This document shows positions 1 to 64,000 of a DNA stretch of 64,000 nt, one piece after another. Each line of letters begins with the position of its first letter. The first letter of the stretch is position 1. The DNA lies in NCBI RefSeq assembly GCF_002161805.1, contig NZ_NFIP01000008.1, forward strand, positions 62,001 to 126,000, read 5' to 3'. This DNA comes from Collinsella sp. An307. GTDB lineage: Bacteria > Actinomycetota > Coriobacteriia > Coriobacteriales > Coriobacteriaceae. The position numbers were made by a program, and so were the translations under genes. The notes beneath the pieces were generated by a model. It saw only the letters and a list, made by a program, of their open reading frames with translations. It did not search any database and had not been told where the DNA came from.

Positions 1-1
1 C

Positions 2-1222
2 TGCGGCGACGCCGAGCTGGCGCAGGACGCGCTCTCGCTCGTCCATGCCAACAAGCTGGTGGATCTTGATGCGCGCTTGGCGCAGGCAGATCTTGTCGCT
101 CCGCTTGCCCGCGCCATCTCGGAGCTGCCGCGCGTTGTGGGCGATGCACGCGCGCTCGACGAGGTCGATGCGCTGCTCGCTGGCGCGGGCGTTTCTGTCT
201 CCGCAACGGCGGAGCTGCGGGAGCTTCTCCTCGAGCTCGAGCGCCGCGGTGCCAAGGCGGCTGCCGACCGCATTACCTTTGACTTCTCTATCACGAATTC
301 GTTTGACTATTACACGGGCCTTGTGCTCAAGGTATACGCTGGCGAGCTTTCCGACCCCGTGGGCTCGGGCGGGCGGTATGACGCCATCTTTACCGGGACG
401 TTTGCAGATAAGGACCAAGTTCCCGCCGCGGGCTTTGCCTTCTCGCTGGAGCGGCTTGCCGGAACCTGCCGGCTGCCAGAGCGGACCGGCCAGGTTGCCG
501 TTGAGGGTGCGGTTACCCGTGAGGCTGCGGCGCCCCTGCGCATCGCGGTTCCCAAGGGATCGCTTTTTGCTGGAACGCTCGAGGTGCTCGAGGCGGCGGG
601 ACTCGCGGTGGACGAGCTGCGCGAGCCCGGTCGTCGCCTGATTGTCGCCGGGCGCGACCTTGTGGGCGCGGGCACAGAAGATGCCGAGACGGACATCGGC
701 GATGTCGAGTTCATCATCGTGCGCGCTACCGACGCGCCGGCGTTTGTGGCTTGTGGCGGCGCCGATTGCGGTTTTTGCGGGCGTGACTCGCTCATCGAGG
801 CAGACCTCGACCTGCTCGAGCTTGTTGACATGGGCTACGGCGCCTGCCGCTTCATCGAGGCGGAGCCGGCCGGCAGCGCCGGCGCGGCGGAGCGCGCCTA
901 TGCGCGGCGCGGCAGCCTGCGCGTGGCAACCAAGTATCCGCGCATTGCCCGCAGCTGGTACGAGAGCCGTGGCATCACGGCGGACATCGTGGCGCTTCAC
1001 GGCAACATCGAGCTCGGCCCTATCGTCGGCCTCTCCGACCGCATCGTCGATATCACTGCAACGGGAACGACCCTGCGCGAGAACGACCTCGTCATCACCG
1101 GGGAGATTATGACCTGCACGGCGCGCTTTTTTGCCAACCCCGGCCGCGCGCGTATCGATCCGCGCGTTCGCGCACTCGGCAGGCGTCTGACGCGTGTCGC
1201 CGCGTCGGGCGGGGTACAATAG
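2..1222 (+). CDS. hisZG: HisZ-HisG fusion: ATP phosphoribosyltransferase regulatory + catalytic parts (5' end cut off)
   Basis: The frame is open through the left edge, so the N-terminus is missing. The first visible part is the C-terminal half of a class II HisRS-like domain, the regulator HisZ, with the motifs FDYYTGL and GGRYD. After a linker of about 30 residues, a short-form HisG starts at LRIAVPKGSL (about nt 535). It carries a GGADCGFCGRD loop, VATKYPRIARSW and the PRPP-binding motif DITATGTTLREN. HisG makes the first step of histidine synthesis, ATP plus PRPP to phosphoribosyl-ATP. Short-form HisG needs HisZ, normally a separate subunit; here one reading frame carries both with no frameshift. 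No other his gene follows, so it would end its operon or stand alone. Confidence 0.9.
   Translation, partial: CGDAELAQDALSLVHANKLVDLDARLAQADLVAPLARAISELPRVVGDARALDEVDALLAGAGVSVSATAELRELLLELERRGAKAAADRITFDFSITNSFDYYTGLVLKVYAGELSDPVGSGGRYDAIFTGTFADKDQVPAAGFAFSLERLAGTCRLPERTGQVAVEGAVTREAAAPLRIAVPKGSLFAGTLEVLEAAGLAVDELREPGRRLIVAGRDLVGAGTEDAETDIGDVEFIIVRATDAPAFVACGGADCGFCGRDSLIEADLDLLELVDMGYGACRFIEAEPAGSAGAAERAYARRGSLRVATKYPRIARSWYESRGITADIVALHGNIELGPIVGLSDRIVDITATGTTLRENDLVITGEIMTCTARFFANPGRARIDPRVRALGRRLTRVAASGGVQ
1215..1220 (+). promoter_or_regulatory. Possible -10 element for the HPr gene
   Basis: TACAAT lies over the hisG stop codon, 48 nt before the HPr start. No good -35 hexamer is seen. 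Many genes in this window have a similar G-rich stretch followed by TANNNT shortly before the start, which supports it weakly. Confidence 0.3.
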
Positions 1223-1267
1223 GCGGGCGAGTTCCTGTTGCCGTTGATCCCGAGACGGGGGTTGCCC

Positions 1268-1525
1268 ATGATTACCTTTACGCACGTCATCGCCGGTGCG
1301 CAGGGGTTGCATGCGCGCCCTGTTGCCGAGATTGCGCGCCGCGCCCTTGATTGCGAGAGCCTCGTGACTATCTCGGTGCGTGACCGCTCGACGGACGCTA
1401 AGGACATGGTTGGTCTCATGGGTCTCGATGCGCGTTGTGGCGAGGCGGTCGAGGTGACGGTCGCAGGTGCCGACGAGGAGTCCGCGGCGGCAACTATGCA
1501 GGCCGTCTGCAAGGAGTTTCTGTAG
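1268..1525 (+). CDS. ptsH: HPr phosphocarrier protein of the PTS, with Asp at position 46
   Basis: 85 residues, the usual HPr length. The motif GLHARPVAEIA places the phosphorylated His exactly at residue 15 when the ATG at 1268 is used; this decides the start over the upstream TTG at 1238. HPr accepts phosphate from Enzyme I and passes it to EIIA proteins during sugar uptake. The regulatory site usually reads AKS with Ser46; here it reads AKD, so position 46 is Asp. In Bacillota, Ser46 is phosphorylated by HPr kinase, and Asp there is used in the laboratory as a phospho-mimic. The gene stands alone, without ptsI next to it, 46 nt after hisG. Confidence 0.92.
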   Translation: MITFTHVIAGAQGLHARPVAEIARRALDCESLVTISVRDRSTDAKDMVGLMGLDARCGEAVEVTVAGADEESAAATMQAVCKEFL

Positions 1526-1551
1526 CCTCATTACGCTTTACATACGCATGC

Positions 1552-1599
1552 TTGACGGCTGCATGTGGCTTAGATAGTCTGTAATCGGACTAAATAGTC
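1552..1599 (+). promoter_or_regulatory. Possible promoter and small palindrome before the yitT-like gene
   Basis: TTGACG at 1552-1557 is followed after 17 nt by TAGTCT at 1575-1580, a weak -10. Just downstream, GACTA-AA-TAGTC (1588-1599) is a palindrome with a second TAGTC copy nearby, which could be an operator. Confidence 0.3.
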
Positions 1600-1624
1600 A
1601 AGCAATCTCAGGAGGATTGATACC

Positions 1625-2320
1625 ATGACCGCGGCTCATACCACCCGGCCGCTCGTTTTGCTTGCCGATGCGCTGCGCCGTGTCACGCAGCCTCGCAACA
1701 TCCGTCGCGTGGCGTTCATCGCGCTCGGTACCGCCATTCTTACTTTTGGCATCCACAACATCCACCAGGTAACAGGCATTACCGAGGGCGGCATCATCGG
1801 TGGCATGCTCCTCATCAACCACTGGTTTGGCATTCCCTCCTCTGCCGCGACGTTTGTGCTCGATGCTGTCTGCTACGTACTTGCCCTGCGCTACCTCGGC
1901 TGGCGCTTTTTGGTATGGTCTGGCGTCGCTACGTCGTTTACCTCGCTGTTCTATGCGCTGTGGGACGCCCTGCCGCATCTTTTGCCCGACCTCTCCGCTC
2001 ATCCGCTCGTGGCGGCGCTCGCCGGTGGATGCTTTGTGGGTATCGGCTGCGGTCTTATCGTGCGCCAGGGAGGGTCGTCGGGCGGTGACGATGCGTTTGC
2101 GCTCGTAATCTCGCGCGTCACAGGGTTGCGCCTCTCCAAGTGCTACCTTGCGACGGACCTCTCGGTGCTTGCACTGTCGCTCAGCTATATTCCGGTGCTC
2201 AAAATCGCCTGCTCACTGGTGACGGTGACCCTATCGTCGTTCCTTATCGACTGGGTGGTTGGTTTTGGCCGGCGCTCGGCGGAGGATGGCGCGCCGGAGC
2301 CTTCTGGGCGCACCGCGTAA
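1625..2320 (+). CDS. YitT family membrane protein, short form
   Basis: 231 residues with about five or six hydrophobic segments starting near residue 28. The Gly-rich signature around TEGGIIGGMLLINHWFGIP and the GGSSGGDD loop are typical of the YitT/DUF161 membrane domain. Most YitT proteins carry a C-terminal DUF2179 cytosolic domain; this one stops after the membrane part and a short polar tail, so it is the short form. The substrate of the family is not established; a transport role is inferred from topology only. The start is an ATG preceded by AGGAGGATTGATACC. It is read in the same direction as manA, 45 nt downstream. Confidence 0.8.
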   Translation: MTAAHTTRPLVLLADALRRVTQPRNIRRVAFIALGTAILTFGIHNIHQVTGITEGGIIGGMLLINHWFGIPSSAATFVLDAVCYVLALRYLGWRFLVWSGVATSFTSLFYALWDALPHLLPDLSAHPLVAALAGGCFVGIGCGLIVRQGGSSGGDDAFALVISRVTGLRLSKCYLATDLSVLALSLSYIPVLKIACSLVTVTLSSFLIDWVVGFGRRSAEDGAPEPSGRTA

Positions 2321-2326
2321 AACGGG

Positions 2327-2332
2327 TATACT
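2327..2332 (+). promoter_or_regulatory. Possible -10 element for manA
   Basis: TATACT in the context GGGTATACTGG, 34 nt before the manA ATG. The -35 region is not recognisable, so this rests on the -10 alone. Confidence 0.35.
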
Positions 2333-2365
2333 GGCCCGGGATTGTCTCAACTGCGGAGGATTGCT

Positions 2366-3295
2366 ATGGATTCCATCATCACGCTCGACCCCGTATTCAA
2401 GCCCATGCTTTGGGGTGGCCGCAAACTCGAGACGGAATTTGGGTTTGAGATTCCCGACGGCCGCATAGGGGAGTGCTGGTCCATCTCCGCGCATCCCAAC
2501 GGCGACTGCACTGTTTCGAGTGGCGCCTACGCAGGGCACGCGCTGTCTTGGCTGTGGGAGCATCATCGCGAGCTCTTTGGCAATGCCAAGGGCGACCGCT
2601 TCCCGCTGCTCATCAAGATCATCGACGCTGACGACGACCTCTCCATCCAGGTACACCCCGACGATTCTTATGCCGCGGTGAACGAGGACGGCTCGCTTGG
2701 CAAGAAGGAGTGCTGGTACGTGCTCTCCGCCGAGCCCAATACCAAGATCGTGATTGGGCAGAACGCGCGCTCCCGCGAAGAGTTTGCCCAGATGGTTGCC
2801 GAGCAGCGTTGGGACGAACTGGTAAACAGGATTCCCGTGCACACGGGAGATTTCTTCCAGATCGACGCGGGCACCGTGCACGCGATTCTGGGCGGCACGG
2901 TGATTCTCGAGGTGCAGCAGTCCTCGGACATCACCTACCGCGTGTACGACTTCGACCGCAAACAGGCAGACGGAACGCTCCGGGAGCTGCATCTCGACCG
3001 CGCGCTCGACGTCATTGACTACGATGCCCCCACCCCCGCATCCGGCGAGATTCCGCCGGCGGAAGGCCCCGTGCAGGTGCTCGAGCAAAACGACCGCTAC
3101 ACGGTGGAGCGCGTTGAGGTTGCGGGCGAGCTTGCTGTGCCGACCCAGCACCCCTTCACCTGCGTGACGGTGACCAAGGGCGAGGGCACGGTTTGCGATC
3201 TGCCGGTGCATCGCGGCTCCAGCCTGCTTGCGCTGGCAGCCTGCGAGGAACTCGAGTTCAAGGGTGACATGGAAGTCGTCTTGGCGTACTGCTAA
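2366..3295 (+). CDS. manA: Mannose-6-phosphate isomerase, class I
   Basis: 309 residues. The cupin-type metal site is visible: SIQVHPDD supplies Gln and His, GKKECWYVL supplies Glu, and DAGTVHAILGG supplies the last His. The enzyme interconverts mannose 6-phosphate and fructose 6-phosphate, joining mannose use and glycolysis. The ATG at 2366 is chosen because GGAGGA ends 5 nt upstream; an earlier in-frame TTG at 2342 lacks such a site. The length matches the short Bacillus-like type I enzymes of about 310-320 residues. It is followed by a 475 nt non-coding stretch holding an inverted-repeat element. Confidence 0.93.
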   Translation: MDSIITLDPVFKPMLWGGRKLETEFGFEIPDGRIGECWSISAHPNGDCTVSSGAYAGHALSWLWEHHRELFGNAKGDRFPLLIKIIDADDDLSIQVHPDDSYAAVNEDGSLGKKECWYVLSAEPNTKIVIGQNARSREEFAQMVAEQRWDELVNRIPVHTGDFFQIDAGTVHAILGGTVILEVQQSSDITYRVYDFDRKQADGTLRELHLDRALDVIDYDAPTPASGEIPPAEGPVQVLEQNDRYTVERVEVAGELAVPTQHPFTCVTVTKGEGTVCDLPVHRGSSLLALAACEELEFKGDMEVVLAYC

Positions 3296-3342
3296 AGCAC
3301 ATTTGGCTAGAGGAGCTTCTTCCGCTATTGGTGATTACGAGC

Positions 3343-3539
3343 TTGGTCAAATTGGGCCATGAGGGGGCATTTTAATCTTTCGTTGGAGCGTTCTGAAATC
3401 AGCAACGAAGGCTGACAGGGGCGTGAGGCCACGGATAGGGGCGTTTATCATAGGCATCTCTGGCGGTCGTGAGCAAGAGGCGCCATTCTCGTGCTACGGT
3501 CGTGAAAGAAAATGCCCTCTCGTGGCCCAATTTGACCAA
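3343..3539. repeat. Long inverted-repeat element, type A copy 1
   Basis: A left arm of 31 nt (3343-3373, starting TTGGTCAAATTGGGCCA) is matched by its inverted copy at 3509-3539, 29 of 31 positions, with 135 nt between. Weaker similarity to copy 2 (37669-37855) extends about 20 nt beyond each arm. It contains no credible reading frame. It could be a non-autonomous mobile element (MITE-like) or a structured RNA. It sits downstream of manA and upstream of feoA. Confidence 0.8.
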
Positions 3540-3640
3540 ACTGGGATTTAGTAACGGAAGTCACGCCAAATGAGTGGGCGGGGCGTGGCCAATCCCCGTT
3601 CTAAAGCCAAGCGGATTGTCTTTCGCAAACTTTTGTTTCC

Positions 3641-3649
3641 TTAGGCTAA
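3641..3649. promoter_or_regulatory. Candidate DtxR/IdeR-type metal box before feoA
   Basis: TTAGGCTAA is identical to the core of the DtxR/IdeR operator (TTAG-S-CTAA) known from Actinomycetota iron regulons. The outer flanks of the full 19-bp operator are not well matched. Its place about 120 nt before the ferrous-iron uptake genes fits iron control. Confidence 0.45.
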
Positions 3650-3770
3650 TTTGCTCTTCACAATACAGCTTTCTCGTGATAGTTTACGTAGGTGAACAAA
3701 TGCAGGGGCCGCGCAGGCGGCCCTTGCGGTTCTGGCATGTTCGCTGCGGTGATACGAGGAGGTGGTCTTT

Positions 3771-4010
3771 GTGGCGGAAGGTCCCACGATGCCGGCGATG
3801 CCGCTGTCGATGGTCCATGCCGGCGACACGGTCACGGTCAAACGTGTGCGCGGCAACGAAGACATGAAGCGTCATCTGGGCAACCTCGGCTTTGTCGACG
3901 GCTCTCGCGTGCATGTGATCTCGTCAAGCGGGGGAAACATCATCGTGACCGTCAAGGGCGCCCGACTTGGGCTCGATGCGCGTGTGGCGCAGCATGTCAT
4001 GACCGTATAG
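3771..4010 (+). CDS. feoA: FeoA family protein (first copy)
   Basis: 79 residues, an SH3-like FeoA fold: MPLSMVHAGDTVTVKRV opens it, MKRHLGNLGFVDGSRVHVI is the conserved centre, and GARLGLDARVAQHVMTV closes it. FeoA is a small cytosolic partner of the ferrous iron transporter FeoB. I use the GTG at 3771 because GAGGAGG ends 8 nt before it; a GTG at 3762 lies inside that ribosome site. It heads the feoA-feoA-feoB run, with 60 nt to the second feoA. Two separate FeoA proteins before FeoB are common in anaerobes. Confidence 0.85.
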   Translation: MAEGPTMPAMPLSMVHAGDTVTVKRVRGNEDMKRHLGNLGFVDGSRVHVISSSGGNIIVTVKGARLGLDARVAQHVMTV

Positions 4011-4070
4011 AGCGCGATGCAGATGACAGGGTCGTGCGTTGCGTCAGGCTATCAAGAAAGGGGGAATCCA

Positions 4071-4292
4071 ATGAAGACGATGGGCGAGGTGGCGATCGGA
4101 GATAGCGCCACAATCGTGAAGCTCCACGGGGACGGTGCGCTGCGCCGCCACCTCATGGACCTGGGCCTCATCAAGGGCACGCAGTTCCGCGTGGTCAAGG
4201 TCGCGCCGCTCGGCGACCCGATCCAGATCAGCGTCCGCGGCTACGAGCTCTCCATCCGCAAGGAGGAGGCTGCGATCGTGGAGGTGCAGTAA
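4071..4292 (+). CDS. feoA: FeoA family protein (second copy)
   Basis: 73 residues, with the FeoA signature LRRHLMDLGLIKGTQFRVVK and a C-terminal SIRKEEAAIVEV strand. It differs clearly from the first copy, so it is a paralogue rather than a recent duplicate. It would act with FeoB at the inner face of the membrane. The ATG at 4071 follows AAAGGGGG. A short hairpin with a T tract begins inside its last codons, then a promoter-like region precedes feoB, so feoB may be transcribed partly on its own. Confidence 0.88.
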   Translation: MKTMGEVAIGDSATIVKLHGDGALRRHLMDLGLIKGTQFRVVKVAPLGDPIQISVRGYELSIRKEEAAIVEVQ

Positions 4293-4303
4293 CCTCTTTT
4301 TTT
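4281..4303 (+). terminator. Small hairpin with T tract at the end of feoA2
   Basis: GAGGT at 4281-4285 pairs with ACCTC at 4292-4296 across the stop codon and is followed by seven T. The stem is only 5 bp, so it may act as a partial terminator between feoA and feoB. Confidence 0.5.
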
Positions 4304-4312
4304 ACCGGTAGA

Positions 4313-4358
4313 GTTAGGCGAGTCTAACAAATGATACCGCACGAGAAGCATTTGTTAG
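4313..4358. promoter_or_regulatory. Inverted-repeat operator region before feoB
   Basis: Two overlapping inverted repeats are present: GTTAG-N6-CTAAC at 4313-4328, and CTAACAAATG (4324-4333) with its exact inverse CATTTGTTAG (4349-4358). A related half, GTTAGCCGAGGTAAA, follows. The shared GTTAG half-site suggests binding of a dimeric regulator, likely iron linked given the genes on both sides. Confidence 0.45.
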
Positions 4359-4439
4359 CCGAGGTAAATATCTTTCGCCCATATTCGGCGTCGCTTGACT
4401 CAGAACAACTTGCGTTTCAAAGCCAAGAAAGAAGGATAC

Positions 4440-6668
4440 ATGGCAGACACAGAGCTTCGCGTCGCATTGGCGGGAAACCCCAACTGCGGCAAGACGACCT
4501 TATTCAACCTCATCACCGGCCAGAACGGCTACGTGGGCAACTGGCCGGGCGTGACGGTGGAGAAGAAGCAGGCGCGTCTTACGAGCGATAAGAACGTCAT
4601 CGTGACAGACCTCCCCGGCATCTACTCGCTCTCGCCCTACAGCCCCGAGGAGCGCGTCAGCCGCGACTACCTCATGAGTGGTGAGCCCGACGTGGTGATT
4701 CAGCTGCTGGACGCCACCAACCTCGAGCGCAACCTTTACCTCGCACTGCAGGTCATCGAGTGCGGACTGCCGGTCGTAGTGGCACTCAACATGGCCGACC
4801 TGGTGGAGAAGAACGGCGACAGGATTGACACTGCCGCGCTCTCGCGCCGCCTCGGCTGCCCGGTCGTTATGGTTTCTGCCCTCAAGAACCAGGGCATCGA
4901 CAAACTCTTTGCCGAGGTGAAAAAGGCAGCCTCCCAGAAGGGCAAGGTGGCCGAGCATGCATTCGACTCCGCCATCGAAGACGTTCTCGAGAAGATCGAG
5001 GCGCTCCTGCCTGCATCGGTGCCGGCGGAGAAGCGCCGCTACTTTGCGGTCAAGCTCTTTGAGCGCGATGCGGACGCACAGAAGAACATCAACCTCACAA
5101 AGGACGCTGCGGCGAGCGTCGAGGCGCTCATCTCTCAGTGCGAAAGCGACTGCGACGACGACGCGGAATCCATCATCACCGGAGAGCGCTACGCTGTGAT
5201 TGCGCACATCATGGACGCCTGCGTGAAGAAGGCGCCGGCGCGCATGTCGACCTCCGAGAAGATCGACCGCATCGTTACGAACCGCATCCTGGGCCTTCCC
5301 ATCTTCATCCTCATCATGTGGGCGGTCTACAGCATTGCCACGAGCGCCGACGCATTCGGCACCGCGGGCACCGACTGGGTGAACGACAACCTCTTTGGTG
5401 AGGGCTTCGAGCTCTTTGGCATGGCGTTCCCGTCAATCCCCGGCGCTATCGAGGGCTGGCTCGTGTCGATCGGGGCGAGTGATCTTGTCCAGAGCCTCGT
5501 ACTCGACGGCGTCGTGGCGGGCGTGGGCGCGGTCCTCGGCTTTATCCCGCAGATGTTCGTGCTGTTCGTGTTGCTGTCGTTCCTCGAGGACTGCGGGTAC
5601 ATGGCGCGCGTGGCCTTTGTGATGGACCGCGTGTTTCGCCGCTTCGGCCTGTCGGGCAAGTCGTTCATCCCCATGCTCGTCGCCACGGGCTGCGGCGTGC
5701 CGGGCGTGCTCGCTACCAAGACCATCGAGAACGAGAAGGACCGCCGCATGACGGTCATGACCACCACGTTCATCCCCTGCGGCGCCAAGCTCCCCATCAT
5801 CGCGCTGCTCATGGGCGCCCTTGTGGGCGACGCGGAGGCCAGCTGGATCAGCCCGCTCTTCTACTTCCTGGGCGTCATCGCCGTTATCGTCTCGGGCATC
5901 ATGCTCAAGAAGACGAGGCTCTTTGCTGGGCGCCCCACGCCGTTTGTGATGGAGCTGCCGAGCTATCACTTCCCGTCCATTCGCTCGTGGGCGCTGCACG
6001 TGTGGGAGCGCGTCTCTGCCTACATCAAGAAGGCCTTCACGATTATCTTCGCCTCCACGGTCGTGGTGTGGTTCCTCACAAACTTTGGCGTGTTCGAGGG
6101 CGGCTTTGGGTTCCTTCCCGCTATGGAGGGCATCCCCGAGGAGTTCACCGACTACTCTGCGCTCGCTATGCTCGGTAGCGCCATCGCACCCATCTTTGCC
6201 CCGCTCGGCTTTGATTCGTGGCAGGCGACGGCCATGTCCATCACCGGACTTGTTGCCAAGGAGAACGTTGTTGCCACGGCAAGCTCGCTTCTGCACATCG
6301 CCGACGGCACCGAGACCGACCCGAACCTCTGGGCTGCCTTTGCCGGCATGTTCCCCACGGTAGGCGCTATTGCCGCGTTCGGTGCGTTCAACCTGCTGTG
6401 CGCGCCGTGCTTTGCCGCGATGGGCACCATCCGCGCCCAGATGAACTCGGCCAAGTGGACCGCGATTGCGATCGGCTACGAGTGCGGCTTCGCGTGGGTC
6501 GTGGGGTTGATGATCAACCAGTTCTACCTCGCGGCAACCGGTGTGTTCAGCTTCTGGACCATCGTGGCGGTGGCGTGCGCGGCCGCGATGCTCTTCCAGC
6601 TCTTCCGTCCCATGCCCCGCTACGCATGGACCGACGAGCACGATACCGCGGTGGCTGCCACCGCGTAG
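4440..6668 (+). CDS. feoB: Ferrous iron transport protein B
   Basis: 742 residues, normal length. The N-terminal GTPase domain shows G1 GNPNCGKTTLFN (about residues 12-23), the G3 motif DLPGIYSLSPYSPEE and G4 NMAD. The membrane half has two Gate repeats; the GYMARVAFVMDR and SFIPMLVATGCGVPG signatures are present, as is the later TTFIPCGAKLPI. FeoB moves Fe2+ into the cell with GTP hydrolysis. The ATG at 4440 follows AAGAAGGATAC; an upstream TTG at 4395 has no ribosome site. It is followed by the small Cys-rich gene at 6763, which commonly accompanies feoB. Confidence 0.97.
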   Translation: MADTELRVALAGNPNCGKTTLFNLITGQNGYVGNWPGVTVEKKQARLTSDKNVIVTDLPGIYSLSPYSPEERVSRDYLMSGEPDVVIQLLDATNLERNLYLALQVIECGLPVVVALNMADLVEKNGDRIDTAALSRRLGCPVVMVSALKNQGIDKLFAEVKKAASQKGKVAEHAFDSAIEDVLEKIEALLPASVPAEKRRYFAVKLFERDADAQKNINLTKDAAASVEALISQCESDCDDDAESIITGERYAVIAHIMDACVKKAPARMSTSEKIDRIVTNRILGLPIFILIMWAVYSIATSADAFGTAGTDWVNDNLFGEGFELFGMAFPSIPGAIEGWLVSIGASDLVQSLVLDGVVAGVGAVLGFIPQMFVLFVLLSFLEDCGYMARVAFVMDRVFRRFGLSGKSFIPMLVATGCGVPGVLATKTIENEKDRRMTVMTTTFIPCGAKLPIIALLMGALVGDAEASWISPLFYFLGVIAVIVSGIMLKKTRLFAGRPTPFVMELPSYHFPSIRSWALHVWERVSAYIKKAFTIIFASTVVVWFLTNFGVFEGGFGFLPAMEGIPEEFTDYSALAMLGSAIAPIFAPLGFDSWQATAMSITGLVAKENVVATASSLLHIADGTETDPNLWAAFAGMFPTVGAIAAFGAFNLLCAPCFAAMGTIRAQMNSAKWTAIAIGYECGFAWVVGLMINQFYLAATGVFSFWTIVAVACAAAMLFQLFRPMPRYAWTDEHDTAVAATA

Positions 6669-6681
6669 CGTTCGTTTTGCA

Positions 6682-6708
6682 CGGAGCGTGTGCATTCAGC
6701 ACGCTCCG
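6682..6708 (+). terminator. GC-rich hairpin after feoB
   Basis: CGGAGCGTG at 6682-6690 pairs perfectly with CACGCTCCG at 6700-6708. There is no T tract, so it may be an intrinsic terminator of weak type or an mRNA-stabilising hairpin. Confidence 0.4.
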
Positions 6709-6762
6709 CGCGAACTGCACACAAAGCGGGTAGAGTAGGTAGCAGCAAACTTAGGAGGAGCC

Positions 6763-6969
6763 ATGTCCCCAGCCGATATCGTCATTCTCGCGCTCATCAC
6801 CGTGGCGTTCGTGGCTGTCTGCGTGCGCATTCGTCGCCGCGGCACGTGTGCGGATTGCGCGGAGGGCGGCACGTGCACAGGGCATTGCTCCTCTGCTCAG
6901 AAGAAGAGCTGCCCCGCCTGCAAGGGCGTGGATGCAGTTACCGCGGAGCTCGGCCGCGGCGTTAGGTGA
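6763..6969 (+). CDS. FeoB-associated Cys-rich membrane protein
   Basis: 68 residues. One membrane helix at about residues 5-22 is followed by a basic RIRRRG stretch and a tail holding six cysteines in the patterns CADC, CTGHC and CPAC. This matches the small Cys-rich membrane proteins found next to feoB in anaerobes; their role is not settled, with an accessory or FeoC-like function proposed. The ATG at 6763 follows CTTAGGAGGAGCC. It lies 94 nt after feoB on the same strand. Confidence 0.8.
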   Translation: MSPADIVILALITVAFVAVCVRIRRRGTCADCAEGGTCTGHCSSAQKKSCPACKGVDAVTAELGRGVR

Positions 6970-7053
6970 CCCCGATCGACCAAAGGGGCTAAGCCACGCA
7001 GGCCGTTCGGTCATGCAAGTTGCGCGTATCAGATGGGCCATGGTTCTTTTGCG

Positions 7054-7092
7054 AGGACCGTGGTCCTTTTTCATGAGAAACTTCACGGTAAC
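7054..7092. promoter_or_regulatory. Palindrome and candidate GlnR-type box before glnA
   Basis: AGGACC-GT-GGTCCT (7054-7067) is a perfect palindrome. Ten nt further, GAAAC-N6-GTAAC (7077-7092) has the spacing and half-sites reported for actinobacterial GlnR boxes (GTNAC and GAAAC units alternating with 6-nt gaps). A GlnR-like gene lies just after glnA, so nitrogen control is plausible but unproven. Confidence 0.35.
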
Positions 7093-7158
7093 AAACGTGT
7101 GAGAGAGTAAGTCAATCTGCGTTATGCCGGGGATCCGGCTGCGGGCGAAAGGATATCC

Positions 7159-8499
7159 ATGGACCAGCAGCAGTACATAGACTTCGTTCTGCGCACTGTC
7201 GAGGAGCGCGACATTCGCTTCATCCGCCTATGGTTCTGCGACGTGCTCGGGCGTCTCAAGAGCTTCGCGATTGCGCCGGAGGATCTTGAGGCGGCCTTTG
7301 AGGAGGGCATTGGCTTCGACGGCTCTGCCATCGAGGGCTTCACGCCCAAAGAGGAGGCCGATATGCTGGCCTTCCCGGACCCCTCGACCTTCCAGGTGCT
7401 TCCGTGGCGCCCCAAGCACGACGGCGCGGCGCGCATGTTCTGCGACGTCTGCACCCCCGACCGCAAGCCCTTTGCGGGTGACCCGCGCGAGGCCCTGCGC
7501 CGCATGTTCTATCGTGCCGAGGCACGCGGCTACCTGCTGAACGTGGGCGCCGAGCTCGAGTATTACTACTTCCCCAACGACCATACGCCCGAGCCGCTTG
7601 ACGACGTGGGATACTTTGACCTCACGCCGGACGACTCGGCGCGCGACCTGCGCCGCGAGACGGTTCTTATGCTCGAGAAGATGAGTATCCCGGTCGAGTA
7701 CACCTTCCACTCGTCGGGCCGCTCGCAGCATGGGATCTCGCTGCGCCACGCCGAGGCGCTCACGGCGTCCGACGCCATCACCACGGCAAAGCACGTCATC
7801 CGTCTCGAGGCCTATCAGGCGGGCATCCACGCGTCGTTCATGCCCAAGCCCATCAAGGGCGAGGCGGCTAGCGCCATGATGCTCCACCAGTCGCTTTTCG
7901 ACCACAACGGCAACAACGTTTTCTGGGGCCCGGACGACCCGGTCTACCACCTGTCGCCCACCGCAAAGAGCTACATGGCAGGCGTGCTTGCCCACGCGCG
8001 CGAGATGGCCGCCATTACCAACCCCACGGTCAACTCCTACAAGCGCATCCTCGGCGACGAGGGTCCCACGCCCAAGGCCGCTACCTGGGGCTTGCGCAAC
8101 CGCGCCGCAATGATCCGCGTCCCCATCTACAAGCCGGACAAGGAGCTCTCCACGCGCATCGAGCTGCGCTCGCCCGATCCCATGGCAAACCCGTACCTCG
8201 TGAACGCCGTGACGCTCGCGGCGGGTCTCGACGGTATCGAGCGCGGCCTCACGCTGCCGGCGGAGAGCACGGCCGACGTGCTCAACATGTCGGCCGATGA
8301 GCTCGAGTCCGCGGGCATCGCATCGCTGCCGCGCAACCTCGACGAGGCGCTCGACATCTTTGAGGCGTCCGACTTTATGAAAGACGCGCTCGGCGAGCAC
8401 ATCCACACGTTCTTCCTCGCAAAGAAGCGCGACGAGTGGAACAAGTTCGCCTCGACGGTGACCGAGTGGGAGGTCAGGCACTACCTGGCAAACTCGTAA
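7159..8499 (+). CDS. glnA: Glutamine synthetase, type I
   Basis: 446 residues, the length of the GSI-alpha form. Visible signatures are the N-terminal FDGSAIEGF, the ELEYYYF active-site stretch near residue 135, the ammonium/ATP motif NPTVNSYKRI near residue 287 and RNRAAMIRVP. It makes glutamine from glutamate, ammonia and ATP in the cytosol as a dodecamer. The adenylylation loop with NLYDLPPEE found in GSI-beta is absent, so control is probably transcriptional or by feedback. The ATG follows GAAAGGATATCC. A hairpin terminator follows, and a GlnR-like regulator gene comes next. Confidence 0.97.
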   Translation: MDQQQYIDFVLRTVEERDIRFIRLWFCDVLGRLKSFAIAPEDLEAAFEEGIGFDGSAIEGFTPKEEADMLAFPDPSTFQVLPWRPKHDGAARMFCDVCTPDRKPFAGDPREALRRMFYRAEARGYLLNVGAELEYYYFPNDHTPEPLDDVGYFDLTPDDSARDLRRETVLMLEKMSIPVEYTFHSSGRSQHGISLRHAEALTASDAITTAKHVIRLEAYQAGIHASFMPKPIKGEAASAMMLHQSLFDHNGNNVFWGPDDPVYHLSPTAKSYMAGVLAHAREMAAITNPTVNSYKRILGDEGPTPKAATWGLRNRAAMIRVPIYKPDKELSTRIELRSPDPMANPYLVNAVTLAAGLDGIERGLTLPAESTADVLNMSADELESAGIASLPRNLDEALDIFEASDFMKDALGEHIHTFFLAKKRDEWNKFASTVTEWEVRHYLANS

Positions 8500-8508
8500 G
8501 GTAGCGTT

Positions 8509-8541
8509 GCCGAGGGACGCGCTCGCGAGCCCTCGGCGTTA
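8509..8541 (+). terminator. Terminator after glnA
   Basis: GCCGAGGG at 8509-8516 pairs with CCCTCGGC at 8530-8537, followed by GTTAT. The stem is strong, the T tract short. Confidence 0.55.
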
Positions 8542-8608
8542 TACAAAAGCCCGGCTGCGGGCGCGCAGGCACCCGCGGTAGTTTGATCGTTTTTCTAGGA
8601 GGTGGAGC

Positions 8609-9271
8609 ATGGCGGAGAACAGCATCCTTTTCATGGCGCGCACGACGCGCTACAACGATTTTGCCCGCACGCTCGCCGAAACTGCCGGCTACGAGGTTGC
8701 GCTCGCCACGCCCGATTCGCCCAACGCCGTGCACGATTTCTGTTTGCTGCTGCTCGATGCCGACGGTGTGCGCAACGACCGTATCGAGCAGATCTCCAAG
8801 TGGCTCGAGGACCGCGGCGGCATCCCCATGCTCGTCATCGCCGATGACGAGGCGCTCGGCGCGCTGCATCTGCCGGCTCACTCGCACTCCGACTTTGTGT
8901 GCCCCACGGCCACGCCGACCGAGCTCGCGGTGCGCGTGCGGCGTCTGGTGGGTCAGGAGGAATCGTTTGCCGCAGACGACGTGCTGCGCGTGGATGACAT
9001 GGTCATCAACCTCGCGACCTATCAGGTCACTATCGACGATGAGCCGGTGGACCTCACGCTCATGGAGTACTCGTTGCTCTCGTTTTTGGCGACGCATCCC
9101 AACCGCGCCTACAGCCGCGAGGTGCTGCTGCACCGCGTGTGGGGCTTCGAGTACTGCGGCGGCACGCGCACGGTCGACGTGCACATCCGTCGTATCCGCT
9201 CTAAGGTGGGCCCGCAGATTGCGGCGCACATCACGACGGTTCGCGGCGTGGGATACCTCTTTAAGGATTGA
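8609..9271 (+). CDS. OmpR-family regulator with atypical receiver, GlnR-like
   Basis: 220 residues. The first 120 form a receiver-like domain with LLLLDADG, but the full acidic pocket and conserved Lys of normal receivers are not evident. The C-terminal 100 residues are an OmpR winged helix: LTLMEYSLLSFLATHPNRAY, VLLHRVWGFEYCGG, TRTVDVHIRRIRSKVG, then VRGVGYLF. This resembles the orphan nitrogen regulator GlnR of Actinomycetota, whose receiver is also atypical, and the gene lies directly after glnA. No histidine kinase is adjacent. The assignment as GlnR is inference; it could be another orphan OmpR protein. The ATG follows CTAGGAGGTGGAGC. Confidence 0.8.
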   Translation: MAENSILFMARTTRYNDFARTLAETAGYEVALATPDSPNAVHDFCLLLLDADGVRNDRIEQISKWLEDRGGIPMLVIADDEALGALHLPAHSHSDFVCPTATPTELAVRVRRLVGQEESFAADDVLRVDDMVINLATYQVTIDDEPVDLTLMEYSLLSFLATHPNRAYSREVLLHRVWGFEYCGGTRTVDVHIRRIRSKVGPQIAAHITTVRGVGYLFKD

Positions 9272-9314
9272 CGCCACATCCCAAAACAGGGCAGAAACCA
9301 TTCTTAAGAAGCAG

Positions 9315-9333
9315 TGAAACCGGGGGGGTTTCA
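9315..9333 (+). terminator. Hairpin after the GlnR-like gene
   Basis: TGAAACC pairs with GGTTTCA around a GGGGG loop. No long T run follows; it may end transcription from upstream. Confidence 0.4.
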
Positions 9334-9362
9334 TTCACGCTGCCGGTGAGATGGGGTACAAC
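9334..9362 (+). promoter_or_regulatory. Candidate promoter of the HtrA gene
   Basis: TTCACG at 9334-9339, a 17 nt spacer and TACAAC at 9357-9362, about 38 nt before the start codon. Both hexamers are moderate matches to the housekeeping consensus. Confidence 0.4.
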
Positions 9363-9399
9363 GTAGCAGAACTTCAATTCTAGGAAAGGAAGCACTGCT

Positions 9400-10830
9400 A
9401 TGGATAACGAGCACACGCCTGAGCGCCCCGAGTGGGGGAGCAACGCCGGCGGTCCCACGCCACCGCGCATGGCAGTTGAACCGACTCCGCAGAACCGCGA
9501 CGATGGGCCGTCCGAGACGACGCAGATGCCGGGTTCCGGCACACAGGAAGGCACGGGCGCGACCGAGCACATCCCCTTTGTCCCCTCGACCGCGACCGAT
9601 ACCCGCACCGTGGTTAAGGTCAAGACCAAGAAGCTCCCGGTCTTTTTGGCCTCGCTCGGCGGCCTGGTGGTCGGCGCGGTGCTGGTAATCGCGCTTGTTA
9701 TGGTGGGCGCGTTCCGCATCTCCGACACCGACGTCTCGGCTGAGGTCCCTGTGACTCAGACGATCGACATCGACCCCGAGGACACCACGCTTGCCGAGGC
9801 GGTCGCCGCCAAGTGCCTGCCGTCGGTCGTGTCCATCTCCACCGAGACCCAGGAGGGCGGCGGCGTAGGCTCCGGCGCCATTATCGATACGGACGGCAAC
9901 ATCCTCACTAACTATCATGTTATCGAGGGCGCTACGGCCATCTCGGTCACCGTCAACGACGAGACGAGCTACGAGGCCGAGGTCGTGGGCACCGACGAGT
10001 CGAGCGACCTTGCCGTCATCCGTCTGGTGGACGCCGACACCTCGACGCTCACGCCGATCGAGATCGGTGACTCTGACGATCTTTCCGTGGGCGAGTGGGT
10101 TATGGCCATCGGTAGCCCGTTTGGCAACGAGCAGTCTGTCTCCACGGGCATCGTGAGCGCGCTTTACCGCTCCACGGCCATGCAGTCTTCTACCGGCACT
10201 TCGATTTACGCCAACATGATCCAGACCGACGCGGCTATCAACCCGGGCAACTCTGGCGGCGCACTTGTCAACGCTGAGGGCCAGCTCATCGGTATCAACT
10301 CGATTATCGAGAGTTACTCCGGCTCGAGCTCGGGCGTGGGCTTTGCGATCCCTGTCAATTACGCGATGCAGATTGCCGAGCAGATCATCGCCGGTGAGAC
10401 GCCTGCGCACCCGTACCTGGGCGTGAGCGTGACCTCGGTGAACCCCTTCACCGCACGTCGTGAGAACCTCTCGGTCTCCGAGGGCGCGCTTGTGGCCGAG
10501 GTGAACGAGGGAACGCCGGCGGCTGAGGCGGGCCTTCAGGTGAACGACATCGTCACGGCGGTCGACGGCGATGCGGTGACCTCGGCAGACGGTCTCATCA
10601 TCGCGCTGCGCGAGCACGCTGTGGGCGACACGGTCACCCTCACGGTGGTTCGTGGTAACGACACCATGGACGTGGATGTGACGCTCGGTTCTGATGCCGA
10701 CCTGCAGACCGAGCAGCAGGACACCTCTTCGGGCAACGGTTCGTCCATGACCGAGGAAGAGTTCCTGCAGTACCTCGAGGAGCTCATGGGCGGTCGCTAC
10801 GGCGGTGGCCAGGGCGGCCAGATCGGATAG
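9400..10830 (+). CDS. HtrA/DegP-type membrane-anchored serine protease with PDZ domain
   Basis: 476 residues. A Pro- and Thr-rich cytosolic part of about 78 residues precedes one membrane helix (about 81-103). The trypsin-like domain has the triad His173 (NYHVIEG), Asp203 (SSDLAVI) and Ser285 (NPGNSGGALV). A PDZ domain follows at about 330-430, then a Gln/Ser-rich stretch and a C-terminal Gly-rich tail. It would act outside the membrane on misfolded or signalling proteins. The long N-terminal cytosolic part is a usual feature of actinobacterial HtrA. The ATG follows AGGAAAGGAAGCACTGCT. A very long hairpin terminator follows. Confidence 0.95.
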   Translation: MDNEHTPERPEWGSNAGGPTPPRMAVEPTPQNRDDGPSETTQMPGSGTQEGTGATEHIPFVPSTATDTRTVVKVKTKKLPVFLASLGGLVVGAVLVIALVMVGAFRISDTDVSAEVPVTQTIDIDPEDTTLAEAVAAKCLPSVVSISTETQEGGGVGSGAIIDTDGNILTNYHVIEGATAISVTVNDETSYEAEVVGTDESSDLAVIRLVDADTSTLTPIEIGDSDDLSVGEWVMAIGSPFGNEQSVSTGIVSALYRSTAMQSSTGTSIYANMIQTDAAINPGNSGGALVNAEGQLIGINSIIESYSGSSSGVGFAIPVNYAMQIAEQIIAGETPAHPYLGVSVTSVNPFTARRENLSVSEGALVAEVNEGTPAAEAGLQVNDIVTAVDGDAVTSADGLIIALREHAVGDTVTLTVVRGNDTMDVDVTLGSDADLQTEQQDTSSGNGSSMTEEEFLQYLEELMGGRYGGGQGGQIG

Positions 10831-10852
10831 CGACATGTAAAACTGCTAAGGG

Positions 10853-10941
10853 GCCCTCCCGGGTTCCTCAGAGGCGTGGTCCTCGCCGCTTCGCGGCTGC
10901 GGGAAACGCCTCGGAGGAACACGGGAGGGCTCTTTGCGTTT
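10853..10941 (+). terminator. Long-stem terminator after the HtrA gene
   Basis: A 24-nt arm starting GCCCTCCCGGGTTCCTC (10853-10876) pairs with 10907-10930 at 22 of 24 positions, with an inner GCCGC-TTC-GCGGC hairpin in the loop and TCTTTGCGTTT after it. Confidence 0.8.
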
Positions 10942-10997
10942 ATTTCGGTTGTCAATCTTGTGAGTGGGTCTTCTTGTTTCTGAGATTTGCTCCGTAA

Positions 10998-11192
10998 TGG
11001 TCAAAGATCCCCGCAGAATAATAAAGAACCCCCTTGAGCGAGGAAATCAGGGTCACTTTGAGACTTGGATCCGAATGGATCGCAACGTTTGCGCAGGATT
11101 CGAAACTCCGGTGCGATAGGACTTACTTGGGTGGCCGGTCAAAAACCCTTGAGGTAGGGGGTCGTTTATTATTCCGCGGGGGTCTTTGACCA
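10998..11192. repeat. Long inverted-repeat element, type B copy 1
   Basis: A 37-nt left arm (10998-11034, starting TGGTCAAAGATCCCCGCAG) and its inverted copy (11156-11192) match at 33 of 37 positions and enclose 121 nt without a gene. A second copy with almost identical arms is at 45319-45536. It lies between the HtrA terminator and the dCMP deaminase gene. Confidence 0.85.
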
Positions 11193-11237
11193 CGGAGTCG
11201 TTTGCACGCCCATCTGGTATAGGCCGCATGAAGCGGG

Positions 11238-11243
11238 TAGAAT
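11238..11243 (+). promoter_or_regulatory. Possible -10 element for the dCMP deaminase gene
   Basis: TAGAAT in the context GCGGGTAGAATGG, 30 nt before the ATG. The -35 position is not convincing. Confidence 0.35.
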
Positions 11244-11272
11244 GGCCCTACCTAAACGACGAGGAGGTCGCC

Positions 11273-11743
11273 ATGCCGGGCAAGCGTCAGGATGTCATCA
11301 GCTGGGACGAGTTCTTCATGCGCGCCGCCGTCGCGGCGAGCCTACGCTCGAAGGACCCCAACACGCAGGTGGGCGCCTGCATCGCTGATACCAACCATCG
11401 CATCTTGTCCGTCGGCTACAACGGCACGCCCTCGGCGCTCAATGACGACGACTTCCCATGGGGCACGGCGGACGATCCGCTGCACGATAAGCATAACTAC
11501 GTCATCCACGCAGAGGCCAACGCCATTCTCAACTACCGCGGGTCGCTCAAGGACATGGCGGGTGCCACCGTCTACGTGACGCTCTTCCCGTGCCACGAGT
11601 GCGCCAAGACCCTTGTCCAAGCGGGCATCGGCGAGGTCGTCTATCTCGACGACAAGTACGCGGGCACTGAGGACAACCTCATCTCCAAGAACATCCTCGA
11701 GCGCTGCGGCGTCCGCTACCGCCAGATCGAGCTGTCCGAATAG
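11273..11743 (+). CDS. Deoxycytidylate (dCMP) deaminase, ComEB type
   Basis: 156 residues. The zinc site is complete: HAEANAI supplies His and the catalytic Glu, PCHECAK supplies two Cys. The protein converts dCMP to dUMP, feeding thymidylate synthesis. Similar proteins are called ComEB in Bacillus because of gene position, but no com genes are near here, so a nucleotide role is more likely. The ATG at 11273 is chosen over the earlier in-frame TTG-type codons because GAGGAGGTCGCC precedes it directly and the family starts near this Met. Confidence 0.92.
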   Translation: MPGKRQDVISWDEFFMRAAVAASLRSKDPNTQVGACIADTNHRILSVGYNGTPSALNDDDFPWGTADDPLHDKHNYVIHAEANAILNYRGSLKDMAGATVYVTLFPCHECAKTLVQAGIGEVVYLDDKYAGTEDNLISKNILERCGVRYRQIELSE

Positions 11744-12113
11744 ATTGCTTCGGTATTGGACGGTCCTCGGACTATCGTCAACGCTATAGGTTCTGTCGTG
11801 AAAAATGACCGTTCGACCGTATTGCTTGATGCGGGCGGGTAACGATGAAGACGTACCAGCGAAGCCCGTTGGTCTTAACAGGGGCGGGCGGCGCAGGTTC
11901 TAGTGACTTGAGGGCCCGGTTGCCGCCGGTCCCTCCTTATCTCCCTTCGCTATTCGTTTCGAGCTTATGCCCCCTCCATAAGTCGATTGAGATTCTTCCT
12001 ATGCTCGCGATGAACGTGAGGGCTTGCAGGACTTCAAGAACAACGTTCATAGGCTTTGCCTCCTCGGAAAGAGAAAGCGTCGCCCGCATACGGACTCCGC
12101 TGGCCGTTCTGTG
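11744..12113. other. Non-coding stretch before the low-GC insert
   Basis: About 370 nt with no convincing gene. It holds a GC hairpin GAGGGCCCGG...CCGGTCCCTC near 11909-11935 without a T tract, and two copies of ATTGCTT near 11745 and 11821. The short reading frames crossing it lack ribosome sites and resemble nothing known to me. Confidence 0.5.
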
Positions 12114-12174
12114 TTAGCAAAGCACGCATCCTGACTATAATCAGGATAAGTTCTACCTTGAAGGTAGAACTTAT
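12114..12174 (+). promoter_or_regulatory. Promoter with overlapping palindromic operator before the DUF2971 gene
   Basis: TTAGCA (12114-12119), a 16 nt spacer and a perfect TATAAT (12136-12141). The predicted transcript start falls in a 14-bp perfect inverted repeat: ATAAGTTCTACCTT (12146-12159), one G, then its inverse to 12174. This arrangement is typical of repressor binding at the start site. Confidence 0.6.
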
Positions 12175-12211
12175 TGATCCCTCCAGGAAACATGAACTCG
12201 TTGGGGTGATT

Positions 12212-13045
12212 ATGCAGGATGAGTTATATGTCCAGCAATTGAATCGGATATTTGAAAGGACGCGTCCCCATAGATCGTATAAGCATTATACAAAGGTGGA
12301 TCGTGCGGTGAAGATTCTGGAATCCGAAACGCTCATCGCAAGCGATGGTTCAACATGGAACGATCCAATAGATGCCCGTCGCTTCAATGCTCCCTATGAT
12401 TCTTGGAAACACTTCGGTATTTCTTTTTCGTGGCTCTCCGTCGAAAACGTCGCGATGTGGATGCTCTACGGAGGGCACGACGTTGATGGCGCAATGATTG
12501 ATTTCCCTCAATCGTTACCGCAGTTTGTGCAGGATAACATTGACACGATGGAATTCGGACACTTCCGCGACGGCGATTTCGTACCCATCGAAACACGCCT
12601 TCCAGGTCCTGATGTTGAAGTGCGGCTTGTCGATGTTGCCTATATCGTCGATGGCTCCATGGGCGAGAAGCCCGACTATGCAGCACTTCGTATCCGCAAC
12701 ATCCCTCGGTTTGAGATTTTGAAAGAGACGTTATCAAGCGACAGCGCTTCGCTTTTTTGCGCCAAGTCTGCCCCGTGGTTTTACGAGACGGAGTCGAGGC
12801 TTGTCGTAAGTGCGAAGAAATCTCTCTTCAGGTATCCGCATGAGATCACTCATGCGCGCCTGAGCTTTCCCGGTCTATCGGAATTCGTCCGGGGCAGACT
12901 CGTGCGCTCTCCGCTTGTTTCCGAGGGCCAGTCGATTGCTTCTGGTTTTAAGAGAAGCAGTCTGAGTGGGGAAGTTTCTTGGGATTTGTGTGCTGGTTGC
13001 AGGCATCGTATGGAAGTGGGAGTTCAAAATGGCCAATCAGAGTGA
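12212..13045 (+). CDS. DUF2971-like protein of unknown function
   Basis: 277 residues, no membrane segment. The features resemble DUF2971: an N-terminal YKHYTKVDRAVKILESETL, then WNDPIDARRF, and FGISFSWLSVENVAMWMLYG with the conserved SFS...MW pattern. The family has no settled biochemical role; members turn up in accessory and defence-rich regions. The ATG at 12212 is used since the promoter (TATAAT at 12136) rules out earlier codons; GGGG lies upstream. Base composition from here to 14.8 kb is clearly lower in GC than the neighbours, a sign of transfer. It overlaps the next gene by 17 nt. Confidence 0.65.
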   Translation: MQDELYVQQLNRIFERTRPHRSYKHYTKVDRAVKILESETLIASDGSTWNDPIDARRFNAPYDSWKHFGISFSWLSVENVAMWMLYGGHDVDGAMIDFPQSLPQFVQDNIDTMEFGHFRDGDFVPIETRLPGPDVEVRLVDVAYIVDGSMGEKPDYAALRIRNIPRFEILKETLSSDSASLFCAKSAPWFYETESRLVVSAKKSLFRYPHEITHARLSFPGLSEFVRGRLVRSPLVSEGQSIASGFKRSSLSGEVSWDLCAGCRHRMEVGVQNGQSE

Positions 13046-14276
13046 AATCAACCAGGGCGAGCGCGAGCAGGACGAGAAGTGCCAGCCTGATTGTCAAGAG
13101 CGGGACGAAATGCCAGTCGAGGGCTTGGGCGAGAAGGATGGAGCGGAGGATGAGGTGCCTGATGAAACGTTGGATTCGGGTGGAGATGGGAAAGCGACCG
13201 AGCAACCTGCTTCGCCTTCCGAAGATGGCTCTTTGGCAAAAAAGCCGGTGAACGGGCGCATGCCCTCATGGGTTAAGCCTATTGTGGTTGTGCTGCTCGT
13301 GATTCTTGCTGCTGCAATCGGCTTGTTTGCGTGGCGTGAATCTCGTTTTGCCGAGGTGCCGGATGTTATAGGTGATTCTCCCGCTGAGTCGACCAGCGAG
13401 ATAGAGGCTATCTCCGACAAATGGGAGGTTGCGTATGCAGCGGGGGATGATCTCTCTGGTTTAAGTGATGAGGACATCGATGCACGATATGAGGTTGTTG
13501 GGGTTGACCCTGCTGTCGGGGAGCGGCTTTCGAAAGATGAGAGCAACACCATAACCATCACGCTTGAGAAAAACGCAGCAACCCGCGCGGCAGAGCGCCT
13601 CGCCATTATCCAAGGCGAGATATCCGGCTCTTTGGAAAATGGCTATGCAGATGAGACCTATGTCGATAATGGTGACGTTGTCGTGTTTAAAGCCGTGCAC
13701 GCTGTCCCAGTGTTTGTCGACGGTACATATCGTGTGTCTCCTTCGGTTGGAAAAGATCAACAGCCGGAAATATATGCAACATGGGAGGATAGTCAGGATG
13801 GGTATAAGCAGTTGGCCGAGAGCCTTCAATCAAACGTTGTGTCGCTTATTTATGGTAGCGATGGTTATCTAATGGGCATCTTTGTCGGCTTGTATTCAGA
13901 TACAACTGATGGAGCAATTGAACGAGCTGCTCAAATTGCTGCGGAGGCACGTGACGCGCATATCGCAAAAGTTACGGACAATCTTTCTGTCGTTCTCGAT
14001 GGATTTGTTGGTGTCTATAGCGGATTTGATGGGTGCGAATATGTGGTCGAGAACGGACAGGTGACGTTCTATGTTTATGGCAATGGAATGATTGCCAGCA
14101 ATGGTGAAAATATATCTAACAGTAGCGCACGGATTGAACAGGAACTCCGCAGTGATGCATCTTCATTTGCCTATTATCTCCAAACGCCAGTAACCATCAA
14201 GTTCATAAAGAACGGCGCTTTGTTTGCAACGGCTACATCTGAGCCTGAGAGCATGGTATTCACACCGGCGGAGTAG
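13029..14276 (+). CDS. Membrane-anchored protein with one PASTA-like domain
   Basis: 415 residues. The first 75 or so are charged and Glu/Asp-rich, followed by a membrane helix near residues 82-104 (PIVVVLLVILAAAIGLFAW). The outside part opens with a PASTA-like unit: VPDVIGDSPAE at the start and VGVDPAVGERLSKDE then TITITLE at the end. The remaining 230 residues match nothing I recognise. PASTA domains bind muropeptides or beta-lactams in cell-wall kinases and PBPs; no kinase domain is present here. The ATG follows GGAAGTGGGAG and overlaps the DUF2971 gene, so the two are probably co-translated. Confidence 0.6.
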   Translation: MANQSEINQGEREQDEKCQPDCQERDEMPVEGLGEKDGAEDEVPDETLDSGGDGKATEQPASPSEDGSLAKKPVNGRMPSWVKPIVVVLLVILAAAIGLFAWRESRFAEVPDVIGDSPAESTSEIEAISDKWEVAYAAGDDLSGLSDEDIDARYEVVGVDPAVGERLSKDESNTITITLEKNAATRAAERLAIIQGEISGSLENGYADETYVDNGDVVVFKAVHAVPVFVDGTYRVSPSVGKDQQPEIYATWEDSQDGYKQLAESLQSNVVSLIYGSDGYLMGIFVGLYSDTTDGAIERAAQIAAEARDAHIAKVTDNLSVVLDGFVGVYSGFDGCEYVVENGQVTFYVYGNGMIASNGENISNSSARIEQELRSDASSFAYYLQTPVTIKFIKNGALFATATSEPESMVFTPAE

Positions 14277-14318
14277 TCGTCAGCGACAGGCTTGAGAGGC
14301 GAGGGAAGGGTCAATGCC

Positions 14319-14801
14319 ATGACAAACGATAGTGATGCAAAGGCTAAAAACAAATGGAAGTCAATCATCGTCATTGCCGTCATTGCGTTGCTGGCTACAT
14401 TTTTCATCCCCATGGAACATTGGAGCTGCAAAATCGTATCAGGGCGTTATGTGAGCGAGGCGAGCATTATTGATCGTTCAGATGATGCTATTGCCGTGCG
14501 CCTTTACAACATGACTTCTGGAGACGACAGAATCGAAACCAATACGTTTGTGGTGCTTGAGGGCAACATTCCCCAAGATGCCCACATTGGTCAAGATATC
14601 CGCATCGGTTACAGCTTTGATGGTCTTTACGACAATCCCGACCAAATGGTGCAGGTTGCATACAGAGAGAAGGGCAGCTTGTTTACCGGTTTCATCCTTC
14701 CACTCGTACCGTTCTTTGGGTCGAGTGGTACTAGTGATGATTTACAGGTTGTTGATATTCAATCAGACGGTAGCGTGTTGACGTATAACATGGCTAAGTA
14801 G
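14319..14801 (+). CDS. Small membrane-anchored protein of unknown function
   Basis: 160 residues. A basic N-terminus precedes one membrane helix (about residues 14-34), and a second short hydrophobic stretch (GFILPLVPFFG) lies near the C-terminus. The rest looks like a beta-rich domain outside the membrane. Not recognised as a known family. The ATG at 14319 follows GAGGGAAGGGTCAATGCC and lies 42 nt after the PASTA-like gene, forming the end of the low-GC three-gene unit. Codon use matches the two genes before it and not the Rnf genes after it. Confidence 0.55.
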   Translation: MTNDSDAKAKNKWKSIIVIAVIALLATFFIPMEHWSCKIVSGRYVSEASIIDRSDDAIAVRLYNMTSGDDRIETNTFVVLEGNIPQDAHIGQDIRIGYSFDGLYDNPDQMVQVAYREKGSLFTGFILPLVPFFGSSGTSDDLQVVDIQSDGSVLTYNMAK

Positions 14802-14929
14802 ATTGATATTAAGGGCATTTTTTATCTGGCGGTATCATCCTTGCTCAATCATATTGGCGATAAAAATGTTGGGCAAATTCCCCCGCTGTTGGTTGGAGGT
14901 CAAGATTGCCGCCAGACCCCTCTTCCACG

Positions 14930-14953
14930 CATTATTCTCTAAATAGAATAATG
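14930..14953. promoter_or_regulatory. AT-rich hairpin or operator upstream of rnfC
   Basis: CATTATTCT (14930-14938) and AGAATAATG (14945-14953) form a perfect 9-bp inverted repeat with a 6-nt centre. It is 40 nt before the -35 of the rnfC promoter, a fitting place for a regulator site; it could also be a hairpin ending upstream transcription. Confidence 0.4.
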
Positions 14954-14991
14954 AGGGCCGCATTGTGCGCGCCGCGACCCGCATTCTCGTG

Positions 14992-15020
14992 TTCAAAATG
15001 TGAAGGTATGCCGTTACAAT
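14992..15020 (+). promoter_or_regulatory. Candidate promoter of the rnf operon
   Basis: TTCAAA at 14992-14997, a 17 nt spacer and TACAAT at 15015-15020. A leader of about 75 nt follows before the rnfC start, with a CTGCCG...CGGCAG hairpin near 15053-15076 close to the ribosome site. Confidence 0.5.
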
Positions 15021-15100
15021 AGAGTGCATGCATGTGTAGACACCGTTCTATCTGCCGGGAGAGCCTGCTTTCGGCAGAGCATGAGGGGGAAGGGGAGTTG

Positions 15101-16438
15101 ATGTTCTCTCTGCACAAGACGTTAGGCGGTGTGCATCCGCCGCAGTGCAAGGACACGCGGGACTGCCCCGTCACGTCGATCGAGCCTCCCAAGCAGGTGC
15201 GCATCCCGCTGAACATGCACATCGGGGCGCCTGCTAAGCCGGTGGTGAACGTGGGCGACCACGTCTACATCGGTACGCTCATCGGCGATGGCGAAGGTCT
15301 CTGCGCGCCCGTGCACGCCACGGTTTCGGGCACGGTCACCTCGGTAGCCGAGGAGACGCTGCCCACGGGCCAGCACGCCCCGGTCGTCCAGATCGAGTCG
15401 GACGGCAAGATGGAGAACGACCCGGCGCTCGAGAAGCCCACGTACTCCAATAAGGACGAGTTCATCGAGTGCGTCCGCAAGTCGGGCGTCGTGGGCCTTG
15501 GCGGCGCTTCGTTCCCGTCGTGGTTCAAGATGAAGTGCCCGCCGGGCAAGAAGTTCGAGTTCCTTGTCGTAAACGCCATGGAGTGCGAGCCGTTCATCAC
15601 GAGCGACTATCGCCAGATGATGGAGCATGCCGAGCGTATCATCGACGGCGTGACCCGCATTGCCCGCGCGCTCGACATCCCCGCCGCCGTCATTGGCGTG
15701 GAGGACAACAAGCCCGAGGCGGTCGACAAGCTCAACGCGACCATCAAGGAAAAGGGCGTGGGTGACCTCGTCGAGGTGCTCATGGTCCCCACGCGCTACC
15801 CCATGGGTGGCGAGAAGGTCCTCATCCAGACCACCACGGGCCGTGCGGTGCCGGCCGGCGGGCTTCCCGTCGACGCGGGCTGTCTTGTGCTGAACGTCAC
15901 CACGGTCTCGCGTATCGAGGAGTACTTCCGCTACGGTGTGCCGCTCGTGCGCAAGACCGTCACCATCGCCGGTGACTGCGTCAAGAACCCCGGCAACTAC
16001 CGTATCCCCATCGGCATGAGCGTGCACGATGTGGTGGAGGCCACGGGCGGCCTTATCAAGGAGCCGCGTAAGATCATCATGGGCGGCCCCATGATGGGTC
16101 GTACCATTACCGACATCGACTGCCCGATCCTGAAGGCCAACAACGCCATCCTCTGCCTCGAGGACAAGGCGATTCTGCCCGACGAGACGCCCTGCATTCG
16201 CTGCGGTCGCTGCGTGCGCGTGTGCCCCTTGGGCCTCATGCCCTTCCAGCTCGATGCTGCCTCTCGCAGCCATGACGTGGTGAAGCTCGACGAGTACGCC
16301 GTCATGAACTGCATGGAGTGCGGCTCCTGCGCCTACACCTGCCCGGCGCACCGTCGCATCACCGCCTCGATTCGCGAGGGCAAGGGCTTCTACCGTTCCG
16401 AGACCGCGCGTCTCACACAACCCGCGAAGGAGGCGTAA
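15101..16438 (+). CDS. rnfC: Rnf electron transport complex subunit C
   Basis: 445 residues. The N-terminus has LGGVHPPQCK; a Gly-rich NADH/FMN-binding region follows (GLGGASFPSWFKM). Near the C-terminus are two 4Fe-4S sites, CIRCGRCVRVCP and CMECGSCAYTCP. RnfC oxidises or reduces NADH at the cytosolic side of the ion-pumping ferredoxin:NAD+ oxidoreductase. The ATG at 15101 has GGGGAAGGGGAGTTG before it; an earlier ATG at 15032 would overlap the promoter region. It heads rnfC-D-G-E-A with nearly no gaps. Confidence 0.95.
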   Translation: MFSLHKTLGGVHPPQCKDTRDCPVTSIEPPKQVRIPLNMHIGAPAKPVVNVGDHVYIGTLIGDGEGLCAPVHATVSGTVTSVAEETLPTGQHAPVVQIESDGKMENDPALEKPTYSNKDEFIECVRKSGVVGLGGASFPSWFKMKCPPGKKFEFLVVNAMECEPFITSDYRQMMEHAERIIDGVTRIARALDIPAAVIGVEDNKPEAVDKLNATIKEKGVGDLVEVLMVPTRYPMGGEKVLIQTTTGRAVPAGGLPVDAGCLVLNVTTVSRIEEYFRYGVPLVRKTVTIAGDCVKNPGNYRIPIGMSVHDVVEATGGLIKEPRKIIMGGPMMGRTITDIDCPILKANNAILCLEDKAILPDETPCIRCGRCVRVCPLGLMPFQLDAASRSHDVVKLDEYAVMNCMECGSCAYTCPAHRRITASIREGKGFYRSETARLTQPAKEA

Positions 16439-16443
16439 AGCGC

Positions 16444-17376
16444 ATGAACCTCATCAACGAAGCCTCCCCGCATTTCCACGGGAAGTCGCTTACGTGGAAG
16501 ATTATGGGCGCCGTTTGCTTGGCGCTCCTGCCGACGCTCATCGCGGCGACCGCGCTCTACGGTCTCGCCGCTCCGTTGCTGGTGCTTGTCTGCATCGCCA
16601 CGGCGCTCGTGTGCGAGCACGTGTGCTGCATCATCATGCATCGCGAGTCCACCGCCGGTGATTTCTCCTGCGTCGTGACGGCGATGCTTCTCGCCTACAC
16701 GCTGCCTGCTACTTGCCCCTTCCATGTGGCGGTTGCCGGTACTGCGTTTGCGATCATCGTGGTCAAGATGCTCTTCGGCGGCATCGGCTCCAACGTGTTC
16801 AACCCCGCCGTCGCCGGCCGTATCTTCATCATGGTGGCCTTCCCGTCGGCACTTTCGAGCTACCCTGCCGTCCAGGGCACGCCGCTTGACGCCATCACCG
16901 GCGCAACTCCGCTTGCGGAGGCCGCCTCGGGCGCTCCCACCGCGAGCTACCTTGACCTTCTGCTCGGCACCCATGCGGGTGCCCTCGGCGAGACCTGCAT
17001 CATCACGCTGCTCATCGGCTACATTTTCCTCTTGGTGGTGCGCGTGGTTGACGCATGGGCGACGGTGCCCTTCATCGCCACGGTTGCGCTCATCACGGGC
17101 ATCGGCGGCGAGGACGTCGTCTATCAGGTGCTCGCCGGCGGTCTTGCGCTCGGCGCGTTCTTCATGGCGACGGACTACACCACCACGCCCATGACGCCCA
17201 AGGGTAAGATCATCTTCGGCATTGGCTGCGGTGTCATCACCGCGCTCGTGCGCCTGTTCGCCTCCGCTCCCGAGGGTGTGGCGTTCTCCATTCTCTTCAT
17301 GAACATGTTCGTTCCGCTGATCGACCGCTATACGCGGACGCAGCCGGTGGGAGGTGTCAAGAATGCCCTCGTCTAA
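16444..17376 (+). CDS. rnfD: Rnf electron transport complex subunit D
   Basis: 310 residues with about eight to ten membrane segments. The FMN-attachment motif ITGATPL is present near residue 155, where the Thr carries covalent flavin. RnfD is a core membrane subunit thought to form part of the electron and ion path. The ATG lies 5 nt after the rnfC stop. It overlaps rnfG by 14 nt, consistent with translational coupling. Confidence 0.93.
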   Translation: MNLINEASPHFHGKSLTWKIMGAVCLALLPTLIAATALYGLAAPLLVLVCIATALVCEHVCCIIMHRESTAGDFSCVVTAMLLAYTLPATCPFHVAVAGTAFAIIVVKMLFGGIGSNVFNPAVAGRIFIMVAFPSALSSYPAVQGTPLDAITGATPLAEAASGAPTASYLDLLLGTHAGALGETCIITLLIGYIFLLVVRVVDAWATVPFIATVALITGIGGEDVVYQVLAGGLALGAFFMATDYTTTPMTPKGKIIFGIGCGVITALVRLFASAPEGVAFSILFMNMFVPLIDRYTRTQPVGGVKNALV

Positions 17377-17977
17377 CGAGACTCCCCAGAAGCTCTCCTG
17401 GATCGCCCGCCATCGCAACGGCTCGCTCTACGCGTTTGTGACCGTGCTCATCGCGGCCGTGGTTTGCGGCGGCGTGCTCGGCTTCGCCTATTACCAGGGC
17501 CAGTGGGCAACCACCGCGTTCGCCGATGCGGACGCCCGCCTCGACGAGGCGCAGGGCGGCGCCCAGCGCGCGCTTCTCTTCCCGGATGCGGCGAGCTTTG
17601 AGAAGCTCGATGCGCCGGCGATCGACGGCCTCAACTCCGCCTATGTGACCGATGCGGGCGACTACGTCTTCGACGTCCAGTCCGCCGGTTACCACGGTGA
17701 TGTCGAGCTTATGATCGGCATCGCCTCAGACGGTACCGTTGCGGGTATCCAGATCGTGTCCGAGGACGAGACCGACGGCATCGGCACGAACGCCCTGACC
17801 GAGGACTACTTCGGTACGTTCACCGGCCTTGCCGCTGAGGGAACGCTGACCGTCGAGGAGCCCGGCTCGGGCGAGACACAGGTGGACGGCGTCTCTGGCG
17901 CGACCTTCACCTCCACCGCCGTTGTCACGGACCTCAACATTGCCTTCGAGGCGTACGCTCAGTTGGGAGGTAACTAA
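17363..17977 (+). CDS. rnfG: Rnf electron transport complex subunit G
   Basis: 204 residues. One N-terminal membrane helix (about residues 22-43) anchors an extracytoplasmic FMN domain. The flavin-attachment motif DGVSGATFTS is close to the C-terminus, with its Thr as the covalent site. The start at 17363 (ATG) follows GGGAGGTGTCAAG; an earlier start at 17354 would overlap that site. It overlaps rnfD and is followed by rnfE after a single base. Confidence 0.92.
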   Translation: MPSSNETPQKLSWIARHRNGSLYAFVTVLIAAVVCGGVLGFAYYQGQWATTAFADADARLDEAQGGAQRALLFPDAASFEKLDAPAIDGLNSAYVTDAGDYVFDVQSAGYHGDVELMIGIASDGTVAGIQIVSEDETDGIGTNALTEDYFGTFTGLAAEGTLTVEEPGSGETQVDGVSGATFTSTAVVTDLNIAFEAYAQLGGN

Positions 17978-17978
17978 T

Positions 17979-18617
17979 ATGGCTCTCAATGAGAACGTGG
18001 TGCGCGAGCAGAATGCGCGCATCCAAGACCTCGTGCGCACGCCGGCCTTCCTTGTGGCTGCCGGCTCGCTGACCGGCCTCGCCGCGGCGACTTCGGTTGA
18101 AAACGGTATCGCCATCGGTGCGGTGAGTGCCATCGCCATTGTGGTTATGGCCGTGCTCGCTCGTCCTCTTCGCTCGATCACGGGCGTTTGGGCGCGCATC
18201 CCGGTGCTTCTTATGGTGAGCGCCACGGTCGTTGTGCTGCTCTCGTTTGCGATGCGCATCATCGACCCGCTCATCTACCAGAACCTCGGCATCTACCTGC
18301 CGCTCGCTGCGGTGAACGGCCTGGTTGCCGCCTTCATTTACGATGACGGCTTTACGGCAGGCCCCGCCAAGTGCCCGCTCGGCACCGCCGTGTTCTGCGC
18401 AGTGTGCACGTTTGTGACGCTCGTCTTCGTGGGCTTTATCAACGGTATGTTTGCCACGGGTGCGGTCTTTGGCCTCACCATGCGTGAGCTCGCCGCCTCG
18501 CCCATCGCGATCTTCGGCACGCCCGCTGGGTCGCTTCTGGTGCTCGCGCTCGTGTGCACCTTCGTGAACTCGATCGTCGACGCCGCTCGCAAGAGCGCAG
18601 AGGGAGGTGAGCGCTAA
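17979..18617 (+). CDS. rnfE: Rnf electron transport complex subunit E
   Basis: 212 residues with six membrane segments. The family signatures QNLGIYLPLAAVNG and TMRELAASP are visible. RnfE and RnfA are homologous membrane subunits that together hold an Fe-S site in the membrane centre. The ATG at 17979 follows TTGGGAGGTAACTAAT. The stop and the rnfA start share one base (TAATG). Confidence 0.92.
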   Translation: MALNENVVREQNARIQDLVRTPAFLVAAGSLTGLAAATSVENGIAIGAVSAIAIVVMAVLARPLRSITGVWARIPVLLMVSATVVVLLSFAMRIIDPLIYQNLGIYLPLAAVNGLVAAFIYDDGFTAGPAKCPLGTAVFCAVCTFVTLVFVGFINGMFATGAVFGLTMRELAASPIAIFGTPAGSLLVLALVCTFVNSIVDAARKSAEGGER

Positions 18618-19213
18618 TGGAGTTCTTCAACGCTCTGTTCTCTGCAGCGCTCGACCAGAACATTGTCTTTGGCCAGCTTGTGGGTATGGTCATCGTTTTT
18701 CTGGCCGCTGAGCGCCCGCAGGACGCCTTCCGCTTGGGCGGCGCCCTTTGGGCCGCGTGCTTTGCTGCCGGTCTCATCGGTTGGCCGGTCTACGCTGGCA
18801 TCTTGGCGCCCTGGGGCATCGATTACATGGCACCTGTGGTCTACCTGCTGGTGAGCGCCGCGGTTATCTTCGGTGGCGGTGCTATCGCGGCCGCTTCGCG
18901 CGCACGTGCCGAGCGCTCGCGCATCTATCAGCTCTGCGCGCTGCTTGCTGTCAACGCCGCCGTGCTTGCTACCCCGCTTTCGATGGCCGCCTCTGCTGAT
19001 GTGGCGACCTTCGACGTTGCCCTCGGCATCGCCTTTGGCACGGGCATGGGCATCTTCATCGCGGTGGTTGCCTTCGCCTTCATCCATGACCGCATCGACG
19101 AGCGCCTCGTTCCGGGCGTTCTCCGCGGTGTGCCCATCTCGCTCATCACGGCGGCCCTTATGGCTCTCGCCTTCACGGGCGTTGCGGGCATCGCCGGCGG
19201 AATGTTCGTGTAA
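18617..19213 (+). CDS. rnfA: Rnf electron transport complex subunit A
   Basis: 198 residues with six membrane segments, in the RnfA position after rnfE. It starts MEFFNALFSAALDQNIVFGQ, and the ERPQDAF and later RIDERLVPGVLRGVP stretches fit the family. It pairs with RnfE in the membrane. The ATG overlaps the rnfE stop; GGGAGGTGAGCGC is the ribosome site. In related clusters rnfB follows at once; here only a short stub does. Confidence 0.92.
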   Translation: MEFFNALFSAALDQNIVFGQLVGMVIVFLAAERPQDAFRLGGALWAACFAAGLIGWPVYAGILAPWGIDYMAPVVYLLVSAAVIFGGGAIAAASRARAERSRIYQLCALLAVNAAVLATPLSMAASADVATFDVALGIAFGTGMGIFIAVVAFAFIHDRIDERLVPGVLRGVPISLITAALMALAFTGVAGIAGGMFV

Positions 19214-19226
19214 GGGGGTTGGAGCT

Positions 19227-19406
19227 ATGGGAATCTACCTCATCGCACCGCCGATCATGATCCTTGTGCTTGCGGTCATCCCCGCTGCGGTGATCGGCTT
19301 TGCTTCGCGCGCCGTCCGCCGTGCCGACTGGCTTGAGGCCAAGGCTGCAGCAGAGGCTGCTGAAGCCGCCGAGGCAACCGAGGAAACGGACGCTGCTCAG
19401 GCGTAG
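19227..19406 (+). CDS. RnfB-position stub: 59-residue membrane peptide without Fe-S sites
   Basis: 59 residues. An N-terminal membrane helix (about residues 4-26) ends in GFASRAVRRAD, followed by an Ala/Glu-rich tail; there is no cysteine at all. The helix and the GFASR sequence resemble the N-terminal anchor of RnfB. A normal RnfB continues for over 200 residues with a 4Fe-4S region and ferredoxin-like clusters that take electrons from ferredoxin. The ATG follows AAGGGGGTTGGAGCT, and a strong terminator begins 30 nt after the stop, so the gene really ends here. It is either a reduced RnfB or an unrelated small subunit. Confidence 0.7.
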   Translation: MGIYLIAPPIMILVLAVIPAAVIGFASRAVRRADWLEAKAAAEAAEAAEATEETDAAQA

Positions 19407-19435
19407 GGCGTCTTGCCAACATATGCTGCGACGAG

Positions 19436-19470
19436 GCGCGGCGTGCTCCAAGGGGCGCGCCGCGCTTTTT
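19436..19470 (+). terminator. Terminator of the rnf operon
   Basis: GCGCGGCG (19436-19443) pairs with CGCCGCGC (19458-19465), followed by TTTTT. A clear intrinsic terminator. Confidence 0.85.
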
Positions 19471-19525
19471 GCGGAACAAAACGGCGTGACACACAAGGGG
19501 ATGGGCGGACAGAGGCCTGTTGAAG

Positions 19526-19676
19526 AAAAACCTGCGAAGTAAGTGGGCTCTGCAAGGATACGAGATGACACCTCAAAGGGGCTTGTGCATCAACTGGGAA
19601 AACGCGCTCACAATGAACCGGAAGCGAGCAGTTTGGACGGTTTGTTTGAAGTAGGCCACTTACTTCACGTGTTTTT
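19526..19676. repeat. Inverted-repeat element in the rnf-ligA gap (first)
   Basis: A 24-nt arm at 19526-19549 (AAAAACCTGCGAAGTAAGTG...) matches the inverse of 19653-19676 at 20 of 24 positions, including an unbroken 11-bp core GAAGTAAGTGG. The 103 nt between show no gene. Confidence 0.55.
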
Positions 19677-19826
19677 CGGAAAGGGGACTTTGTTCTGCAC
19701 GGATCATATGAAGTGCTCCGCCCAGCTCGAGCATTTGGAGAGTCCCGAAGGTCTGGTTCGTAGGCGCATTGCCCACAGGCTTTTACGTAAGTCTCTAGCA
19801 CATCTTCAGCGTGCCCTCTTGGAAAC

Positions 19827-22296
<2,470 letters not shown>

Positions 22297-22401
22297 GCGC
22301 GTCTTACCGATTCCTTACCAAATCCGTCATCTCCCCTTACCGAATGTGCGCCGGCGACCCGGTACGCTCGACGTTCCAGCAGTTTTGACCAATCTGCCCG
22401 C

Positions 22402-22434
22402 GCGACCCCAAAACGCGCGTGCGCGCTGCGCATC
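22402..22434 (+). promoter_or_regulatory. Candidate SigI-type promoter before sigI
   Basis: GCGACCCC, 18 nt, then GCGCATC. The same layout occurs at 24046-24078 before the lipoprotein gene of this cluster. C-rich -35 and CG-containing -10 elements are reported for SigI-type factors, so self-activation is possible. Confidence 0.4.
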
Positions 22435-22455
22435 CTATGGGCAGAAGGGGAGACC

Positions 22456-23211
22456 ATGGGCTTGCGGAACGACATTGCCGCGCGCGTGCGGGCGGCGCAG
22501 AGAGATGCGCATCGGGCAGATGACCTGGTGCGTGACTACCTGCCGTTCATCAAGGCCGAGACCGCAAAGTTCACGGGGCGAAGCCCCCAAGAGGGGTCTG
22601 ATGACGAGCTGGGAATCGCTATGTTTGCGTTTCACGAGGCGGTGATGGCATATGATGCGCGCCGCGGCGCGTTCCTGCCGCTTGCGGCCCGCTTCATCAA
22701 AAACCGCCTCATCGACTACCGCCGCCGCGAGGCGCGCCACCTCACGGTTGTGTCGCTCGACAGCGCAACCGACGACACCGACGGTGACGAGCGTCCCGCT
22801 CTGGTGGACCAAATCGCCACTGAACATTCGGAAATGGACGAGGGCATGGTTCGCGAGGCGACGCGAAAAGAGATTCGCGAGCTCGCTGCGCTCCTCGAGA
22901 CCTACGGCGTGTCGTTTGCTGACGTAGTGGACAACTGCCCTAAGCAGGACCGCACACTCGAGACCTGCCGGACCGCCATCCGCTATGCGCGCGAGCATTT
23001 TGAGCTCATCGAGCAGCTTGAGGCAACGGGTAAGTTACCGCTTGCCGCCATAGCCTCAGGCGCGGGTGTCGAGCGCAAGACGCTCGAGCGCCACCGTCGC
23101 TACCTTGTGGCGATGCTTCTCATCTATACCAACGGCTTCGACATCATTCGAGACCACCTCTACAAGGTGGTTGGTGCCGCGCCCGAGGTAGCGGGGGGTG
23201 ATGCGGCATGA
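22456..23211 (+). CDS. sigI: RNA polymerase sigma factor, SigI family
   Basis: 251 residues. Region 2 is seen as DDLVRDYLPFIKAETAKFTG, GIAMFAFHEAVMAYDA and FLPLAARFIKNRLIDYRRRE, the last being a SigI hallmark. The C-terminal part holds the SigI-C helix-turn-helix (GVERKTLERHRRYLVAMLLIYTNG, seen in two halves). SigI factors direct heat-shock or extracellular polysaccharide-sensing responses in Bacillota; a member in a Coriobacteria-like genome would have an unknown regulon. The ATG follows GAAGGGGAGACC. Its stop overlaps the start of the RsgI-like gene (ATGA), the standard sigI-rsgI arrangement. Confidence 0.93.
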   Translation: MGLRNDIAARVRAAQRDAHRADDLVRDYLPFIKAETAKFTGRSPQEGSDDELGIAMFAFHEAVMAYDARRGAFLPLAARFIKNRLIDYRRREARHLTVVSLDSATDDTDGDERPALVDQIATEHSEMDEGMVREATRKEIRELAALLETYGVSFADVVDNCPKQDRTLETCRTAIRYAREHFELIEQLEATGKLPLAAIASGAGVERKTLERHRRYLVAMLLIYTNGFDIIRDHLYKVVGAAPEVAGGDAA

Positions 23212-23987
23212 GGTACCTGGTGCTCGAGTGCGCTCTGAGCTTTGCCGTCGTGCTCGACGAAGAGGGCCGCGTGCGGCGCGTGCCCAACCTGGGCTACGCC
23301 GTGGGCGAGGTGCGGGAGGATATCTACCTTGCCGATACGCCCATAGACGACGCCGTGGCCCGGCGCCGCGGTCCGGCGCGCACGGTGTGGTGGCTGGCGG
23401 CTGCGGCTTGCCTCTGCGCTGCGATCATCGGCGGTGCGTGGTCCTGGCAGACGCCGCGAGGTACCGTGCACTTGGAGATCAACCCATCTGTTGCCATTGA
23501 GGTCAACCGGTTTGACCGTGTGGTTGGGCTTGCTGGTGAGAATGCCGACGGCGAGGCCCTTATCGAGGGCTATTGGTCCTACGGCAAGGAGGCCGAGACG
23601 GTGGTCTTTGAGCTTACCGACCGCGCGGCCGACGCGGGGGATCTTGCAGCAGGTGGCGCGGTGGCACTTGATGTGGCTTCGGACGACGAACCATGGCGCG
23701 CCGAGACCGAGGAGCGTCTGATCGCTGACCTCTCCGCTCACGTGGGCGAGGACATCATGGTCGCCCGTAAGGCAGACATCGAGGCCGCGCAGGCAGCTGC
23801 TGACGATCTGCCTGAGGAGGTAGTCGTCGAGGTGCCCGAGCCGGAGCCCGCGGACCCCGCGCCGGTGGAGGCCGCGCCTGCACCAGTGGAGACCGTGCCC
23901 GCGCCAGCCCCCGCCCCGACGCCTGCGGCAACCTACAGCGATGACAGCGGCTATGGGAACTCCGGTTACAGCGGTTACGACGATTAA
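23208..23987 (+). CDS. RsgI-like transmembrane anti-sigma factor
   Basis: 259 residues. An N-terminal cytosolic part of about 60 residues (VLECALSFAVVLDEEGRVRRV) would bind SigI. One membrane helix lies at about 62-82. The outside part opens with the RsgI signature HLEINPSVAIEVNRFDRV and AGENADG. A Pro/Ala/Glu linker then leads to a short tail ending SGYGNSGYSGYDD. RsgI proteins hold SigI inactive until an outside signal causes cleavage; in Clostridium the tail carries carbohydrate-binding modules, while here it is a Tyr/Gly/Asp tail like that of the next protein. The start overlaps sigI by 4 nt. Confidence 0.88.
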   Translation: MRYLVLECALSFAVVLDEEGRVRRVPNLGYAVGEVREDIYLADTPIDDAVARRRGPARTVWWLAAAACLCAAIIGGAWSWQTPRGTVHLEINPSVAIEVNRFDRVVGLAGENADGEALIEGYWSYGKEAETVVFELTDRAADAGDLAAGGAVALDVASDDEPWRAETEERLIADLSAHVGEDIMVARKADIEAAQAAADDLPEEVVVEVPEPEPADPAPVEAAPAPVETVPAPAPAPTPAATYSDDSGYGNSGYSGYDD

Positions 23988-24045
23988 CGCTCGCGTTCTA
24001 GCTTCTCCTGCGTAGCGGCAAGAAAAAAGTCCAAAAAGTACTCGT

Positions 24046-24078
24046 GCGACCCCGGTTTGGGAATGGGTCCTCCGCAAC
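24046..24078 (+). promoter_or_regulatory. Candidate SigI-type promoter before the repeat lipoprotein gene
   Basis: GCGACCCC, 18 nt, then CCGCAAC, parallel to the sequence before sigI (22402-22434). It ends 52 nt before the lipoprotein start. Confidence 0.4.
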
Positions 24079-24130
24079 CTATCACTGTCAGAAGGGAAAA
24101 CCGGAAGAACCGGTGACCAAAGGAGGAAAC

Positions 24131-25216
24131 ATGTTGGCTACAAGGACTCTCTTCCGCATCGCAGGCATCGGCGTGTGCGCTGCCCTGATAGCCGGGCTTA
24201 GCGGCTGCGGAACGCTGCTCCCCTCAACTCCCTCGGGTAGTGGCACGGCGGCCATCGGTAGCGTTCTTTTGAGCGTGAACCCCGAGATTGAGATCGCCTA
24301 TGACAGCCAGGGTGACGTGGTGGCGGTTTCTGGCGCCAATGAGGACGGCAAGAGCGTGCTTGCCGATTTTGACAACGCTATCGGTCGGCCGGCGACGATG
24401 GTTGCGGGTGAGCTCGTCGGCGAGATTGATGACGATGGCTACTTTGAGAACGGCATCGGCGGGCGCGAGCGCAATATCGTTCTCAAGATCGCGGACGGGT
24501 CGCGGGCGCCTTTCGATAGCTTTATGGATGACATGGCGGCAAGTGTGCAGAAGGTGGCAAGCAACCGCGGTTTGGGCTCGAGCGCCTACGCCATCGGAGA
24601 TGACGACCTGGACGATACCGGACTCATCGGCATCGATGCTGCCAAGCAGCTGGTATTGGGGCAGCTGGGACTCGATCTGGCGACGGTGACCTTCCACGAG
24701 CACGAGTATGAACTCGATGACGGCGTGTACGAGCTCGAATTCACGGCGAACGGCACCGAATACGATTTTGAGGTTGACGCTCGTACCGGCAAGGTGCTCG
24801 AGGCCGACTTTGACCGCAACGATGACTGGGACGACCGCGATACGTGGGATGATGGCAATTCTGGCTACGACGACGGCAACTCAGCATACGACGATGGAAA
24901 CTCCGCCTATGATGACGGCGACTCGGCCTACGACGATGGAAACTCGACCTATGACGACGATAGGGACGGCTACGACGACGGAAATTCCGCGTATGACGAC
25001 GGCGCGAGCGACTACGGCGTGACCGCAACGGTCTCGACCGCCGCTCCCGCCCCAGCTCCCGCTCCGGAGCCCACTCCAGCACCCGCTCCCGCCCCGTCAC
25101 CCTCCTACGATAGCGACAGTGGGTATGACTACGACAGCGGGTACGACTACGATGACGGAAACTCGGGCTACGACTCTGATAGCGGCTACGACGCTGACAG
25201 CGGATACGACGATTAG
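24131..25216 (+). CDS. Lipoprotein with RsgI-like and PepSY-like domains and Tyr-Asp-Asp-Gly repeats
   Basis: 361 residues. A signal peptide ends in the lipobox LSGC at about residue 26. Then SVLLSVNPEIEIAYDSQGDV and SGANEDGKS repeat the RsgI outside signature. A PepSY-like segment follows (GIDAAKQLVLGQLGLDL to DARTGKVLEADFD). From about residue 240 there are seven heptads of type S-x-Y-D-D-G-N, a stretch of Pro/Ala pairs, and a last Tyr/Asp/Ser/Gly block ending SGYDD. The acidic repeats could bind cations or the cell surface; that is inference. The ATG at 24131 follows AAAGGAGGAAAC. It is probably the third member of the sigI module. Confidence 0.8.
   Translation: MLATRTLFRIAGIGVCAALIAGLSGCGTLLPSTPSGSGTAAIGSVLLSVNPEIEIAYDSQGDVVAVSGANEDGKSVLADFDNAIGRPATMVAGELVGEIDDDGYFENGIGGRERNIVLKIADGSRAPFDSFMDDMAASVQKVASNRGLGSSAYAIGDDDLDDTGLIGIDAAKQLVLGQLGLDLATVTFHEHEYELDDGVYELEFTANGTEYDFEVDARTGKVLEADFDRNDDWDDRDTWDDGNSGYDDGNSAYDDGNSAYDDGDSAYDDGNSTYDDDRDGYDDGNSAYDDGASDYGVTATVSTAAPAPAPAPEPTPAPAPAPSPSYDSDSGYDYDSGYDYDDGNSGYDSDSGYDADSGYDD
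24850..25214 (+). repeat. Coding tandem repeats in the lipoprotein gene
   Basis: Imperfect 21-nt units (for example TACGACGATGGAAACTC) encode seven S-x-Y-D-D-G-N heptads up to about 25010. A second block of Tyr-Asp-Ser-Asp-Ser-Gly units runs from about 25110 to the stop. Such repeats can change number by slippage without shifting the frame. Confidence 0.85.
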
Positions 25217-25349
25217 CGCATCTAAAAGTCTCCTTTACAGGGGCGGCTCGAGCGGTCGCCCCTTTTGCATGTAGAGAGAACGCGTTTATCGCAACCGGCA
25301 AAACGATTCTCTGTCGGTTGCAAGATAGTGACAAGCTGGTGCAACTGTC

Positions 25350-25378
25350 TTGACAGGCGTGATAGCGTGAAGTAATAC
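25350..25378 (+). promoter_or_regulatory. Promoter of the marR gene
   Basis: A perfect TTGACA (25350-25355), 17 nt spacer and TAATAC (25373-25378). The -10 overlaps the palindrome described separately, so a bound repressor would block it. Confidence 0.6.
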
Positions 25379-25410
25379 TTGATAAGTCAACAATTGACAT
25401 ATCAAGTATT
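25374..25410. promoter_or_regulatory. MarR-type operator
   Basis: A 37-bp near-perfect palindrome. Each arm holds AATACTTGATA followed by one base and GTCAA; the centre is CAA. It covers the -10 of the marR promoter and ends 10 nt before the marR start, as expected for autoregulation. Confidence 0.75.
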
Positions 25411-25420
25411 GCGAGGAGCT

Positions 25421-26020
25421 ATGCAAGACAACGAACGTGCAAATTCCTCAGAGGCAGACGCGACCGATCAAGTCAATCTTGGTGCCTACCGTATGCTGCT
25501 CTTTAGGGCGTCTCATGCGCAAAAACAGCTGCTTCACCCCTATATGGCAAGCATTGGGTTGGGCACCGGTCAGCCCAAGCTGCTGAGTTACTTGGCCGAG
25601 AACGGTTCCTGCACGCCCCGCGAGCTTGCTGATTTTTACGAGCTCGATCCAGCGGGCGTCTCGCGCATGCTCGACGCACTTGAGCGCAAGGGCTTTGTGA
25701 GTTTTGCTCCGCATGCGGACGACCGCCGCTGCAAGGTGGTTTCGCTAACCAGCGAGGGGAAGCGCGTCGCCCGCGCGTGGAACGCCGCATGCGTGGAGGA
25801 GGCACGCGCCATGCTCGACGGCTTTACGCCCAAGGAACGCGAGGCGTTTGCCGACTACCTGCGCCGTGCGCACGCGAACCTGCGCACCTACGGGCAGAAG
25901 CTCGCTGCCGCCGCGGCAGATAGTCAGGCCACCGGCCGCATACCCGCCGAGCCCGGCGCGAGTGAGGCGCCCGGCGCGAGCGAGGCGATCGGTGCAGGGG
26001 AGGCGACCTCCCGTGCATGA
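25421..26020 (+). CDS. MarR family transcriptional regulator
   Basis: 199 residues. The winged helix is clear: GTGQPKLLSYLAENGSCTPR, ELADFYELDPAGVSRMLDAL, RKGFVSFAPHADDRRCKVVS, LTSEGKRVA. The last 45 residues are an Ala/Gly/Glu-rich tail. It most likely represses its own gene and the exporter pair after it, and is released by a toxic or signalling ligand. The ATG at 25421 follows GCGAGGAGCT and lies just beyond the operator; a longer start would run through the operator. Its stop overlaps the start of the first ABC gene by 8 nt. Confidence 0.92.
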   Translation: MQDNERANSSEADATDQVNLGAYRMLLFRASHAQKQLLHPYMASIGLGTGQPKLLSYLAENGSCTPRELADFYELDPAGVSRMLDALERKGFVSFAPHADDRRCKVVSLTSEGKRVARAWNAACVEEARAMLDGFTPKEREAFADYLRRAHANLRTYGQKLAAAAADSQATGRIPAEPGASEAPGASEAIGAGEATSRA

Positions 26021-27800
26021 GCTTCGCCGTATCATCTCGTATCTCGGCCAGTACCGTCGCGACGCCATCCTCGGCATTCTGCTCGTCATTATCGAGAGCG
26101 CCTTTGAGATGGTGATCCCCATCCTCATGGCAGACATCATTGACGTAGGCGTGGCAAACCGCGACCTCGACTACATTGCCGGTCAGGGCCTGCTCATGGG
26201 CGCCTGCGCCATCGCCGCGCTCATCACGGGTCTGCTCTATGCCCGCTTTGCGGCGCGCGCCGCCTACGGGCTCGGCGCGCACCTGCGTGCGGCGGAGTAC
26301 CAGAAGGTGCAGGAGTACTCGTTTGCAAACCTCGACCACTTTGAGACGTCGTCGCTTGTCACTCGCATGACCACCGATGTGACGGTTATCCAAAACGCGC
26401 TCAATGCTGGTTTTCGCCCCATGGTGCGCGGACCCGTGATGCTCATCATCGGATTTGCGCTTGCGTTCTACCTCAATGCCGAGCTTGCGCTCGTCTTTTG
26501 CGGCGTGGTGCCAGTTATGGCCGTCGCCATCGTTGTCATCGTGCGCCGTGTAAGCCCGCTCTACGGCGTGCTGCAGGCAACGGTCGATAAGCTGAACGAC
26601 GTGGTGCAAGAGATGCTCACGGCCGTGCGCGCGGTCAAGGCCTACGTCCGCGGCGATTACGAGTGCGAGGAGTTCCGCCGCGTGAACGAGGGTCTTGCCG
26701 CAACAAGCGAGCGGACCTTCCGCCTGGCGGTCTTCAACATGCCCGTGCTCTATGTATCGATGTACACGGCCACGACCCTCATCATGTGGTTCGGCGGACA
26801 GATGATCTTAGGCGGAGCGCTCCAGGTGGGCGAGCTCACGGGCTTTCTCTCCTACGTCATGCAGATCCTCAACTCGCTCATCATGATCTCCAACGTGTTC
26901 TTGCTGCTCACGCGTTCGCTTGCGAGCGTGCACCGCATCTCTGAGGTGCTGGACGAGCCCGTTGATCTCACCTCGCCGGAGGGTGCACTGACCGAGGTTG
27001 CGGACGGATCGGTTGCCTTTGACGATGTCTCCTTCAAGTACCGCGCTGACGCGCAGGAGTACGTGCTCGAGCACATTTCGCTCGCCATTCCCGCTGGCGC
27101 CACGGTGGGCATCCTCGGCGGTACGGGCTCGGGCAAGACTACGCTCGTGCAGCTGATCCCGCGCCTCTACGATGCGACTGAGGGTGAGGTCCGCGTGGGT
27201 GGGCGCGACGTGCGCGCCTATGATCTGGCAGCCCTGCGCGACGCGGTTGCCATCGTGCTGCAGAAAAACGTGCTCTTCTCGGGCACGGTGCGCGAGAACC
27301 TGCGTTGGGGCAACCCCAAGGCGACCGACGAGGAGCTTTTGGCGGCCTGCCGGCAGGCGCGGGTGGACGAGTTTCTCGACCGTTTGCCGGGTGGTCTCGA
27401 CTACGACCTCGGCCAGGGCGGCGTGAACGTCTCCGGCGGTCAGAAGCAGCGTCTCTGCATTGCACGCGCGCTTCTGAAGCACCCCAAGGTCATCATTTTT
27501 GACGACTCAACGAGCGCGGTTGACATGGCGACGGACGCACAGATTCGCGCCGCGCTTGCCGAGCTCACCGGTGTGACCAAGATCATCATCGCTCAGCGCG
27601 TGAACTCGGTGGAAGACGCCGACCAGATCATCGTGCTCGACGACGGCCGTGTGAGCGCCGTTGGCACGCACGACGAACTCCTCGCCAGCTCCGAGATCTA
27701 CCGCGAGATCTACACCTCGCAGCAATACGGCACAGTTGGGGACGGGGCCGTTTCGTGCACTGCGACAGTCACCTCCGCCTCGAAGGGAGGTGAGCGCTAA
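26013..27800 (+). CDS. ABC exporter half-transporter, degenerate-site partner
   Basis: 595 residues: six membrane helices, then an ATPase domain. Walker A GGTGSGKTT is near residue 370, the signature VSGGQKQR near 474. The Walker B end is IIFDDSTSAVD, with Asp (about 498) in place of the catalytic Glu, and the H-loop reads IIAQR, with Gln (528) in place of His. This is the degenerate half of a heterodimeric exporter; the normal half is the next gene. GTG at 26013 follows GGGGAGGCGACCTCCC. The C-terminal 25 residues are encoded partly by a short interspersed repeat. TAATG couples it to the second gene. Confidence 0.92.
   Translation: MHELRRIISYLGQYRRDAILGILLVIIESAFEMVIPILMADIIDVGVANRDLDYIAGQGLLMGACAIAALITGLLYARFAARAAYGLGAHLRAAEYQKVQEYSFANLDHFETSSLVTRMTTDVTVIQNALNAGFRPMVRGPVMLIIGFALAFYLNAELALVFCGVVPVMAVAIVVIVRRVSPLYGVLQATVDKLNDVVQEMLTAVRAVKAYVRGDYECEEFRRVNEGLAATSERTFRLAVFNMPVLYVSMYTATTLIMWFGGQMILGGALQVGELTGFLSYVMQILNSLIMISNVFLLLTRSLASVHRISEVLDEPVDLTSPEGALTEVADGSVAFDDVSFKYRADAQEYVLEHISLAIPAGATVGILGGTGSGKTTLVQLIPRLYDATEGEVRVGGRDVRAYDLAALRDAVAIVLQKNVLFSGTVRENLRWGNPKATDEELLAACRQARVDEFLDRLPGGLDYDLGQGGVNVSGGQKQRLCIARALLKHPKVIIFDDSTSAVDMATDAQIRAALAELTGVTKIIIAQRVNSVEDADQIIVLDDGRVSAVGTHDELLASSEIYREIYTSQQYGTVGDGAVSCTATVTSASKGGER
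27736..27760 (+). repeat. Interspersed short repeat inside the first ABC gene
   Basis: TTGGGGACGGGGCCGTTTCG followed by TGCAC matches the intergenic copies at 61811, 61848 and others. It is read in frame and encodes residues about 575-583, in the C-terminal tail. Confidence 0.8.
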
Positions 27801-29842
27801 TGCCGGCACCGGGAAACAAGCCCAAGAACCTTCTGCACACCCTGCATGAACTCATGGCCTATCTGGGCCGTCACAAGCTGCTCTTCTTGGCCGTGGCGGT
27901 GCTCGTCACCATCTCCGCGGTGGCCAACCTCGTCGGCACCTATATGATTCGCCCCGTGGTGGATGCGCTCGCCGCGGGTAACTACGACGCGTTCGTCAAA
28001 AACATCCTGCTCACCGCCGCCATCTATTGCGCAGGCGTGCTCGCCACCTTTGGCTACACCCAAACGATGGTGCACGCCGGGCAGAAGGTGCTTGTCGATA
28101 TTCGCCGCGACCTCTTTGCGCACATCCAGACGCTGCCGCTGCGCTACTTTGACTCGCGCAGCCGCGGCGACATCATGAGCTACTTCACCAACGACGTCGA
28201 CACCGTGGCAGAGGCCATGAACAACAGCTTTGCCATGGTCATCCAGAGCTTCATCATGATCGTGGGCACGCTCACCATGATCTTTATCTTGAACTGGCGA
28301 CTCTCGCTTATTGTGGTCGTGGGCTATGCGGTGATGTTTGCCTACATCAGCTTCTCCACCCGCCGCAGCCGCCGGTACTTCCAAAAGCAGCAGGCGGTGC
28401 TCGGCGAGCTTGACGGCTATGTGGAGGAGATGGTCACCGGCCAGAAGGTCGTGAAGGTTTTTAACCACGAGTCGGCAAACGTGGCAGAGTTTGGCGATAA
28501 GAACGAACAGCTGCGCGTTGCCGGTACGGGCGCGCAGGCCTATGCCGCGTCGATGATCCCCGCCGTGGTTTCCATCAGCTACGTGAACTACGCCATCGTG
28601 GCGGCGGTCGGCGGCTGGATGGCCATTACCGGCGCGACCGACGTGGGCGCACTTGCGAGTTACCTGGTCTTTGTGCGCCAGACCGCCATGCCCATCAACC
28701 AGTTCACGCAGCAGTCGAACTTCCTGCTCTCGGCACTTGCCGGCGCAGAGCGCGTTTTTGCCGCCATGCACGAGACGCCCGAGGTGGACGAGGGCCGCGT
28801 ACGGCTCGAACAGACGGGTCGCAGCTCTTGGGTATGGCGCATTCCCGAGGGTTGGGGTATCGGCGCCTGGGGCTCGCTTGTAAAAGTCGCTGACGGGTGC
28901 ACAAATGGGGACGTGTTCGTTTCGTGCAGCTCAGCTGGCCCCGCGGCCGACCCGGTAGCCCCCTCGCCAGCTCCCGAGTCGGACAATGCGGCGCGCTCTG
29001 AGGTTCCCGCCGCTACCGCTGCGCCGGCCGCCCTCGAGGCGGGCGCCAAGGTGGGTGCCACCGCGCGCGGCGTCGATGGCACGCTGCTGGCCGTGGGCGC
29101 GCTGCCGCTCCGTGGCGACGTGCGCTTCCACGACGTGAGCTTTGGTTACGAGCCGGGCCACGAGGTGCTCCATGGCATCAACCTCTTTGCCGAGCCGGGC
29201 CAGACCATCGCCTTCGTGGGCTCCACGGGCGCTGGCAAGACCACCATCACAAACCTCATCAACCGTTTCTACGATGTGCAAGAGGGCGAGATTACCTTCG
29301 ACGGCATCAACGTCAAGAACATCGAGAAGGACTCGCTGCGTCGCTCGCTCGGCATCGTGCTGCAGGACACGCACCTCTTTACGGGGACCATCGCCGAGAA
29401 CATCCGCTTCGGCAAGCTCGATGCCACCGATGAGGAGGTGCGCGCAGCGGCAAAGATCGCCAACGCAGACAGCTTCATCCGCCGTCTGCCGCAGGGCTAC
29501 GACACCCTGGTGACCTCCGACGGTGCGAACCTCTCCCAGGGCCAGCGCCAGCTGCTCGCCATCGCGCGCGCCGCCGTTGCCGATCCGCCCGTCCTCATTC
29601 TGGACGAGGCAACCTCCTCGATCGACACGCGCACCGAGATGCTCATCAGCCGCGGTATGAAGCAGCTCATGGAGGGTCGTACGACCTTTATGATCGCGCA
29701 TCGCCTCTCTACGGTGCGCGACGCCGACGCCATCATGGTGCTCGACCACGGCCGCATCATCGAGCGCGGCACGCACGACGAGCTCTACGCGCTCGGCGGG
29801 ACGTACTGGGAGCTGTGCCAGGGGCTCAAGGAGCTCGATTAA
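27800..29842 (+). CDS. ABC exporter half-transporter, catalytic partner, with enlarged linker
   Basis: 680 residues: six membrane helices to about residue 310, a linker, and an ATPase domain from about 437. Walker A GSTGAGKTT, signature LSQGQRQ, Walker B LILDEATSSID with the catalytic Glu, and H-loop IAHR are all present, so this half hydrolyses ATP while the partner is degenerate. The linker between the two parts is about 100 residues, well over the usual. It holds a copy of the interspersed repeat (28904-28928) and then a long Pro/Ala/Glu stretch. The substrate is unknown; drug or peptide export under MarR control is the likely role. Confidence 0.93.
   Translation: MPAPGNKPKNLLHTLHELMAYLGRHKLLFLAVAVLVTISAVANLVGTYMIRPVVDALAAGNYDAFVKNILLTAAIYCAGVLATFGYTQTMVHAGQKVLVDIRRDLFAHIQTLPLRYFDSRSRGDIMSYFTNDVDTVAEAMNNSFAMVIQSFIMIVGTLTMIFILNWRLSLIVVVGYAVMFAYISFSTRRSRRYFQKQQAVLGELDGYVEEMVTGQKVVKVFNHESANVAEFGDKNEQLRVAGTGAQAYAASMIPAVVSISYVNYAIVAAVGGWMAITGATDVGALASYLVFVRQTAMPINQFTQQSNFLLSALAGAERVFAAMHETPEVDEGRVRLEQTGRSSWVWRIPEGWGIGAWGSLVKVADGCTNGDVFVSCSSAGPAADPVAPSPAPESDNAARSEVPAATAAPAALEAGAKVGATARGVDGTLLAVGALPLRGDVRFHDVSFGYEPGHEVLHGINLFAEPGQTIAFVGSTGAGKTTITNLINRFYDVQEGEITFDGINVKNIEKDSLRRSLGIVLQDTHLFTGTIAENIRFGKLDATDEEVRAAAKIANADSFIRRLPQGYDTLVTSDGANLSQGQRQLLAIARAAVADPPVLILDEATSSIDTRTEMLISRGMKQLMEGRTTFMIAHRLSTVRDADAIMVLDHGRIIERGTHDELYALGGTYWELCQGLKELD
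28904..28928 (+). repeat. Interspersed short repeat inside the second ABC gene
   Basis: AATGGGGACGTGTTCGTTTC followed by GTGCA, preceded by GGGTGCAC as in the copy at 61841-61872. Read in frame as NGDVFVS in the linker between the membrane and ATPase domains. Confidence 0.75.
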
Positions 29843-29844
29843 TC

Positions 29845-29953
29845 GACCGGACTGCAGCGCGCCACCTCGCCTTTCAATCGTCGCTTGCGTACTTAGTACG
29901 CGGCGCTCCTCTTTCAAGGCGATCTGGCGCACCGCAGCCGGTCGTTTCTTTTG
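29845..29953 (+). terminator. Very long hairpin with T-rich end after the ABC exporter
   Basis: GACCGG...CTCGCCTT (29845-29873) pairs with AAGGCG...CCGGTC (29916-29943), about 24 of 28 positions with one bulge, followed by GTTTCTTTT. The loop holds a GTACTTAGTAC palindrome. It probably ends the marR-ABC transcript; the size resembles the repeat elements of this genome. Confidence 0.65.
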
Positions 29954-30041
29954 CAGGCGTTTGCGCTTGCTTCATTCTGATGCGAGAATAAAGGTTCGAG
30001 CCCATAAGCCCGAAACCCGTATGACGGAAGAGGAGGTGCGC

Positions 30042-31133
30042 ATGGCAGAAGAGCTGCACGACGGCTTTGGCCGCGGTATCACCTACCTGCGCATCGCCGT
30101 GACGGATAAGTGCAACTTCCGCTGCGTGTACTGCATGCCCGAGGAGGGCGTGCCCGCCCGCGCGCATGATGAGCTGCTCTCTGCCGAGGAAATCGCCCGG
30201 TTCGTGCGCATCGCCGCCGCCGAGGGCGTGCGCCGCGTGCGCCTGACCGGGGGAGAGCCGCTCGTCTCGCATCGCATTGTGCCGCTCATTCGCGATATTC
30301 GCGCTATCCCTCAGATCGAGGATATCTCGCTCACCACCAACGGTGCGCTGCTGCCGCGCATGGCCGCGGAGCTCAAGGACGCCGGGCTCAATCGCGTGAA
30401 CATCTCGCTCGACACGCTCGACCCCGCCCAGTTCTCTGCCATTACCCGCCTGGGCCGCCTTGGGCAGACGCTTGCCGGCATCGACGCCGCGCTTACGTGG
30501 GGCTTTGAGCCCGTTAAGGTCAACTGCGTGGTCGTGCGCCGGCTCGAGCAGGACGTCTTTGGCCTGGCCAAGCTCTCGCTCGAGCGCCCGGTGCACGTGC
30601 GTTTTATCGAGTACATGCCCATCGGCAACGAAAAGACCGGCGCGGATAGGGCCCATGATGTGGCCGAGGACCTTGCTGGCGGCAAGGCTGCCGACCCGCA
30701 TTGCCCGGGCGGCGTCGACGCGTCCGCATGGGATGCGAGCGACACCGTCCCCTCCGCAGAGCTGCGCGACCGCATCTCGTGCGCGGCCGAGGCAGCCGGC
30801 GTGGGCGCGCTCGAGGCGGTTGCCGCGGGCAGCGGCCCCTCCGGAGCAGGACCGGCGGCGTACTGGCGCTTCCCCGGCGCCGCGGGCACCGTCGGCTTCA
30901 TCTCGGCCATGTCCAACCACTTCTGCAGCTCGTGCAACCGCATGCGCCTGACGGCGGACGGCGCCATCCGCCCCTGTCTCTTCTCCGATGCCGAGTACCG
31001 CGTCCGCGACGCCCTCCGCGCTGGCGATGATGCGGCGGTTGCGGCAATCTGGCGTGATGCGGCGGCGCATAAACCCGAGGAACACCATGTCATCAACGGG
31101 ACGGAGCGCTTCATGTCCCAGATCGGAGGCTGA
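30042..31133 (+). CDS. moaA: GTP 3',8-cyclase (molybdenum cofactor step 1)
   Basis: 363 residues. The radical-SAM cluster site CNFRCVYC gives Cys24, 28 and 31; the SAM motif LTGGEPL follows. The C-terminal second 4Fe-4S site is CSSCNRMRL with a later Cys in IRPCLFSD. The enzyme turns GTP into 3',8-cyclo-H2GTP. A 70-residue Ala/Asp-rich insert lies between the barrel and the C-terminal cluster. The ATG at 30042 follows AGAGGAGGTGCGC; the ATG at 30021 would include that ribosome site. It overlaps the moaC-mobB gene (TGATG). Confidence 0.95.
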
Positions 31134-32332
31134 TGGCCATGACCGACGCTATGCCTGCGGGGGCGCGCGACGCCTATCGTGATGAGTTGACGCACGTGGA
31201 CGAGCATGGCGACGTGCGTATGGTGGACGTGTCCGAGAAGGCAGAGACCCGCCGCCTCGCTATTGCCGAGGGCACCATCCTTATGCATCCCGAGACGCAG
31301 GCCATGGTGCTTGAGGACCGTGCCAAAAAAGGCGACGTGCTCGCCTGCGCCCGCGTTGCCGGCATCATGGCAGCCAAGCGCACGAGCGACATCATCCCCA
31401 TGTGCCATCCGCTCATGATCACCAAGGCAAAGGTGGACATTACGCCCATCGCTGCGCCCGGCGAGCATGACGCCGCGAAGGCGCTGCCAGAGGGTTGGGC
31501 TGCGCCCCGCGCGGACGGTCGCGTTGGTTTTCAGGTGACGGCCACCTGTGGCGTGACCGGCGTGACCGGCATCGAGATGGAGGCGCTCACGGCGGCGAGC
31601 GCGGCGTGCCTGACCATATACGACATGTGCAAGGCGGTCGACCGCGGTATGGAGATCGTCGACGTGCGCCTGCTGCGCAAGGAGGGCGGACGCTCCGGAC
31701 TCTGGGAGCGCACCGAGGCAGCGGATGCGAGCGTCCCTGCCGCCGATGGGGCTGAAGCGGCCGCTTGCGACTCCGCGCCGTCGGAGGCTCCTATCGCCGC
31801 TTCGGAGCGCCCCGCGCCCGCCCTCGCGTTTATCGGTTACCAGAACTCCGGCAAGACCACGTTGGTAGAGAAGGTTATCGCGGCGCTGACCGCACGCGGG
31901 GTGCGCGTGGGTACCGTCAAGCACCACGGCCACGCGGGCTTTGATATCGATGTGCCCGGCAAGGACTCTTGGCGCCACGCCCAGGCGGGCAGCCGCCATG
32001 TGGGCGTTGTCTCGGCGACCCGCTACGCAGAGTACGCCGATACCGAGGCAGAGTTTTCGCTCGACCGCCTGCTCGCGCGCTACACCGATGTCGATGTCGT
32101 GCTCGTGGAGGGCTACAAATCCGCCGGCCTCCCCAACATCGTGGTCGCCCGCTCGGGCGTCGATCGCCTGCGCGGTGCAAACTCGCTCGACCTGGTGGAC
32201 GGGCGCACGGTGGCCATAGCCTGCAACGATGCCCTTGTGCGCGATGTGCGCCTTGAGGTCCCCGCCGTGGATTTGAACGACGAGGAGGCTGTGGCCGACG
32301 TTGTGGAGCGCTGGCTGAAAGCCCAGGGCTAA
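31133..32332 (+). CDS. MoaC-MobB fusion (molybdenum cofactor synthesis)
   Basis: 399 residues. The N-terminal 190 or so are Moa[40 protein letters not shown] and a DMCKAVDR stretch. It makes cyclic pyranopterin phosphate with MoaA. After an Ala/Glu/Pro linker, MobB begins at about residue 230 with a P-loop [13 protein letters not shown], then VKHHGH and VLVEGYK; MobB helps load the nucleotide form of the cofactor. The start overlaps the moaA stop; a second ATG follows at 31139. Having both on one chain ties early and late steps together. Confidence 0.92.
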
Positions 32333-32343
32333 TGTCGACTGCC

Positions 32344-32379
32344 GTCTCGCGCGGCAATGGCGAGTAAGAGGCGCGAGAC
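32344..32379 (+). terminator. Hairpin after moaC-mobB
   Basis: GTCTCGCGC (32344-32352) pairs with GCGCGAGAC (32371-32379). There is no T tract. Confidence 0.4.
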
Positions 32380-32424
32380 GCGGTGCGGGCTGCGCCGCTA
32401 GGTGATGCCGAGGGGAGGTGCGCT

Positions 32425-33144
32425 GTGGTCTACCTGTTGATAGTCGTCGCCTCGTTTGTCGGGGGCATCCTGCAGGGCGTGACGGGCTTTGGAGCGGGGC
32501 TCGTGCTCATGATGGCGTTGCCCATGCTCTATCCCGTGCCCACGGCCGCCGCCATCTCGGGCGTGGTCTTTTTCGTGCTCTGCATCTCGATGGTGTGGCG
32601 CTACCGCGCCCATCTGCGCGTGCGCGAGATTCTCGCCCCGCTTGCCTGTTACATGGTGCTGAGCGGCTCCTCCGCCTATCTCACCTCCGTTGCTCCCGAC
32701 CAGGAGTTCATCAAGCGAGCCTTCGGCGTCTTTCTCATCGCGCTTTCGGTCTACTACCTCTTAATTGGCGAGCGTGCGGAGAACAAACCGCTGCATCCGG
32801 CGCTCGGGTGGTTCTATGTGGCGCTATCGGGATTCTGCGACGGGTTCTTCGGCATCGGCGGACCGCTTCTTGTGCTCTACTTCTTGCAGCGCTTCCCCAA
32901 CCGTGAGGAACGTCTAGGGTCGCTCCAGCTGTTTTTCGCCATCAACGTGGTCTACACGACCGTCATTCGTGCGGTGGCGGGCGCGTTTCCGCCCAACCCG
33001 CTGCCCATCATCGCGCTGGGTGCTGTGGCAATCTGCGCGGGGCTTGCCGTCGCCAACGTGCTGGCGCGCCATATCGATGATGCGCTGCTGCGTCGCCTCA
33101 CCTATGTTCTCATCGGCATCTGCGGCCTGATGAACGTCTTTTAA
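32425..33144 (+). CDS. TauE/SafE (TSUP) family membrane transporter
   Basis: 239 residues with about seven or eight membrane segments. The two Gly-rich repeats typical of the family are seen as GILQGVTGFGAGLVL and SGFCDGFFGIGGPLLVLY. Members export or import sulfite, sulfoacetate and other small anions; the substrate here is not evident, although the moa genes before it hint at oxyanion or molybdoenzyme metabolism. GTG at 32425 follows GAGGGGAGGTGCGCT and decides the start against an earlier codon at 32383. Confidence 0.85.
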   Translation: MVYLLIVVASFVGGILQGVTGFGAGLVLMMALPMLYPVPTAAAISGVVFFVLCISMVWRYRAHLRVREILAPLACYMVLSGSSAYLTSVAPDQEFIKRAFGVFLIALSVYYLLIGERAENKPLHPALGWFYVALSGFCDGFFGIGGPLLVLYFLQRFPNREERLGSLQLFFAINVVYTTVIRAVAGAFPPNPLPIIALGAVAICAGLAVANVLARHIDDALLRRLTYVLIGICGLMNVF

Positions 33145-33290
33145 GCCCGCCCGAGCCACTTGGCCGCGTGGCACGTCCGCATCGGCGGCAGCTCGTCCGC
33201 ACGCCGCAAAACGCCTACCGCACGGCGGAAACTCGTTCGATGTGGTGCGAGGGCCCCTGTGCTGCGCGCTATCGTCACCTCATAGGGCAA

Positions 33291-33315
33291 CGCAGCAGAT
33301 GGGGGATTTGCTGCG
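33291..33315. promoter_or_regulatory. Inverted repeat before the EIIC gene
   Basis: CGCAGCA (33291-33297) and TGCTGCG (33309-33315) with an 11 nt centre, ending 28 nt before the start. It could be a repressor site or a leader hairpin. Confidence 0.3.
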
Positions 33316-33342
33316 GCCCGCATTCGGGGGAAGGTGGTAGCC

Positions 33343-34644
33343 GTGTCCGCTCTCGATTCTTTGGCTCAGTCTCCGGCGATGGTGGAATTGCAGGCGGCGG
33401 GTGAGCGCCTTCAGAAAAACCCGGCGTTTGGAGCGGTTTCCGGCGGCATGATGGGCACCATGGGGCTCATCTTGGCGGGTGCGATCTTTACCATCATCTC
33501 CACGCTGCTCGACCTCGCCGGCGTGCTCGAGGTGACCGATGCCGCCTACCAATGGTTGCAGGTTCCCTACAACATGACCATGGGACTCATTTCCCTTGCC
33601 GTGGCCTTTGGCGTCGCCTATGCCTATACCGAGAACCTCGGCATGCAGGGCGCCATGGCAAACGGTTTTGTGGCGCTGTTTCTGTTTCTTATGGTGAGCT
33701 CTCCGGCCGAGTCCGTCACGCTTGCGGACGGCACCACCAAAACGGTGCTCGACACCACCTATCTGGGCGGTACCGGCATGTTCTGCGCTCTTATCCTGCC
33801 CATCATCGTGGTGCGCATCATCAAGCTCTGCGCCGACCGCCACATTGTCATCCGCATGCCCGATGTCGTACCGCAGTTTCTCTCCGATTCGTTTTCGGCG
33901 CTCATTCCGCTTGTGCTGAACATCGTGCTGTGGTGCGGCCTCAACACCGCGGTCGAGGCGGCATGCGGCTTCAACATCCCCGGCGCCGTCATGGAGGTGC
34001 TCTCGATCCCGCTCGGCGTGCTCATCTCCGGTCCCGGCATGTTTGTGCTCATCACCATCTGCATGCTCTTTTGGTCGCTCGGCATCCACGGCACCTCGAT
34101 CGTGGGTGTGGTCATCACCCCGGTTATGATCACGGCCTACCAGACCAACGCCGAGCTCATCGCGGCTGGCGAGGCGCCGGTGTTCAACCCCACCATGCTC
34201 TTTCTCACGGTCTCGTGCTGCGGCGGTACGGGAAACCTTCTGCCGCTTGCGGTGTGCTGCCTGCGCGCCCGCTCCGAGCAGCTGCGCGCGGTGGGCAAGG
34301 CGGGTCTGGTGCCGGCGTGCTTTGGCATCTCGGAGCCCATGGTCTTTGGCGTGCCCGTCATGCTGAACCCCGTGATCGCCATCCCCTTTATCGCCAACAC
34401 GGTTCTTACCTCGGCCATCGCCTTCGTGCTCTTCCAGATCGGTTTTCTGCGTCCGCCCTCGGTGCTTCTTATGACGGCGCTGCCCATCTTCTTCCCGGAG
34501 TTCTTGAGCTCCATGGCAATCCAGAACTGCATGCTTCCCATCATTGGCTTTGTGGTGGGCTACCTTTGCTATGCGCCGTTTTTGGCAATGTATGACAAGC
34601 AGTGCCTCGAGCGCGAGCAGGCGGAGCGCGCACATACCGTTTAA
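33343..34644 (+). CDS. PTS EIIC component, lactose/cellobiose family
   Basis: 433 residues with about ten membrane segments. The signature FGISEPMVFGVPVMLNP near residue 330 and the WSLGIHGTSIVGVVI stretch are those of the cellobiose/lactose-type EIIC. It carries the sugar, here most likely a beta-glucoside judging from the GH1 genes downstream, while EIIB phosphorylates it. GTG at 33343 follows GGGGGAAGG by 8 nt. It heads the EIIC-EIIB-bgl set; no EIIA gene is present in the window. Confidence 0.92.
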   Translation: MSALDSLAQSPAMVELQAAGERLQKNPAFGAVSGGMMGTMGLILAGAIFTIISTLLDLAGVLEVTDAAYQWLQVPYNMTMGLISLAVAFGVAYAYTENLGMQGAMANGFVALFLFLMVSSPAESVTLADGTTKTVLDTTYLGGTGMFCALILPIIVVRIIKLCADRHIVIRMPDVVPQFLSDSFSALIPLVLNIVLWCGLNTAVEAACGFNIPGAVMEVLSIPLGVLISGPGMFVLITICMLFWSLGIHGTSIVGVVITPVMITAYQTNAELIAAGEAPVFNPTMLFLTVSCCGGTGNLLPLAVCCLRARSEQLRAVGKAGLVPACFGISEPMVFGVPVMLNPVIAIPFIANTVLTSAIAFVLFQIGFLRPPSVLLMTALPIFFPEFLSSMAIQNCMLPIIGFVVGYLCYAPFLAMYDKQCLEREQAERAHTV

Positions 34645-34678
34645 GGATTTGGACCGTCTACGCTATCAAGCATTGCGG

Positions 34679-34742
34679 TATAAGAACCGATGTCGGCTAT
34701 AGCGACCGGTACGCTGTGGCGGAGCCAGAAGGTTTCGCTCCG
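34679..34742 (+). promoter_or_regulatory. Possible internal promoter and hairpin before EIIB
   Basis: TATAAG at 34679-34684 in the context GCGGTATAAG, then a perfect CGGAGC/GCTCCG hairpin (34720-34725 and 34737-34742). This 128 nt gap may allow separate control or mRNA processing between EIIC and EIIB. Confidence 0.35.
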
Positions 34743-34772
34743 GTGCGCCGTGTCTTGACGAAAGGGCAAACG

Positions 34773-35069
34773 ATGAGGGTTCTTCTTGCATGCGCGGGCG
34801 GCATGTCAACCTCGATGCTCATGAAAAAGATGGAGGCCTATGCGGCCGAGCACGGGATCGACGACTTCCATATCGACGCAGTGGGTATTGGCAAGTGCAA
34901 AGAGGTCTGGCAAAACTACGATTGCATTCTTTTGGGGCCTCAGGTAGGCTTCAACAAGGCGCAGGTTACCCGCTATGTTGAGATTCCCGTCGAGGTGATG
35001 GCGCCGCTCGACTACGGTCGCCAGAATTGCGAGGCCATCTTCAATCAGATTGAGGGCATGCTCGGCTAG
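34773..35069 (+). CDS. PTS EIIB component, lactose/cellobiose family
   Basis: 98 residues, the usual size. The phospho-acceptor Cys is residue 7 in LLACAGGMSTSMLM. A LLGPQVGF stretch and a C-terminal DYGRQNCEAIFNQIEG fit the cellobiose-type EIIB. It takes phosphate from EIIA and passes it to the sugar bound by EIIC. The ATG at 34773 follows GAAAGGGCAAACG. The GH1 gene starts 33 nt downstream, so they form one unit. Confidence 0.93.
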   Translation: MRVLLACAGGMSTSMLMKKMEAYAAEHGIDDFHIDAVGIGKCKEVWQNYDCILLGPQVGFNKAQVTRYVEIPVEVMAPLDYGRQNCEAIFNQIEGMLG

Positions 35070-36587
<1,518 letters not shown>

Positions 36588-36604
36588 GTCGCCGATGACC
36601 GCGT

Positions 36605-36634
36605 TGCGACCGCTGGCCGCGCTGCGACCGCTGG
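36605..36634 (+). repeat. Short tandem direct repeat
   Basis: TGCGACCGCTGG occurs at 36605-36616 and 36623-36634, an 18-nt period, directly after the first GH1 gene. Confidence 0.6.
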
Positions 36635-36645
36635 AAACGTGAGAT

Positions 36646-36680
36646 GTGCCGCTCGTGCGCTTATGGCGTGCGGGCGGCAC
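36646..36680 (+). terminator. Hairpin terminator after the first GH1 gene
   Basis: GTGCCGC (36646-36652) pairs with GCGGCAC (36674-36680), with inner pairing of GTGCGC-type bases. A short GTTCAT follows. Confidence 0.5.
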
Positions 36681-36788
36681 GTTCATACGTACATCGCCTG
36701 CAAATTGGGTACCATAGGGAGACCAGCTGGTGCGTTTTCGCCGTGCGTGCCGAGGTTAGACCCACACGGCGTACCAAAGGAGGCTCAC

Positions 36789-37487
36789 ATGAACGAGCTC
36801 GAACAGTATGAATCTCCCATCTATACGGAGGAGGCACACGGTCCTGCGCCGCGCCTCATCTCCCGCCGCATGTACAACCTGGTCCTGACGGGCCTTGTGC
36901 TCCTGTCGTTTGTGATTATGGGCGCATGTTCGCAGATGACCTCGACGCTTGACTTCTGGATGTTCGTCGGGCGCAACCCCATGATGTTCACCCTGCTCAC
37001 GCTCGCGGGCTCTATCGGTGGCATCATCACCATGAGCATCGGCCGTGCGCGTGAGAGCCTCACGCTCGGCATGATCGGCTACACGCTCTTCACGCTCACC
37101 TTTGGTTTCACCACGTCGATGACGCTCTCCATGTACTCGATGGAAAGCATTTCCGCCGCCTTCACGGCAACGGCGGGCATCATGATCGTCTTCGGTCTTG
37201 CCGGCATCGCGTTCCCGCGCTTCTTCGAGCGCATCGTGCCCATCTGCTGCCTGGGACTTCTCGCCATCATCGTCGTGGAGTTTGCGCTCATGCTCTTTGG
37301 CGTTCAGCAGACCCTGACCGATATCGTGGTCATCCTGCTCTTCTGCGGCTTCATCGGCTACGACGTGCATCGTGCCGCCACGGCGGTCCCCACGCTCACT
37401 AACGCCGTGTGGTACGCCATCGAGCTCTACCTCGACATCATCAACGTGTTCCTGCGCCTGCTCGCAATCTTTGGTCGTCGCGACTAG
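36789..37487 (+). CDS. Bax inhibitor-1 (BI-1/YccA) family membrane protein
   Basis: 232 residues with seven hydrophobic segments after a 40-residue polar N-terminus. The C-terminal signature ELYLDIINVFLRLLAIFGRRD (split: ELYLDIINVF and LRLLAIFGRR) and IGYDVHRAA fit the BI-1/YccA family. Bacterial members can leak calcium in a pH-dependent way or act with FtsH; the role here is unknown. The ATG at 36789 follows AAAGGAGGCTCAC. It is read alone, between a terminator-like hairpin and a convergent gap with an inverted-repeat element. Confidence 0.85.
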   Translation: MNELEQYESPIYTEEAHGPAPRLISRRMYNLVLTGLVLLSFVIMGACSQMTSTLDFWMFVGRNPMMFTLLTLAGSIGGIITMSIGRARESLTLGMIGYTLFTLTFGFTTSMTLSMYSMESISAAFTATAGIMIVFGLAGIAFPRFFERIVPICCLGLLAIIVVEFALMLFGVQQTLTDIVVILLFCGFIGYDVHRAATAVPTLTNAVWYAIELYLDIINVFLRLLAIFGRRD

Positions 37488-37519
37488 CGCCGGCTTCTGC
37501 CCACAAACAGGTTTTCGCG

Positions 37520-37550
37520 GCCCGTCGAGTACTGCTTGGCGGGCTGTTTT
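37520..37550 (+). terminator. Terminator after the BI-1 gene
   Basis: GCCCGTC (37520-37526) pairs with GGCGGGC (37538-37544) including one G-T pair, then TGTTTT. Confidence 0.6.
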
Positions 37551-37668
37551 GCGTATCCCGGCTGAGTGTCGGGGCACGTTGCGTATAACAATGCAGATAT
37601 GTGCAAAATTGTGCACATACCCGTATGTTGATTAGTTGATTCTAGATGAGATATTGTTGGCGACTAGC

Positions 37669-37855
37669 TTGGTCAAATCACCCCGTGAAAGGGCATTTAT
37701 TCATCTCTGAAAAGCAGTTATTTCGCTCATCGGAAGGTAGGAACCTTCAAAAACCTGCGCTTATTCCAGTCCGCCCTTCATCGATAGAGGCTACAGACTG
37801 GAACTTATGCTCTCGCTGCGACTAGAAATGCCCCCTCACGGGGTGATTTGGCCAA
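37669..37855. repeat. Long inverted-repeat element, type A copy 2
   Basis: A 30-nt arm (37669-37698, starting TTGGTCAAATCACCCCGTG) and its inverse (37826-37855) match at 27 of 30 positions around a 127 nt centre. Compared with copy 1, the arm ends TTGGTCAAAT and GGGCATTT are kept while the middle of the arm has changed on both sides so that pairing stays. It lies in the convergent gap between the BI-1 and rpiR genes. Confidence 0.8.
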
Positions 37856-37948
37856 CGTGGCAATCAGCAACGATTAATACCCGATCTAGGCTCTCTTGCC
37901 TTTACAGTATGTAGCAGGTTCTGAGCTGCGACGCCTTCTAGCCTCGCG

Positions 37949-38896
37949 TCAGCGCATGCTTTGAAGCATGTCGAGCGCGGTGCCGGCGCCGTGCGCCTCT
38001 CCGGGGCCGGAAGGGCTCAGGCCCACATGGCGCAGCGCGCCTGTTTCGTCCGTGTGCCCCAGGTAGGGGAGGGAGTCGCGCAAAAAGCTCAGGCCCTCGC
38101 GGTAGGCGCGGGCAAAAAAGCAGCTAAAGAGCGTGTCGAGAGCATACTGCACGGCAATGTGGCTTGCGAACTGCGTAATGCGGTTGCGCAAGCTTTCGCT
38201 ATCGCTCACGTGCAGGTAAGCCGCCAGACCCGGATGCCGCCGCGCGGCGTAGGGCGTGCCGATGAGGATGACGGGACATGCCCGCTCGCGCAGAACCGGC
38301 AGCAGGCGGAAGATTTGATCGGCAAGTCCCGAGTACGAGATCATCACGGCCACATGTTCCTCGGTGGCGGCGAGTGCCGTTCGCGTCTGGCGCTCGAGCG
38401 ACTCATGGCAGGTGGCGGAGCGCCCCGCCGAGAGCAGGCGGTCACAGAACATATTCGCCGGGTAGAGGTTGTGCGAGGTCGTGTAGATATCCACCTGACT
38501 GGCGCGCTCGATGAGCTCCGCTGCGCGGTCGATCTCGTCGGCGTCGAGCATCTCGCGCGTCTCGCGCAGCGTCTTAGCGTAGAGAAGCTCCATGCGCGGG
38601 CCGATGTCACGCGCGGTCTCGCCTGCTTTGAAGGGGAAGTTGATATCGACCGCATCCGCGGGAACAACGCGCCGCGCCTCGGAGCGTGCGATCTCAACCT
38701 TAAGCTCCTTGTAGCCCTCGAGCCCCAGTTTGCGGCAAAGGCGATGGATGCTCGCAATCGAGGTCGAGGTGGCGCTGGCGAGCTCCTTGATGGTGAAGTC
38801 CTGGACGCGTTCTCCCATGGCAAGTACCGTGTTGGCGAGGTGCTGCTCGGTGGGGGTGAGGTCGCGCGCGCCGCGTATGCGGTAGACGATATCCAA
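37949..38896 (-). CDS. RpiR family transcriptional regulator with SIS domain
   Basis: 315 residues. The N-terminal helix-turn-helix of the RpiR family (TIKELASATSTSIASIHRLC) is followed by a sugar-phosphate isomerase (SIS) domain with DIYTTSHNLYPANMF and VAVMISYSGLADQIF. Such proteins sense a phosphosugar and control its use. It is divergent from the second GH1 gene and so most likely governs the beta-glucoside genes. The start is TTG at 38896 after AAGGAGCAAGC. The C-terminal 30 residues are Gly/Ala-rich and not conserved. Confidence 0.9.
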   Translation of the reverse strand: MDIVYRIRGARDLTPTEQHLANTVLAMGERVQDFTIKELASATSTSIASIHRLCRKLGLEGYKELKVEIARSEARRVVPADAVDINFPFKAGETARDIGPRMELLYAKTLRETREMLDADEIDRAAELIERASQVDIYTTSHNLYPANMFCDRLLSAGRSATCHESLERQTRTALAATEEHVAVMISYSGLADQIFRLLPVLRERACPVILIGTPYAARRHPGLAAYLHVSDSESLRNRITQFASHIAVQYALDTLFSCFFARAYREGLSFLRDSLPYLGHTDETGALRHVGLSPSGPGEAHGAGTALDMLQSMR

Positions 38897-38909
38897 GCTT
38901 GCTCCTTAG

Positions 38910-40531
<1,622 letters not shown>

Positions 40532-40555
40532 AGACTCCGGAAGGGATTGCTGACG

Positions 40556-41410
40556 ATGTCCGATAAGAAGATCATCTTCCTTGACGTGGACGGCACCATC
40601 ACCGACTACGAGAACAACATTCCCGAGTCGGCGAAGGCGGCTATCAAGCTCGCCCGCGCCAACGGGCACCGCGTCTACATGTGCACCGGCCGCAGCAAGG
40701 CCGAGAACCCGCCCGAGATCTGGGAGATTGGGTTCGACGGCATGATCGGCGGCAACGGCTGCTATGTGGAGGACCACGACTATGTGGTTATGCACCAGCT
40801 CATCACGCTCGAGCAGTGCCGCCATATCGTGGACTGGCTGCACAGCCGCGGCCTTGAGTTCTACCTCGAGTCCAACAACGGCCTCTTTGCGAGCGAGAAC
40901 TTCCGCGAGGCGTCGAAGAAGACGATGATCGAGTACGCCAAGGGCAAGGGCGCGAGTGAGGAGGACGCTGAGAAGTCCGCCGACGACTTCGCTGACGTGC
41001 TCATCTACGGCGGCGAACTCTACCGCGATGACCTCAACAAGGTGAGCTTCATTCTCTCGAGCTATCAGGACCACCTCGACTCCATCGAGGAGTTCCCAGA
41101 TTTGGTGGCCAACACCTGGGGCGGCAAGGGAGAGCATGCGCTCTTTGGCGACCTCGGTGTGAAGGGCATCGACAAGGCGCATGCGGTGCACGTGCTTGTC
41201 GACTACCTCAAAGCTGACATGGCCGATACCGTTGCCGTGGGCGATGCCAAGATCGACATCCCCATGTTTGAGTGCTGCGCGCAGAGCGTGTGCATGGGTT
41301 CGGGCGGTGACGAGGCCAAGGCCGCGGCCGACTGGGTCACCACCGACGTGGACGACGACGGCATGTGGAACGCCTTTGTGCACTTGGGGCTCATCGAGGA
41401 CAACAGGTAA
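40556..41410 (+). CDS. HAD-superfamily (Cof-type) phosphatase
   Basis: 284 residues. Motif I FLDVDGTITDYENN carries the Asp nucleophile and DxT pattern; the C-terminal AVGDAKIDIPMFECC carries the metal-binding Asp pair. The C2-type cap lies between. Cof-type enzymes remove phosphate from sugar phosphates and related molecules; between two phospho-beta-glucosidase genes a sugar-phosphate role is likely. The ATG at 40556 follows GGAAGGG by 10 nt; the TTG at 40547 is too close to that site. Confidence 0.9.
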   Translation: MSDKKIIFLDVDGTITDYENNIPESAKAAIKLARANGHRVYMCTGRSKAENPPEIWEIGFDGMIGGNGCYVEDHDYVVMHQLITLEQCRHIVDWLHSRGLEFYLESNNGLFASENFREASKKTMIEYAKGKGASEEDAEKSADDFADVLIYGGELYRDDLNKVSFILSSYQDHLDSIEEFPDLVANTWGGKGEHALFGDLGVKGIDKAHAVHVLVDYLKADMADTVAVGDAKIDIPMFECCAQSVCMGSGGDEAKAAADWVTTDVDDDGMWNAFVHLGLIEDNR

Positions 41411-41475
41411 GGGCCTTTGGGCCGCTGCCGACCTTGCGTACGCAGCAGCCCCGCTACCATAGCTCCCTCTTCTTC

Positions 41476-41519
41476 AGGCGGCGGACCGATGGGGAACGGT
41501 CCGCCGCCTGTTCTCCTTT
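41476..41519 (+). terminator. Terminator after the HAD gene
   Basis: AGGCGGCGGACCG (41476-41488) pairs perfectly with 41497-41509 around an 8 nt loop, followed by GTTCTCCTTT. Confidence 0.75.
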
Positions 41520-41635
41520 CACCCCGGCTGTTGCCCGCGCTGCCCGAATTGATGGGCGGGCGGAGCGACGGAGACGGTACGCTAAAGAAGTACATGCAGT
41601 TCTTGCGCGTCCTCGGGCGCCGGAAAGGGGAAACT

Positions 41636-42595
41636 ATGGACGTCGTTACCTTTGATGTGGGTGGAACCTCGGTCAAGTATGGCCTCATGCACAACGATGA
41701 GCTTATCGCACAGGGCAAGGTGCCCACGCCGCAAGGGCCCGATGCCACGCAGGAGGAGTTCCTCTCGGCCCTCGACGGCGTGATCGAGAAGCTGCGCGAG
41801 GTTGCCGGCGGTGAGCTCGACGGTGTGGCCATGTCGCTGCCGGGCACCATCGACGTCGACCGTCGCTATCTCAAGACCGGCGGCGCGCTCATGTATAACT
41901 ACGACACCGACGTCAACGCATGGGCCGAGCGCTGGGGTCTGCCCGTCGAGATTGAGAACGACGCTCGTTGCGCCACCATCGCCGAGTACGACCAGGGCAA
42001 CCTCAAGGGTTCCCAGACCGGCGTGGTTCTTGCCTTTGGCACGGGCATCGGCGGCGGCATCATCATCAACGGCGAGGTCTACAAGGGCGTTCACCTCTAC
42101 GCGGGCGAGGCCAGCATGATTTACCTCACCACGCCCACCGAGTGCAGCCATACCTCGGGCGCCTCGTTCTCCGATGCATGCAGCACCATCTCGTTCACCA
42201 AGCACATGGCTAAGGCCAAGGGTCTTGACGAGTGCTCCGGCGAGCATGCGCTCGAGCTGGTGCGCGCGGGCGACGCCGATGCCGTGGCGGTTTTTGACAC
42301 CTACCTCGACAATGTTGCGCGCGAGATTCACAACATCCAGTGCCTGCTCGATCCCGACACCATCTGCCTTGGCGGCGGCATCAGCCAGGACCCGTTCTTT
42401 GTGGAGCAGGTGCGCGAGGCCGTTCGCCACTTTAACGAGGACCTGCTGCCCTTCCCGTTCCCCATGCCCAAGATCGTGGCGTGCCGCTTCTTTAACGACG
42501 CGAACCTCGTGGGCGCCTACGGGCACTTTGTCCGCATGCAGGCCAAGCGCCGCGTTGAGGCATCCGAGGCTGCACTTGTTGAGGACCAGGCGTAG
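41636..42595 (+). CDS. ROK family sugar kinase
   Basis: 319 residues. The ATP-binding motif DVGGTSVKYGL opens the protein, with FGTGIGGGIIING in the middle and CLGGGISQDP later. The ROK zinc motif C-x-C-G-x2-G-C is not seen; the region reads TECSHTSGASFSDAC. It probably phosphorylates glucose or a glucoside: either glucose freed by the GH1 enzymes, or the disaccharide itself as BglK does. The ATG at 41636 follows CGGAAAGGGGAAACT. It is transcribed from after the HAD terminator, with the third GH1 gene downstream. Confidence 0.9.
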   Translation: MDVVTFDVGGTSVKYGLMHNDELIAQGKVPTPQGPDATQEEFLSALDGVIEKLREVAGGELDGVAMSLPGTIDVDRRYLKTGGALMYNYDTDVNAWAERWGLPVEIENDARCATIAEYDQGNLKGSQTGVVLAFGTGIGGGIIINGEVYKGVHLYAGEASMIYLTTPTECSHTSGASFSDACSTISFTKHMAKAKGLDECSGEHALELVRAGDADAVAVFDTYLDNVAREIHNIQCLLDPDTICLGGGISQDPFFVEQVREAVRHFNEDLLPFPFPMPKIVACRFFNDANLVGAYGHFVRMQAKRRVEASEAALVEDQA

Positions 42596-42679
42596 GCAAT
42601 CTCGTTGCCGCTGCGGAATCGCCGGTCTGAAAGGTGCCGGTAAGGACCGGTACGCTCGCCGATACACGTAACACCACCT

Positions 42680-42717
42680 ACCGCCTGCACCTCGGTACGA
42701 GGCGCCGGCGGTTTATC
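42680..42717 (+). terminator. Hairpin between the ROK and third GH1 genes
   Basis: ACCGCC (42680-42685) pairs with GGCGGT (42707-42712), and CCTCG/CGAGG pairs inside. TTATC follows. Confidence 0.5.
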
Positions 42718-42741
42718 ATCAACCTGTTGGTCCCGTTTTGA

Positions 42742-44208
<1,467 letters not shown>

Positions 44209-44212
44209 TTCA

Positions 44213-44274
44213 TTTGGGGACGGGGTCGTTTTGACTCATGGGGCGGCGTGCTTGGGCAACCGGGCGCGCCGCCC
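44213..44274 (+). repeat. Interspersed repeat copy plus GC hairpin after the third GH1 gene
   Basis: TTTGGGGACGGGGTCGTTTT (44213-44232) starts 5 nt after the stop codon. It is followed by GGGCGGCG (44241-44248) pairing with CGCCGCCC (44267-44274), a likely terminator without T tract. Confidence 0.75.
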
Positions 44275-44286
44275 TTGGCATGCGTG

Positions 44287-44340
44287 TTTGGGGACGGGGT
44301 CGTTTTATGCGCTCCTGCATAAAACGACCCCGTCCCCAAA
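44287..44340. repeat. Perfect 24-bp palindromic pair of the interspersed repeat
   Basis: TTTGGGGACGGGGTCGTTTT then ATGC (44287-44310), a 6 nt loop GCTCCT and the exact inverse (44317-44340). This is a REP/BIME-like unit and would form a strong hairpin in either transcript direction. A TACAAT follows at 44345 before the AEC gene. Confidence 0.9.
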
Positions 44341-44377
44341 TGCGTACAATGGAAGGGCAGGCAAAGGGGGTTAGCGC

Positions 44378-45298
44378 ATGGATATGGGGCAGACGATGTC
44401 GATCATGGTCACGCAGACGGTGGCCATGTTTCTCATGATGGGTATTGGCATCGCGCTCCACGCCGCTCGCTACCTCGATCGCGCCGGCGCCCAGCAGCTC
44501 GCGAGCATTGCCGTCTACGTAGCCACGCCGGCGGTTGTGGTCAACTCGCTCGCCACGGATTTCTCGTGGGACAAGCTCATGAACGCAGGCATCTGTGCGG
44601 TGCTCTGCGTGGTCCTCACGTTGGGCTCTGCCGCTATCGCATGGCTTGTCTATCGGGATCGCCAACGCATTTCTCAGTTCGCCATCATGATCTCCAACAT
44701 GGGGTTTATCGGCATCCCCCTCGTACAGAGCGTGCTCGGTGAGGAGTATGTCTTTTACGTCTCTGCTGCCATCGCTGCGCAGGTACCGATCTCATGGACC
44801 TACGGCATCTGGCTCGTCTCGCAGGACAAGAGTCTCATGTCGCCACGTAAGGTGCTCACGAATCCCTCGGTGATTGCGGTGGCCGTAGGTATCGTGCTCT
44901 TCTTCTGTTCGGTCAACCTCTCGGGAGTGCTCGAGGTCACCGCTGTCGATATGGGGAACCTCAACACGGGTCTTGCCATGCTTGTACTGGGAAGCTACCT
45001 GGCTGAGACCGATTTCCGTGGCATTCTGCGAAACAAGAACGTCTATCTCACGAACGTTATCCGCCTCATCGTGGTTCCTTTGCTTACCATCGCACTTTTG
45101 GCCCCGCTGCCGGTGTCGATAGAGGCCAAGCTTGTGATGCTGATCGCTTTCGCGGCGCCCTGTGGTACTACGACTGCCATGTTCTCGCAGATGTTTGGCG
45201 GTGACTATCGTTTTGGTGCGGGGCTTGTCTCCATCTCGACCTTGCTCTCGATGGTGACCATGCCGGTGATGTTGTTCCTGGGGCTGCTGGCGTTTTAA
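44378..45298 (+). CDS. AEC (auxin efflux carrier) family transporter
   Basis: 306 residues with ten membrane segments in two halves. The motifs ISNMGFIGIPLVQSVLG and FAAPCGTTTAMFSQMFGGD are typical of the AEC family. Bacterial members export or import organic acids such as malate or malonate; the substrate is not evident. The ATG follows AAAGGGGGTTAGCGC. It is convergent with the surface protein gene, and an inverted-repeat element lies between. Confidence 0.88.
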   Translation: MDMGQTMSIMVTQTVAMFLMMGIGIALHAARYLDRAGAQQLASIAVYVATPAVVVNSLATDFSWDKLMNAGICAVLCVVLTLGSAAIAWLVYRDRQRISQFAIMISNMGFIGIPLVQSVLGEEYVFYVSAAIAAQVPISWTYGIWLVSQDKSLMSPRKVLTNPSVIAVAVGIVLFFCSVNLSGVLEVTAVDMGNLNTGLAMLVLGSYLAETDFRGILRNKNVYLTNVIRLIVVPLLTIALLAPLPVSIEAKLVMLIAFAAPCGTTTAMFSQMFGGDYRFGAGLVSISTLLSMVTMPVMLFLGLLAF

Positions 45299-45318
45299 TA
45301 CGCGCTTTTGCTGAATGA

Positions 45319-45536
45319 TGGTCAAAAACCCCCGCAGAATAATAAAAGACCCCCTGGTTGAATGCGCGAGAGAGCCCTCACAGGATCAGCCTGCAGTCAA
45401 CTTTGCCCGTGGAAGTGCCATTTTGGCAACAAAACGGGTCAATATCCACCCGACAGTGCCCATCAGAGACCCTCGCAGCATCCCCACCGCATGAATGATA
45501 GGGGGTCTTTTATTATTCTGCGGGGGTCTTTGACCA
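45319..45536. repeat. Long inverted-repeat element, type B copy 2
   Basis: A 37-nt arm (45319-45355, starting TGGTCAAAAACCCCCGCAG) matches its inverse at 45500-45536 at 36 of 37 positions, around 144 nt with no gene. The arms are nearly those of copy 1 (10998-11192) while the centres differ. It is in the convergent gap between the AEC and surface protein genes. Confidence 0.9.
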
Positions 45537-45543
45537 CGATGCC

Positions 45544-45585
45544 AAAAAAGAAAGCCGGATCGCATCTGGAGGATGCAATCCGGCT
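45544..45585 (-). terminator. Terminator of the surface protein gene
   Basis: On the minus strand AGCCGGAT (45585-45578) pairs with ATCCGGCT (45560-45553), inner GCATC/GATGC pairs as well, and TTTCTTTTTT follows. Confidence 0.85.
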
Positions 45586-45612
45586 CATTACAGTGAAGGC
45601 TGTGCGCGCTGG

Positions 45613-47154
45613 TTATCGACGGCGCTTGAAGCCCATGGCGACGAGGCCCGCGCCCGCAAGACCGGAGAGCGCGGCTCCTGCGCAGGCGATGAGCGAGGCA
45701 TCGCCCGTAGCGGTGAGCGTTTCGCTAGCGTTCGTGGCGGCCGTCTGCTGAGGAGCGACATTGGCGAGCACGAACGTGGAGAAGTGCGAGGTCGTGAAGC
45801 TCACGGTGCCCGCTGCAGCGTCCACCGTGGCGTTCATGTCCGTCACCGTGCCGTCGTCAGCGACGTGGAATACATGCAGGTTCTCGGCGGAGAGCTTCTC
45901 GGGGATGGGAAGGGTGACCGTCACCTGGTCGCCTGCGGGAATAGCAAACTCAGCACCATTGGGGTCCTCGAGATGGATGTCGTAGACATACATCGTGGTG
46001 ACGCCCTGGATGGCGGTGTTCACGGCGTCGCCCGCCGCCGCTGCGGCATCCTCGCCGAGCCAGTTGGTTACGAGCGAGAGCATACTCCAAAGGCCGTCAT
46101 CGCCCATGCCCTCAGCGTCCACCGCGCCACTTACGGTGTGCGTGAGCGTGGCGCCTTGCGCATTGGTGATGACGGTCTCGCCGGAAAGCGTCAAATCGAG
46201 CGTCGCAGGGGAGTCGAGCTGGATGCTCAGCACCTGCGGACCGCCCGTTCGCAGGATGGTGCCGGTGCCGTTGAGCTGGTAGGAGAGCGCCTTGTCGGCA
46301 GGATAGGAAACCCACAGGCTCGTGTAGTAGTCTCCGCCGCGGTCACCGCGCAGGAAGTACACACCTGAGTTGGGCTCAGGATTGTAGAGCGGATCGTCAG
46401 AGTCCAGATAGCACGCGTCGATGGTCATCGTCCAGGGGGCGCTGCCGCCGGGGACGTCGAGCGTCATGCCGTCCGCCTTGTTCACCGTGAGCTGGTACCA
46501 CTCACCGAGTTCGGGGTTTTGGGGGAACGTCATGACGCCGTTCTCGATGGTGTAGGGGAGCAGTCGGTCGCTGTTTGGCATCCAGGGGTCGACAGCATCT
46601 ACATCCTCCCAGATGGCAGTGATGTCAAGCGAGTAGTAGGCGCTGTTCGTCATTGGGGCGAAGTCAGACGCCTCAAGGGGCTCGTCAAGGGGGGCCGTGG
46701 ACTCCCAGCCCACGAAGCGGTGGAGGGAGGCATCGCCGAACATCTCAATGTCGCCAGCGTCGTACAGCACGCCCTCGGCTCGCTGCTCAGCAACAAGGTC
46801 ATTCAGGGTTTTGCCCTGGCTGAGGTCGACGTCGATGCCGTAATCGGTGGGACCACCGGTGGAGTCGCCCAAGCGGAACCACACCAGATACGTTATGGTC
46901 GCATCAGCTTCCGTCTCGGGCGCGGTTTCGTTTTCGCCCTGGGTGCCTTTGGAGTCGGCCTCGGTGCCCGGCGTTGTGATGTCAGCGGCGAGCGTATTGG
47001 CAGCGTCCGTCTCCGTCTCGACAGAGAGTGTTTCGATCTCATCCTCCGCCCATGCGGTAGCAGGCGCGAGGCAGGCGGCGATGCTCGACGTGGCGAGCGC
47101 GAGCGAGGCCACGACCGAAACGACGCGCTGAACTCCCTTCCTGTTTCTCATCAT
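45613..47154 (-). CDS. Secreted surface protein with LTATG sorting signal
   Basis: 513 residues. A signal peptide of about 37 residues ends in ATAWA-ED. The middle is an unknown beta-rich part with Trp/Tyr-rich stretches. Near the end a VTVTLPIPEKL and GTVSFTTSHFSTFVL segment is a C-terminal module common in surface proteins. The end is LTATGD, a hydrophobic stretch and KRRR, a cell-wall sorting signal in which LTATG replaces LPxTG; LAxTG-like motifs are used by actinobacterial class E sortases. The ATG-ATG at 47154 follows AAAGGATGGG. No sortase gene is in the window. It is next to the LytTR system on the same strand. Confidence 0.8.
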   Translation of the reverse strand: MMRNRKGVQRVVSVVASLALATSSIAACLAPATAWAEDEIETLSVETETDAANTLAADITTPGTEADSKGTQGENETAPETEADATITYLVWFRLGDSTGGPTDYGIDVDLSQGKTLNDLVAEQRAEGVLYDAGDIEMFGDASLHRFVGWESTAPLDEPLEASDFAPMTNSAYYSLDITAIWEDVDAVDPWMPNSDRLLPYTIENGVMTFPQNPELGEWYQLTVNKADGMTLDVPGGSAPWTMTIDACYLDSDDPLYNPEPNSGVYFLRGDRGGDYYTSLWVSYPADKALSYQLNGTGTILRTGGPQVLSIQLDSPATLDLTLSGETVITNAQGATLTHTVSGAVDAEGMGDDGLWSMLSLVTNWLGEDAAAAAGDAVNTAIQGVTTMYVYDIHLEDPNGAEFAIPAGDQVTVTLPIPEKLSAENLHVFHVADDGTVTDMNATVDAAAGTVSFTTSHFSTFVLANVAPQQTAATNASETLTATGDASLIACAGAALSGLAGAGLVAMGFKRRR

Positions 47155-47303
47155 CCCATCCTTTCCCTGTTCGCCTTTGCCCGGCATGGGGCAAAAGCAT
47201 GGTATTGCCACAGTGAAAACCATTATGACGATAGGGTTTAGCTGGGAAAAGACGTTTTGCAGAACAGGTAGCTAAAGGAGCAGCATCGGTGTCGGGCGCC
47301 GCG

Positions 47304-48236
47304 CTACAGCTTCCAGATGGCACTCAGACAATATGTGTTCCCAGCGCGTGTGCAGGCGAGGTTTCCGTCGTGGCGCTCTACGATCTCGCGCATGATGGAA
47401 AGGCCAAGACCGTGGCGAGGGAGCGCGCCCAGCGCGGCGGCGCGTTGACGTTGCGCTGGCTTCTCTGGGTGCTGCGGCGCGCAGGCGTTCTCAACTTCGA
47501 GCAGGAAGTACTCCTGCATGGGGCGGGCGGCGAGTCTGATCCAGCACTCGCCCTCGGGCAGCGCTGAGGCGGCGTGGACGGCGTTGTCGAGCGCGTTGGC
47601 AAACAGCGCGCAGAGCTCGACGTCTGGCGTGGAAAGGTCAGCGGGCACCTCAGCGGAGATTGAAAGGTCGATGTGCTGGTCGGTGCACCATACGGCCTTG
47701 GCGTCCAAGAGCGCGGCGACGACGGGGTGCGCACAGCGAAGCGCCTCGGGGGTGCGCACGGCAGATGTCGCACCGTTGAGGTGCGTCTGCAGAGCATCGG
47801 TGTCGCCTGTGGCGAGGGCTTGCTCGATGCCGGCGAGCTCGCGGTCAAGGTCGGCGCGCACCCGGTCTGCCTCGTTGCGCATGCGGCGCATGAGGAGGTC
47901 GTAGTGCTTCTGGGCGGCGATCTGCCCTTCAAGGAGTTCGGCCCGTTCCGCCTCGCGGTCTGCGCGCTCGGCTGCCAGCAGGGTTTGGAAGAATAGGGGG
48001 TTCAGCGCGGCGCAGGCGATGCCCATGAGGGCCGCGGAGAACGCCATCGTTTGCCAGTGCCCAAAATAGGGGCGCAACGAGAACGCGCAGACGACAAACG
48101 CGATTTGGCTTGCGGGCATGAGCAGGTTGAGGAGGCGTCGCAGGAGCGGCAGCGCGCGCAGCAGATGCATCAGGTACGCGGCAGAGACGGCGAGTGCACC
48201 GACGGCTATGGCTCCGAGGACGATGAGGCTATTCAC
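47304..48236 (-). CDS. AgrC-like sensor protein with ATPase domain but no phospho-acceptor His
   Basis: 310 residues. Three membrane segments (about 3-22, 42-56, 62-88) precede a coiled-coil region and a GHKL-type ATPase. The N-box is FANALDNAVHAA (Asn214, Asn218) and the G-box HGLGLSIMREIVERHDG. In the dimerisation helix the position of the active His reads RMRNEADRVRADL, so Asn121 replaces His. It therefore looks able to bind ATP but not to phosphorylate itself on His. GTG at 48236 follows GCGAGGTGAGCG. It overlaps the preceding sensor gene by 8 nt, which has the complementary defect. Confidence 0.85.
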   Translation of the reverse strand: MNSLIVLGAIAVGALAVSAAYLMHLLRALPLLRRLLNLLMPASQIAFVVCAFSLRPYFGHWQTMAFSAALMGIACAALNPLFFQTLLAAERADREAERAELLEGQIAAQKHYDLLMRRMRNEADRVRADLDRELAGIEQALATGDTDALQTHLNGATSAVRTPEALRCAHPVVAALLDAKAVWCTDQHIDLSISAEVPADLSTPDVELCALFANALDNAVHAASALPEGECWIRLAARPMQEYFLLEVENACAPQHPEKPAQRQRAAALGALPRHGLGLSIMREIVERHDGNLACTRAGNTYCLSAIWKL

Positions 48237-49167
48237 GGGCGCTCACCTCGCGCTCGTGTTCATGTGCATCGCTTGCGGGCTGAGAGAGGGTGTGCCGGAG
48301 CGTTGCTACATAAGAGCGCGCACGCTCGGTGTCGCCCTGGGAGACAAGGCCCCTCAGCACTTGCAGATGGTTGCGCTGGTCATGGCGGAATCGCGCGGCA
48401 CGCTCGGCTTCGTGTGCGGTCGAGCGGGCGCCGGAGATGTAGATGGCGAGCTGGTCCTCGAGCGCGCCTGCGCGGGCGCGTGCCGCCTCGGCGCGATTGA
48501 ACCGCCTGAGCGACGTGAGGGCTACCGCATCGCCGGCGAGGCAGATGACGATGAGGGCAAGCACCACGGCGTAGACAATGGGTAGGGCCTTGCGGTATGT
48601 CATGAGCAGAAACGTTGCTTGCGCCACAAAGATGAATTGGGTGAAGAAGAAGATGAGATACGGGCGAGGGCGCATGGCATGCTCTGTTGACTCGGGCGTG
48701 TCAGGCGCGCCCGGCGCGCCGGCGGGGCGGAACACGCGGCGAGCAAGATAGGCGAGGAGGCGCCCGCCAATGAGCATGCCGCCAATGTTTACGATGCGTA
48801 TGGCAAGAACCTCGATGCTCAGGGCGTCGCGGCTGAGCTCCCAGCCCGCAAACACGAACACGATGCCAAAGCACACCTCGAGCGTAAACTGGAGAAACAG
48901 TATAAGAAAGCCGCAGATAAAACGTTGCCAATATGGCCCTGTCCAAAACAAGGACGGTAGCAGTATGTAGTTCCCGATGAACCCAACGATGTTCCAGGCG
49001 TTCATGGTGGTGGGGCTGGCGAGTACAAAGGCAAAAATCGGAACGACGCCTACCATGAGCGCCATAAAAAGGCCGGGTCGCCGCATGGGCAGCATCCACT
49101 GGTCGATAGCTCCAACAGCGGCATTGACGCCCAGAAGCGTGATGACGTTAAGAATCTCCAGGAGCAT
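48229..49167 (-). CDS. AgrC-like sensor protein with phospho-acceptor His but no ATPase domain
   Basis: 312 residues. Six or more membrane segments fill the first 215 residues. Then the AgrC/SpoB-type dimerisation helix follows, with RFRHDQRNHLQVL giving His262. Only 50 residues come after it, and no N-box or G-box is present, so the ATPase domain is absent. The stop is not a frameshift remnant: the next gene starts 8 nt before it with its own membrane segments. The natural reading is a split kinase, with the ATPase supplied by the downstream protein. The ATG at 49167 lies in the last unit of a 13-bp tandem repeat. Confidence 0.85.
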   Translation of the reverse strand: MLLEILNVITLLGVNAAVGAIDQWMLPMRRPGLFMALMVGVVPIFAFVLASPTTMNAWNIVGFIGNYILLPSLFWTGPYWQRFICGFLILFLQFTLEVCFGIVFVFAGWELSRDALSIEVLAIRIVNIGGMLIGGRLLAYLARRVFRPAGAPGAPDTPESTEHAMRPRPYLIFFFTQFIFVAQATFLLMTYRKALPIVYAVVLALIVICLAGDAVALTSLRRFNRAEAARARAGALEDQLAIYISGARSTAHEAERAARFRHDQRNHLQVLRGLVSQGDTERARSYVATLRHTLSQPASDAHEHEREVSARE

Positions 49168-49197
49168 GGCGCTACCGCATGGCGCTACCGCATGGCG
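49164..49197. repeat. 13-bp tandem repeat between the LytTR and sensor genes
   Basis: GCATGGCGCTACC occurs at 49164-49176 and 49177-49189, followed by a partial third unit GCATGGCG. On the coding strand each unit holds both an ATG and a TAG; the LytTR stop is in the second unit and the sensor start in the first (plus-strand order). Confidence 0.8.
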
Positions 49198-49994
49198 TGC
49201 CGGATGCGGAGATGGGCAAAAAGCGCGTCGCGCACACCTGCGCGCATGCGGCGGCTCACGGGGACCTCCTCGCCGCCGATGAGCGTGAGTGAGGAGGCGC
49301 CAAGCGAGGTCACGGCGTCGAGGTTGACGGCAAAGCTCTGGTGGCAGCGCACAAAGCGCGCGGGAAGCTCGCCCAGCAGCGCGGCGAGCCGGCCGTAGAT
49401 CTCAAACGTGTCGCGCGCGGTATGCACATGCACCACATGGAGCTTGCTCTCCAGATAGCGGATCTCGGCGGGGCGCACGATGCGCTCGGAACCTTTGAGG
49501 CGAAAACAGAGCGCCTCGTCGTTGGTGTGCTCTCTTGCAGCGAGCGCAAGCGTGAGCGCGTAGGCAACGTCGTCGCGCCGGAACGGCTTGGCGAGGTAGG
49601 CTACGTGCGGCGTGCGGTAGACCTTTGTGTGGAAGGTGTCGTAGCCGCTCGTATAGACGATCTGCGTGGTGGGTCGGTGGGCGAGGAGCTGCTCGACAAG
49701 GTCGATGCCCGTTTGATCTGCCCCCGCCGGGGCGGCGCTGTCCGCGGTGTTAGGACTTGGCTCCGGTTCGGCGAGCACAATGTCTATAAAGGCGATATCG
49801 GGCTCGTAGCCGTCGATGATGCTACCGATGAGCTCGGAGGCGGAGGTGAAACAACTCACGGCAAAGCTCGTCGGCACGCCATCGGTGCACCCGACGATGT
49901 CGGTCGTGCCCGCGCGCACAGAGAACGTCTCCACGAGCGCGGCGAGGGTGGCAGCAGCCTCGGGCTGATCGTCTAGTATGGCGACAGAAACCAT
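49185..49994 (-). CDS. LytTR-family response regulator
   Basis: 269 residues. The receiver has AILDDQ at the start, the phospho-acceptor Asp in IAFIDIVL and the Lys in YLAKPF, with a 20-residue Pro/Ala insert after IVLAEP. The C-terminal LytTR DNA-binding domain reads FRLKGSERIVRPAEIRYLES and FVRCHQSFAVNLDAV. It is of AgrA/VirR type and pairs with the two sensor genes after it. The ATG at 49994 follows GAGAGGGGATGCC. Direct repeats in the upstream gap fit its own binding site. Confidence 0.93.
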   Translation of the reverse strand: MVSVAILDDQPEAAATLAALVETFSVRAGTTDIVGCTDGVPTSFAVSCFTSASELIGSIIDGYEPDIAFIDIVLAEPEPSPNTADSAAPAGADQTGIDLVEQLLAHRPTTQIVYTSGYDTFHTKVYRTPHVAYLAKPFRRDDVAYALTLALAAREHTNDEALCFRLKGSERIVRPAEIRYLESKLHVVHVHTARDTFEIYGRLAALLGELPARFVRCHQSFAVNLDAVTSLGASSLTLIGGEEVPVSRRMRAGVRDALFAHLRIRHAMR

Positions 49995-50026
49995 GGCATC
50001 CCCTCTCGACGGCATCTCAAAAGCGC

Positions 50027-50032
50027 ATTATA
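50027..50032 (-). promoter_or_regulatory. -10 element of the lytTR gene
   Basis: On the minus strand TATAAT, 33 nt before the start codon. The -35 region is weak, as expected for a promoter needing an activator. Confidence 0.5.
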
Positions 50033-50051
50033 CGCATGCCGTGTTTCGGGA

Positions 50052-50100
50052 CCGATTGCGTGCGGCGAGATTGCCGAATATGTTGCGATATTGACCGAAT
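50052..50100. promoter_or_regulatory. Candidate LytTR binding repeats
   Basis: CCGATT at 50052, CCGAAT at 50074 and CCGAAT at 50095 recur with periods of 22 and 21 nt, two helix turns, the spacing of LytTR-bound direct repeats. The last two are part of ATTGCCGAAT and ATTGACCGAAT. They lie just upstream of the lytTR -10. Confidence 0.5.
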
Positions 50101-50208
50101 CTGACGCTTGGGGAAGCGGAGCTGCGCGATATAGGGGGGTTACCGTACGGGCACGTTGCCATCGCGTGACCAGCGGGCAAGACGGTACGCCCGCGCGCAT
50201 CGCTTAAC

Positions 50209-50214
50209 TATAAT
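50209..50214 (+). promoter_or_regulatory. -10 element of the gatCAB operon
   Basis: A perfect TATAAT in the context TAACTATAATGG, 35 nt before gatC. No clear -35. Confidence 0.5.
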
Positions 50215-50248
50215 GGTGCGGATTGCTTAAGCTCAGGAAGGAGCGCCC

Positions 50249-50557
50249 ATGGCACTCACTCAAGAAGACGTGCGCGGCATCGCCGACTACGCGCGAATCG
50301 CCCTCGAGGGCGAAGAACTCGCCCAAATGACGGCGTACATGAACGACGCCGTGGCGATGCTCGAGCCCGTGCTCGCCTACAACCTACCCGATGTAGAGCC
50401 CACGTTCCATCCCATCGGAGACCTCTCAAACGTTATGCGTGACGACGCGGTGGCGCCCGCGCGCGACCTTTCGCGCGACGCCGCGCTTGGCAACGCAAGC
50501 TCAACGCGTGGCGACAGCTTCCGCGTTCCTTCGATTCTGGGGGAGGGCGAGGCATGA
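50249..50557 (+). CDS. gatC: Aspartyl/glutamyl-tRNA amidotransferase subunit C
   Basis: 102 residues, the normal size. The N-terminal two-helix part (LTQEDVRGIADYARIALE) and the VEPTFHPIGDLSNVMRDD belt stretch fit GatC. It wraps around GatA and holds the complex together. The ATG follows CAGGAAGGAGCGCCC. Its stop overlaps the gatA start (ATGA), so the three subunits are translationally coupled. Confidence 0.93.
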   Translation: MALTQEDVRGIADYARIALEGEELAQMTAYMNDAVAMLEPVLAYNLPDVEPTFHPIGDLSNVMRDDAVAPARDLSRDAALGNASSTRGDSFRVPSILGEGEA

Positions 50558-52083
50558 TGGCGCGTTCCTTCGACACCCTTACCGCCGCCGAGATCGCGGC
50601 GGGCATCGCGGCGGGTGATTTTTCTGCTGCTGAGGTGTGCGCTGCGGCGCTTGACGCCATCGCCGCGCGTGAGCCCGAGGTCCAAGCGTTTCTGCAGGTA
50701 ACGCCCGAGCTGGCGCAAGATGCCGCGGCGCGTATCGACGCTGCGCGCGCTGCGGGCGAGGCGCTGCCCCCGCTTGCGGGTGTGCCGGTCGCCATCAAGG
50801 ACAACATGAACCTCACGGGCACGCGTACGACTTGCGCCTCCCGCATGCTCGAGACCTACGAGTCGCCCTACACCGCCACCTGCGTGGCGCGCATGCTTGC
50901 GGCGGGCTGCATCCCCGTGGGCAAGGCCAATATGGACGAGTTTGCGTTTGGTTCCTCGACGGATAGCTCGGCGTACCATCCCACAAATAACCCGTGGGAC
51001 ACTACGCGCGTGCCGGGCGGCTCCTCGGGCGGTTCGGCCGCGGCGGTCGCTGCGGGCATGGTGCCCCTCTCGCTCGGCTCCGACACCGGCGGCTCGATCC
51101 GTCAGCCGGCCGCGCTCTGCGGCATCGTGGGCATGAAGCCCACCTACGGCGCGGTTAGCCGCTACGGCGTGGTCGCCTTTGGCAGCTCTCTTGACCAGGT
51201 GGGTCCCTTTGGCCGTACGGTCGAGGACGTGGCGCTTGCCATGGACGCGCTCGTGGCGGGTGGTCGCGATGCGTACGATTCCACCTCGCAGGAGGTCGCA
51301 CCCGCCTTTGCCGCAGCAGCCGCTGCGGCGGGCGAGGGCCTTGCCGGCGTGCGCATTGGCATGGTGCCTGCCTTTATGGAGGCCGAGGGCCTCACGCCCG
51401 AGGTGCGCCGTGGCGTCGAGCGCGCCGCGCAGACCCTGGCGGATGCCGGGGCCGAGATTGTTGAGGTGGACCTCCCGCATGTCGACGCGGCCATCGCTGC
51501 CTACTATGTGATCGGTCCCGCCGAGGCGTTCTCCAACCTCGCGCGCTTTGACGGCATTCGCTACGGGTACCAGGAGCCGGGTTGCACCAACCTTGCGACG
51601 CAGAGTGCGCTCTCTCGTGCGCATGGGTTTGGCGACGAGGCCAAGCGCCGCCAGATGCTCGGCGCCTATCTGCTCTCGAGCGGTGTCTACGATACCTACT
51701 ACTACGCCGCCCAGAAGGCCCGTACCCTCATCACGGCCGATTACAACGCGGCGTTTGCACAGGTGGATGCGATTCTCATGCCGGCCACCCCGCATGCGGC
51801 GTTCCGCCACGGCGAGATCAGCGACCCCACGCAGATGTATCTTTCCGACATGTACACCATCTCGCTCAACATCGCCGGCAACGGTGGCATCGTGGTGCCG
51901 GTGGGGCTTGGCGAGGACACGGGCCTGCCCATGGCGGCGCAGCTCGTGGCCCCTGCCTTTGCCGACGAGCGCCTCGTGACCTATGCGGCCGCGATCGAGC
52001 GCGGTCTTGCCAACGGTAACAACGGCGCTTCGGTTCTGGGCGTGGCGCCCGCCTTTGCGGGGAAGGGGGGTGAGCTTCGATGA
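50554..52083 (+). CDS. gatA: Aspartyl/glutamyl-tRNA amidotransferase subunit A
   Basis: 509 residues. The amidase-signature triad is present: Lys in VAIKDNMNL, and the two Ser in PGGSSGGSAAAVAAG and the later GSDTGGSIRQPA stretch. GatA frees ammonia from glutamine for the transamidation on GatB. GQNVGGYA-type and YALSAGNYDAYYGKA-like regions are represented here by YLLSSGVYDTYYYAAQKA. The start overlaps gatC and the stop overlaps gatB. Confidence 0.96.
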   Translation: MMARSFDTLTAAEIAAGIAAGDFSAAEVCAAALDAIAAREPEVQAFLQVTPELAQDAAARIDAARAAGEALPPLAGVPVAIKDNMNLTGTRTTCASRMLETYESPYTATCVARMLAAGCIPVGKANMDEFAFGSSTDSSAYHPTNNPWDTTRVPGGSSGGSAAAVAAGMVPLSLGSDTGGSIRQPAALCGIVGMKPTYGAVSRYGVVAFGSSLDQVGPFGRTVEDVALAMDALVAGGRDAYDSTSQEVAPAFAAAAAAAGEGLAGVRIGMVPAFMEAEGLTPEVRRGVERAAQTLADAGAEIVEVDLPHVDAAIAAYYVIGPAEAFSNLARFDGIRYGYQEPGCTNLATQSALSRAHGFGDEAKRRQMLGAYLLSSGVYDTYYYAAQKARTLITADYNAAFAQVDAILMPATPHAAFRHGEISDPTQMYLSDMYTISLNIAGNGGIVVPVGLGEDTGLPMAAQLVAPAFADERLVTYAAAIERGLANGNNGASVLGVAPAFAGKGGELR

Positions 52084-53780
52084 AGGAGCTCAACGAGGTT
52101 CTTCAGGATTGGGAGGCCGTGATCGGCCTCGAGATTCACACCGAGCTCACGGCGCTCGACACCAAGATGTTCTGCAACTGCAAGCTCACGCACGACGACG
52201 AGCCCAATACGCACGTCTGCCCCGTCTGCCTGGGCCTTCCGGGTGCGCTTCCCGTGCCCAACAAACGCGCCATCGAGAGCATCGTGAAGGCGGGTCTCGC
52301 CACCAACTGCGAGATTCAGAAGCACTCGATGTTCTACCGCAAGCACTACTTCTATCCGGATATGGCAAAGAACTTCCAGACCACGCAGGGTCCGGTTGCC
52401 TTCTGCATGCACGGGCATCTGGATCTTGAGGTCACCGGTCGAGGCGCCGAGGAGCGCCCCGCGTGCGCCTTCGGCGAGGCGGAGGCGGCGAGCTTGGCCT
52501 CGGCTTCCGCCGGTGCGGTCGGCCTTTCCGCTGACCTCTCCCGCATGGCGGGGGAGAAGGCCGAGGGTGCCTCCGATGAAGGCGCGCTCGCGGGCCTCTC
52601 ATCTTACGACACCGCCGCGCTCGCCACGGCAAAGCGTCATGAGGACGGCTCCTACACCGTGCCCATTCGCATCCTGCGCATCCATATGGAGGAGGATGCG
52701 GCCAAGATGGTGCACGTGGGTGGCGAGGAGGGCCGCATCGGCGGCGCTGCCGAGTCGCTCATCGACTACAACCGCTGCGGCACGCCGCTCATCGAGCTTG
52801 TTACCGAGCCCGACCTGCGCACGCCCGAGGAGGCGCGCCTCTTTATGGAGAAGCTCCGCCGCATCTTTGTGACGCTCGGTATCTCGGACTGCTCCATGGA
52901 GAAGGGCTCCATGCGTTGCGACGGCAACGTGAGCCTGCGTCGCCGCGGCGACACCACGCTCGGCACCAAGACTGAGCTCAAGAACCTCAACTCGTTCAAG
53001 GCGCTGCACGACGGTCTTGCGTATGAGATTTGCCGTCAGGCCGAGGTGCTTGAGGAGGGTGGCGAGATCTACCAGGAGACCCGTCACTGGGAGCCCAGCC
53101 GCAAGCGCACCGTAGTCATGCGCACCAAGGAGACGGCGGACGACTACCGCTTCTTCCCCGATCCCGACCTGGCGCCGTTTGATCTGACGGACGAGTTTAT
53201 CGCTCATTGCGCGGCGGAGATTCCCGAGCTTCCGGACGCCAAGCGCGACCGCTACCAGCGCGACTTTGGCATCAAGCGCGCCGACGCCGAGCAGATTGCC
53301 GGCGATCCTGCAGGTGCGGACTTCTTTGAGGAGGCCGCCGCGGGGCTTGCCGGCAAGGCGGCGCAGACGGTCGCCAACCTCATCGTGAACGAGCTCACCG
53401 GCTACGTGAACGCGGCGGGCGCGGATGTGACCCTTGCCACGTGTGGCATCACCCCGGCGCAGGTCGCCTCTCTCGCGCGCCTGCTTGCCGAGGACGCCAT
53501 CAGCTCCAACCAGGGCCACGAGGTCTTTACGCTTATGGCACAGACCGGCGACGACCCCGCCAAGATCGTGGACGAGCGCGGCATGCGCCAGGTGAGCGAC
53601 ACCGGCGCCCTGCAGGAGATCGTCGATGCAGTGCTTGCGCGCTGCGGGGACCAGGCTCAGCAGTATCGCGACGGTAACCAGAAGGTCCTCGGGTTCCTTG
53701 TGGGCCAGTGCATGAAGGAGAGCCGCGGCAAGGGCAATCCCAAGCTCTTCAACGAGCTGCTGCGCGCATCGCTCTCGTGA
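52080..53780 (+). CDS. gatB: Aspartyl/glutamyl-tRNA amidotransferase subunit B with internal insert
   Basis: 566 residues, about 80 more than usual. The signature EAVIGLEIHTEL is at the start, CLGLPGALPVPN follows, and the YDFRYFPEPDL-like stretch reads YRFFPDPDLAPF. The C-terminal tRNA-binding YqeY-like domain is complete. GatB activates Glu or Asp on misacylated tRNA and transfers ammonia. Between LDLEVTG and RILRIHMEEDAAK, where relatives have about 10-15 residues, there is a run of about 75 rich in Ala, Glu and Ser (GEAEAASLASASAG). The flanking motifs are intact and the frame is kept. Confidence 0.95.
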   Translation: MKELNEVLQDWEAVIGLEIHTELTALDTKMFCNCKLTHDDEPNTHVCPVCLGLPGALPVPNKRAIESIVKAGLATNCEIQKHSMFYRKHYFYPDMAKNFQTTQGPVAFCMHGHLDLEVTGRGAEERPACAFGEAEAASLASASAGAVGLSADLSRMAGEKAEGASDEGALAGLSSYDTAALATAKRHEDGSYTVPIRILRIHMEEDAAKMVHVGGEEGRIGGAAESLIDYNRCGTPLIELVTEPDLRTPEEARLFMEKLRRIFVTLGISDCSMEKGSMRCDGNVSLRRRGDTTLGTKTELKNLNSFKALHDGLAYEICRQAEVLEEGGEIYQETRHWEPSRKRTVVMRTKETADDYRFFPDPDLAPFDLTDEFIAHCAAEIPELPDAKRDRYQRDFGIKRADAEQIAGDPAGADFFEEAAAGLAGKAAQTVANLIVNELTGYVNAAGADVTLATCGITPAQVASLARLLAEDAISSNQGHEVFTLMAQTGDDPAKIVDERGMRQVSDTGALQEIVDAVLARCGDQAQQYRDGNQKVLGFLVGQCMKESRGKGNPKLFNELLRASLS

Positions 53781-54018
53781 CAAGGGGCTCGGGGAGAGCG
53801 GACAACTCATCAGCCCCTGGCATTGAGTGAAGCGGGGGAACGAGGGTCTCATCGGCGACGTCTCTGTGAATTGTTCCGTTGATGCCCCGCATCTGCCCGC
53901 CCACCGATGCGTCAACTTGTCTGAACAAGTAGCGTGTTAGGCTACCCCTAGGTAAAGCAGCAAGCGCGCGAGCCCTCGGCTGCAGAGGGTTCGTGCGCCA
54001 TCGCAAAGGGGGATGCGT

Positions 54019-55530
54019 ATGCGCAAAGCCGGTGTTCTAATGCCCATCACGTCTCTGCCGAGCCCATGGGGCGTTGGCACGATGGGCGCCGAGGCGCGGT
54101 CGTTTGTCGATTTCCTTGCGCAAGCGGGTGTGGCCGTGTGGCAGATCTTGCCACTCGGACCTACAAGCTTTGGCGACTCGCCCTATCAGTCTTACTCGTC
54201 GTTTGCGGGTAACCCCTATCTCATCGACCTCGATGACCTTGCCGCAGAGGGCTTGCTTGAGGAGACAGAGTACGCTGGGCGCGACTGGGGAAGCGACCCC
54301 GCAAACGTCGACTACGGCGCGCTTTACCGCGAGCGTTTTGACGTGCTTGTCTGCGCGGTGACGCGCCTCTCTGCAAATGCGCCTGCCGAGCTCGAGGCAT
54401 TTTGCGACCGAGAGTCCGCATGGCTCGAGGACTACGCGCTTTTCATGGCGCTTAAGCGCGCACATGGCGGAGCCCCGTGGAACATGTGGGAAGACGATAT
54501 TCGCCTGCGCGAGCCCGCGGCGCTCGAGCGCGCCCGCACCGAGCTTGCCGACGAGATCGCCTTCTGGAAGGGCGTGCAGTACCTGTTCTTCCTCCAGTGG
54601 GGGCGTCTCAAGGGCTACGCGCACACGGCCGGTATCGAGATTATGGGCGACCTGCCCATTTACGTTGCCGAAGACAGCGTCGAGGTCTGGGCGCACCCGC
54701 AGGAGTTCCAGCTCGACGAGAACCTGCGTCCCATCGAGGTAGCGGGGTGCCCGCCGGACGGCTTCTCCGCCACCGGTCAGCTCTGGGGCAACCCGCTCTT
54801 TGATTGGGAGCGCATGAAAGAGGACGGCTACCGCTGGTGGATCGGTCGTATTGCGCATCAGTACAAGTTCTACGACATTTTGCGCATCGATCATTTCCGT
54901 GGGTTCGACTCCTACTACGCCATTCCCGCCGGCAACACCACGGCGGCGGGCGGCCGCTGGCGCGAGGGGCCGGGCATCGGCTTTTTCCAGGCGGTGGAGG
55001 AGCGCTTGGGGCCTCGCCCGATTGTGGCCGAGGATTTGGGCTTCCTCACGCCGTCGGTGCACAAGCTTCTTGCGGATACGGGGTATCCGGGCATGAAGCT
55101 CTTGCAGTTTGCCTTTGACAGCCGCGACGGCGGCTCCGACGAGTACCTGCCCTTTGTGTATCCGACCAACAGCGTCGCCTACATTGGTACGCATGACAAC
55201 GACACCGCACTCGGTTGGCTCGAGACGGCGCCCGCTGAGGACACGACGGCGGCGCGTGCCTATCTGGGGCTCAACGCCGAGGAGGGCGAGGGCTGGGGCC
55301 TTATGCGCGGTATTTTGGCGAGCCCTTCTGATCTTGCCGTCCTGCTCATGCAAGATCTTCTGGGCCTGGGGACCGAGGCGCGCATCAACACGCCTTCCAC
55401 GCTCGGCGGCAACTGGACGTGGCGCGCGCTTCCCGGTTTTGCGACCGATGAGCTTGCCCGGAAGCTTCACGATAAACTTGCGCTTTACCGGAGGCTCCCG
55501 CCGCAGGTGGAGGTCGCCGAGGCAATCTAG
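54019..55530 (+). CDS. malQ: 4-alpha-glucanotransferase (amylomaltase), GH77
   Basis: 503 residues. The family opening RKAGVLMPITSLPSPWGVGT, QILPLGPTSFGDSPYQSYSS, and RIDHFRGFDSYYAIP with its catalytic region and GEDLG-like VAEDLGFLTP are clear; the late IGTHDNDTALGW motif is also present. It moves glucan chains between malto-oligosaccharides in starch or glycogen metabolism. I prefer the ATG at 54019 because AAAGGGGG ends 6 nt before it; the ATG at 54013 touches that site. No glycogen genes are near, so it stands alone. Confidence 0.95.
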   Translation: MRKAGVLMPITSLPSPWGVGTMGAEARSFVDFLAQAGVAVWQILPLGPTSFGDSPYQSYSSFAGNPYLIDLDDLAAEGLLEETEYAGRDWGSDPANVDYGALYRERFDVLVCAVTRLSANAPAELEAFCDRESAWLEDYALFMALKRAHGGAPWNMWEDDIRLREPAALERARTELADEIAFWKGVQYLFFLQWGRLKGYAHTAGIEIMGDLPIYVAEDSVEVWAHPQEFQLDENLRPIEVAGCPPDGFSATGQLWGNPLFDWERMKEDGYRWWIGRIAHQYKFYDILRIDHFRGFDSYYAIPAGNTTAAGGRWREGPGIGFFQAVEERLGPRPIVAEDLGFLTPSVHKLLADTGYPGMKLLQFAFDSRDGGSDEYLPFVYPTNSVAYIGTHDNDTALGWLETAPAEDTTAARAYLGLNAEEGEGWGLMRGILASPSDLAVLLMQDLLGLGTEARINTPSTLGGNWTWRALPGFATDELARKLHDKLALYRRLPPQVEVAEAI

Positions 55531-55533
55531 GTT

Positions 55534-55593
55534 CATTTGGGGACGGGTTTAATTCGTGCAGCGGACTGCACGTTTCGACCCCGTCCCCAAATG
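55534..55593. repeat. Palindromic pair of the interspersed repeat after malQ
   Basis: CATTTGGGGACGGG (55534-55547) pairs with CCCGTCCCCAAATG (55580-55593), and GTGCAG/CTGCAC pair inside. It starts 3 nt after the malQ stop and could serve as its terminator. Confidence 0.85.
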
Positions 55594-55725
55594 GTTTGTT
55601 TCCGGAGCGTTTCCGGCTGATAACCACTTTATTTCAATAAAGTGCCAAATGGCCCTTCCCGCCCCTGCACGCACTCCAGCGAGCTAAAGTACCGATTACT
55701 CTGGTATTAGGGAAGGAGAACCACT

Positions 55726-57342
55726 ATGTCCATGGCAGAGATTTCCAGAAGGCGTTTCGTCCAGGCGTTTGGCGCCGTTGCGGCCACGAGCACGTTTGCG
55801 CTCGCCGGCTGCGGTGCTCAGCGCGCGAGCGAGGGCGGCGGCGGTAGCGCGGCTGCCGAGGGCGGCATCGCCGACACCATCACCTTTGCCCAGGGCGCCG
55901 ATCCCCGCGGTCTCGACCCCGCGTACGTGGATGACGGCGAGTCCGCAAAGATCATGTCCAACGTCTACGACACCGTGCTCATGTTCGACGTCGAGACCTG
56001 CGATGTGCTCCCGTGCCTCGGCGAGATGCCCGACATCTCCGATGACGGCCTCACCTATACCTTCAAGATTCGCGAGGGCGTGAAGTTCCACGACGGCACC
56101 GACTGCGACGCTTCCGCAATCGTGACCTCCATCACCCGTCAGCTCGAGCCCAACCGCACCGAGGACATGCCCTATGCCTCCTTCGTGTACGGCTCGATTG
56201 ACGCCAACACCGGTATCGAGACCATCGAGGCCACGGATGCGACCACGCTCGTCATCACCCTGCGCGCTCCCTCGACGCCGTTCATCAAGAACATGGCGAT
56301 GACTCTCGCTTCGCCGATCGTCGCCCCCTCTGCCATCGAGGCCGGCACCGCTAACGAGGAGCCCGTGGGCTCCGGTCCCTACAAGTTCGTCTCTTGGTCC
56401 AAGGGCGAGAACATTGTGCTCGAGGCCAACGAGGACTACTGGGACGAGGAGCGCCAGCCCCAGACCAAGAACGTCATCTTCCGCTTCATCGCCGAGAACT
56501 CCAGCCGCGTGACCGCTCTTAACAACGGCGAGGTCGACATCATCGACGGCATCGACGCCTCCGTGGTGCCCACCATCACCGACGCCGGCAACGAGCTCTT
56601 CAGCGAGGACGGCATGAACATCAACTACATGGCGTTCCGCAACGATGCCGGTGCCTTCACCTCGCTTGAGGCCCGTAAGGCCTTCTGCCAGGCGGTGAAC
56701 GTCGAGGAGATGGTCGAGAGCCTCTACGGCGAGTACGCCGGCGTGGCCACTTCCGTCATGCCGCTGTGGATGGCCCCCTATGACGAGGACATCAAGCAGA
56801 CCGCTTACGATCCCGAGGCTGCAAAGGCCGCCTTTGCCGAGCTCGGCATCACGAGCTGCACCATGCTCGCCTACACCAACCCGCGTCCGTACAACTCCAT
56901 CGGCGGTCAGGCGCTCGCCGAGGCCATCCAGGGCTACCTCGCCGACGCCGGCGTGGACATGGAGATCGTCTCTTATGACTGGACGACCTACCAGACCAAG
57001 GTCGAGACCGACGCCTTCGACTGCTGCCTCTACGGCTGGGTGGGCGACAACGGCGACCCGGATAACTTCATGAACCTGCTCGCCGACGAGAACGTCTCGA
57101 TGAACGTCGGCCGCTTCCGCAACGATGAGTACAACGCGCTCATCCAGCAGGGTCTCACCACCGAGGAGGGCGACGAGCGCGACGCCATCTACAAGCAGTG
57201 CGAGCAGATGGTCGCCGACCAGATGCCGTGGATGCTCATCAGCCACTCCAAGAACCTCGCCGCCTACGCGCCGAGCATCAACAACTTCTTCTATCACCCG
57301 ACGGGCGTCGTGCACATGGAGCTCGTCACCAAGACCGCGTAA
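55726..57342 (+). CDS. oppA: Peptide ABC transporter substrate-binding lipoprotein
   Basis: 538 residues. The N-terminus carries a twin-arginine-type motif, ISRRRFVQ, then a hydrophobic stretch and the lipobox FALAGC (Cys near residue 28), so it is probably a Tat-exported lipoprotein. The SBP family 5 fold follows: DPRGLDPAYVDDGESAKI, YTFKIREGVKFHDG and GSGPYKFVSW. It catches oligopeptides for the OppBCDF importer encoded next. ATG at 55726 follows GGGAAGGAGAACCACT; a second ATG at 55732 is also possible. Confidence 0.93.
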   Translation: MSMAEISRRRFVQAFGAVAATSTFALAGCGAQRASEGGGGSAAAEGGIADTITFAQGADPRGLDPAYVDDGESAKIMSNVYDTVLMFDVETCDVLPCLGEMPDISDDGLTYTFKIREGVKFHDGTDCDASAIVTSITRQLEPNRTEDMPYASFVYGSIDANTGIETIEATDATTLVITLRAPSTPFIKNMAMTLASPIVAPSAIEAGTANEEPVGSGPYKFVSWSKGENIVLEANEDYWDEERQPQTKNVIFRFIAENSSRVTALNNGEVDIIDGIDASVVPTITDAGNELFSEDGMNINYMAFRNDAGAFTSLEARKAFCQAVNVEEMVESLYGEYAGVATSVMPLWMAPYDEDIKQTAYDPEAAKAAFAELGITSCTMLAYTNPRPYNSIGGQALAEAIQGYLADAGVDMEIVSYDWTTYQTKVETDAFDCCLYGWVGDNGDPDNFMNLLADENVSMNVGRFRNDEYNALIQQGLTTEEGDERDAIYKQCEQMVADQMPWMLISHSKNLAAYAPSINNFFYHPTGVVHMELVTKTA

Positions 57343-57369
57343 GTGCGCGATCGCATGACCTGGTAAGTT

Positions 57370-57397
57370 GGACGGGCCGGGCACTCTCGGCCCGTCC
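57370..57397 (+). terminator. Hairpin between oppA and oppB
   Basis: GGACGGGCCG (57370-57379) pairs perfectly with CGGCCCGTCC (57388-57397). Without a long T tract it probably lowers read-through, giving more binding protein than permease, a common arrangement. Confidence 0.65.
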
Positions 57398-57468
57398 TGT
57401 GTATGGGCCCGCTGTGGTCCAGGCGCGTGGCAGGCGCGTCGCTTAATTTAGGGGAGGAGGAAGGTAGC

Positions 57469-58485
57469 GTGCTGAAATACATCTTAAAGCGCATTTTGCT
57501 GGCGATTCCGGTGCTCATCGGCGTCTCCATCATCGTGTTCCTTATCATGCGCGTGTTTTCGGCTGACCCGGCGCCCGTCGTTTTGGGCCAGCACGCTACG
57601 GCCGAGGCCATGGAGGCATGGCGCGAGGCAAACGGGCTGAACGACCCGCTGATCGTTCAATACTTCGATTTTCTAACCGGTGCTCTTACCGGCAACTTGG
57701 GTGAGAGCTACTACACGCACACCCCCGTCACGCAGGAGCTGCTCTCGCGGTTCCCCGCCACGGTCGAGCTCGCGCTCGTGGCCATTGTCATCGCCGCGGT
57801 GGCGGGCGTGGCGCTCGGCGTGGTGTCGGCCACCCACAAGAACTCCTGGATCGACGGCTTTTCTACGATCCTCGCGCTCGTGGGCGTGTCGATGCCCATC
57901 TTCTGGCTGGGCGTCCTGCTCATCATCCTCTTCGCCGGCGTGCTGCACGTGCTGCCGAGCTCGGGCCGCATCGACCCTCTGCTCCAGCCGGTGGGAGGTA
58001 CGGACCTCTACCTTATCGACACGCTGCTGATGGGTGACTTCGAGGCCTTTGGCGATGCGCTCTCGCACATTATTTTGCCTGCGCTCGCGCTCTCGATGTA
58101 CTCCATGGCGGTCATCACCCGCATGACGCGCTCGAGCATGCTCGAGACGCTCAACGAGGACTACGTGCGCACCGCCCGAGCCAAGGGCCTGAAGAAGCGC
58201 CGCGTCGACATCCATCATGCGCTGCGCAACGCGATGCTCCCCGTGACCACGGTCATCGGCCTGCAGCTGGGAAGCCTTCTCGGCGGTGCTATGCTCACCG
58301 AGACGGTCTTTGCCTGGCCCGGCATTGGCAAGTACGTTGTCGACTGCATCTTGAAATCGGACTTTCCCGTCGTGCAGGGAGCGGTGCTCCTCATCGGCGT
58401 GATCTTCATCGTGATCAACCTGGTCGTGGACGTTATCTACGCCTACCTCGACCCGCGCATCACCTATACCAAGGAAGAGGGGTGA
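57469..58485 (+). CDS. oppB: Peptide ABC transporter permease
   Basis: 338 residues. N-terminal helix ILKRILLAIPVLIGVSIIVF, six membrane segments in all, and the EAA loop (DYVRTARAKGLKKRRVDIHH) that docks on the ATPases. The ending ETVFAWPGIGKYVVDCI and DVIYAYLDPRITY are typical of OppB/DppB. GTG at 57469 follows GGGGAGGAGGAAGGTAGC. The next gene starts 5 nt later. Confidence 0.95.
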   Translation: MLKYILKRILLAIPVLIGVSIIVFLIMRVFSADPAPVVLGQHATAEAMEAWREANGLNDPLIVQYFDFLTGALTGNLGESYYTHTPVTQELLSRFPATVELALVAIVIAAVAGVALGVVSATHKNSWIDGFSTILALVGVSMPIFWLGVLLIILFAGVLHVLPSSGRIDPLLQPVGGTDLYLIDTLLMGDFEAFGDALSHIILPALALSMYSMAVITRMTRSSMLETLNEDYVRTARAKGLKKRRVDIHHALRNAMLPVTTVIGLQLGSLLGGAMLTETVFAWPGIGKYVVDCILKSDFPVVQGAVLLIGVIFIVINLVVDVIYAYLDPRITYTKEEG

Positions 58486-58490
58486 TACGC

Positions 58491-59435
58491 ATGGCTACTG
58501 CTACTGTTGAGCTTAACGAGCAGACCGCGGCTGGCCCCGAGGGCCCCAATAACACCCCGTCTGCGCCCGCGGCAGAGAAGACCGAGTCGCTTTGGAAGGA
58601 CGTTTGGTACGCGCTGCGTCAGAACGTGCCCGCCATGGTGAGCCTCGTCATCATCGTGCTTCTGGCACTTGTTGCCATCGTGACGTTTGTTGCCCCGGGC
58701 ATCTTGCCCTACGACCCGTACCAGCAGGACCTCTCCGCCTCCTTTGAGGGGCCGAGCATGGCGCACTGGTTTGGAACCGACCAGCAGGGTCGCGACATCT
58801 TCTGCCGTATCCTCATCGGCAGCCAGATCTCGCTCACCGTCGGTCTGCTCTCCGTGGCGATCTCTCTTGCCATCGGCGTGACACTCGGTGCCATCGCCGG
58901 CTACAAGGGCGGCGTGGTGGATACCGTTATCATGCGCTTTATGGACATGATGCTCGCCATCCCGTCGATCCTGCTTGCCATCGCCTTTATGGCGGCGCTT
59001 GGCCGCGGCATCGACAAGGCCATCATCGCCATCGGCTTCGTGTCCATTCCCGAGTACGCGCGCATCGTGCGCAGCCAGGTGCTCGCGGTCAAGCAGTCCG
59101 ACTACGTGGCTGCTGCCCGCGTCATCGGCGACTCCGATGCGACCATCATCTTCCGCCACGTGCTTCCCAACGTGATGCCCTCGATCATCGTCCGCGCCAC
59201 GCTCGGCATCTCGAGCGCCATCCTCGACGCGGCGGCGCTCGGCTTCCTCGGCCTCGGCGTTCAGCCGCCGGCAGCGGAGTGGGGCGACATGCTCGGTCGC
59301 GGCCGCAACTACATCTTTGCCGCGCCGCACGCCATGATCTTCCCGGGCCTCGCCATCACCGTGACCGTGCTTGCCTTCAACCTGCTCGGCGACGGTATCC
59401 GTGACGCGTTCGATCCCAAGAGCAGGGCGAGGTGA
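58491..59435 (+). CDS. oppC: Peptide ABC transporter permease
   Basis: 314 residues. A polar N-terminal part of 40 residues precedes six membrane segments. [19 protein letters not shown] is the OppC hallmark; the EAA loop reads [20 protein letters not shown], and [16 protein letters not shown] follows. ATG at 58491 follows GGAAGAGGGGTGATACGC. Its end and the oppD start are 5 nt apart. Confidence 0.95.
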
Positions 59436-59440
59436 TAGAC

Positions 59441-60556
<1,116 letters not shown>

Positions 60557-60557
60557 C

Positions 60558-61697
60558 ATGTCCAACGTGAACGACAACCTTATCGAGGTGCAGCACCTCA
60601 CCAAGAGCTTTGTCGCTGCAACCAACTTCTTTGGCAAGCCCACGTCATTTGTCCAGGCGGTTGACGACGTCAATTTCACCATCCGCCGTGGTGAGGCCTT
60701 TGGTCTGGTGGGTGAGTCGGGCTGCGGCAAGACCACCATCGGCAAGATGATCGTGGGCCTGTTGAAGCCCACGAGCGGCAAGATCCTTTTCGAGGGCAAA
60801 GACATCACCGCAATGAGCCCTAAGGACCGTCGCCGCATGAGCACCGACATCCAGCTCATCTTCCAGGACCCCTATGCGAGCCTGAATCCGCGCATGACCA
60901 TCGGCCAGATTGTTGCCGAGCCCATCCTCACCAACAACATCCTTCCCAAGGATAAGGTTGACGCGCGGGTGGACGAGCTCCTTGAGCGCGTTGGTCTTGC
61001 GAGCTACATGAAGAACCGCTACCCGCACGAGTTCTCGGGTGGCCAGCGCCAGCGCGTGGGCATTGCGCGTGCGCTTGCGGTAAACCCCAAGCTCATTGTG
61101 TGCGACGAGCCGGTCTCGGCGCTCGACGTGTCCATTCAGGCACAGGTGCTGAACCTGCTCGACGACCTCAAAGACCAGTTTGGCCTTACGTACCTCTTTA
61201 TTGCGCACGGCCTGAACGTCGTGAAGCATATATCCGACCGCGTGGGTGTCATGTACCTCGGCCGCCTGATGGAGGTTGCGCCTAAAAACAGTCTCTACCA
61301 CGAGCCGCTGTGTCCCTACACCCAGGCGCTCCTCTCGGCGATTCCGAGCCCCGACCCCAAGCTGCAGCGCAAGCGCATCATTCTCGAGGGCGACGTGCCG
61401 AGTCCCATTGACCCGCCGGCGGGCTGCCGCTTTGCGAGCCGCTGCTTTGCCAAGGTCGGTGCCTGCGATGTTTCCTCGCCCGATCAGCGCGAGGTCCTGC
61501 CTGATCACCTCTGCTCGTGCCATCGCTACGACAACGTGCCGACCGATGCGGTGCGCCAGCTCGCGCTCGACATCCAGTACGACGCGGCGCGCCCGACCTA
61601 CGGCCGCGGTAGCGACCTCACCAACGCCGACCCGGTGGTCACGCCCGAGACGGACGTGGATGCCGAGGTCAACGCCGAGGCGCCCGTCGCGCCCTAA
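60558..61697 (+). CDS. oppF: Peptide ABC transporter ATP-binding protein
   Basis: 379 residues. Walker A GESGCGKTTIGK, Q-loop IFQDPYASLNPRMT, signature FSGGQRQR and Walker B LIVCDEPVSALD are regular. The H-loop reads FIAHGLNVV, with Gly instead of the usual Asp after His. The C-terminal Cys-rich part (PAGCRFASRCFAKVGAC) is present, followed by an acidic tail of about 40 residues. ATG at 60558 follows GGGGAGGTGCGCTAGC. A terminator and a repeat cluster follow. Confidence 0.96.
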   Translation: MSNVNDNLIEVQHLTKSFVAATNFFGKPTSFVQAVDDVNFTIRRGEAFGLVGESGCGKTTIGKMIVGLLKPTSGKILFEGKDITAMSPKDRRRMSTDIQLIFQDPYASLNPRMTIGQIVAEPILTNNILPKDKVDARVDELLERVGLASYMKNRYPHEFSGGQRQRVGIARALAVNPKLIVCDEPVSALDVSIQAQVLNLLDDLKDQFGLTYLFIAHGLNVVKHISDRVGVMYLGRLMEVAPKNSLYHEPLCPYTQALLSAIPSPDPKLQRKRIILEGDVPSPIDPPAGCRFASRCFAKVGACDVSSPDQREVLPDHLCSCHRYDNVPTDAVRQLALDIQYDAARPTYGRGSDLTNADPVVTPETDVDAEVNAEAPVAP

Positions 61698-61766
61698 CCA
61701 GACCTCCTTCCCGGCGAGCGGCGAGTCAGTTCCTGCCATGCCTTGCCCGTCGCTCGCTTCCGAGGT

Positions 61767-61806
61767 GCGGCCCCGTATGCGATCATCGCTGCGGGGCCGC
61801 GTTTTG
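61767..61806 (+). terminator. Terminator of the opp operon
   Basis: GCGGCCCCG (61767-61775) pairs perfectly with CGGGGCCGC (61792-61800), then GTTTTGC. Confidence 0.8.
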
Positions 61807-61810
61807 CATA

Positions 61811-61941
61811 GTTGGGGACGGGGTTGTTTCGTGCAGTTGGGTGCACGTTTGGGGACGGGGTCGTTTCGTGCATAGTTGGGGACGGCTTCGTTTCATGCAG
61901 CGTCCCAAACGCGGACTGCACATTTTGACCCCGTCCCCAAA
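61811..61941. repeat. Cluster of four interspersed repeats
   Basis: Three direct copies at 61811-61835, 61848-61872 and 61875-61899, with core GGGGACGGGGTCGTTTCGTG, and one inverted copy at 61917-61941. A degenerate inverted piece (CGTCCCAAAC) lies at 61901. This is the densest array of the family in the window. Confidence 0.9.
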
Positions 61942-61968
61942 TGTGCAAATGCGCACTCCTCCTGCCTT

Positions 61969-61981
61969 GGGGTATAACCCC
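61969..61981 (+). promoter_or_regulatory. -10 element within a GGGG-TATAA-CCCC palindrome
   Basis: TATAAC (61973-61978) lies between GGGG and CCCC, 27 nt before the start of the AlbA_2 gene. It may be both -10 and operator. Confidence 0.4.
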
Positions 61982-62007
61982 TCTAACGGCTCAACAGGAG
62001 GTGCGCC

Positions 62008-63312
62008 ATGTTCAGCCCGTTTCGCGATGACCGGGGCAAACCACTCGGCCTGCACGAGATCACCTACGCCGACCTCGCCCAACTTGCCGATATGGACGAG
62101 GGCTACGTGCTCGAGTTCAAGCGCTCCTTCACGGCGAGCGTCAAGGCAAAGGTGCCCAAGATCATCGCCTCGTTTGCCAACTCGCGCGGCGGCTGGCTCG
62201 TGATCGGTATTGCCGACGACGACCGCTCGATTTGCCCCGTGCCCCGCCTTTCGGCAGACTACGGGCAGATCATAGGCGAGATGTGTCGGCGCCACGTCTC
62301 GCCCGCTCCTCCGTTTGACGTCCGCTTCATCCCCGACCCCGCCAACGACGACCAGGGCGTTGTGGTGGTTCGGGTGGACGAGGGGAGTTTCCCGCCCTAC
62401 GTTGCCGATGGTGTGGTGGAAATCCGCGAGGGATCCACCTCCGGCCCCGCAACGGGAAGCGCACTCGTTGAGCTCTACGGCAAGGCAACGCAGCGCCGCG
62501 CGCACATTACCGAGTTCTGCCGGCGCACCGTCTTTTTTGCGCGGCCGGTGCCCCTCTTTGACCTGTACCTCTACCGTATGGACGCGCCCGGGCGCGATGT
62601 GCCCACGCGCGACGAGGTGGGCGCCTGCGCCGACGCTATGCGCCGCGCCTTTGCGGCCCAGAAGCTCGACTGCCACGTGCAGCATGCCCACGACTCGCTT
62701 ATCTTCCGCACGTCGGTCGCCTTCGACGGCATGGTGCCGCATTCTGCCATCGAACTCTTTCCCGACGAGTCAATCAAGCTCACGGTTCCGGCGGTGCTCT
62801 GCGCGCCAGCTGAGCGCGACCATGCGCTGGCCGAGCTCAGGCGCGCCTGCGAGCCTTTGCTGATGCCGGAAGGGGAGGGCGAGAGCCTCGCCGTCGCAGG
62901 TGCGCAGGCGGCCGCCGTGCCCCAGACGCGCGTCATGTCCGCCTCAGACACGCTGCGCCGCGTGACGCGCATGGCGTCGCTCCTTGACCGCTACGTTCGC
63001 GCGCGCAAGACGAGTTGGCGCGCCTATGCGGCTGCCTATGAGCTCGAGAATATGGCGGGTGTGCTTCTGTGGTCGAGCGACCCACTCTATCTCGATTACG
63101 TGCGCGGCCACGGCCCGCTCTTCTGCGGTACAACGGACTGTAGGAGCCGCGTGCGCTATTTGGACGATGGTGCCCACGACTCGTTCCGCGCGCGGCAGTT
63201 TGCGGGAAGCCACTTCTTTGAGGCGTGCGGCCTGCCGCTGGGCTCTCCCGCGCGCGAGGACAACGAACTTGTGGATGCGCTCCTGCGCACCGAGCGCGGC
63301 GCTCGAAAGTAG
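62008..63312 (+). CDS. AlbA_2 (Schlafen-type) domain protein
   Basis: 434 residues. The first 130 form an AlbA_2 domain: EGYVLEFKRSF, VKAKVPKIIASFANSRGGWL and VIGIADDDRS. This domain binds nucleic acid or has nuclease-like relatives, and occurs in putative regulators and in some defence proteins. The rest (about 150-434) is not recognised; it holds no helix-turn-helix that I can see, and has scattered His/Cys residues (GTTDCRSRVRYLDDG). The ATG follows ACAGGAGGTGCGCC. It stands directly after the repeat cluster. Function unknown. Confidence 0.8.
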   Translation: MFSPFRDDRGKPLGLHEITYADLAQLADMDEGYVLEFKRSFTASVKAKVPKIIASFANSRGGWLVIGIADDDRSICPVPRLSADYGQIIGEMCRRHVSPAPPFDVRFIPDPANDDQGVVVVRVDEGSFPPYVADGVVEIREGSTSGPATGSALVELYGKATQRRAHITEFCRRTVFFARPVPLFDLYLYRMDAPGRDVPTRDEVGACADAMRRAFAAQKLDCHVQHAHDSLIFRTSVAFDGMVPHSAIELFPDESIKLTVPAVLCAPAERDHALAELRRACEPLLMPEGEGESLAVAGAQAAAVPQTRVMSASDTLRRVTRMASLLDRYVRARKTSWRAYAAAYELENMAGVLLWSSDPLYLDYVRGHGPLFCGTTDCRSRVRYLDDGAHDSFRARQFAGSHFFEACGLPLGSPAREDNELVDALLRTERGARK

Positions 63313-63396
63313 CAGGGGAGCAGCAAGAGCGCAGAGCGCGTTCGGTTGTGGGATACTGTGTCGCCGGAAGTACACGAGGCGGCACGGGGGATGCGC

Positions 63397-64000
63397 ATGG
63401 ACATTCTCATCATCATGGCGGCGGGCATGGTTGCCGGGCGCTTTGCGGTGCCCGAGGCGTTTCGCCCCATCAACAGCCGGCTCCAGACGCTCTGCACGTG
63501 CCTGCTCATTGGCGCCATGGGCGCCTCTATTGGGTCTGAGGAGGGGTTCGTAGAGAGCGTCGTTGCCTGGGGCGGCGCGAGCGCGGTCCTCTGCCTTTTG
63601 CCCACGGCTTGCTCGGTCGCGCTCGTCTACCTCCTAACAAAGCGCCTGCTTGGAGATGCCGAGTCTGCGAGCGTAAACACTTCTGTCCGCGAGAACGCAG
63701 CCACCGGCGGCGCTCGCCCGCGCTTTTGCATCGACGGCATGGCGCTCGCGGCGCTTGTCATGCTTGCGGTAGGCATCGCGCTCGGTGTCGCTGCGCCCAA
63801 TAGCCCGCTTGTCGCGGTCCTCGGCCACTTGAGCGAGCCGGTGCTTTGGGTGCTCATGGCACTTGTGGGCGTTGGCGTGGGCATGCACCGCGGCCTTCTT
63901 GCAAGTATTCGCGAGCACCATATCAAGACGCTCGTCATTCCCCTGGGCGTTGTGGCAGGCTCGCTTGTGGGCGGCATCGTTGCGGCACCGCTTATCGGCC
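63397..64000 (+). CDS. LysO-family (lysine exporter) membrane protein, 3' end cut off
   Basis: 201 residues are visible before the window ends. Six or more hydrophobic segments are seen, with a polar loop of about 25 residues after LTKRLLGDAES. The ending HHIKTLVIPLGVVAGSLVGG resembles the LysO/YbjE (DUF340) pattern, in which this region follows a long membrane array. LysO exports lysine and the toxic analogue thialysine in E. coli; the substrate here is inferred. The ATG at 63397 is 6 nt after CGGGGG; an ATG at 63391 is also possible. Confidence 0.75.
   Translation, partial: MDILIIMAAGMVAGRFAVPEAFRPINSRLQTLCTCLLIGAMGASIGSEEGFVESVVAWGGASAVLCLLPTACSVALVYLLTKRLLGDAESASVNTSVRENAATGGARPRFCIDGMALAALVMLAVGIALGVAAPNSPLVAVLGHLSEPVLWVLMALVGVGVGMHRGLLASIREHHIKTLVIPLGVVAGSLVGGIVAAPLIG

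Follow-up and report, generated by a model that had tools for sequence, protein, structure and literature searches.

A derived Rnf cluster without RnfB Fe-S domains and without the cysteines of the RnfA/RnfE cluster in Coriobacteriaceae

Organization of the operon

The window, a stretch of 64,000 nucleotides from the genome of Collinsella sp. An307, carries on its forward strand an operon of six genes, five of which encode homologues of Rnf subunits. The first gene, rnfC (15101..16438), encodes a protein of 445 aa that matches TIGR01945 (458 bits), PF01512, PF13375 and PF10531. It is followed by rnfD (16444..17376; 310 aa; PF03116 with 328 bits, TIGR01946 over its cut-off), rnfG (17363..17977; 204 aa; PF04205, with an SGAT flavinylation site), rnfE (17979..18617; 212 aa; PF02508, aligned to 9eri_E) and rnfA (18617..19213; 198 aa; PF02508, aligned to 9eri_A). 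RnfC and RnfD score above their NCBIfam cut-offs; RnfG, RnfE and RnfA are assigned to general families only (FMN_bind and Rnf-Nqr) and remain below the specific NCBIfam cut-offs. The assignment to Rnf is thus that of the RnfC, RnfD, RnfG, RnfE and RnfA homologues found together in one operon. All five genes are complete and adjacent ones abut or overlap, in agreement with the tight coupling described in the initial annotation.

The slot of rnfB is occupied by a gene encoding a single-helix peptide of 59 aa (19227..19406). The strong terminator previously described after this peptide is a GC-rich hairpin followed by a T run (about 19426..19474, forward strand; −43.9 kcal/mol, z = −4.6 against shuffles) that ends the operon. 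A promoter-like site, a consensus match only, lies 5' of rnfC on the same strand (14992..15020). Riboswitch control of the operon was dropped, since an Rfam search of the window and of four relative loci gave no match.

The peptide in the rnfB slot

The peptide starts 13 nt past the rnfA stop codon and has no match in Pfam or NCBIfam; it was correctly described at the outset as devoid of any cysteine. A peptide of 43–69 residues is found at the rnfB position in 29/29 Coriobacteriaceae clusters examined, and its dN/dS of about 0.1–0.5 within the genus of the window indicates purifying selection. A strain-level truncation or an assembly error, which the initial annotation linked to the presence of a full rnfB at this place in relatives, is ruled out because 29 clusters carry the peptide at the same place. 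Indeed, a full rnfB occupies the slot only outside the family, in other Coriobacteriia, wherever that slot was read.

The earlier description of the peptide as an RnfB-like membrane anchor stands for the single helix and the rnfB position, but its homology to the anchor is weakly supported by sequence: 8/300 column shuffles and 15/83 other membrane segments score equally well. Because of this, the proposal that the peptide is a remnant of the RnfB membrane anchor draws on its position.

Loss of the [2Fe-2S] site of RnfA and RnfE

RnfE and RnfA are encoded by full-length genes, as first noted, but none of the four cysteines that would hold the membrane [2Fe-2S] cluster is present, a loss that had been overlooked. 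In RnfE, Leu31 (codon 18069..18071) and Gly114 (18318..18320) replace Cys25 and Cys108 of Acetobacterium woodii; in RnfA, Val25 (18689..18691) and Ala114 (18956..18958) replace Cys25 and Cys113. The four cysteines are gone in 29/29 clusters of the family. Among the 41 non-family clusters of the class, in which cysteines were counted for what could be checked, those of RnfA are retained in 41/41 and those of RnfE in 40/40. Published work describes these cysteines as essential for activity and as strictly conserved across both the Rnf and the Nqr family (PMC9588780, PMC11889175), and the Rnf of A. woodii is inactive once the cysteines holding B8 or AE1 are removed (PMC11889175).

Both proteins have also diverged elsewhere. 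Only 5/36 of the residues invariant in the canonical clusters of the class are still present in RnfE and 5/35 in RnfA, with 23% and 28% identity to canonical relatives versus 41% and 42% between canonical groups. Furthermore, RnfA has acquired in the family two near-invariant polar residues, D13 and Q20.

Search for another electron input

The possibility, raised in the initial annotation, that the Fe-S part of RnfB is encoded elsewhere found no support. A search of the genome with the TIGR01944 profile gave no RnfB above the cut-off, the sub-threshold matches beginning at model position 95 or later, i.e. in the generic 2x[4Fe-4S] part, and none of the 37 Coriobacteriaceae genomes searched contains the RnfB-specific Fe-S domain PF04060. 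A separate RnfB is therefore ruled out. So is a substitution by NqrF, for which neither this genome nor the further family genomes covered by its search gave a match, and so is a second, cysteine-bearing RnfA/RnfE pair, the family genomes searched having one RnfA and one RnfE only.

At the level of sequence, the ferredoxin arm, made of RnfB and of the [2Fe-2S] cluster held by RnfA and RnfE, is lost as a unit. Ferredoxin:NAD+ oxidoreduction by the known route would hence be impossible for this complex.

Retention of the NAD(H)-side arm

RnfC displays an intact FMN/NADH-type domain and both [4Fe-4S] motifs, the eight cysteines of the two clusters being invariant in 29/29 family members. The riboflavin ligands of RnfD (N123 and D249 in A. 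woodii) are kept in 29/29, and its flavinylation threonine is aligned, pairwise, in the protein of the window; PF03116 is its sole Pfam match, the C-terminal NAD-binding domain PF00175 being absent. In RnfG, the equivalents of T185 and Y113 are kept in 29/29. Thus, all the cofactor ligands tested in RnfC, RnfD and RnfG are retained, a statement that concerns ligand residues only. These three proteins keep 33/39, 38/46 and 8/9 of the canonical-class invariants, respectively, and share 38%, 44% and 27% identity with canonical relatives, values close to those between canonical groups (36%, 37% and 27%). Judged by its ligands, the NAD(H)-side arm is kept, with the FMN and two [4Fe-4S] clusters of RnfC, the riboflavin and FMN of RnfD and the FMN of RnfG.

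Distribution and co-inherited genes

The 29 clusters come from four genera of Coriobacteriaceae, including Collinsella and Enorma; the cluster is intact in all 29 and missing from 14 of the 37 family genomes. Its culturable carriers include Collinsella stercoris DSM 13279, C. intestinalis DSM 13280 and C. tanakaei YIT 12063. In a tree of RnfC and RnfD, a quick tree with long-branch warnings, the Coriobacteriaceae form one clade (support 100) adjoining canonical Coriobacteriales. This single clade and the 19 non-family RnfA loci checked at the level of the phylum, all of which keep both RnfA cysteines, leave a horizontal origin from a cysteine-free lineage unsupported. No paper joining Collinsella and flavinylation was found in the open-access literature and, judging by their titles and abstracts, none of the open-access papers combining Collinsella and the Rnf complex is about this cluster.

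The cluster is inherited together with genes for flavinylation. PF07456 corresponds to the EetB family, a FAD exporter required for flavinylation in Listeria (PMC9973259). FMN_bind and EetB/PF07456 are found in 23/23 cluster-positive versus 0/14 cluster-negative family genomes, NusG_II in 23/23 versus 1/14 and ApbE in 23/23 versus 3/14, all these counts treating related species as independent. The sequences thus show a conserved single-helix peptide in the stead of RnfB along with a co-inherited putative flavinylation set (ApbE, EetB-type FAD exporter and NusG_II).

The conserved neighbours of the cluster are genes for an OmpR-type regulator, HtrA and dCMP deaminase as well as glnA and ligA, the latter two being what we take them to be by eye. 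Neither a linked partner gene nor a gene for an Fe-S protein was found in this conserved neighbourhood. Likewise, no gene for an acceptor was found, the genome being devoid of a second FMN_bind reductase and only housekeeping genes being conserved beside the cluster.

Proposed function and alternatives

The best reading of these sequences, held with moderate confidence, is a derived, "AE1-less" Rnf that would function as a one-way conduit from NADH to an extracytosolic flavin, built on a redox-dead RnfA/RnfE scaffold. Since the parts for ferredoxin input are lost and those leading from NADH to the surface are kept, the complex probably now serves to exchange electrons between NADH and the cell exterior. 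NADH would give electrons to RnfC on the cytosolic side; RnfD would relay them to the FMN bound covalently to RnfG at the outer face, from where they would exit to a predicted extracytosolic acceptor. RnfA, RnfE and the peptide would keep RnfG and RnfD positioned, and the AE1-linked Na+ step, as known, would no longer be there. We infer that the complex is active and that electrons flow in this direction, although the opposite one is possible. Among the options of the initial annotation, that of a different donor or route is the one that fits, the presumed cytosolic end being NADH at RnfC. In Nqr-type enzymes, however, RnfG takes its electrons from the A/E pair, which counts against direct delivery from RnfD through RnfG to the outside.

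An NADH:quinone oxidoreductase is an unlikely alternative to the surface conduit. Electrons would go from NADH through RnfC to the riboflavin of RnfD, which belongs to the NqrB family and has intact riboflavin ligands, then to a membrane quinone in an NqrB-like way, RnfG being a side store. However, RnfG, ApbE, EetB and NusG_II would then be needless, and yet they co-vary with the cluster.

It is somewhat less probable still that the cluster-free RnfA and RnfE are a new redox-driven carrier of another ion or solute in which the peptide would be a structural subunit, the flow from NADH through RnfC and RnfD to RnfG driving their change of shape. The retention of both proteins in 29/29 clusters and the new D13 and Q20 of RnfA would suit a transporter, as would the behaviour of RnfA and RnfE in normal Rnf, where they switch between opening inward and opening outward (PMC11889175). 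Nevertheless, only five of the 35–36 canonical invariants are left in each protein, and there is no substrate or coupling residue to point to.

Two further readings are very improbable. The initial annotation suggested a ferredoxin-like protein docked on the stub, and the genome does encode generic 2x[4Fe-4S] proteins, one of them near NusG_II; but this role of RnfB filled in trans is strongly disfavoured by the absence of PF04060 from the family and of a linked Fe-S gene, and docking is unlikely to matter because the receiving membrane cluster has none of its four ligands left, so that electrons from a partner in trans would have no entry to the usual path. A decaying relic, functionless today, would agree with the faster divergence of RnfA and RnfE than in canonical clusters and with the 14/37 genomes devoid of the cluster, but not with its integrity across four genera, the dN/dS of the stub, the conserved ligands of RnfC, RnfD and RnfG or the co-inherited maturation genes.

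Globally, a whole bacterial family that has lost the RnfA/RnfE cysteines along with the Fe-S domains of RnfB, but retains the remainder, offers a natural test of whether RnfC-RnfD-RnfG can function alone, of whether ion pumping requires the A/E cluster and of the role of the RnfB helix. Metabolic models should not assign ferredoxin:NAD+ energy conservation to Collinsella and relatives on the strength of an Rnf annotation, and the cluster provides a candidate route, open to testing, by which common gut bacteria may carry out electron transfer at their surface.

Relationships with known systems

The family cluster shares with canonical Rnf (A. woodii 9eri, Clostridium tetanomorphum 7zc6, Azotobacter vinelandii 8ahx) five homologous subunits encoded in CDGEA order, the cofactor ligands of RnfC, RnfD and RnfG and the flavinylation machinery. 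It differs by a short helix-only peptide in the slot of the RnfB Fe-S domains and by the lack of the [2Fe-2S] ligands of RnfA and RnfE.

According to one model (PMC4014512), NQR arose when a duplicated rnfCDGEA operon lost rnfB, and the present cluster offers a mirror image of that scenario. In both cases the starting point is the loss of rnfB, the CDGEA order is preserved and the RnfB helix is proposed to have been retained. However, NQR lost the cofactors of RnfC (NqrA), kept the A/E cluster and added NqrF, whereas in this family RnfC is intact, its eight cluster cysteines being invariant, the A/E cluster is lost and NqrF was not found.

The NQR/RNF-like systems, which consist of an NqrB/RnfD-type protein with a NAD-binding domain and a flavinylated subunit (PMC8238504, PMC11334425), have one arm, in which electrons are proposed to flow one way, with NAD(P)H as donor and an extracytosolic FMN domain as recipient; in the family clusters, ligands are present for one arm only, from the NADH side to the FMN site of RnfG, according to sequence. 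These systems differ by carrying the NAD-binding domain (PF00175) on the RnfD/NqrB-type protein, whereas the six-gene cluster has RnfC as a separate NAD(H) subunit, retains RnfA and RnfE and has no NqrF-type fusion on RnfD. As the survey of NQR/RNF-like systems defined Rnf by RnfB, clusters like this one lie outside its definitions.

Finally, flavin-based extracellular electron transfer in the Gram-positive Listeria (Ndh2, EetB, FmnB, PplA) resembles the family cluster in that an extracytosolic FMN protein is served by an ApbE-type transferase and, as proposed here, by a FAD exporter of the EetB type (PMC9973259). Listeria uses Ndh2 and a quinone where the family cluster has RnfC and RnfD, and its FMN protein is the free lipoprotein PplA, while here it is RnfG, the only FMN_bind protein of the genome.

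Organization of the rnf cluster

The ORFs, profile matches and terminal hairpin bear out the layout proposed in the initial annotation: rnfC (15101–16438), rnfD (16444–17376), rnfG (17363–17977), rnfE (17979–18617) and rnfA (18617–19213) are followed, 13 nt past the rnfA stop, by a cysteine-free 59-residue ORF (19227–19406) and a terminator, whose strong hairpin (z = -4.6) and T run end the operon. RnfC and RnfD exceed their NCBIfam cut-offs; RnfG matches only the broad family FMN_bind, and RnfE and RnfA only the broad family Rnf-Nqr, all three being far under the specific cut-offs. Pfam/NCBIfam profile searches gave no match for the 59-residue peptide.

The block carrying glnA, an OmpR-type regulator, HtrA, dCMP deaminase, rnf and ligA (7111–22296) is largely retained in cluster-bearing genomes (ligA at 26 and HtrA at 25 of 29 loci) and, therefore, the cluster occupies a fixed chromosomal place. 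Directly upstream of rnf (12966–14801) are two genes whose products have no Pfam match; third-position GC is low in at least one, and they are possibly recent insertions. About 8.4 kb separate rnfC from the ferrous iron transport genes FeoA and FeoB (4017–6665) farther upstream.

Absence of RnfB and the peptide in its slot

In canonical members of the class Coriobacteriia, the gene order is CDGEA-B, rnfB immediately following rnfA where readable; in the other orders, genes for NusG_II and an EetB-type protein come next. Therefore, the peptide occupies the rnfB slot of the Coriobacteriaceae clusters. As to its conservation in relatives, which the initial annotation had proposed to check, a single-helix peptide of 43–69 residues is found there in all 29 family clusters fetched; a few carry a cysteine, unlike that of the window. 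Within the window's genus, it is under purifying selection (dN/dS ~0.1–0.5). Its resemblance to the anchor helix of RnfB is no more than suggestive.

The proposal that the Fe-S part is encoded elsewhere is not supported by the genome search. In the window's genome (completeness 99.5%), all matches to the RnfB model are under cut-off and begin no earlier than model position 95, in the generic ferredoxin part. RnfB is over cut-off in one of 60 relatives, related at the order level and carrying a cluster of the ordinary type, and PF04060, the RnfB-specific FeS domain, is found in none of the 37 Coriobacteriaceae genomes sampled (family assigned from matching named records: Collinsella tanakaei, C. 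stercoris, C. intestinalis, C. ihumii, Enorma phocaeensis and others); these absences are read from draft genomes, the 23 cluster-positive ones being concordant. A strain-level truncation or assembly error is ruled out by the recurrence of the peptide in all 29 clusters.

Loss of the membrane [2Fe-2S] cluster and one-sided erosion

In Acetobacterium woodii Rnf, the membrane [2Fe-2S] cluster AE1 is held by RnfA C25 and C113 and RnfE C25 and C108. The window encodes Val and Ala (RnfA) and Leu and Gly (RnfE) at these positions, and none of the 29 family clusters has a cysteine at any of the four. Elsewhere in the class, each protein keeps both cysteines (41/41 clusters for RnfA, 40/40 for RnfE), as does RnfA at 19 other loci from a phylum-level search. 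Family RnfA has also gained near-invariant Asp13 and Gln20 (canonical Val/Ile and Arg/Lys), which may reflect new polar constraints.

Judged from sequence, the loss is one-sided, RnfE and RnfA being eroded whereas RnfC, RnfD and RnfG are retained. The family keeps 33/39, 38/46 and 8/9 canonical class invariants in RnfC, RnfD and RnfG, versus 5/36 and 5/35 in RnfE and RnfA, respectively. All 29 family clusters retain the eight cysteines that RnfC uses for its [4Fe-4S] clusters, RnfD N123 and D249, and RnfG T185 and Y113. Mean identity to canonical proteins is no lower for C, D and G (38, 44 and 27%) than between canonical groups (36, 37 and 27%), whereas it is lowered for E and A (23 and 28% versus 41 and 42%).

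In a quick C+D tree, which gave long-branch warnings, the family forms a single clade (support 100) beside canonical Coriobacteriales and, therefore, the cysteine-free, RnfB-less state would most simply descend from an ordinary Rnf.

Co-inherited flavinylation genes

The cluster is present in 23 and absent from 14 sampled family genomes. FMN_bind proteins number exactly one (RnfG) per positive genome and zero in negatives. ApbE (23/23 positive versus 3/14 negative genomes), the EetB family PF07456 (23/23 versus 0/14) and NusG_II, encoded at another genome location (23/23 versus 1/14), track the cluster, co-occurrence being assessed by Fisher tests on related, hence non-independent, genomes. 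Within one genus, too, EetB separates the 7 positive from the 8 negative genomes without exception. In the window's genome, the EetB gene adjoins one ApbE gene just left of the window. Listeria EetB is an FAD-exporting ECF subunit required for extracytosolic flavinylation (PMC9973259). The complete flavin-attachment machinery thus appears to be retained for RnfG and RnfD, and the complex looks maintained.

Most cluster-bearing genomes carry a second ApbE gene (G000:C11:218815-219642), yet no further FMN_bind protein. Near NusG_II, at 9 of 10 loci, a conserved Fe-S protein without Pfam match (G000:C11:88000-88936) adjoins an FKBP-type isomerase; by eye, it resembles the 2x[4Fe-4S] end of indolepyruvate oxidoreductase.

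Proposed electron route and related systems

Because RnfB and AE1 are both missing, the known ferredoxin path would be closed to electrons, whichever ferredoxin-like protein docks; docking on the stub, as envisaged initially, would not feed it. The single route left would run from NAD(H) through RnfC and RnfD to RnfG, linking the cytosolic NAD pool to covalent FMN outside. The simplest function would be electron export from NADH to an extracytosolic acceptor, by analogy with two-gene NQR/RNF-like systems, for which the same export is proposed (PMC8238504, PMC11334425). Searches for an acceptor gene found no second FMN_bind protein in the window's genome and no reductase linked to the cluster.

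NQR is thought to have started with rnfB loss from a duplicated rnfCDGEA operon, the RnfC cofactors then being lost and the A/E cluster kept (PMC4014512); the family cluster shows the reverse, the RnfC cofactors being kept and the A/E cluster lost. The survey of PMC8238504 requires RnfB in its definition of Rnf and, therefore, would not count RnfB-less clusters as such. Going by open-access papers, the variant seems previously undescribed.

The canonical RnfC invariants Gln237 and Ala239 (A. woodii numbering) are lost in the whole family, YPQGAEK being replaced by YPMGGEK in the window, a change that could bear on donor binding.

Follow-up and report, generated by a model that had tools for sequence, protein, structure and literature searches.

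The acceptor histidine and the ATPase domain of an AgrC-type sensor kinase lie on two separate proteins in the gene pair described here, as well as at about 67 related loci. In the window (the whole stretch of DNA that was analysed, 64,000 nucleotides from Collinsella sp. An307), an RHDxxN-type motif and HATPase_c_5 are never joined in one chain of this pair; the motif is in the protein called H, and PF14501 is in its neighbour, called A. The usual picture of a membrane sensor kinase is a homodimer whose protomers are each able to use ATP and to accept phosphate. Judging from the sequences, H and A would be obligate partners in a membrane heterodimer; A would phosphorylate H in trans, and H~P would deliver the phosphate to a LytTR regulator. 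This reading is given a probability of about 0.77.

Two adjacent, overlapping sensor genes behind a LytTR regulator had been proposed from the sequence alone, and both open reading frames were recovered (Table 1). A Shine-Dalgarno-like GAGGTGAG precedes the start of A. In Pfam, HATPase_c_5 matches A alone and not H, while SPOB_a, the acceptor helix, gives a sub-threshold match in H alone; H ends 50 residues after His262, which bears out the earlier claim that H carries the acceptor without an ATPase. Seven membrane helices, not six, are predicted for H, and A has three hydrophobic segments. With regard to A, the sequence-only reading was right that an acceptor His is missing, but not in the residue that it aligned with this position: the Asn of RNEADRV lies seven residues upstream of the acceptor-aligned column, which is occupied by Ala128.

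At the 3' end of the regulator gene (window 49162-49190, minus strand), a short tandem duplication, GCCATGCGGTAGC, gives rise to additional ATG-CGG-TAG copies immediately ahead of the H start. The genome of Collinsella sp. An307 contains seven LytTR domains in total, and a second, diverged split pair is located behind its own LytTR regulator on contig C12 (L030, 4512-6508).

Table 1. Features of the split-kinase operon, in window coordinates.
Feature	Position	Strand	Remarks
LytTR response regulator, first gene of the operon	49185..50015	-	PF04397 1.7e-18; weak receiver match
H subunit: 7-TM membrane sensor and DHp with His262, without ATPase domain	48229..49167	-	312 aa
Acceptor motif RHDQRNHL of H, residues 261-268	48364..48387	-	His262 codon 48382-48384
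Overlap of H stop and A start, 8 nt	48229..48236	-	
A subunit: 3 TM, His-less DHp-like hairpin, ATPase (CA) domain	47304..48236	-	310 aa, GTG start; PF14501 (HATPase_c_5) 8.8e-12; PF02518 2.5e-9
Degenerate acceptor site RADLDREL of A	47835..47858	-	Arg127; Ala128 at the His position; from alignments
N-box NALDNA of A, residues 214-219	47580..47597	-	
G2-box HGLGL of A, residues 275-279	47400..47414	-	
Downstream sortase-type (LTATGD) surface protein	45613..47223	-	Possible target or last gene of the operon

The residues that define the two halves are conserved in a complementary manner across the class. R261, H262, and D263 are invariant in 62 H sequences; among the readable H subunits, His is present in 96/96, Asp at +1 in 88/96, and Asn at +4 in 89/96. 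The corresponding His column of A, placed by a joint alignment of A subunits, H subunits, and full-length kinases, is without His in 56 of the 58 A-type sequences (Glu 16, Ala 12, Arg 10, His 2, and others), and the Arg127 column is near-invariant (Arg in 47/58). N214, N218, and A219 of A are invariant in a 14-sequence alignment, and about 70 of 76 A-type sequences have their ATPase motifs intact.

To establish the spread of the pair, 60 relatives and then 398 Coriobacteriia genomes were searched with H and A profiles, and the loci were read. Conserved side-by-side pairs, the search for which in Coriobacteriia had been suggested as a check, were found: of about 70 A subunits, 68 are directly flanked by H, and two are close to the end of a contig. 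One of the A subunits, L097, has no H neighbour in its stretch, and the contig stops 937 bp behind it. Of four further apparent orphans, three (L037, L050, and L065) are stop-to-stop frames that overlap and do have H beside them, and the fourth (L092) is a full-length kinase. The pair occurs in three families of the order, namely f1 (with Collinsella), f2, and f5, of which the latter two are probably Eggerthellaceae and Atopobiaceae, and a LytTR regulator adjoins most of its relatives.

The search of Coriobacteriia yielded no full-length ortholog of either half; neither outcome that the earlier reading had named as refuting it, a complete kinase in one half or an unconserved pair, was observed. 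A-type sequences score down to about 1e-55, and mostly full-length kinases follow from about 1e-46 down, a range (about 1e-46 and weaker) with which the divergent f5 A subunits overlap. The full-length AgrC-type kinases of Coriobacteriia are separate, more distant paralogs and orthologs of neither half. Outside this class, a draw of 396 Actinomycetota genomes turned up four genomes with weak matches only (long open frames in three, a 193-aa frame in the fourth), none of them pair-like; PLSDB plasmids gave weak kinase-domain matches to A and nothing more. Overall, the pair is an old and widespread family.

The order of the genes is variable. RR-H-A (RR, response regulator) is found at 32 loci and RR-A-H at eight, along with RR-H-A-H, RR-H-H-A, H-RR-H-A, and H-H-H-A. 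Of the 56 loci at which H precedes A, 52 have a stop/start overlap of one of three lengths, 4 nt at 30 loci, 8 nt at 17, and 1 nt at 5; the overlap script picks the start nearest the stop, yet the values pile up far from evenly at 1, 4, and 8 nt. Simple breakage of one gene was rejected as the origin of the pair, since a membrane domain and a DHp hairpin are present in each half and the order is reversed at some loci. The same features suggest that a whole kinase was duplicated and that the two copies then underwent complementary loss, which best explains the pair.

In many operons, two or three H subunits stand beside a single A. The L055 (G238) cluster, RR-A-H-H-H-A-H, holds two A and four H within about 8 kb. 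H copies sharing an operon have a mean identity of 35% in the sensor and 63% in DHp, and DHp exceeds the sensor in 23 of 23 comparisons, six of which stem from one locus; H pairs between loci with 30-40% sensor identity have a mean DHp identity of 39%. The DHp likeness among copies of the same operon fits a common partner, which may be A, the regulator, or both, and it could be an effect of the shared response regulator alone. In two- or three-H operons, a single A probably serves several interchangeable sensors. The unequal numbers of H and A genes allow other stoichiometries.

Both halves are present in one frame at six loci (L076, L077, L080, L083, L089, and L104). The layout of these natural fusions is a sensor, a His-bearing DHp, a linker, two TM helices, a His-less DHp, and the ATPase. 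Five of the six have exactly two TM helices in the A part. As the H part ends inside, two TM helices in the A part keep the catalytic part cytoplasmic, as topology demands. L080 is doubtful as a fusion, with three TM helices in its A part and a truncated H sensor.

An AF2 model of the L076 fusion (649 residues, pLDDT 86, pTM 0.70) was built from H subunits and ATPase-only A fragments, since earlier mixed alignments misplaced the DHp domains, and only five aligned sequences cover its A-type DHp region. Residues 395-642 match the cytoplasmic kinase of Staphylococcus aureus AgrC (6e52/6e95) with a Z of 16.3; therefore, in this model, the A part appears to hold an AgrC-like DHp hairpin together with the ATPase domain. 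In the AF2 model of H (pLDDT 90.6), seven membrane helices are present, and the last TM helix extends as a long signalling helix that includes DHp alpha-1, followed by a short hairpin. A fold search with the H model against solved structures gave a best Z of 7.1, and nothing matched the 7-TM sensor convincingly.

A proposed mechanism can be described as follows. H and A are best seen as having descended, in complementary ways, from a polytopic AgrC/LytS-type kinase: both kept membrane helices and a DHp hairpin, but of the acceptor His and the ATPase domain only the former survived in H and only the latter in A. The two proteins are co-translated and would, in all likelihood, pair as an obligate heterodimer by means of a mixed DHp bundle. 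The 7-TM sensor of H, possibly jointly with A, would perceive the signal, upon which the ATPase of A would phosphorylate His262 of H in trans, and H~P would hand the phosphate to the LytTR regulator. We infer both the heterodimer and this direction of phosphotransfer; the sequences themselves show the two defects with their conservation, the adjacency of the genes, the fusions, and the matched loss of motifs. Free or unphosphorylated H may be a phosphatase, as the HDxxN motif is kept. According to PMC6066662, which cites George Cisar 2009, AgrC autophosphorylates in trans between protomers. By analogy, a His-less ATPase protomer and an ATPase-less His protomer would need no new chemical step.

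The main rival explanation is that H-H and A-A form separate homodimers, a Spo0B-like phosphotransferase and a kinase, respectively, which meet transiently in the manner of CheA3/CheA4 of Rhodobacter sphaeroides (PMC3591291). Each half has its own DHp-like hairpin, by which it could homodimerise, and the several H subunits per A in the operons would suit a transient kinase. However, a pure ATPase subunit could dispense with the hairpin, so that its retention counts for the heterodimer; both halves are membrane-embedded and co-translated, the natural fusions fix H:A at 1:1, and the related AgrC kinase acts in trans inside one dimer (PMC6066662). Separate homodimers therefore appear improbable, though they are the most serious competitor of the obligate heterodimer.

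It appears quite unlikely that A is not the kinase of H but a regulator or ATP sensor, with H receiving its phosphate from some other cellular kinase or working in unphosphorylated form. The evidence for such a role comes from a subclade that retains both genes despite lost ATPase motifs, and a non-catalytic role is possible there. N-box or G-box residues of A are lost at seven f5 loci (L088, L108, L110, L111, L112, L114, and L115; genera g50 and g86), where H keeps the acceptor His. Intact pairs are found in the same genomes, L086 and L087 with L110, L107 with L111, and L106 with L112, and the seven motif-loss pairs are probably non-catalytic derivatives that are still retained as pairs. Against such a role of A in general, almost every A subunit has conserved ATPase motifs, the two genes are adjacent or fused, and, where the motifs are lost, the Asp beside the His is usually lost too (five of these seven loci vs 0/60 others; Fisher p 2.2e-6, ignoring phylogeny). 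The distance matrices of H and A are correlated with an r of 0.87, and those of H-RR and A-RR with 0.79; mutual information between the DHp of H and the DHp-like region of A was not above that between the DHp of H and the ATPase domain (Neff 57). At the level of sequence, the fusions and the matched loss of catalytic residues support a joint function of the two halves.

A sequencing error or recent frameshift in an ordinary AgrC-type kinase gene, or a pseudogene, would agree with the adjacent and overlapping genes and has a precedent in Rv0601c of Mycobacterium tuberculosis, listed as an interrupted coding sequence (PMC2277376), but it was rejected and can hardly be credited, since a membrane domain and a DHp hairpin occur in H as well as in A, RR-A-H loci exist, and the same split recurs in about 67 loci, dozens of them far more distant, including independent assemblies. 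In one such assembly, a copy 91-92% identical is split identically, and uncultured Collinsella assemblies show the split at 90-91% identity.

Among known systems, AgrC/AgrA (HPK10) of S. aureus resembles H/A in the polytopic sensor, the RHD motif, the HATPase_c_5-type ATPase, and the LytTR regulator, and AgrC is the best structural match of the A part in the L076 fusion model. However, AgrC is one polypeptide acting as a homodimer, whereas in the H/A system the acceptor and the ATPase are on two membrane proteins. No match to AgrB (PF04647) was found in this genome; the control genomes were likewise all below the cut-off. The HK1/HK2 pair is described as adjacent genes for an ATPase-bearing and a His-bearing kinase protein with one regulator. 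This system, HK1/HK2-TcrA of M. tuberculosis (Rv0600c-Rv0602c), is named in PMC8965865, and it includes Rv0601c, which is listed as interrupted; unlike HK1/HK2, the H/A system has its own membrane and DHp parts in both halves and is conserved across a class.

CheA3/CheA4-CheY6 of R. sphaeroides is similar to H/A in that the His and the ATPase are on separate proteins, both of which are required for phosphorylation (PMC3591291). These proteins are soluble, belong to a chemotaxis cluster, and use an Hpt (P1) acceptor, whereas H and A are AgrC-type membrane sensors with DHp and side-by-side genes; no Hpt or CheW-like domain was found by Pfam in either of them. In Synechocystis, the kinase of the Hik36/Hik43-Rre6 system is also split over two genes, and the interaction of its halves was shown by two-hybrid (PMC7656254); unlike H/A, it is a CheA homolog with Hpt, its genes are at distant loci, and its sensor is unrelated. 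HisKA proteins without HATPase domains have been counted in SMART, and according to modelling, split kinases are capable of switch-like responses (PMC3591291). Split kinases are thus already known. In the open-access literature, we found no report of a split AgrC-type membrane kinase, in line with the earlier statement that no such system had been described, nor of a conserved split-kinase family in Coriobacteriia, nor of one ATPase subunit accompanied by several acceptor subunits, and these three aspects appear to be new.

A possible output of the system is the surface protein encoded downstream of A. In the Collinsella group, sortase-type LxxTGD surface proteins are encoded 84-175 bp downstream on the same strand at seven loci (L032, L034, L035, L043, L044, L096, and L109). 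In the window, a terminator-like hairpin is present beyond the surface-protein gene (45586-45552) and none between A and this gene; the latter may therefore be co-transcribed with the H/A genes. By inference, its product may also be controlled by the H/A system.

With little more than even confidence, the whole family can be regarded as class-wide obligate heterodimeric kinases, in which one A would be common to one to three interchangeable H subunits, so that signal inputs to a single LytTR regulator would be combinatorial; natural fusions and catalytically dead sister pairs would belong to the family as well. The asymmetry of such wild-type kinases would allow cis versus trans transfer, signal flow through a DHp dimer, and the separation of kinase and phosphatase to be studied without engineered mutants. 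The presence of several H subunits per A suggests a modular routing of multiple signals to one regulator. In addition, an H/A kinase would account for paired, seemingly defective kinase genes in common gut bacteria, which may be mistaken for pseudogenes.
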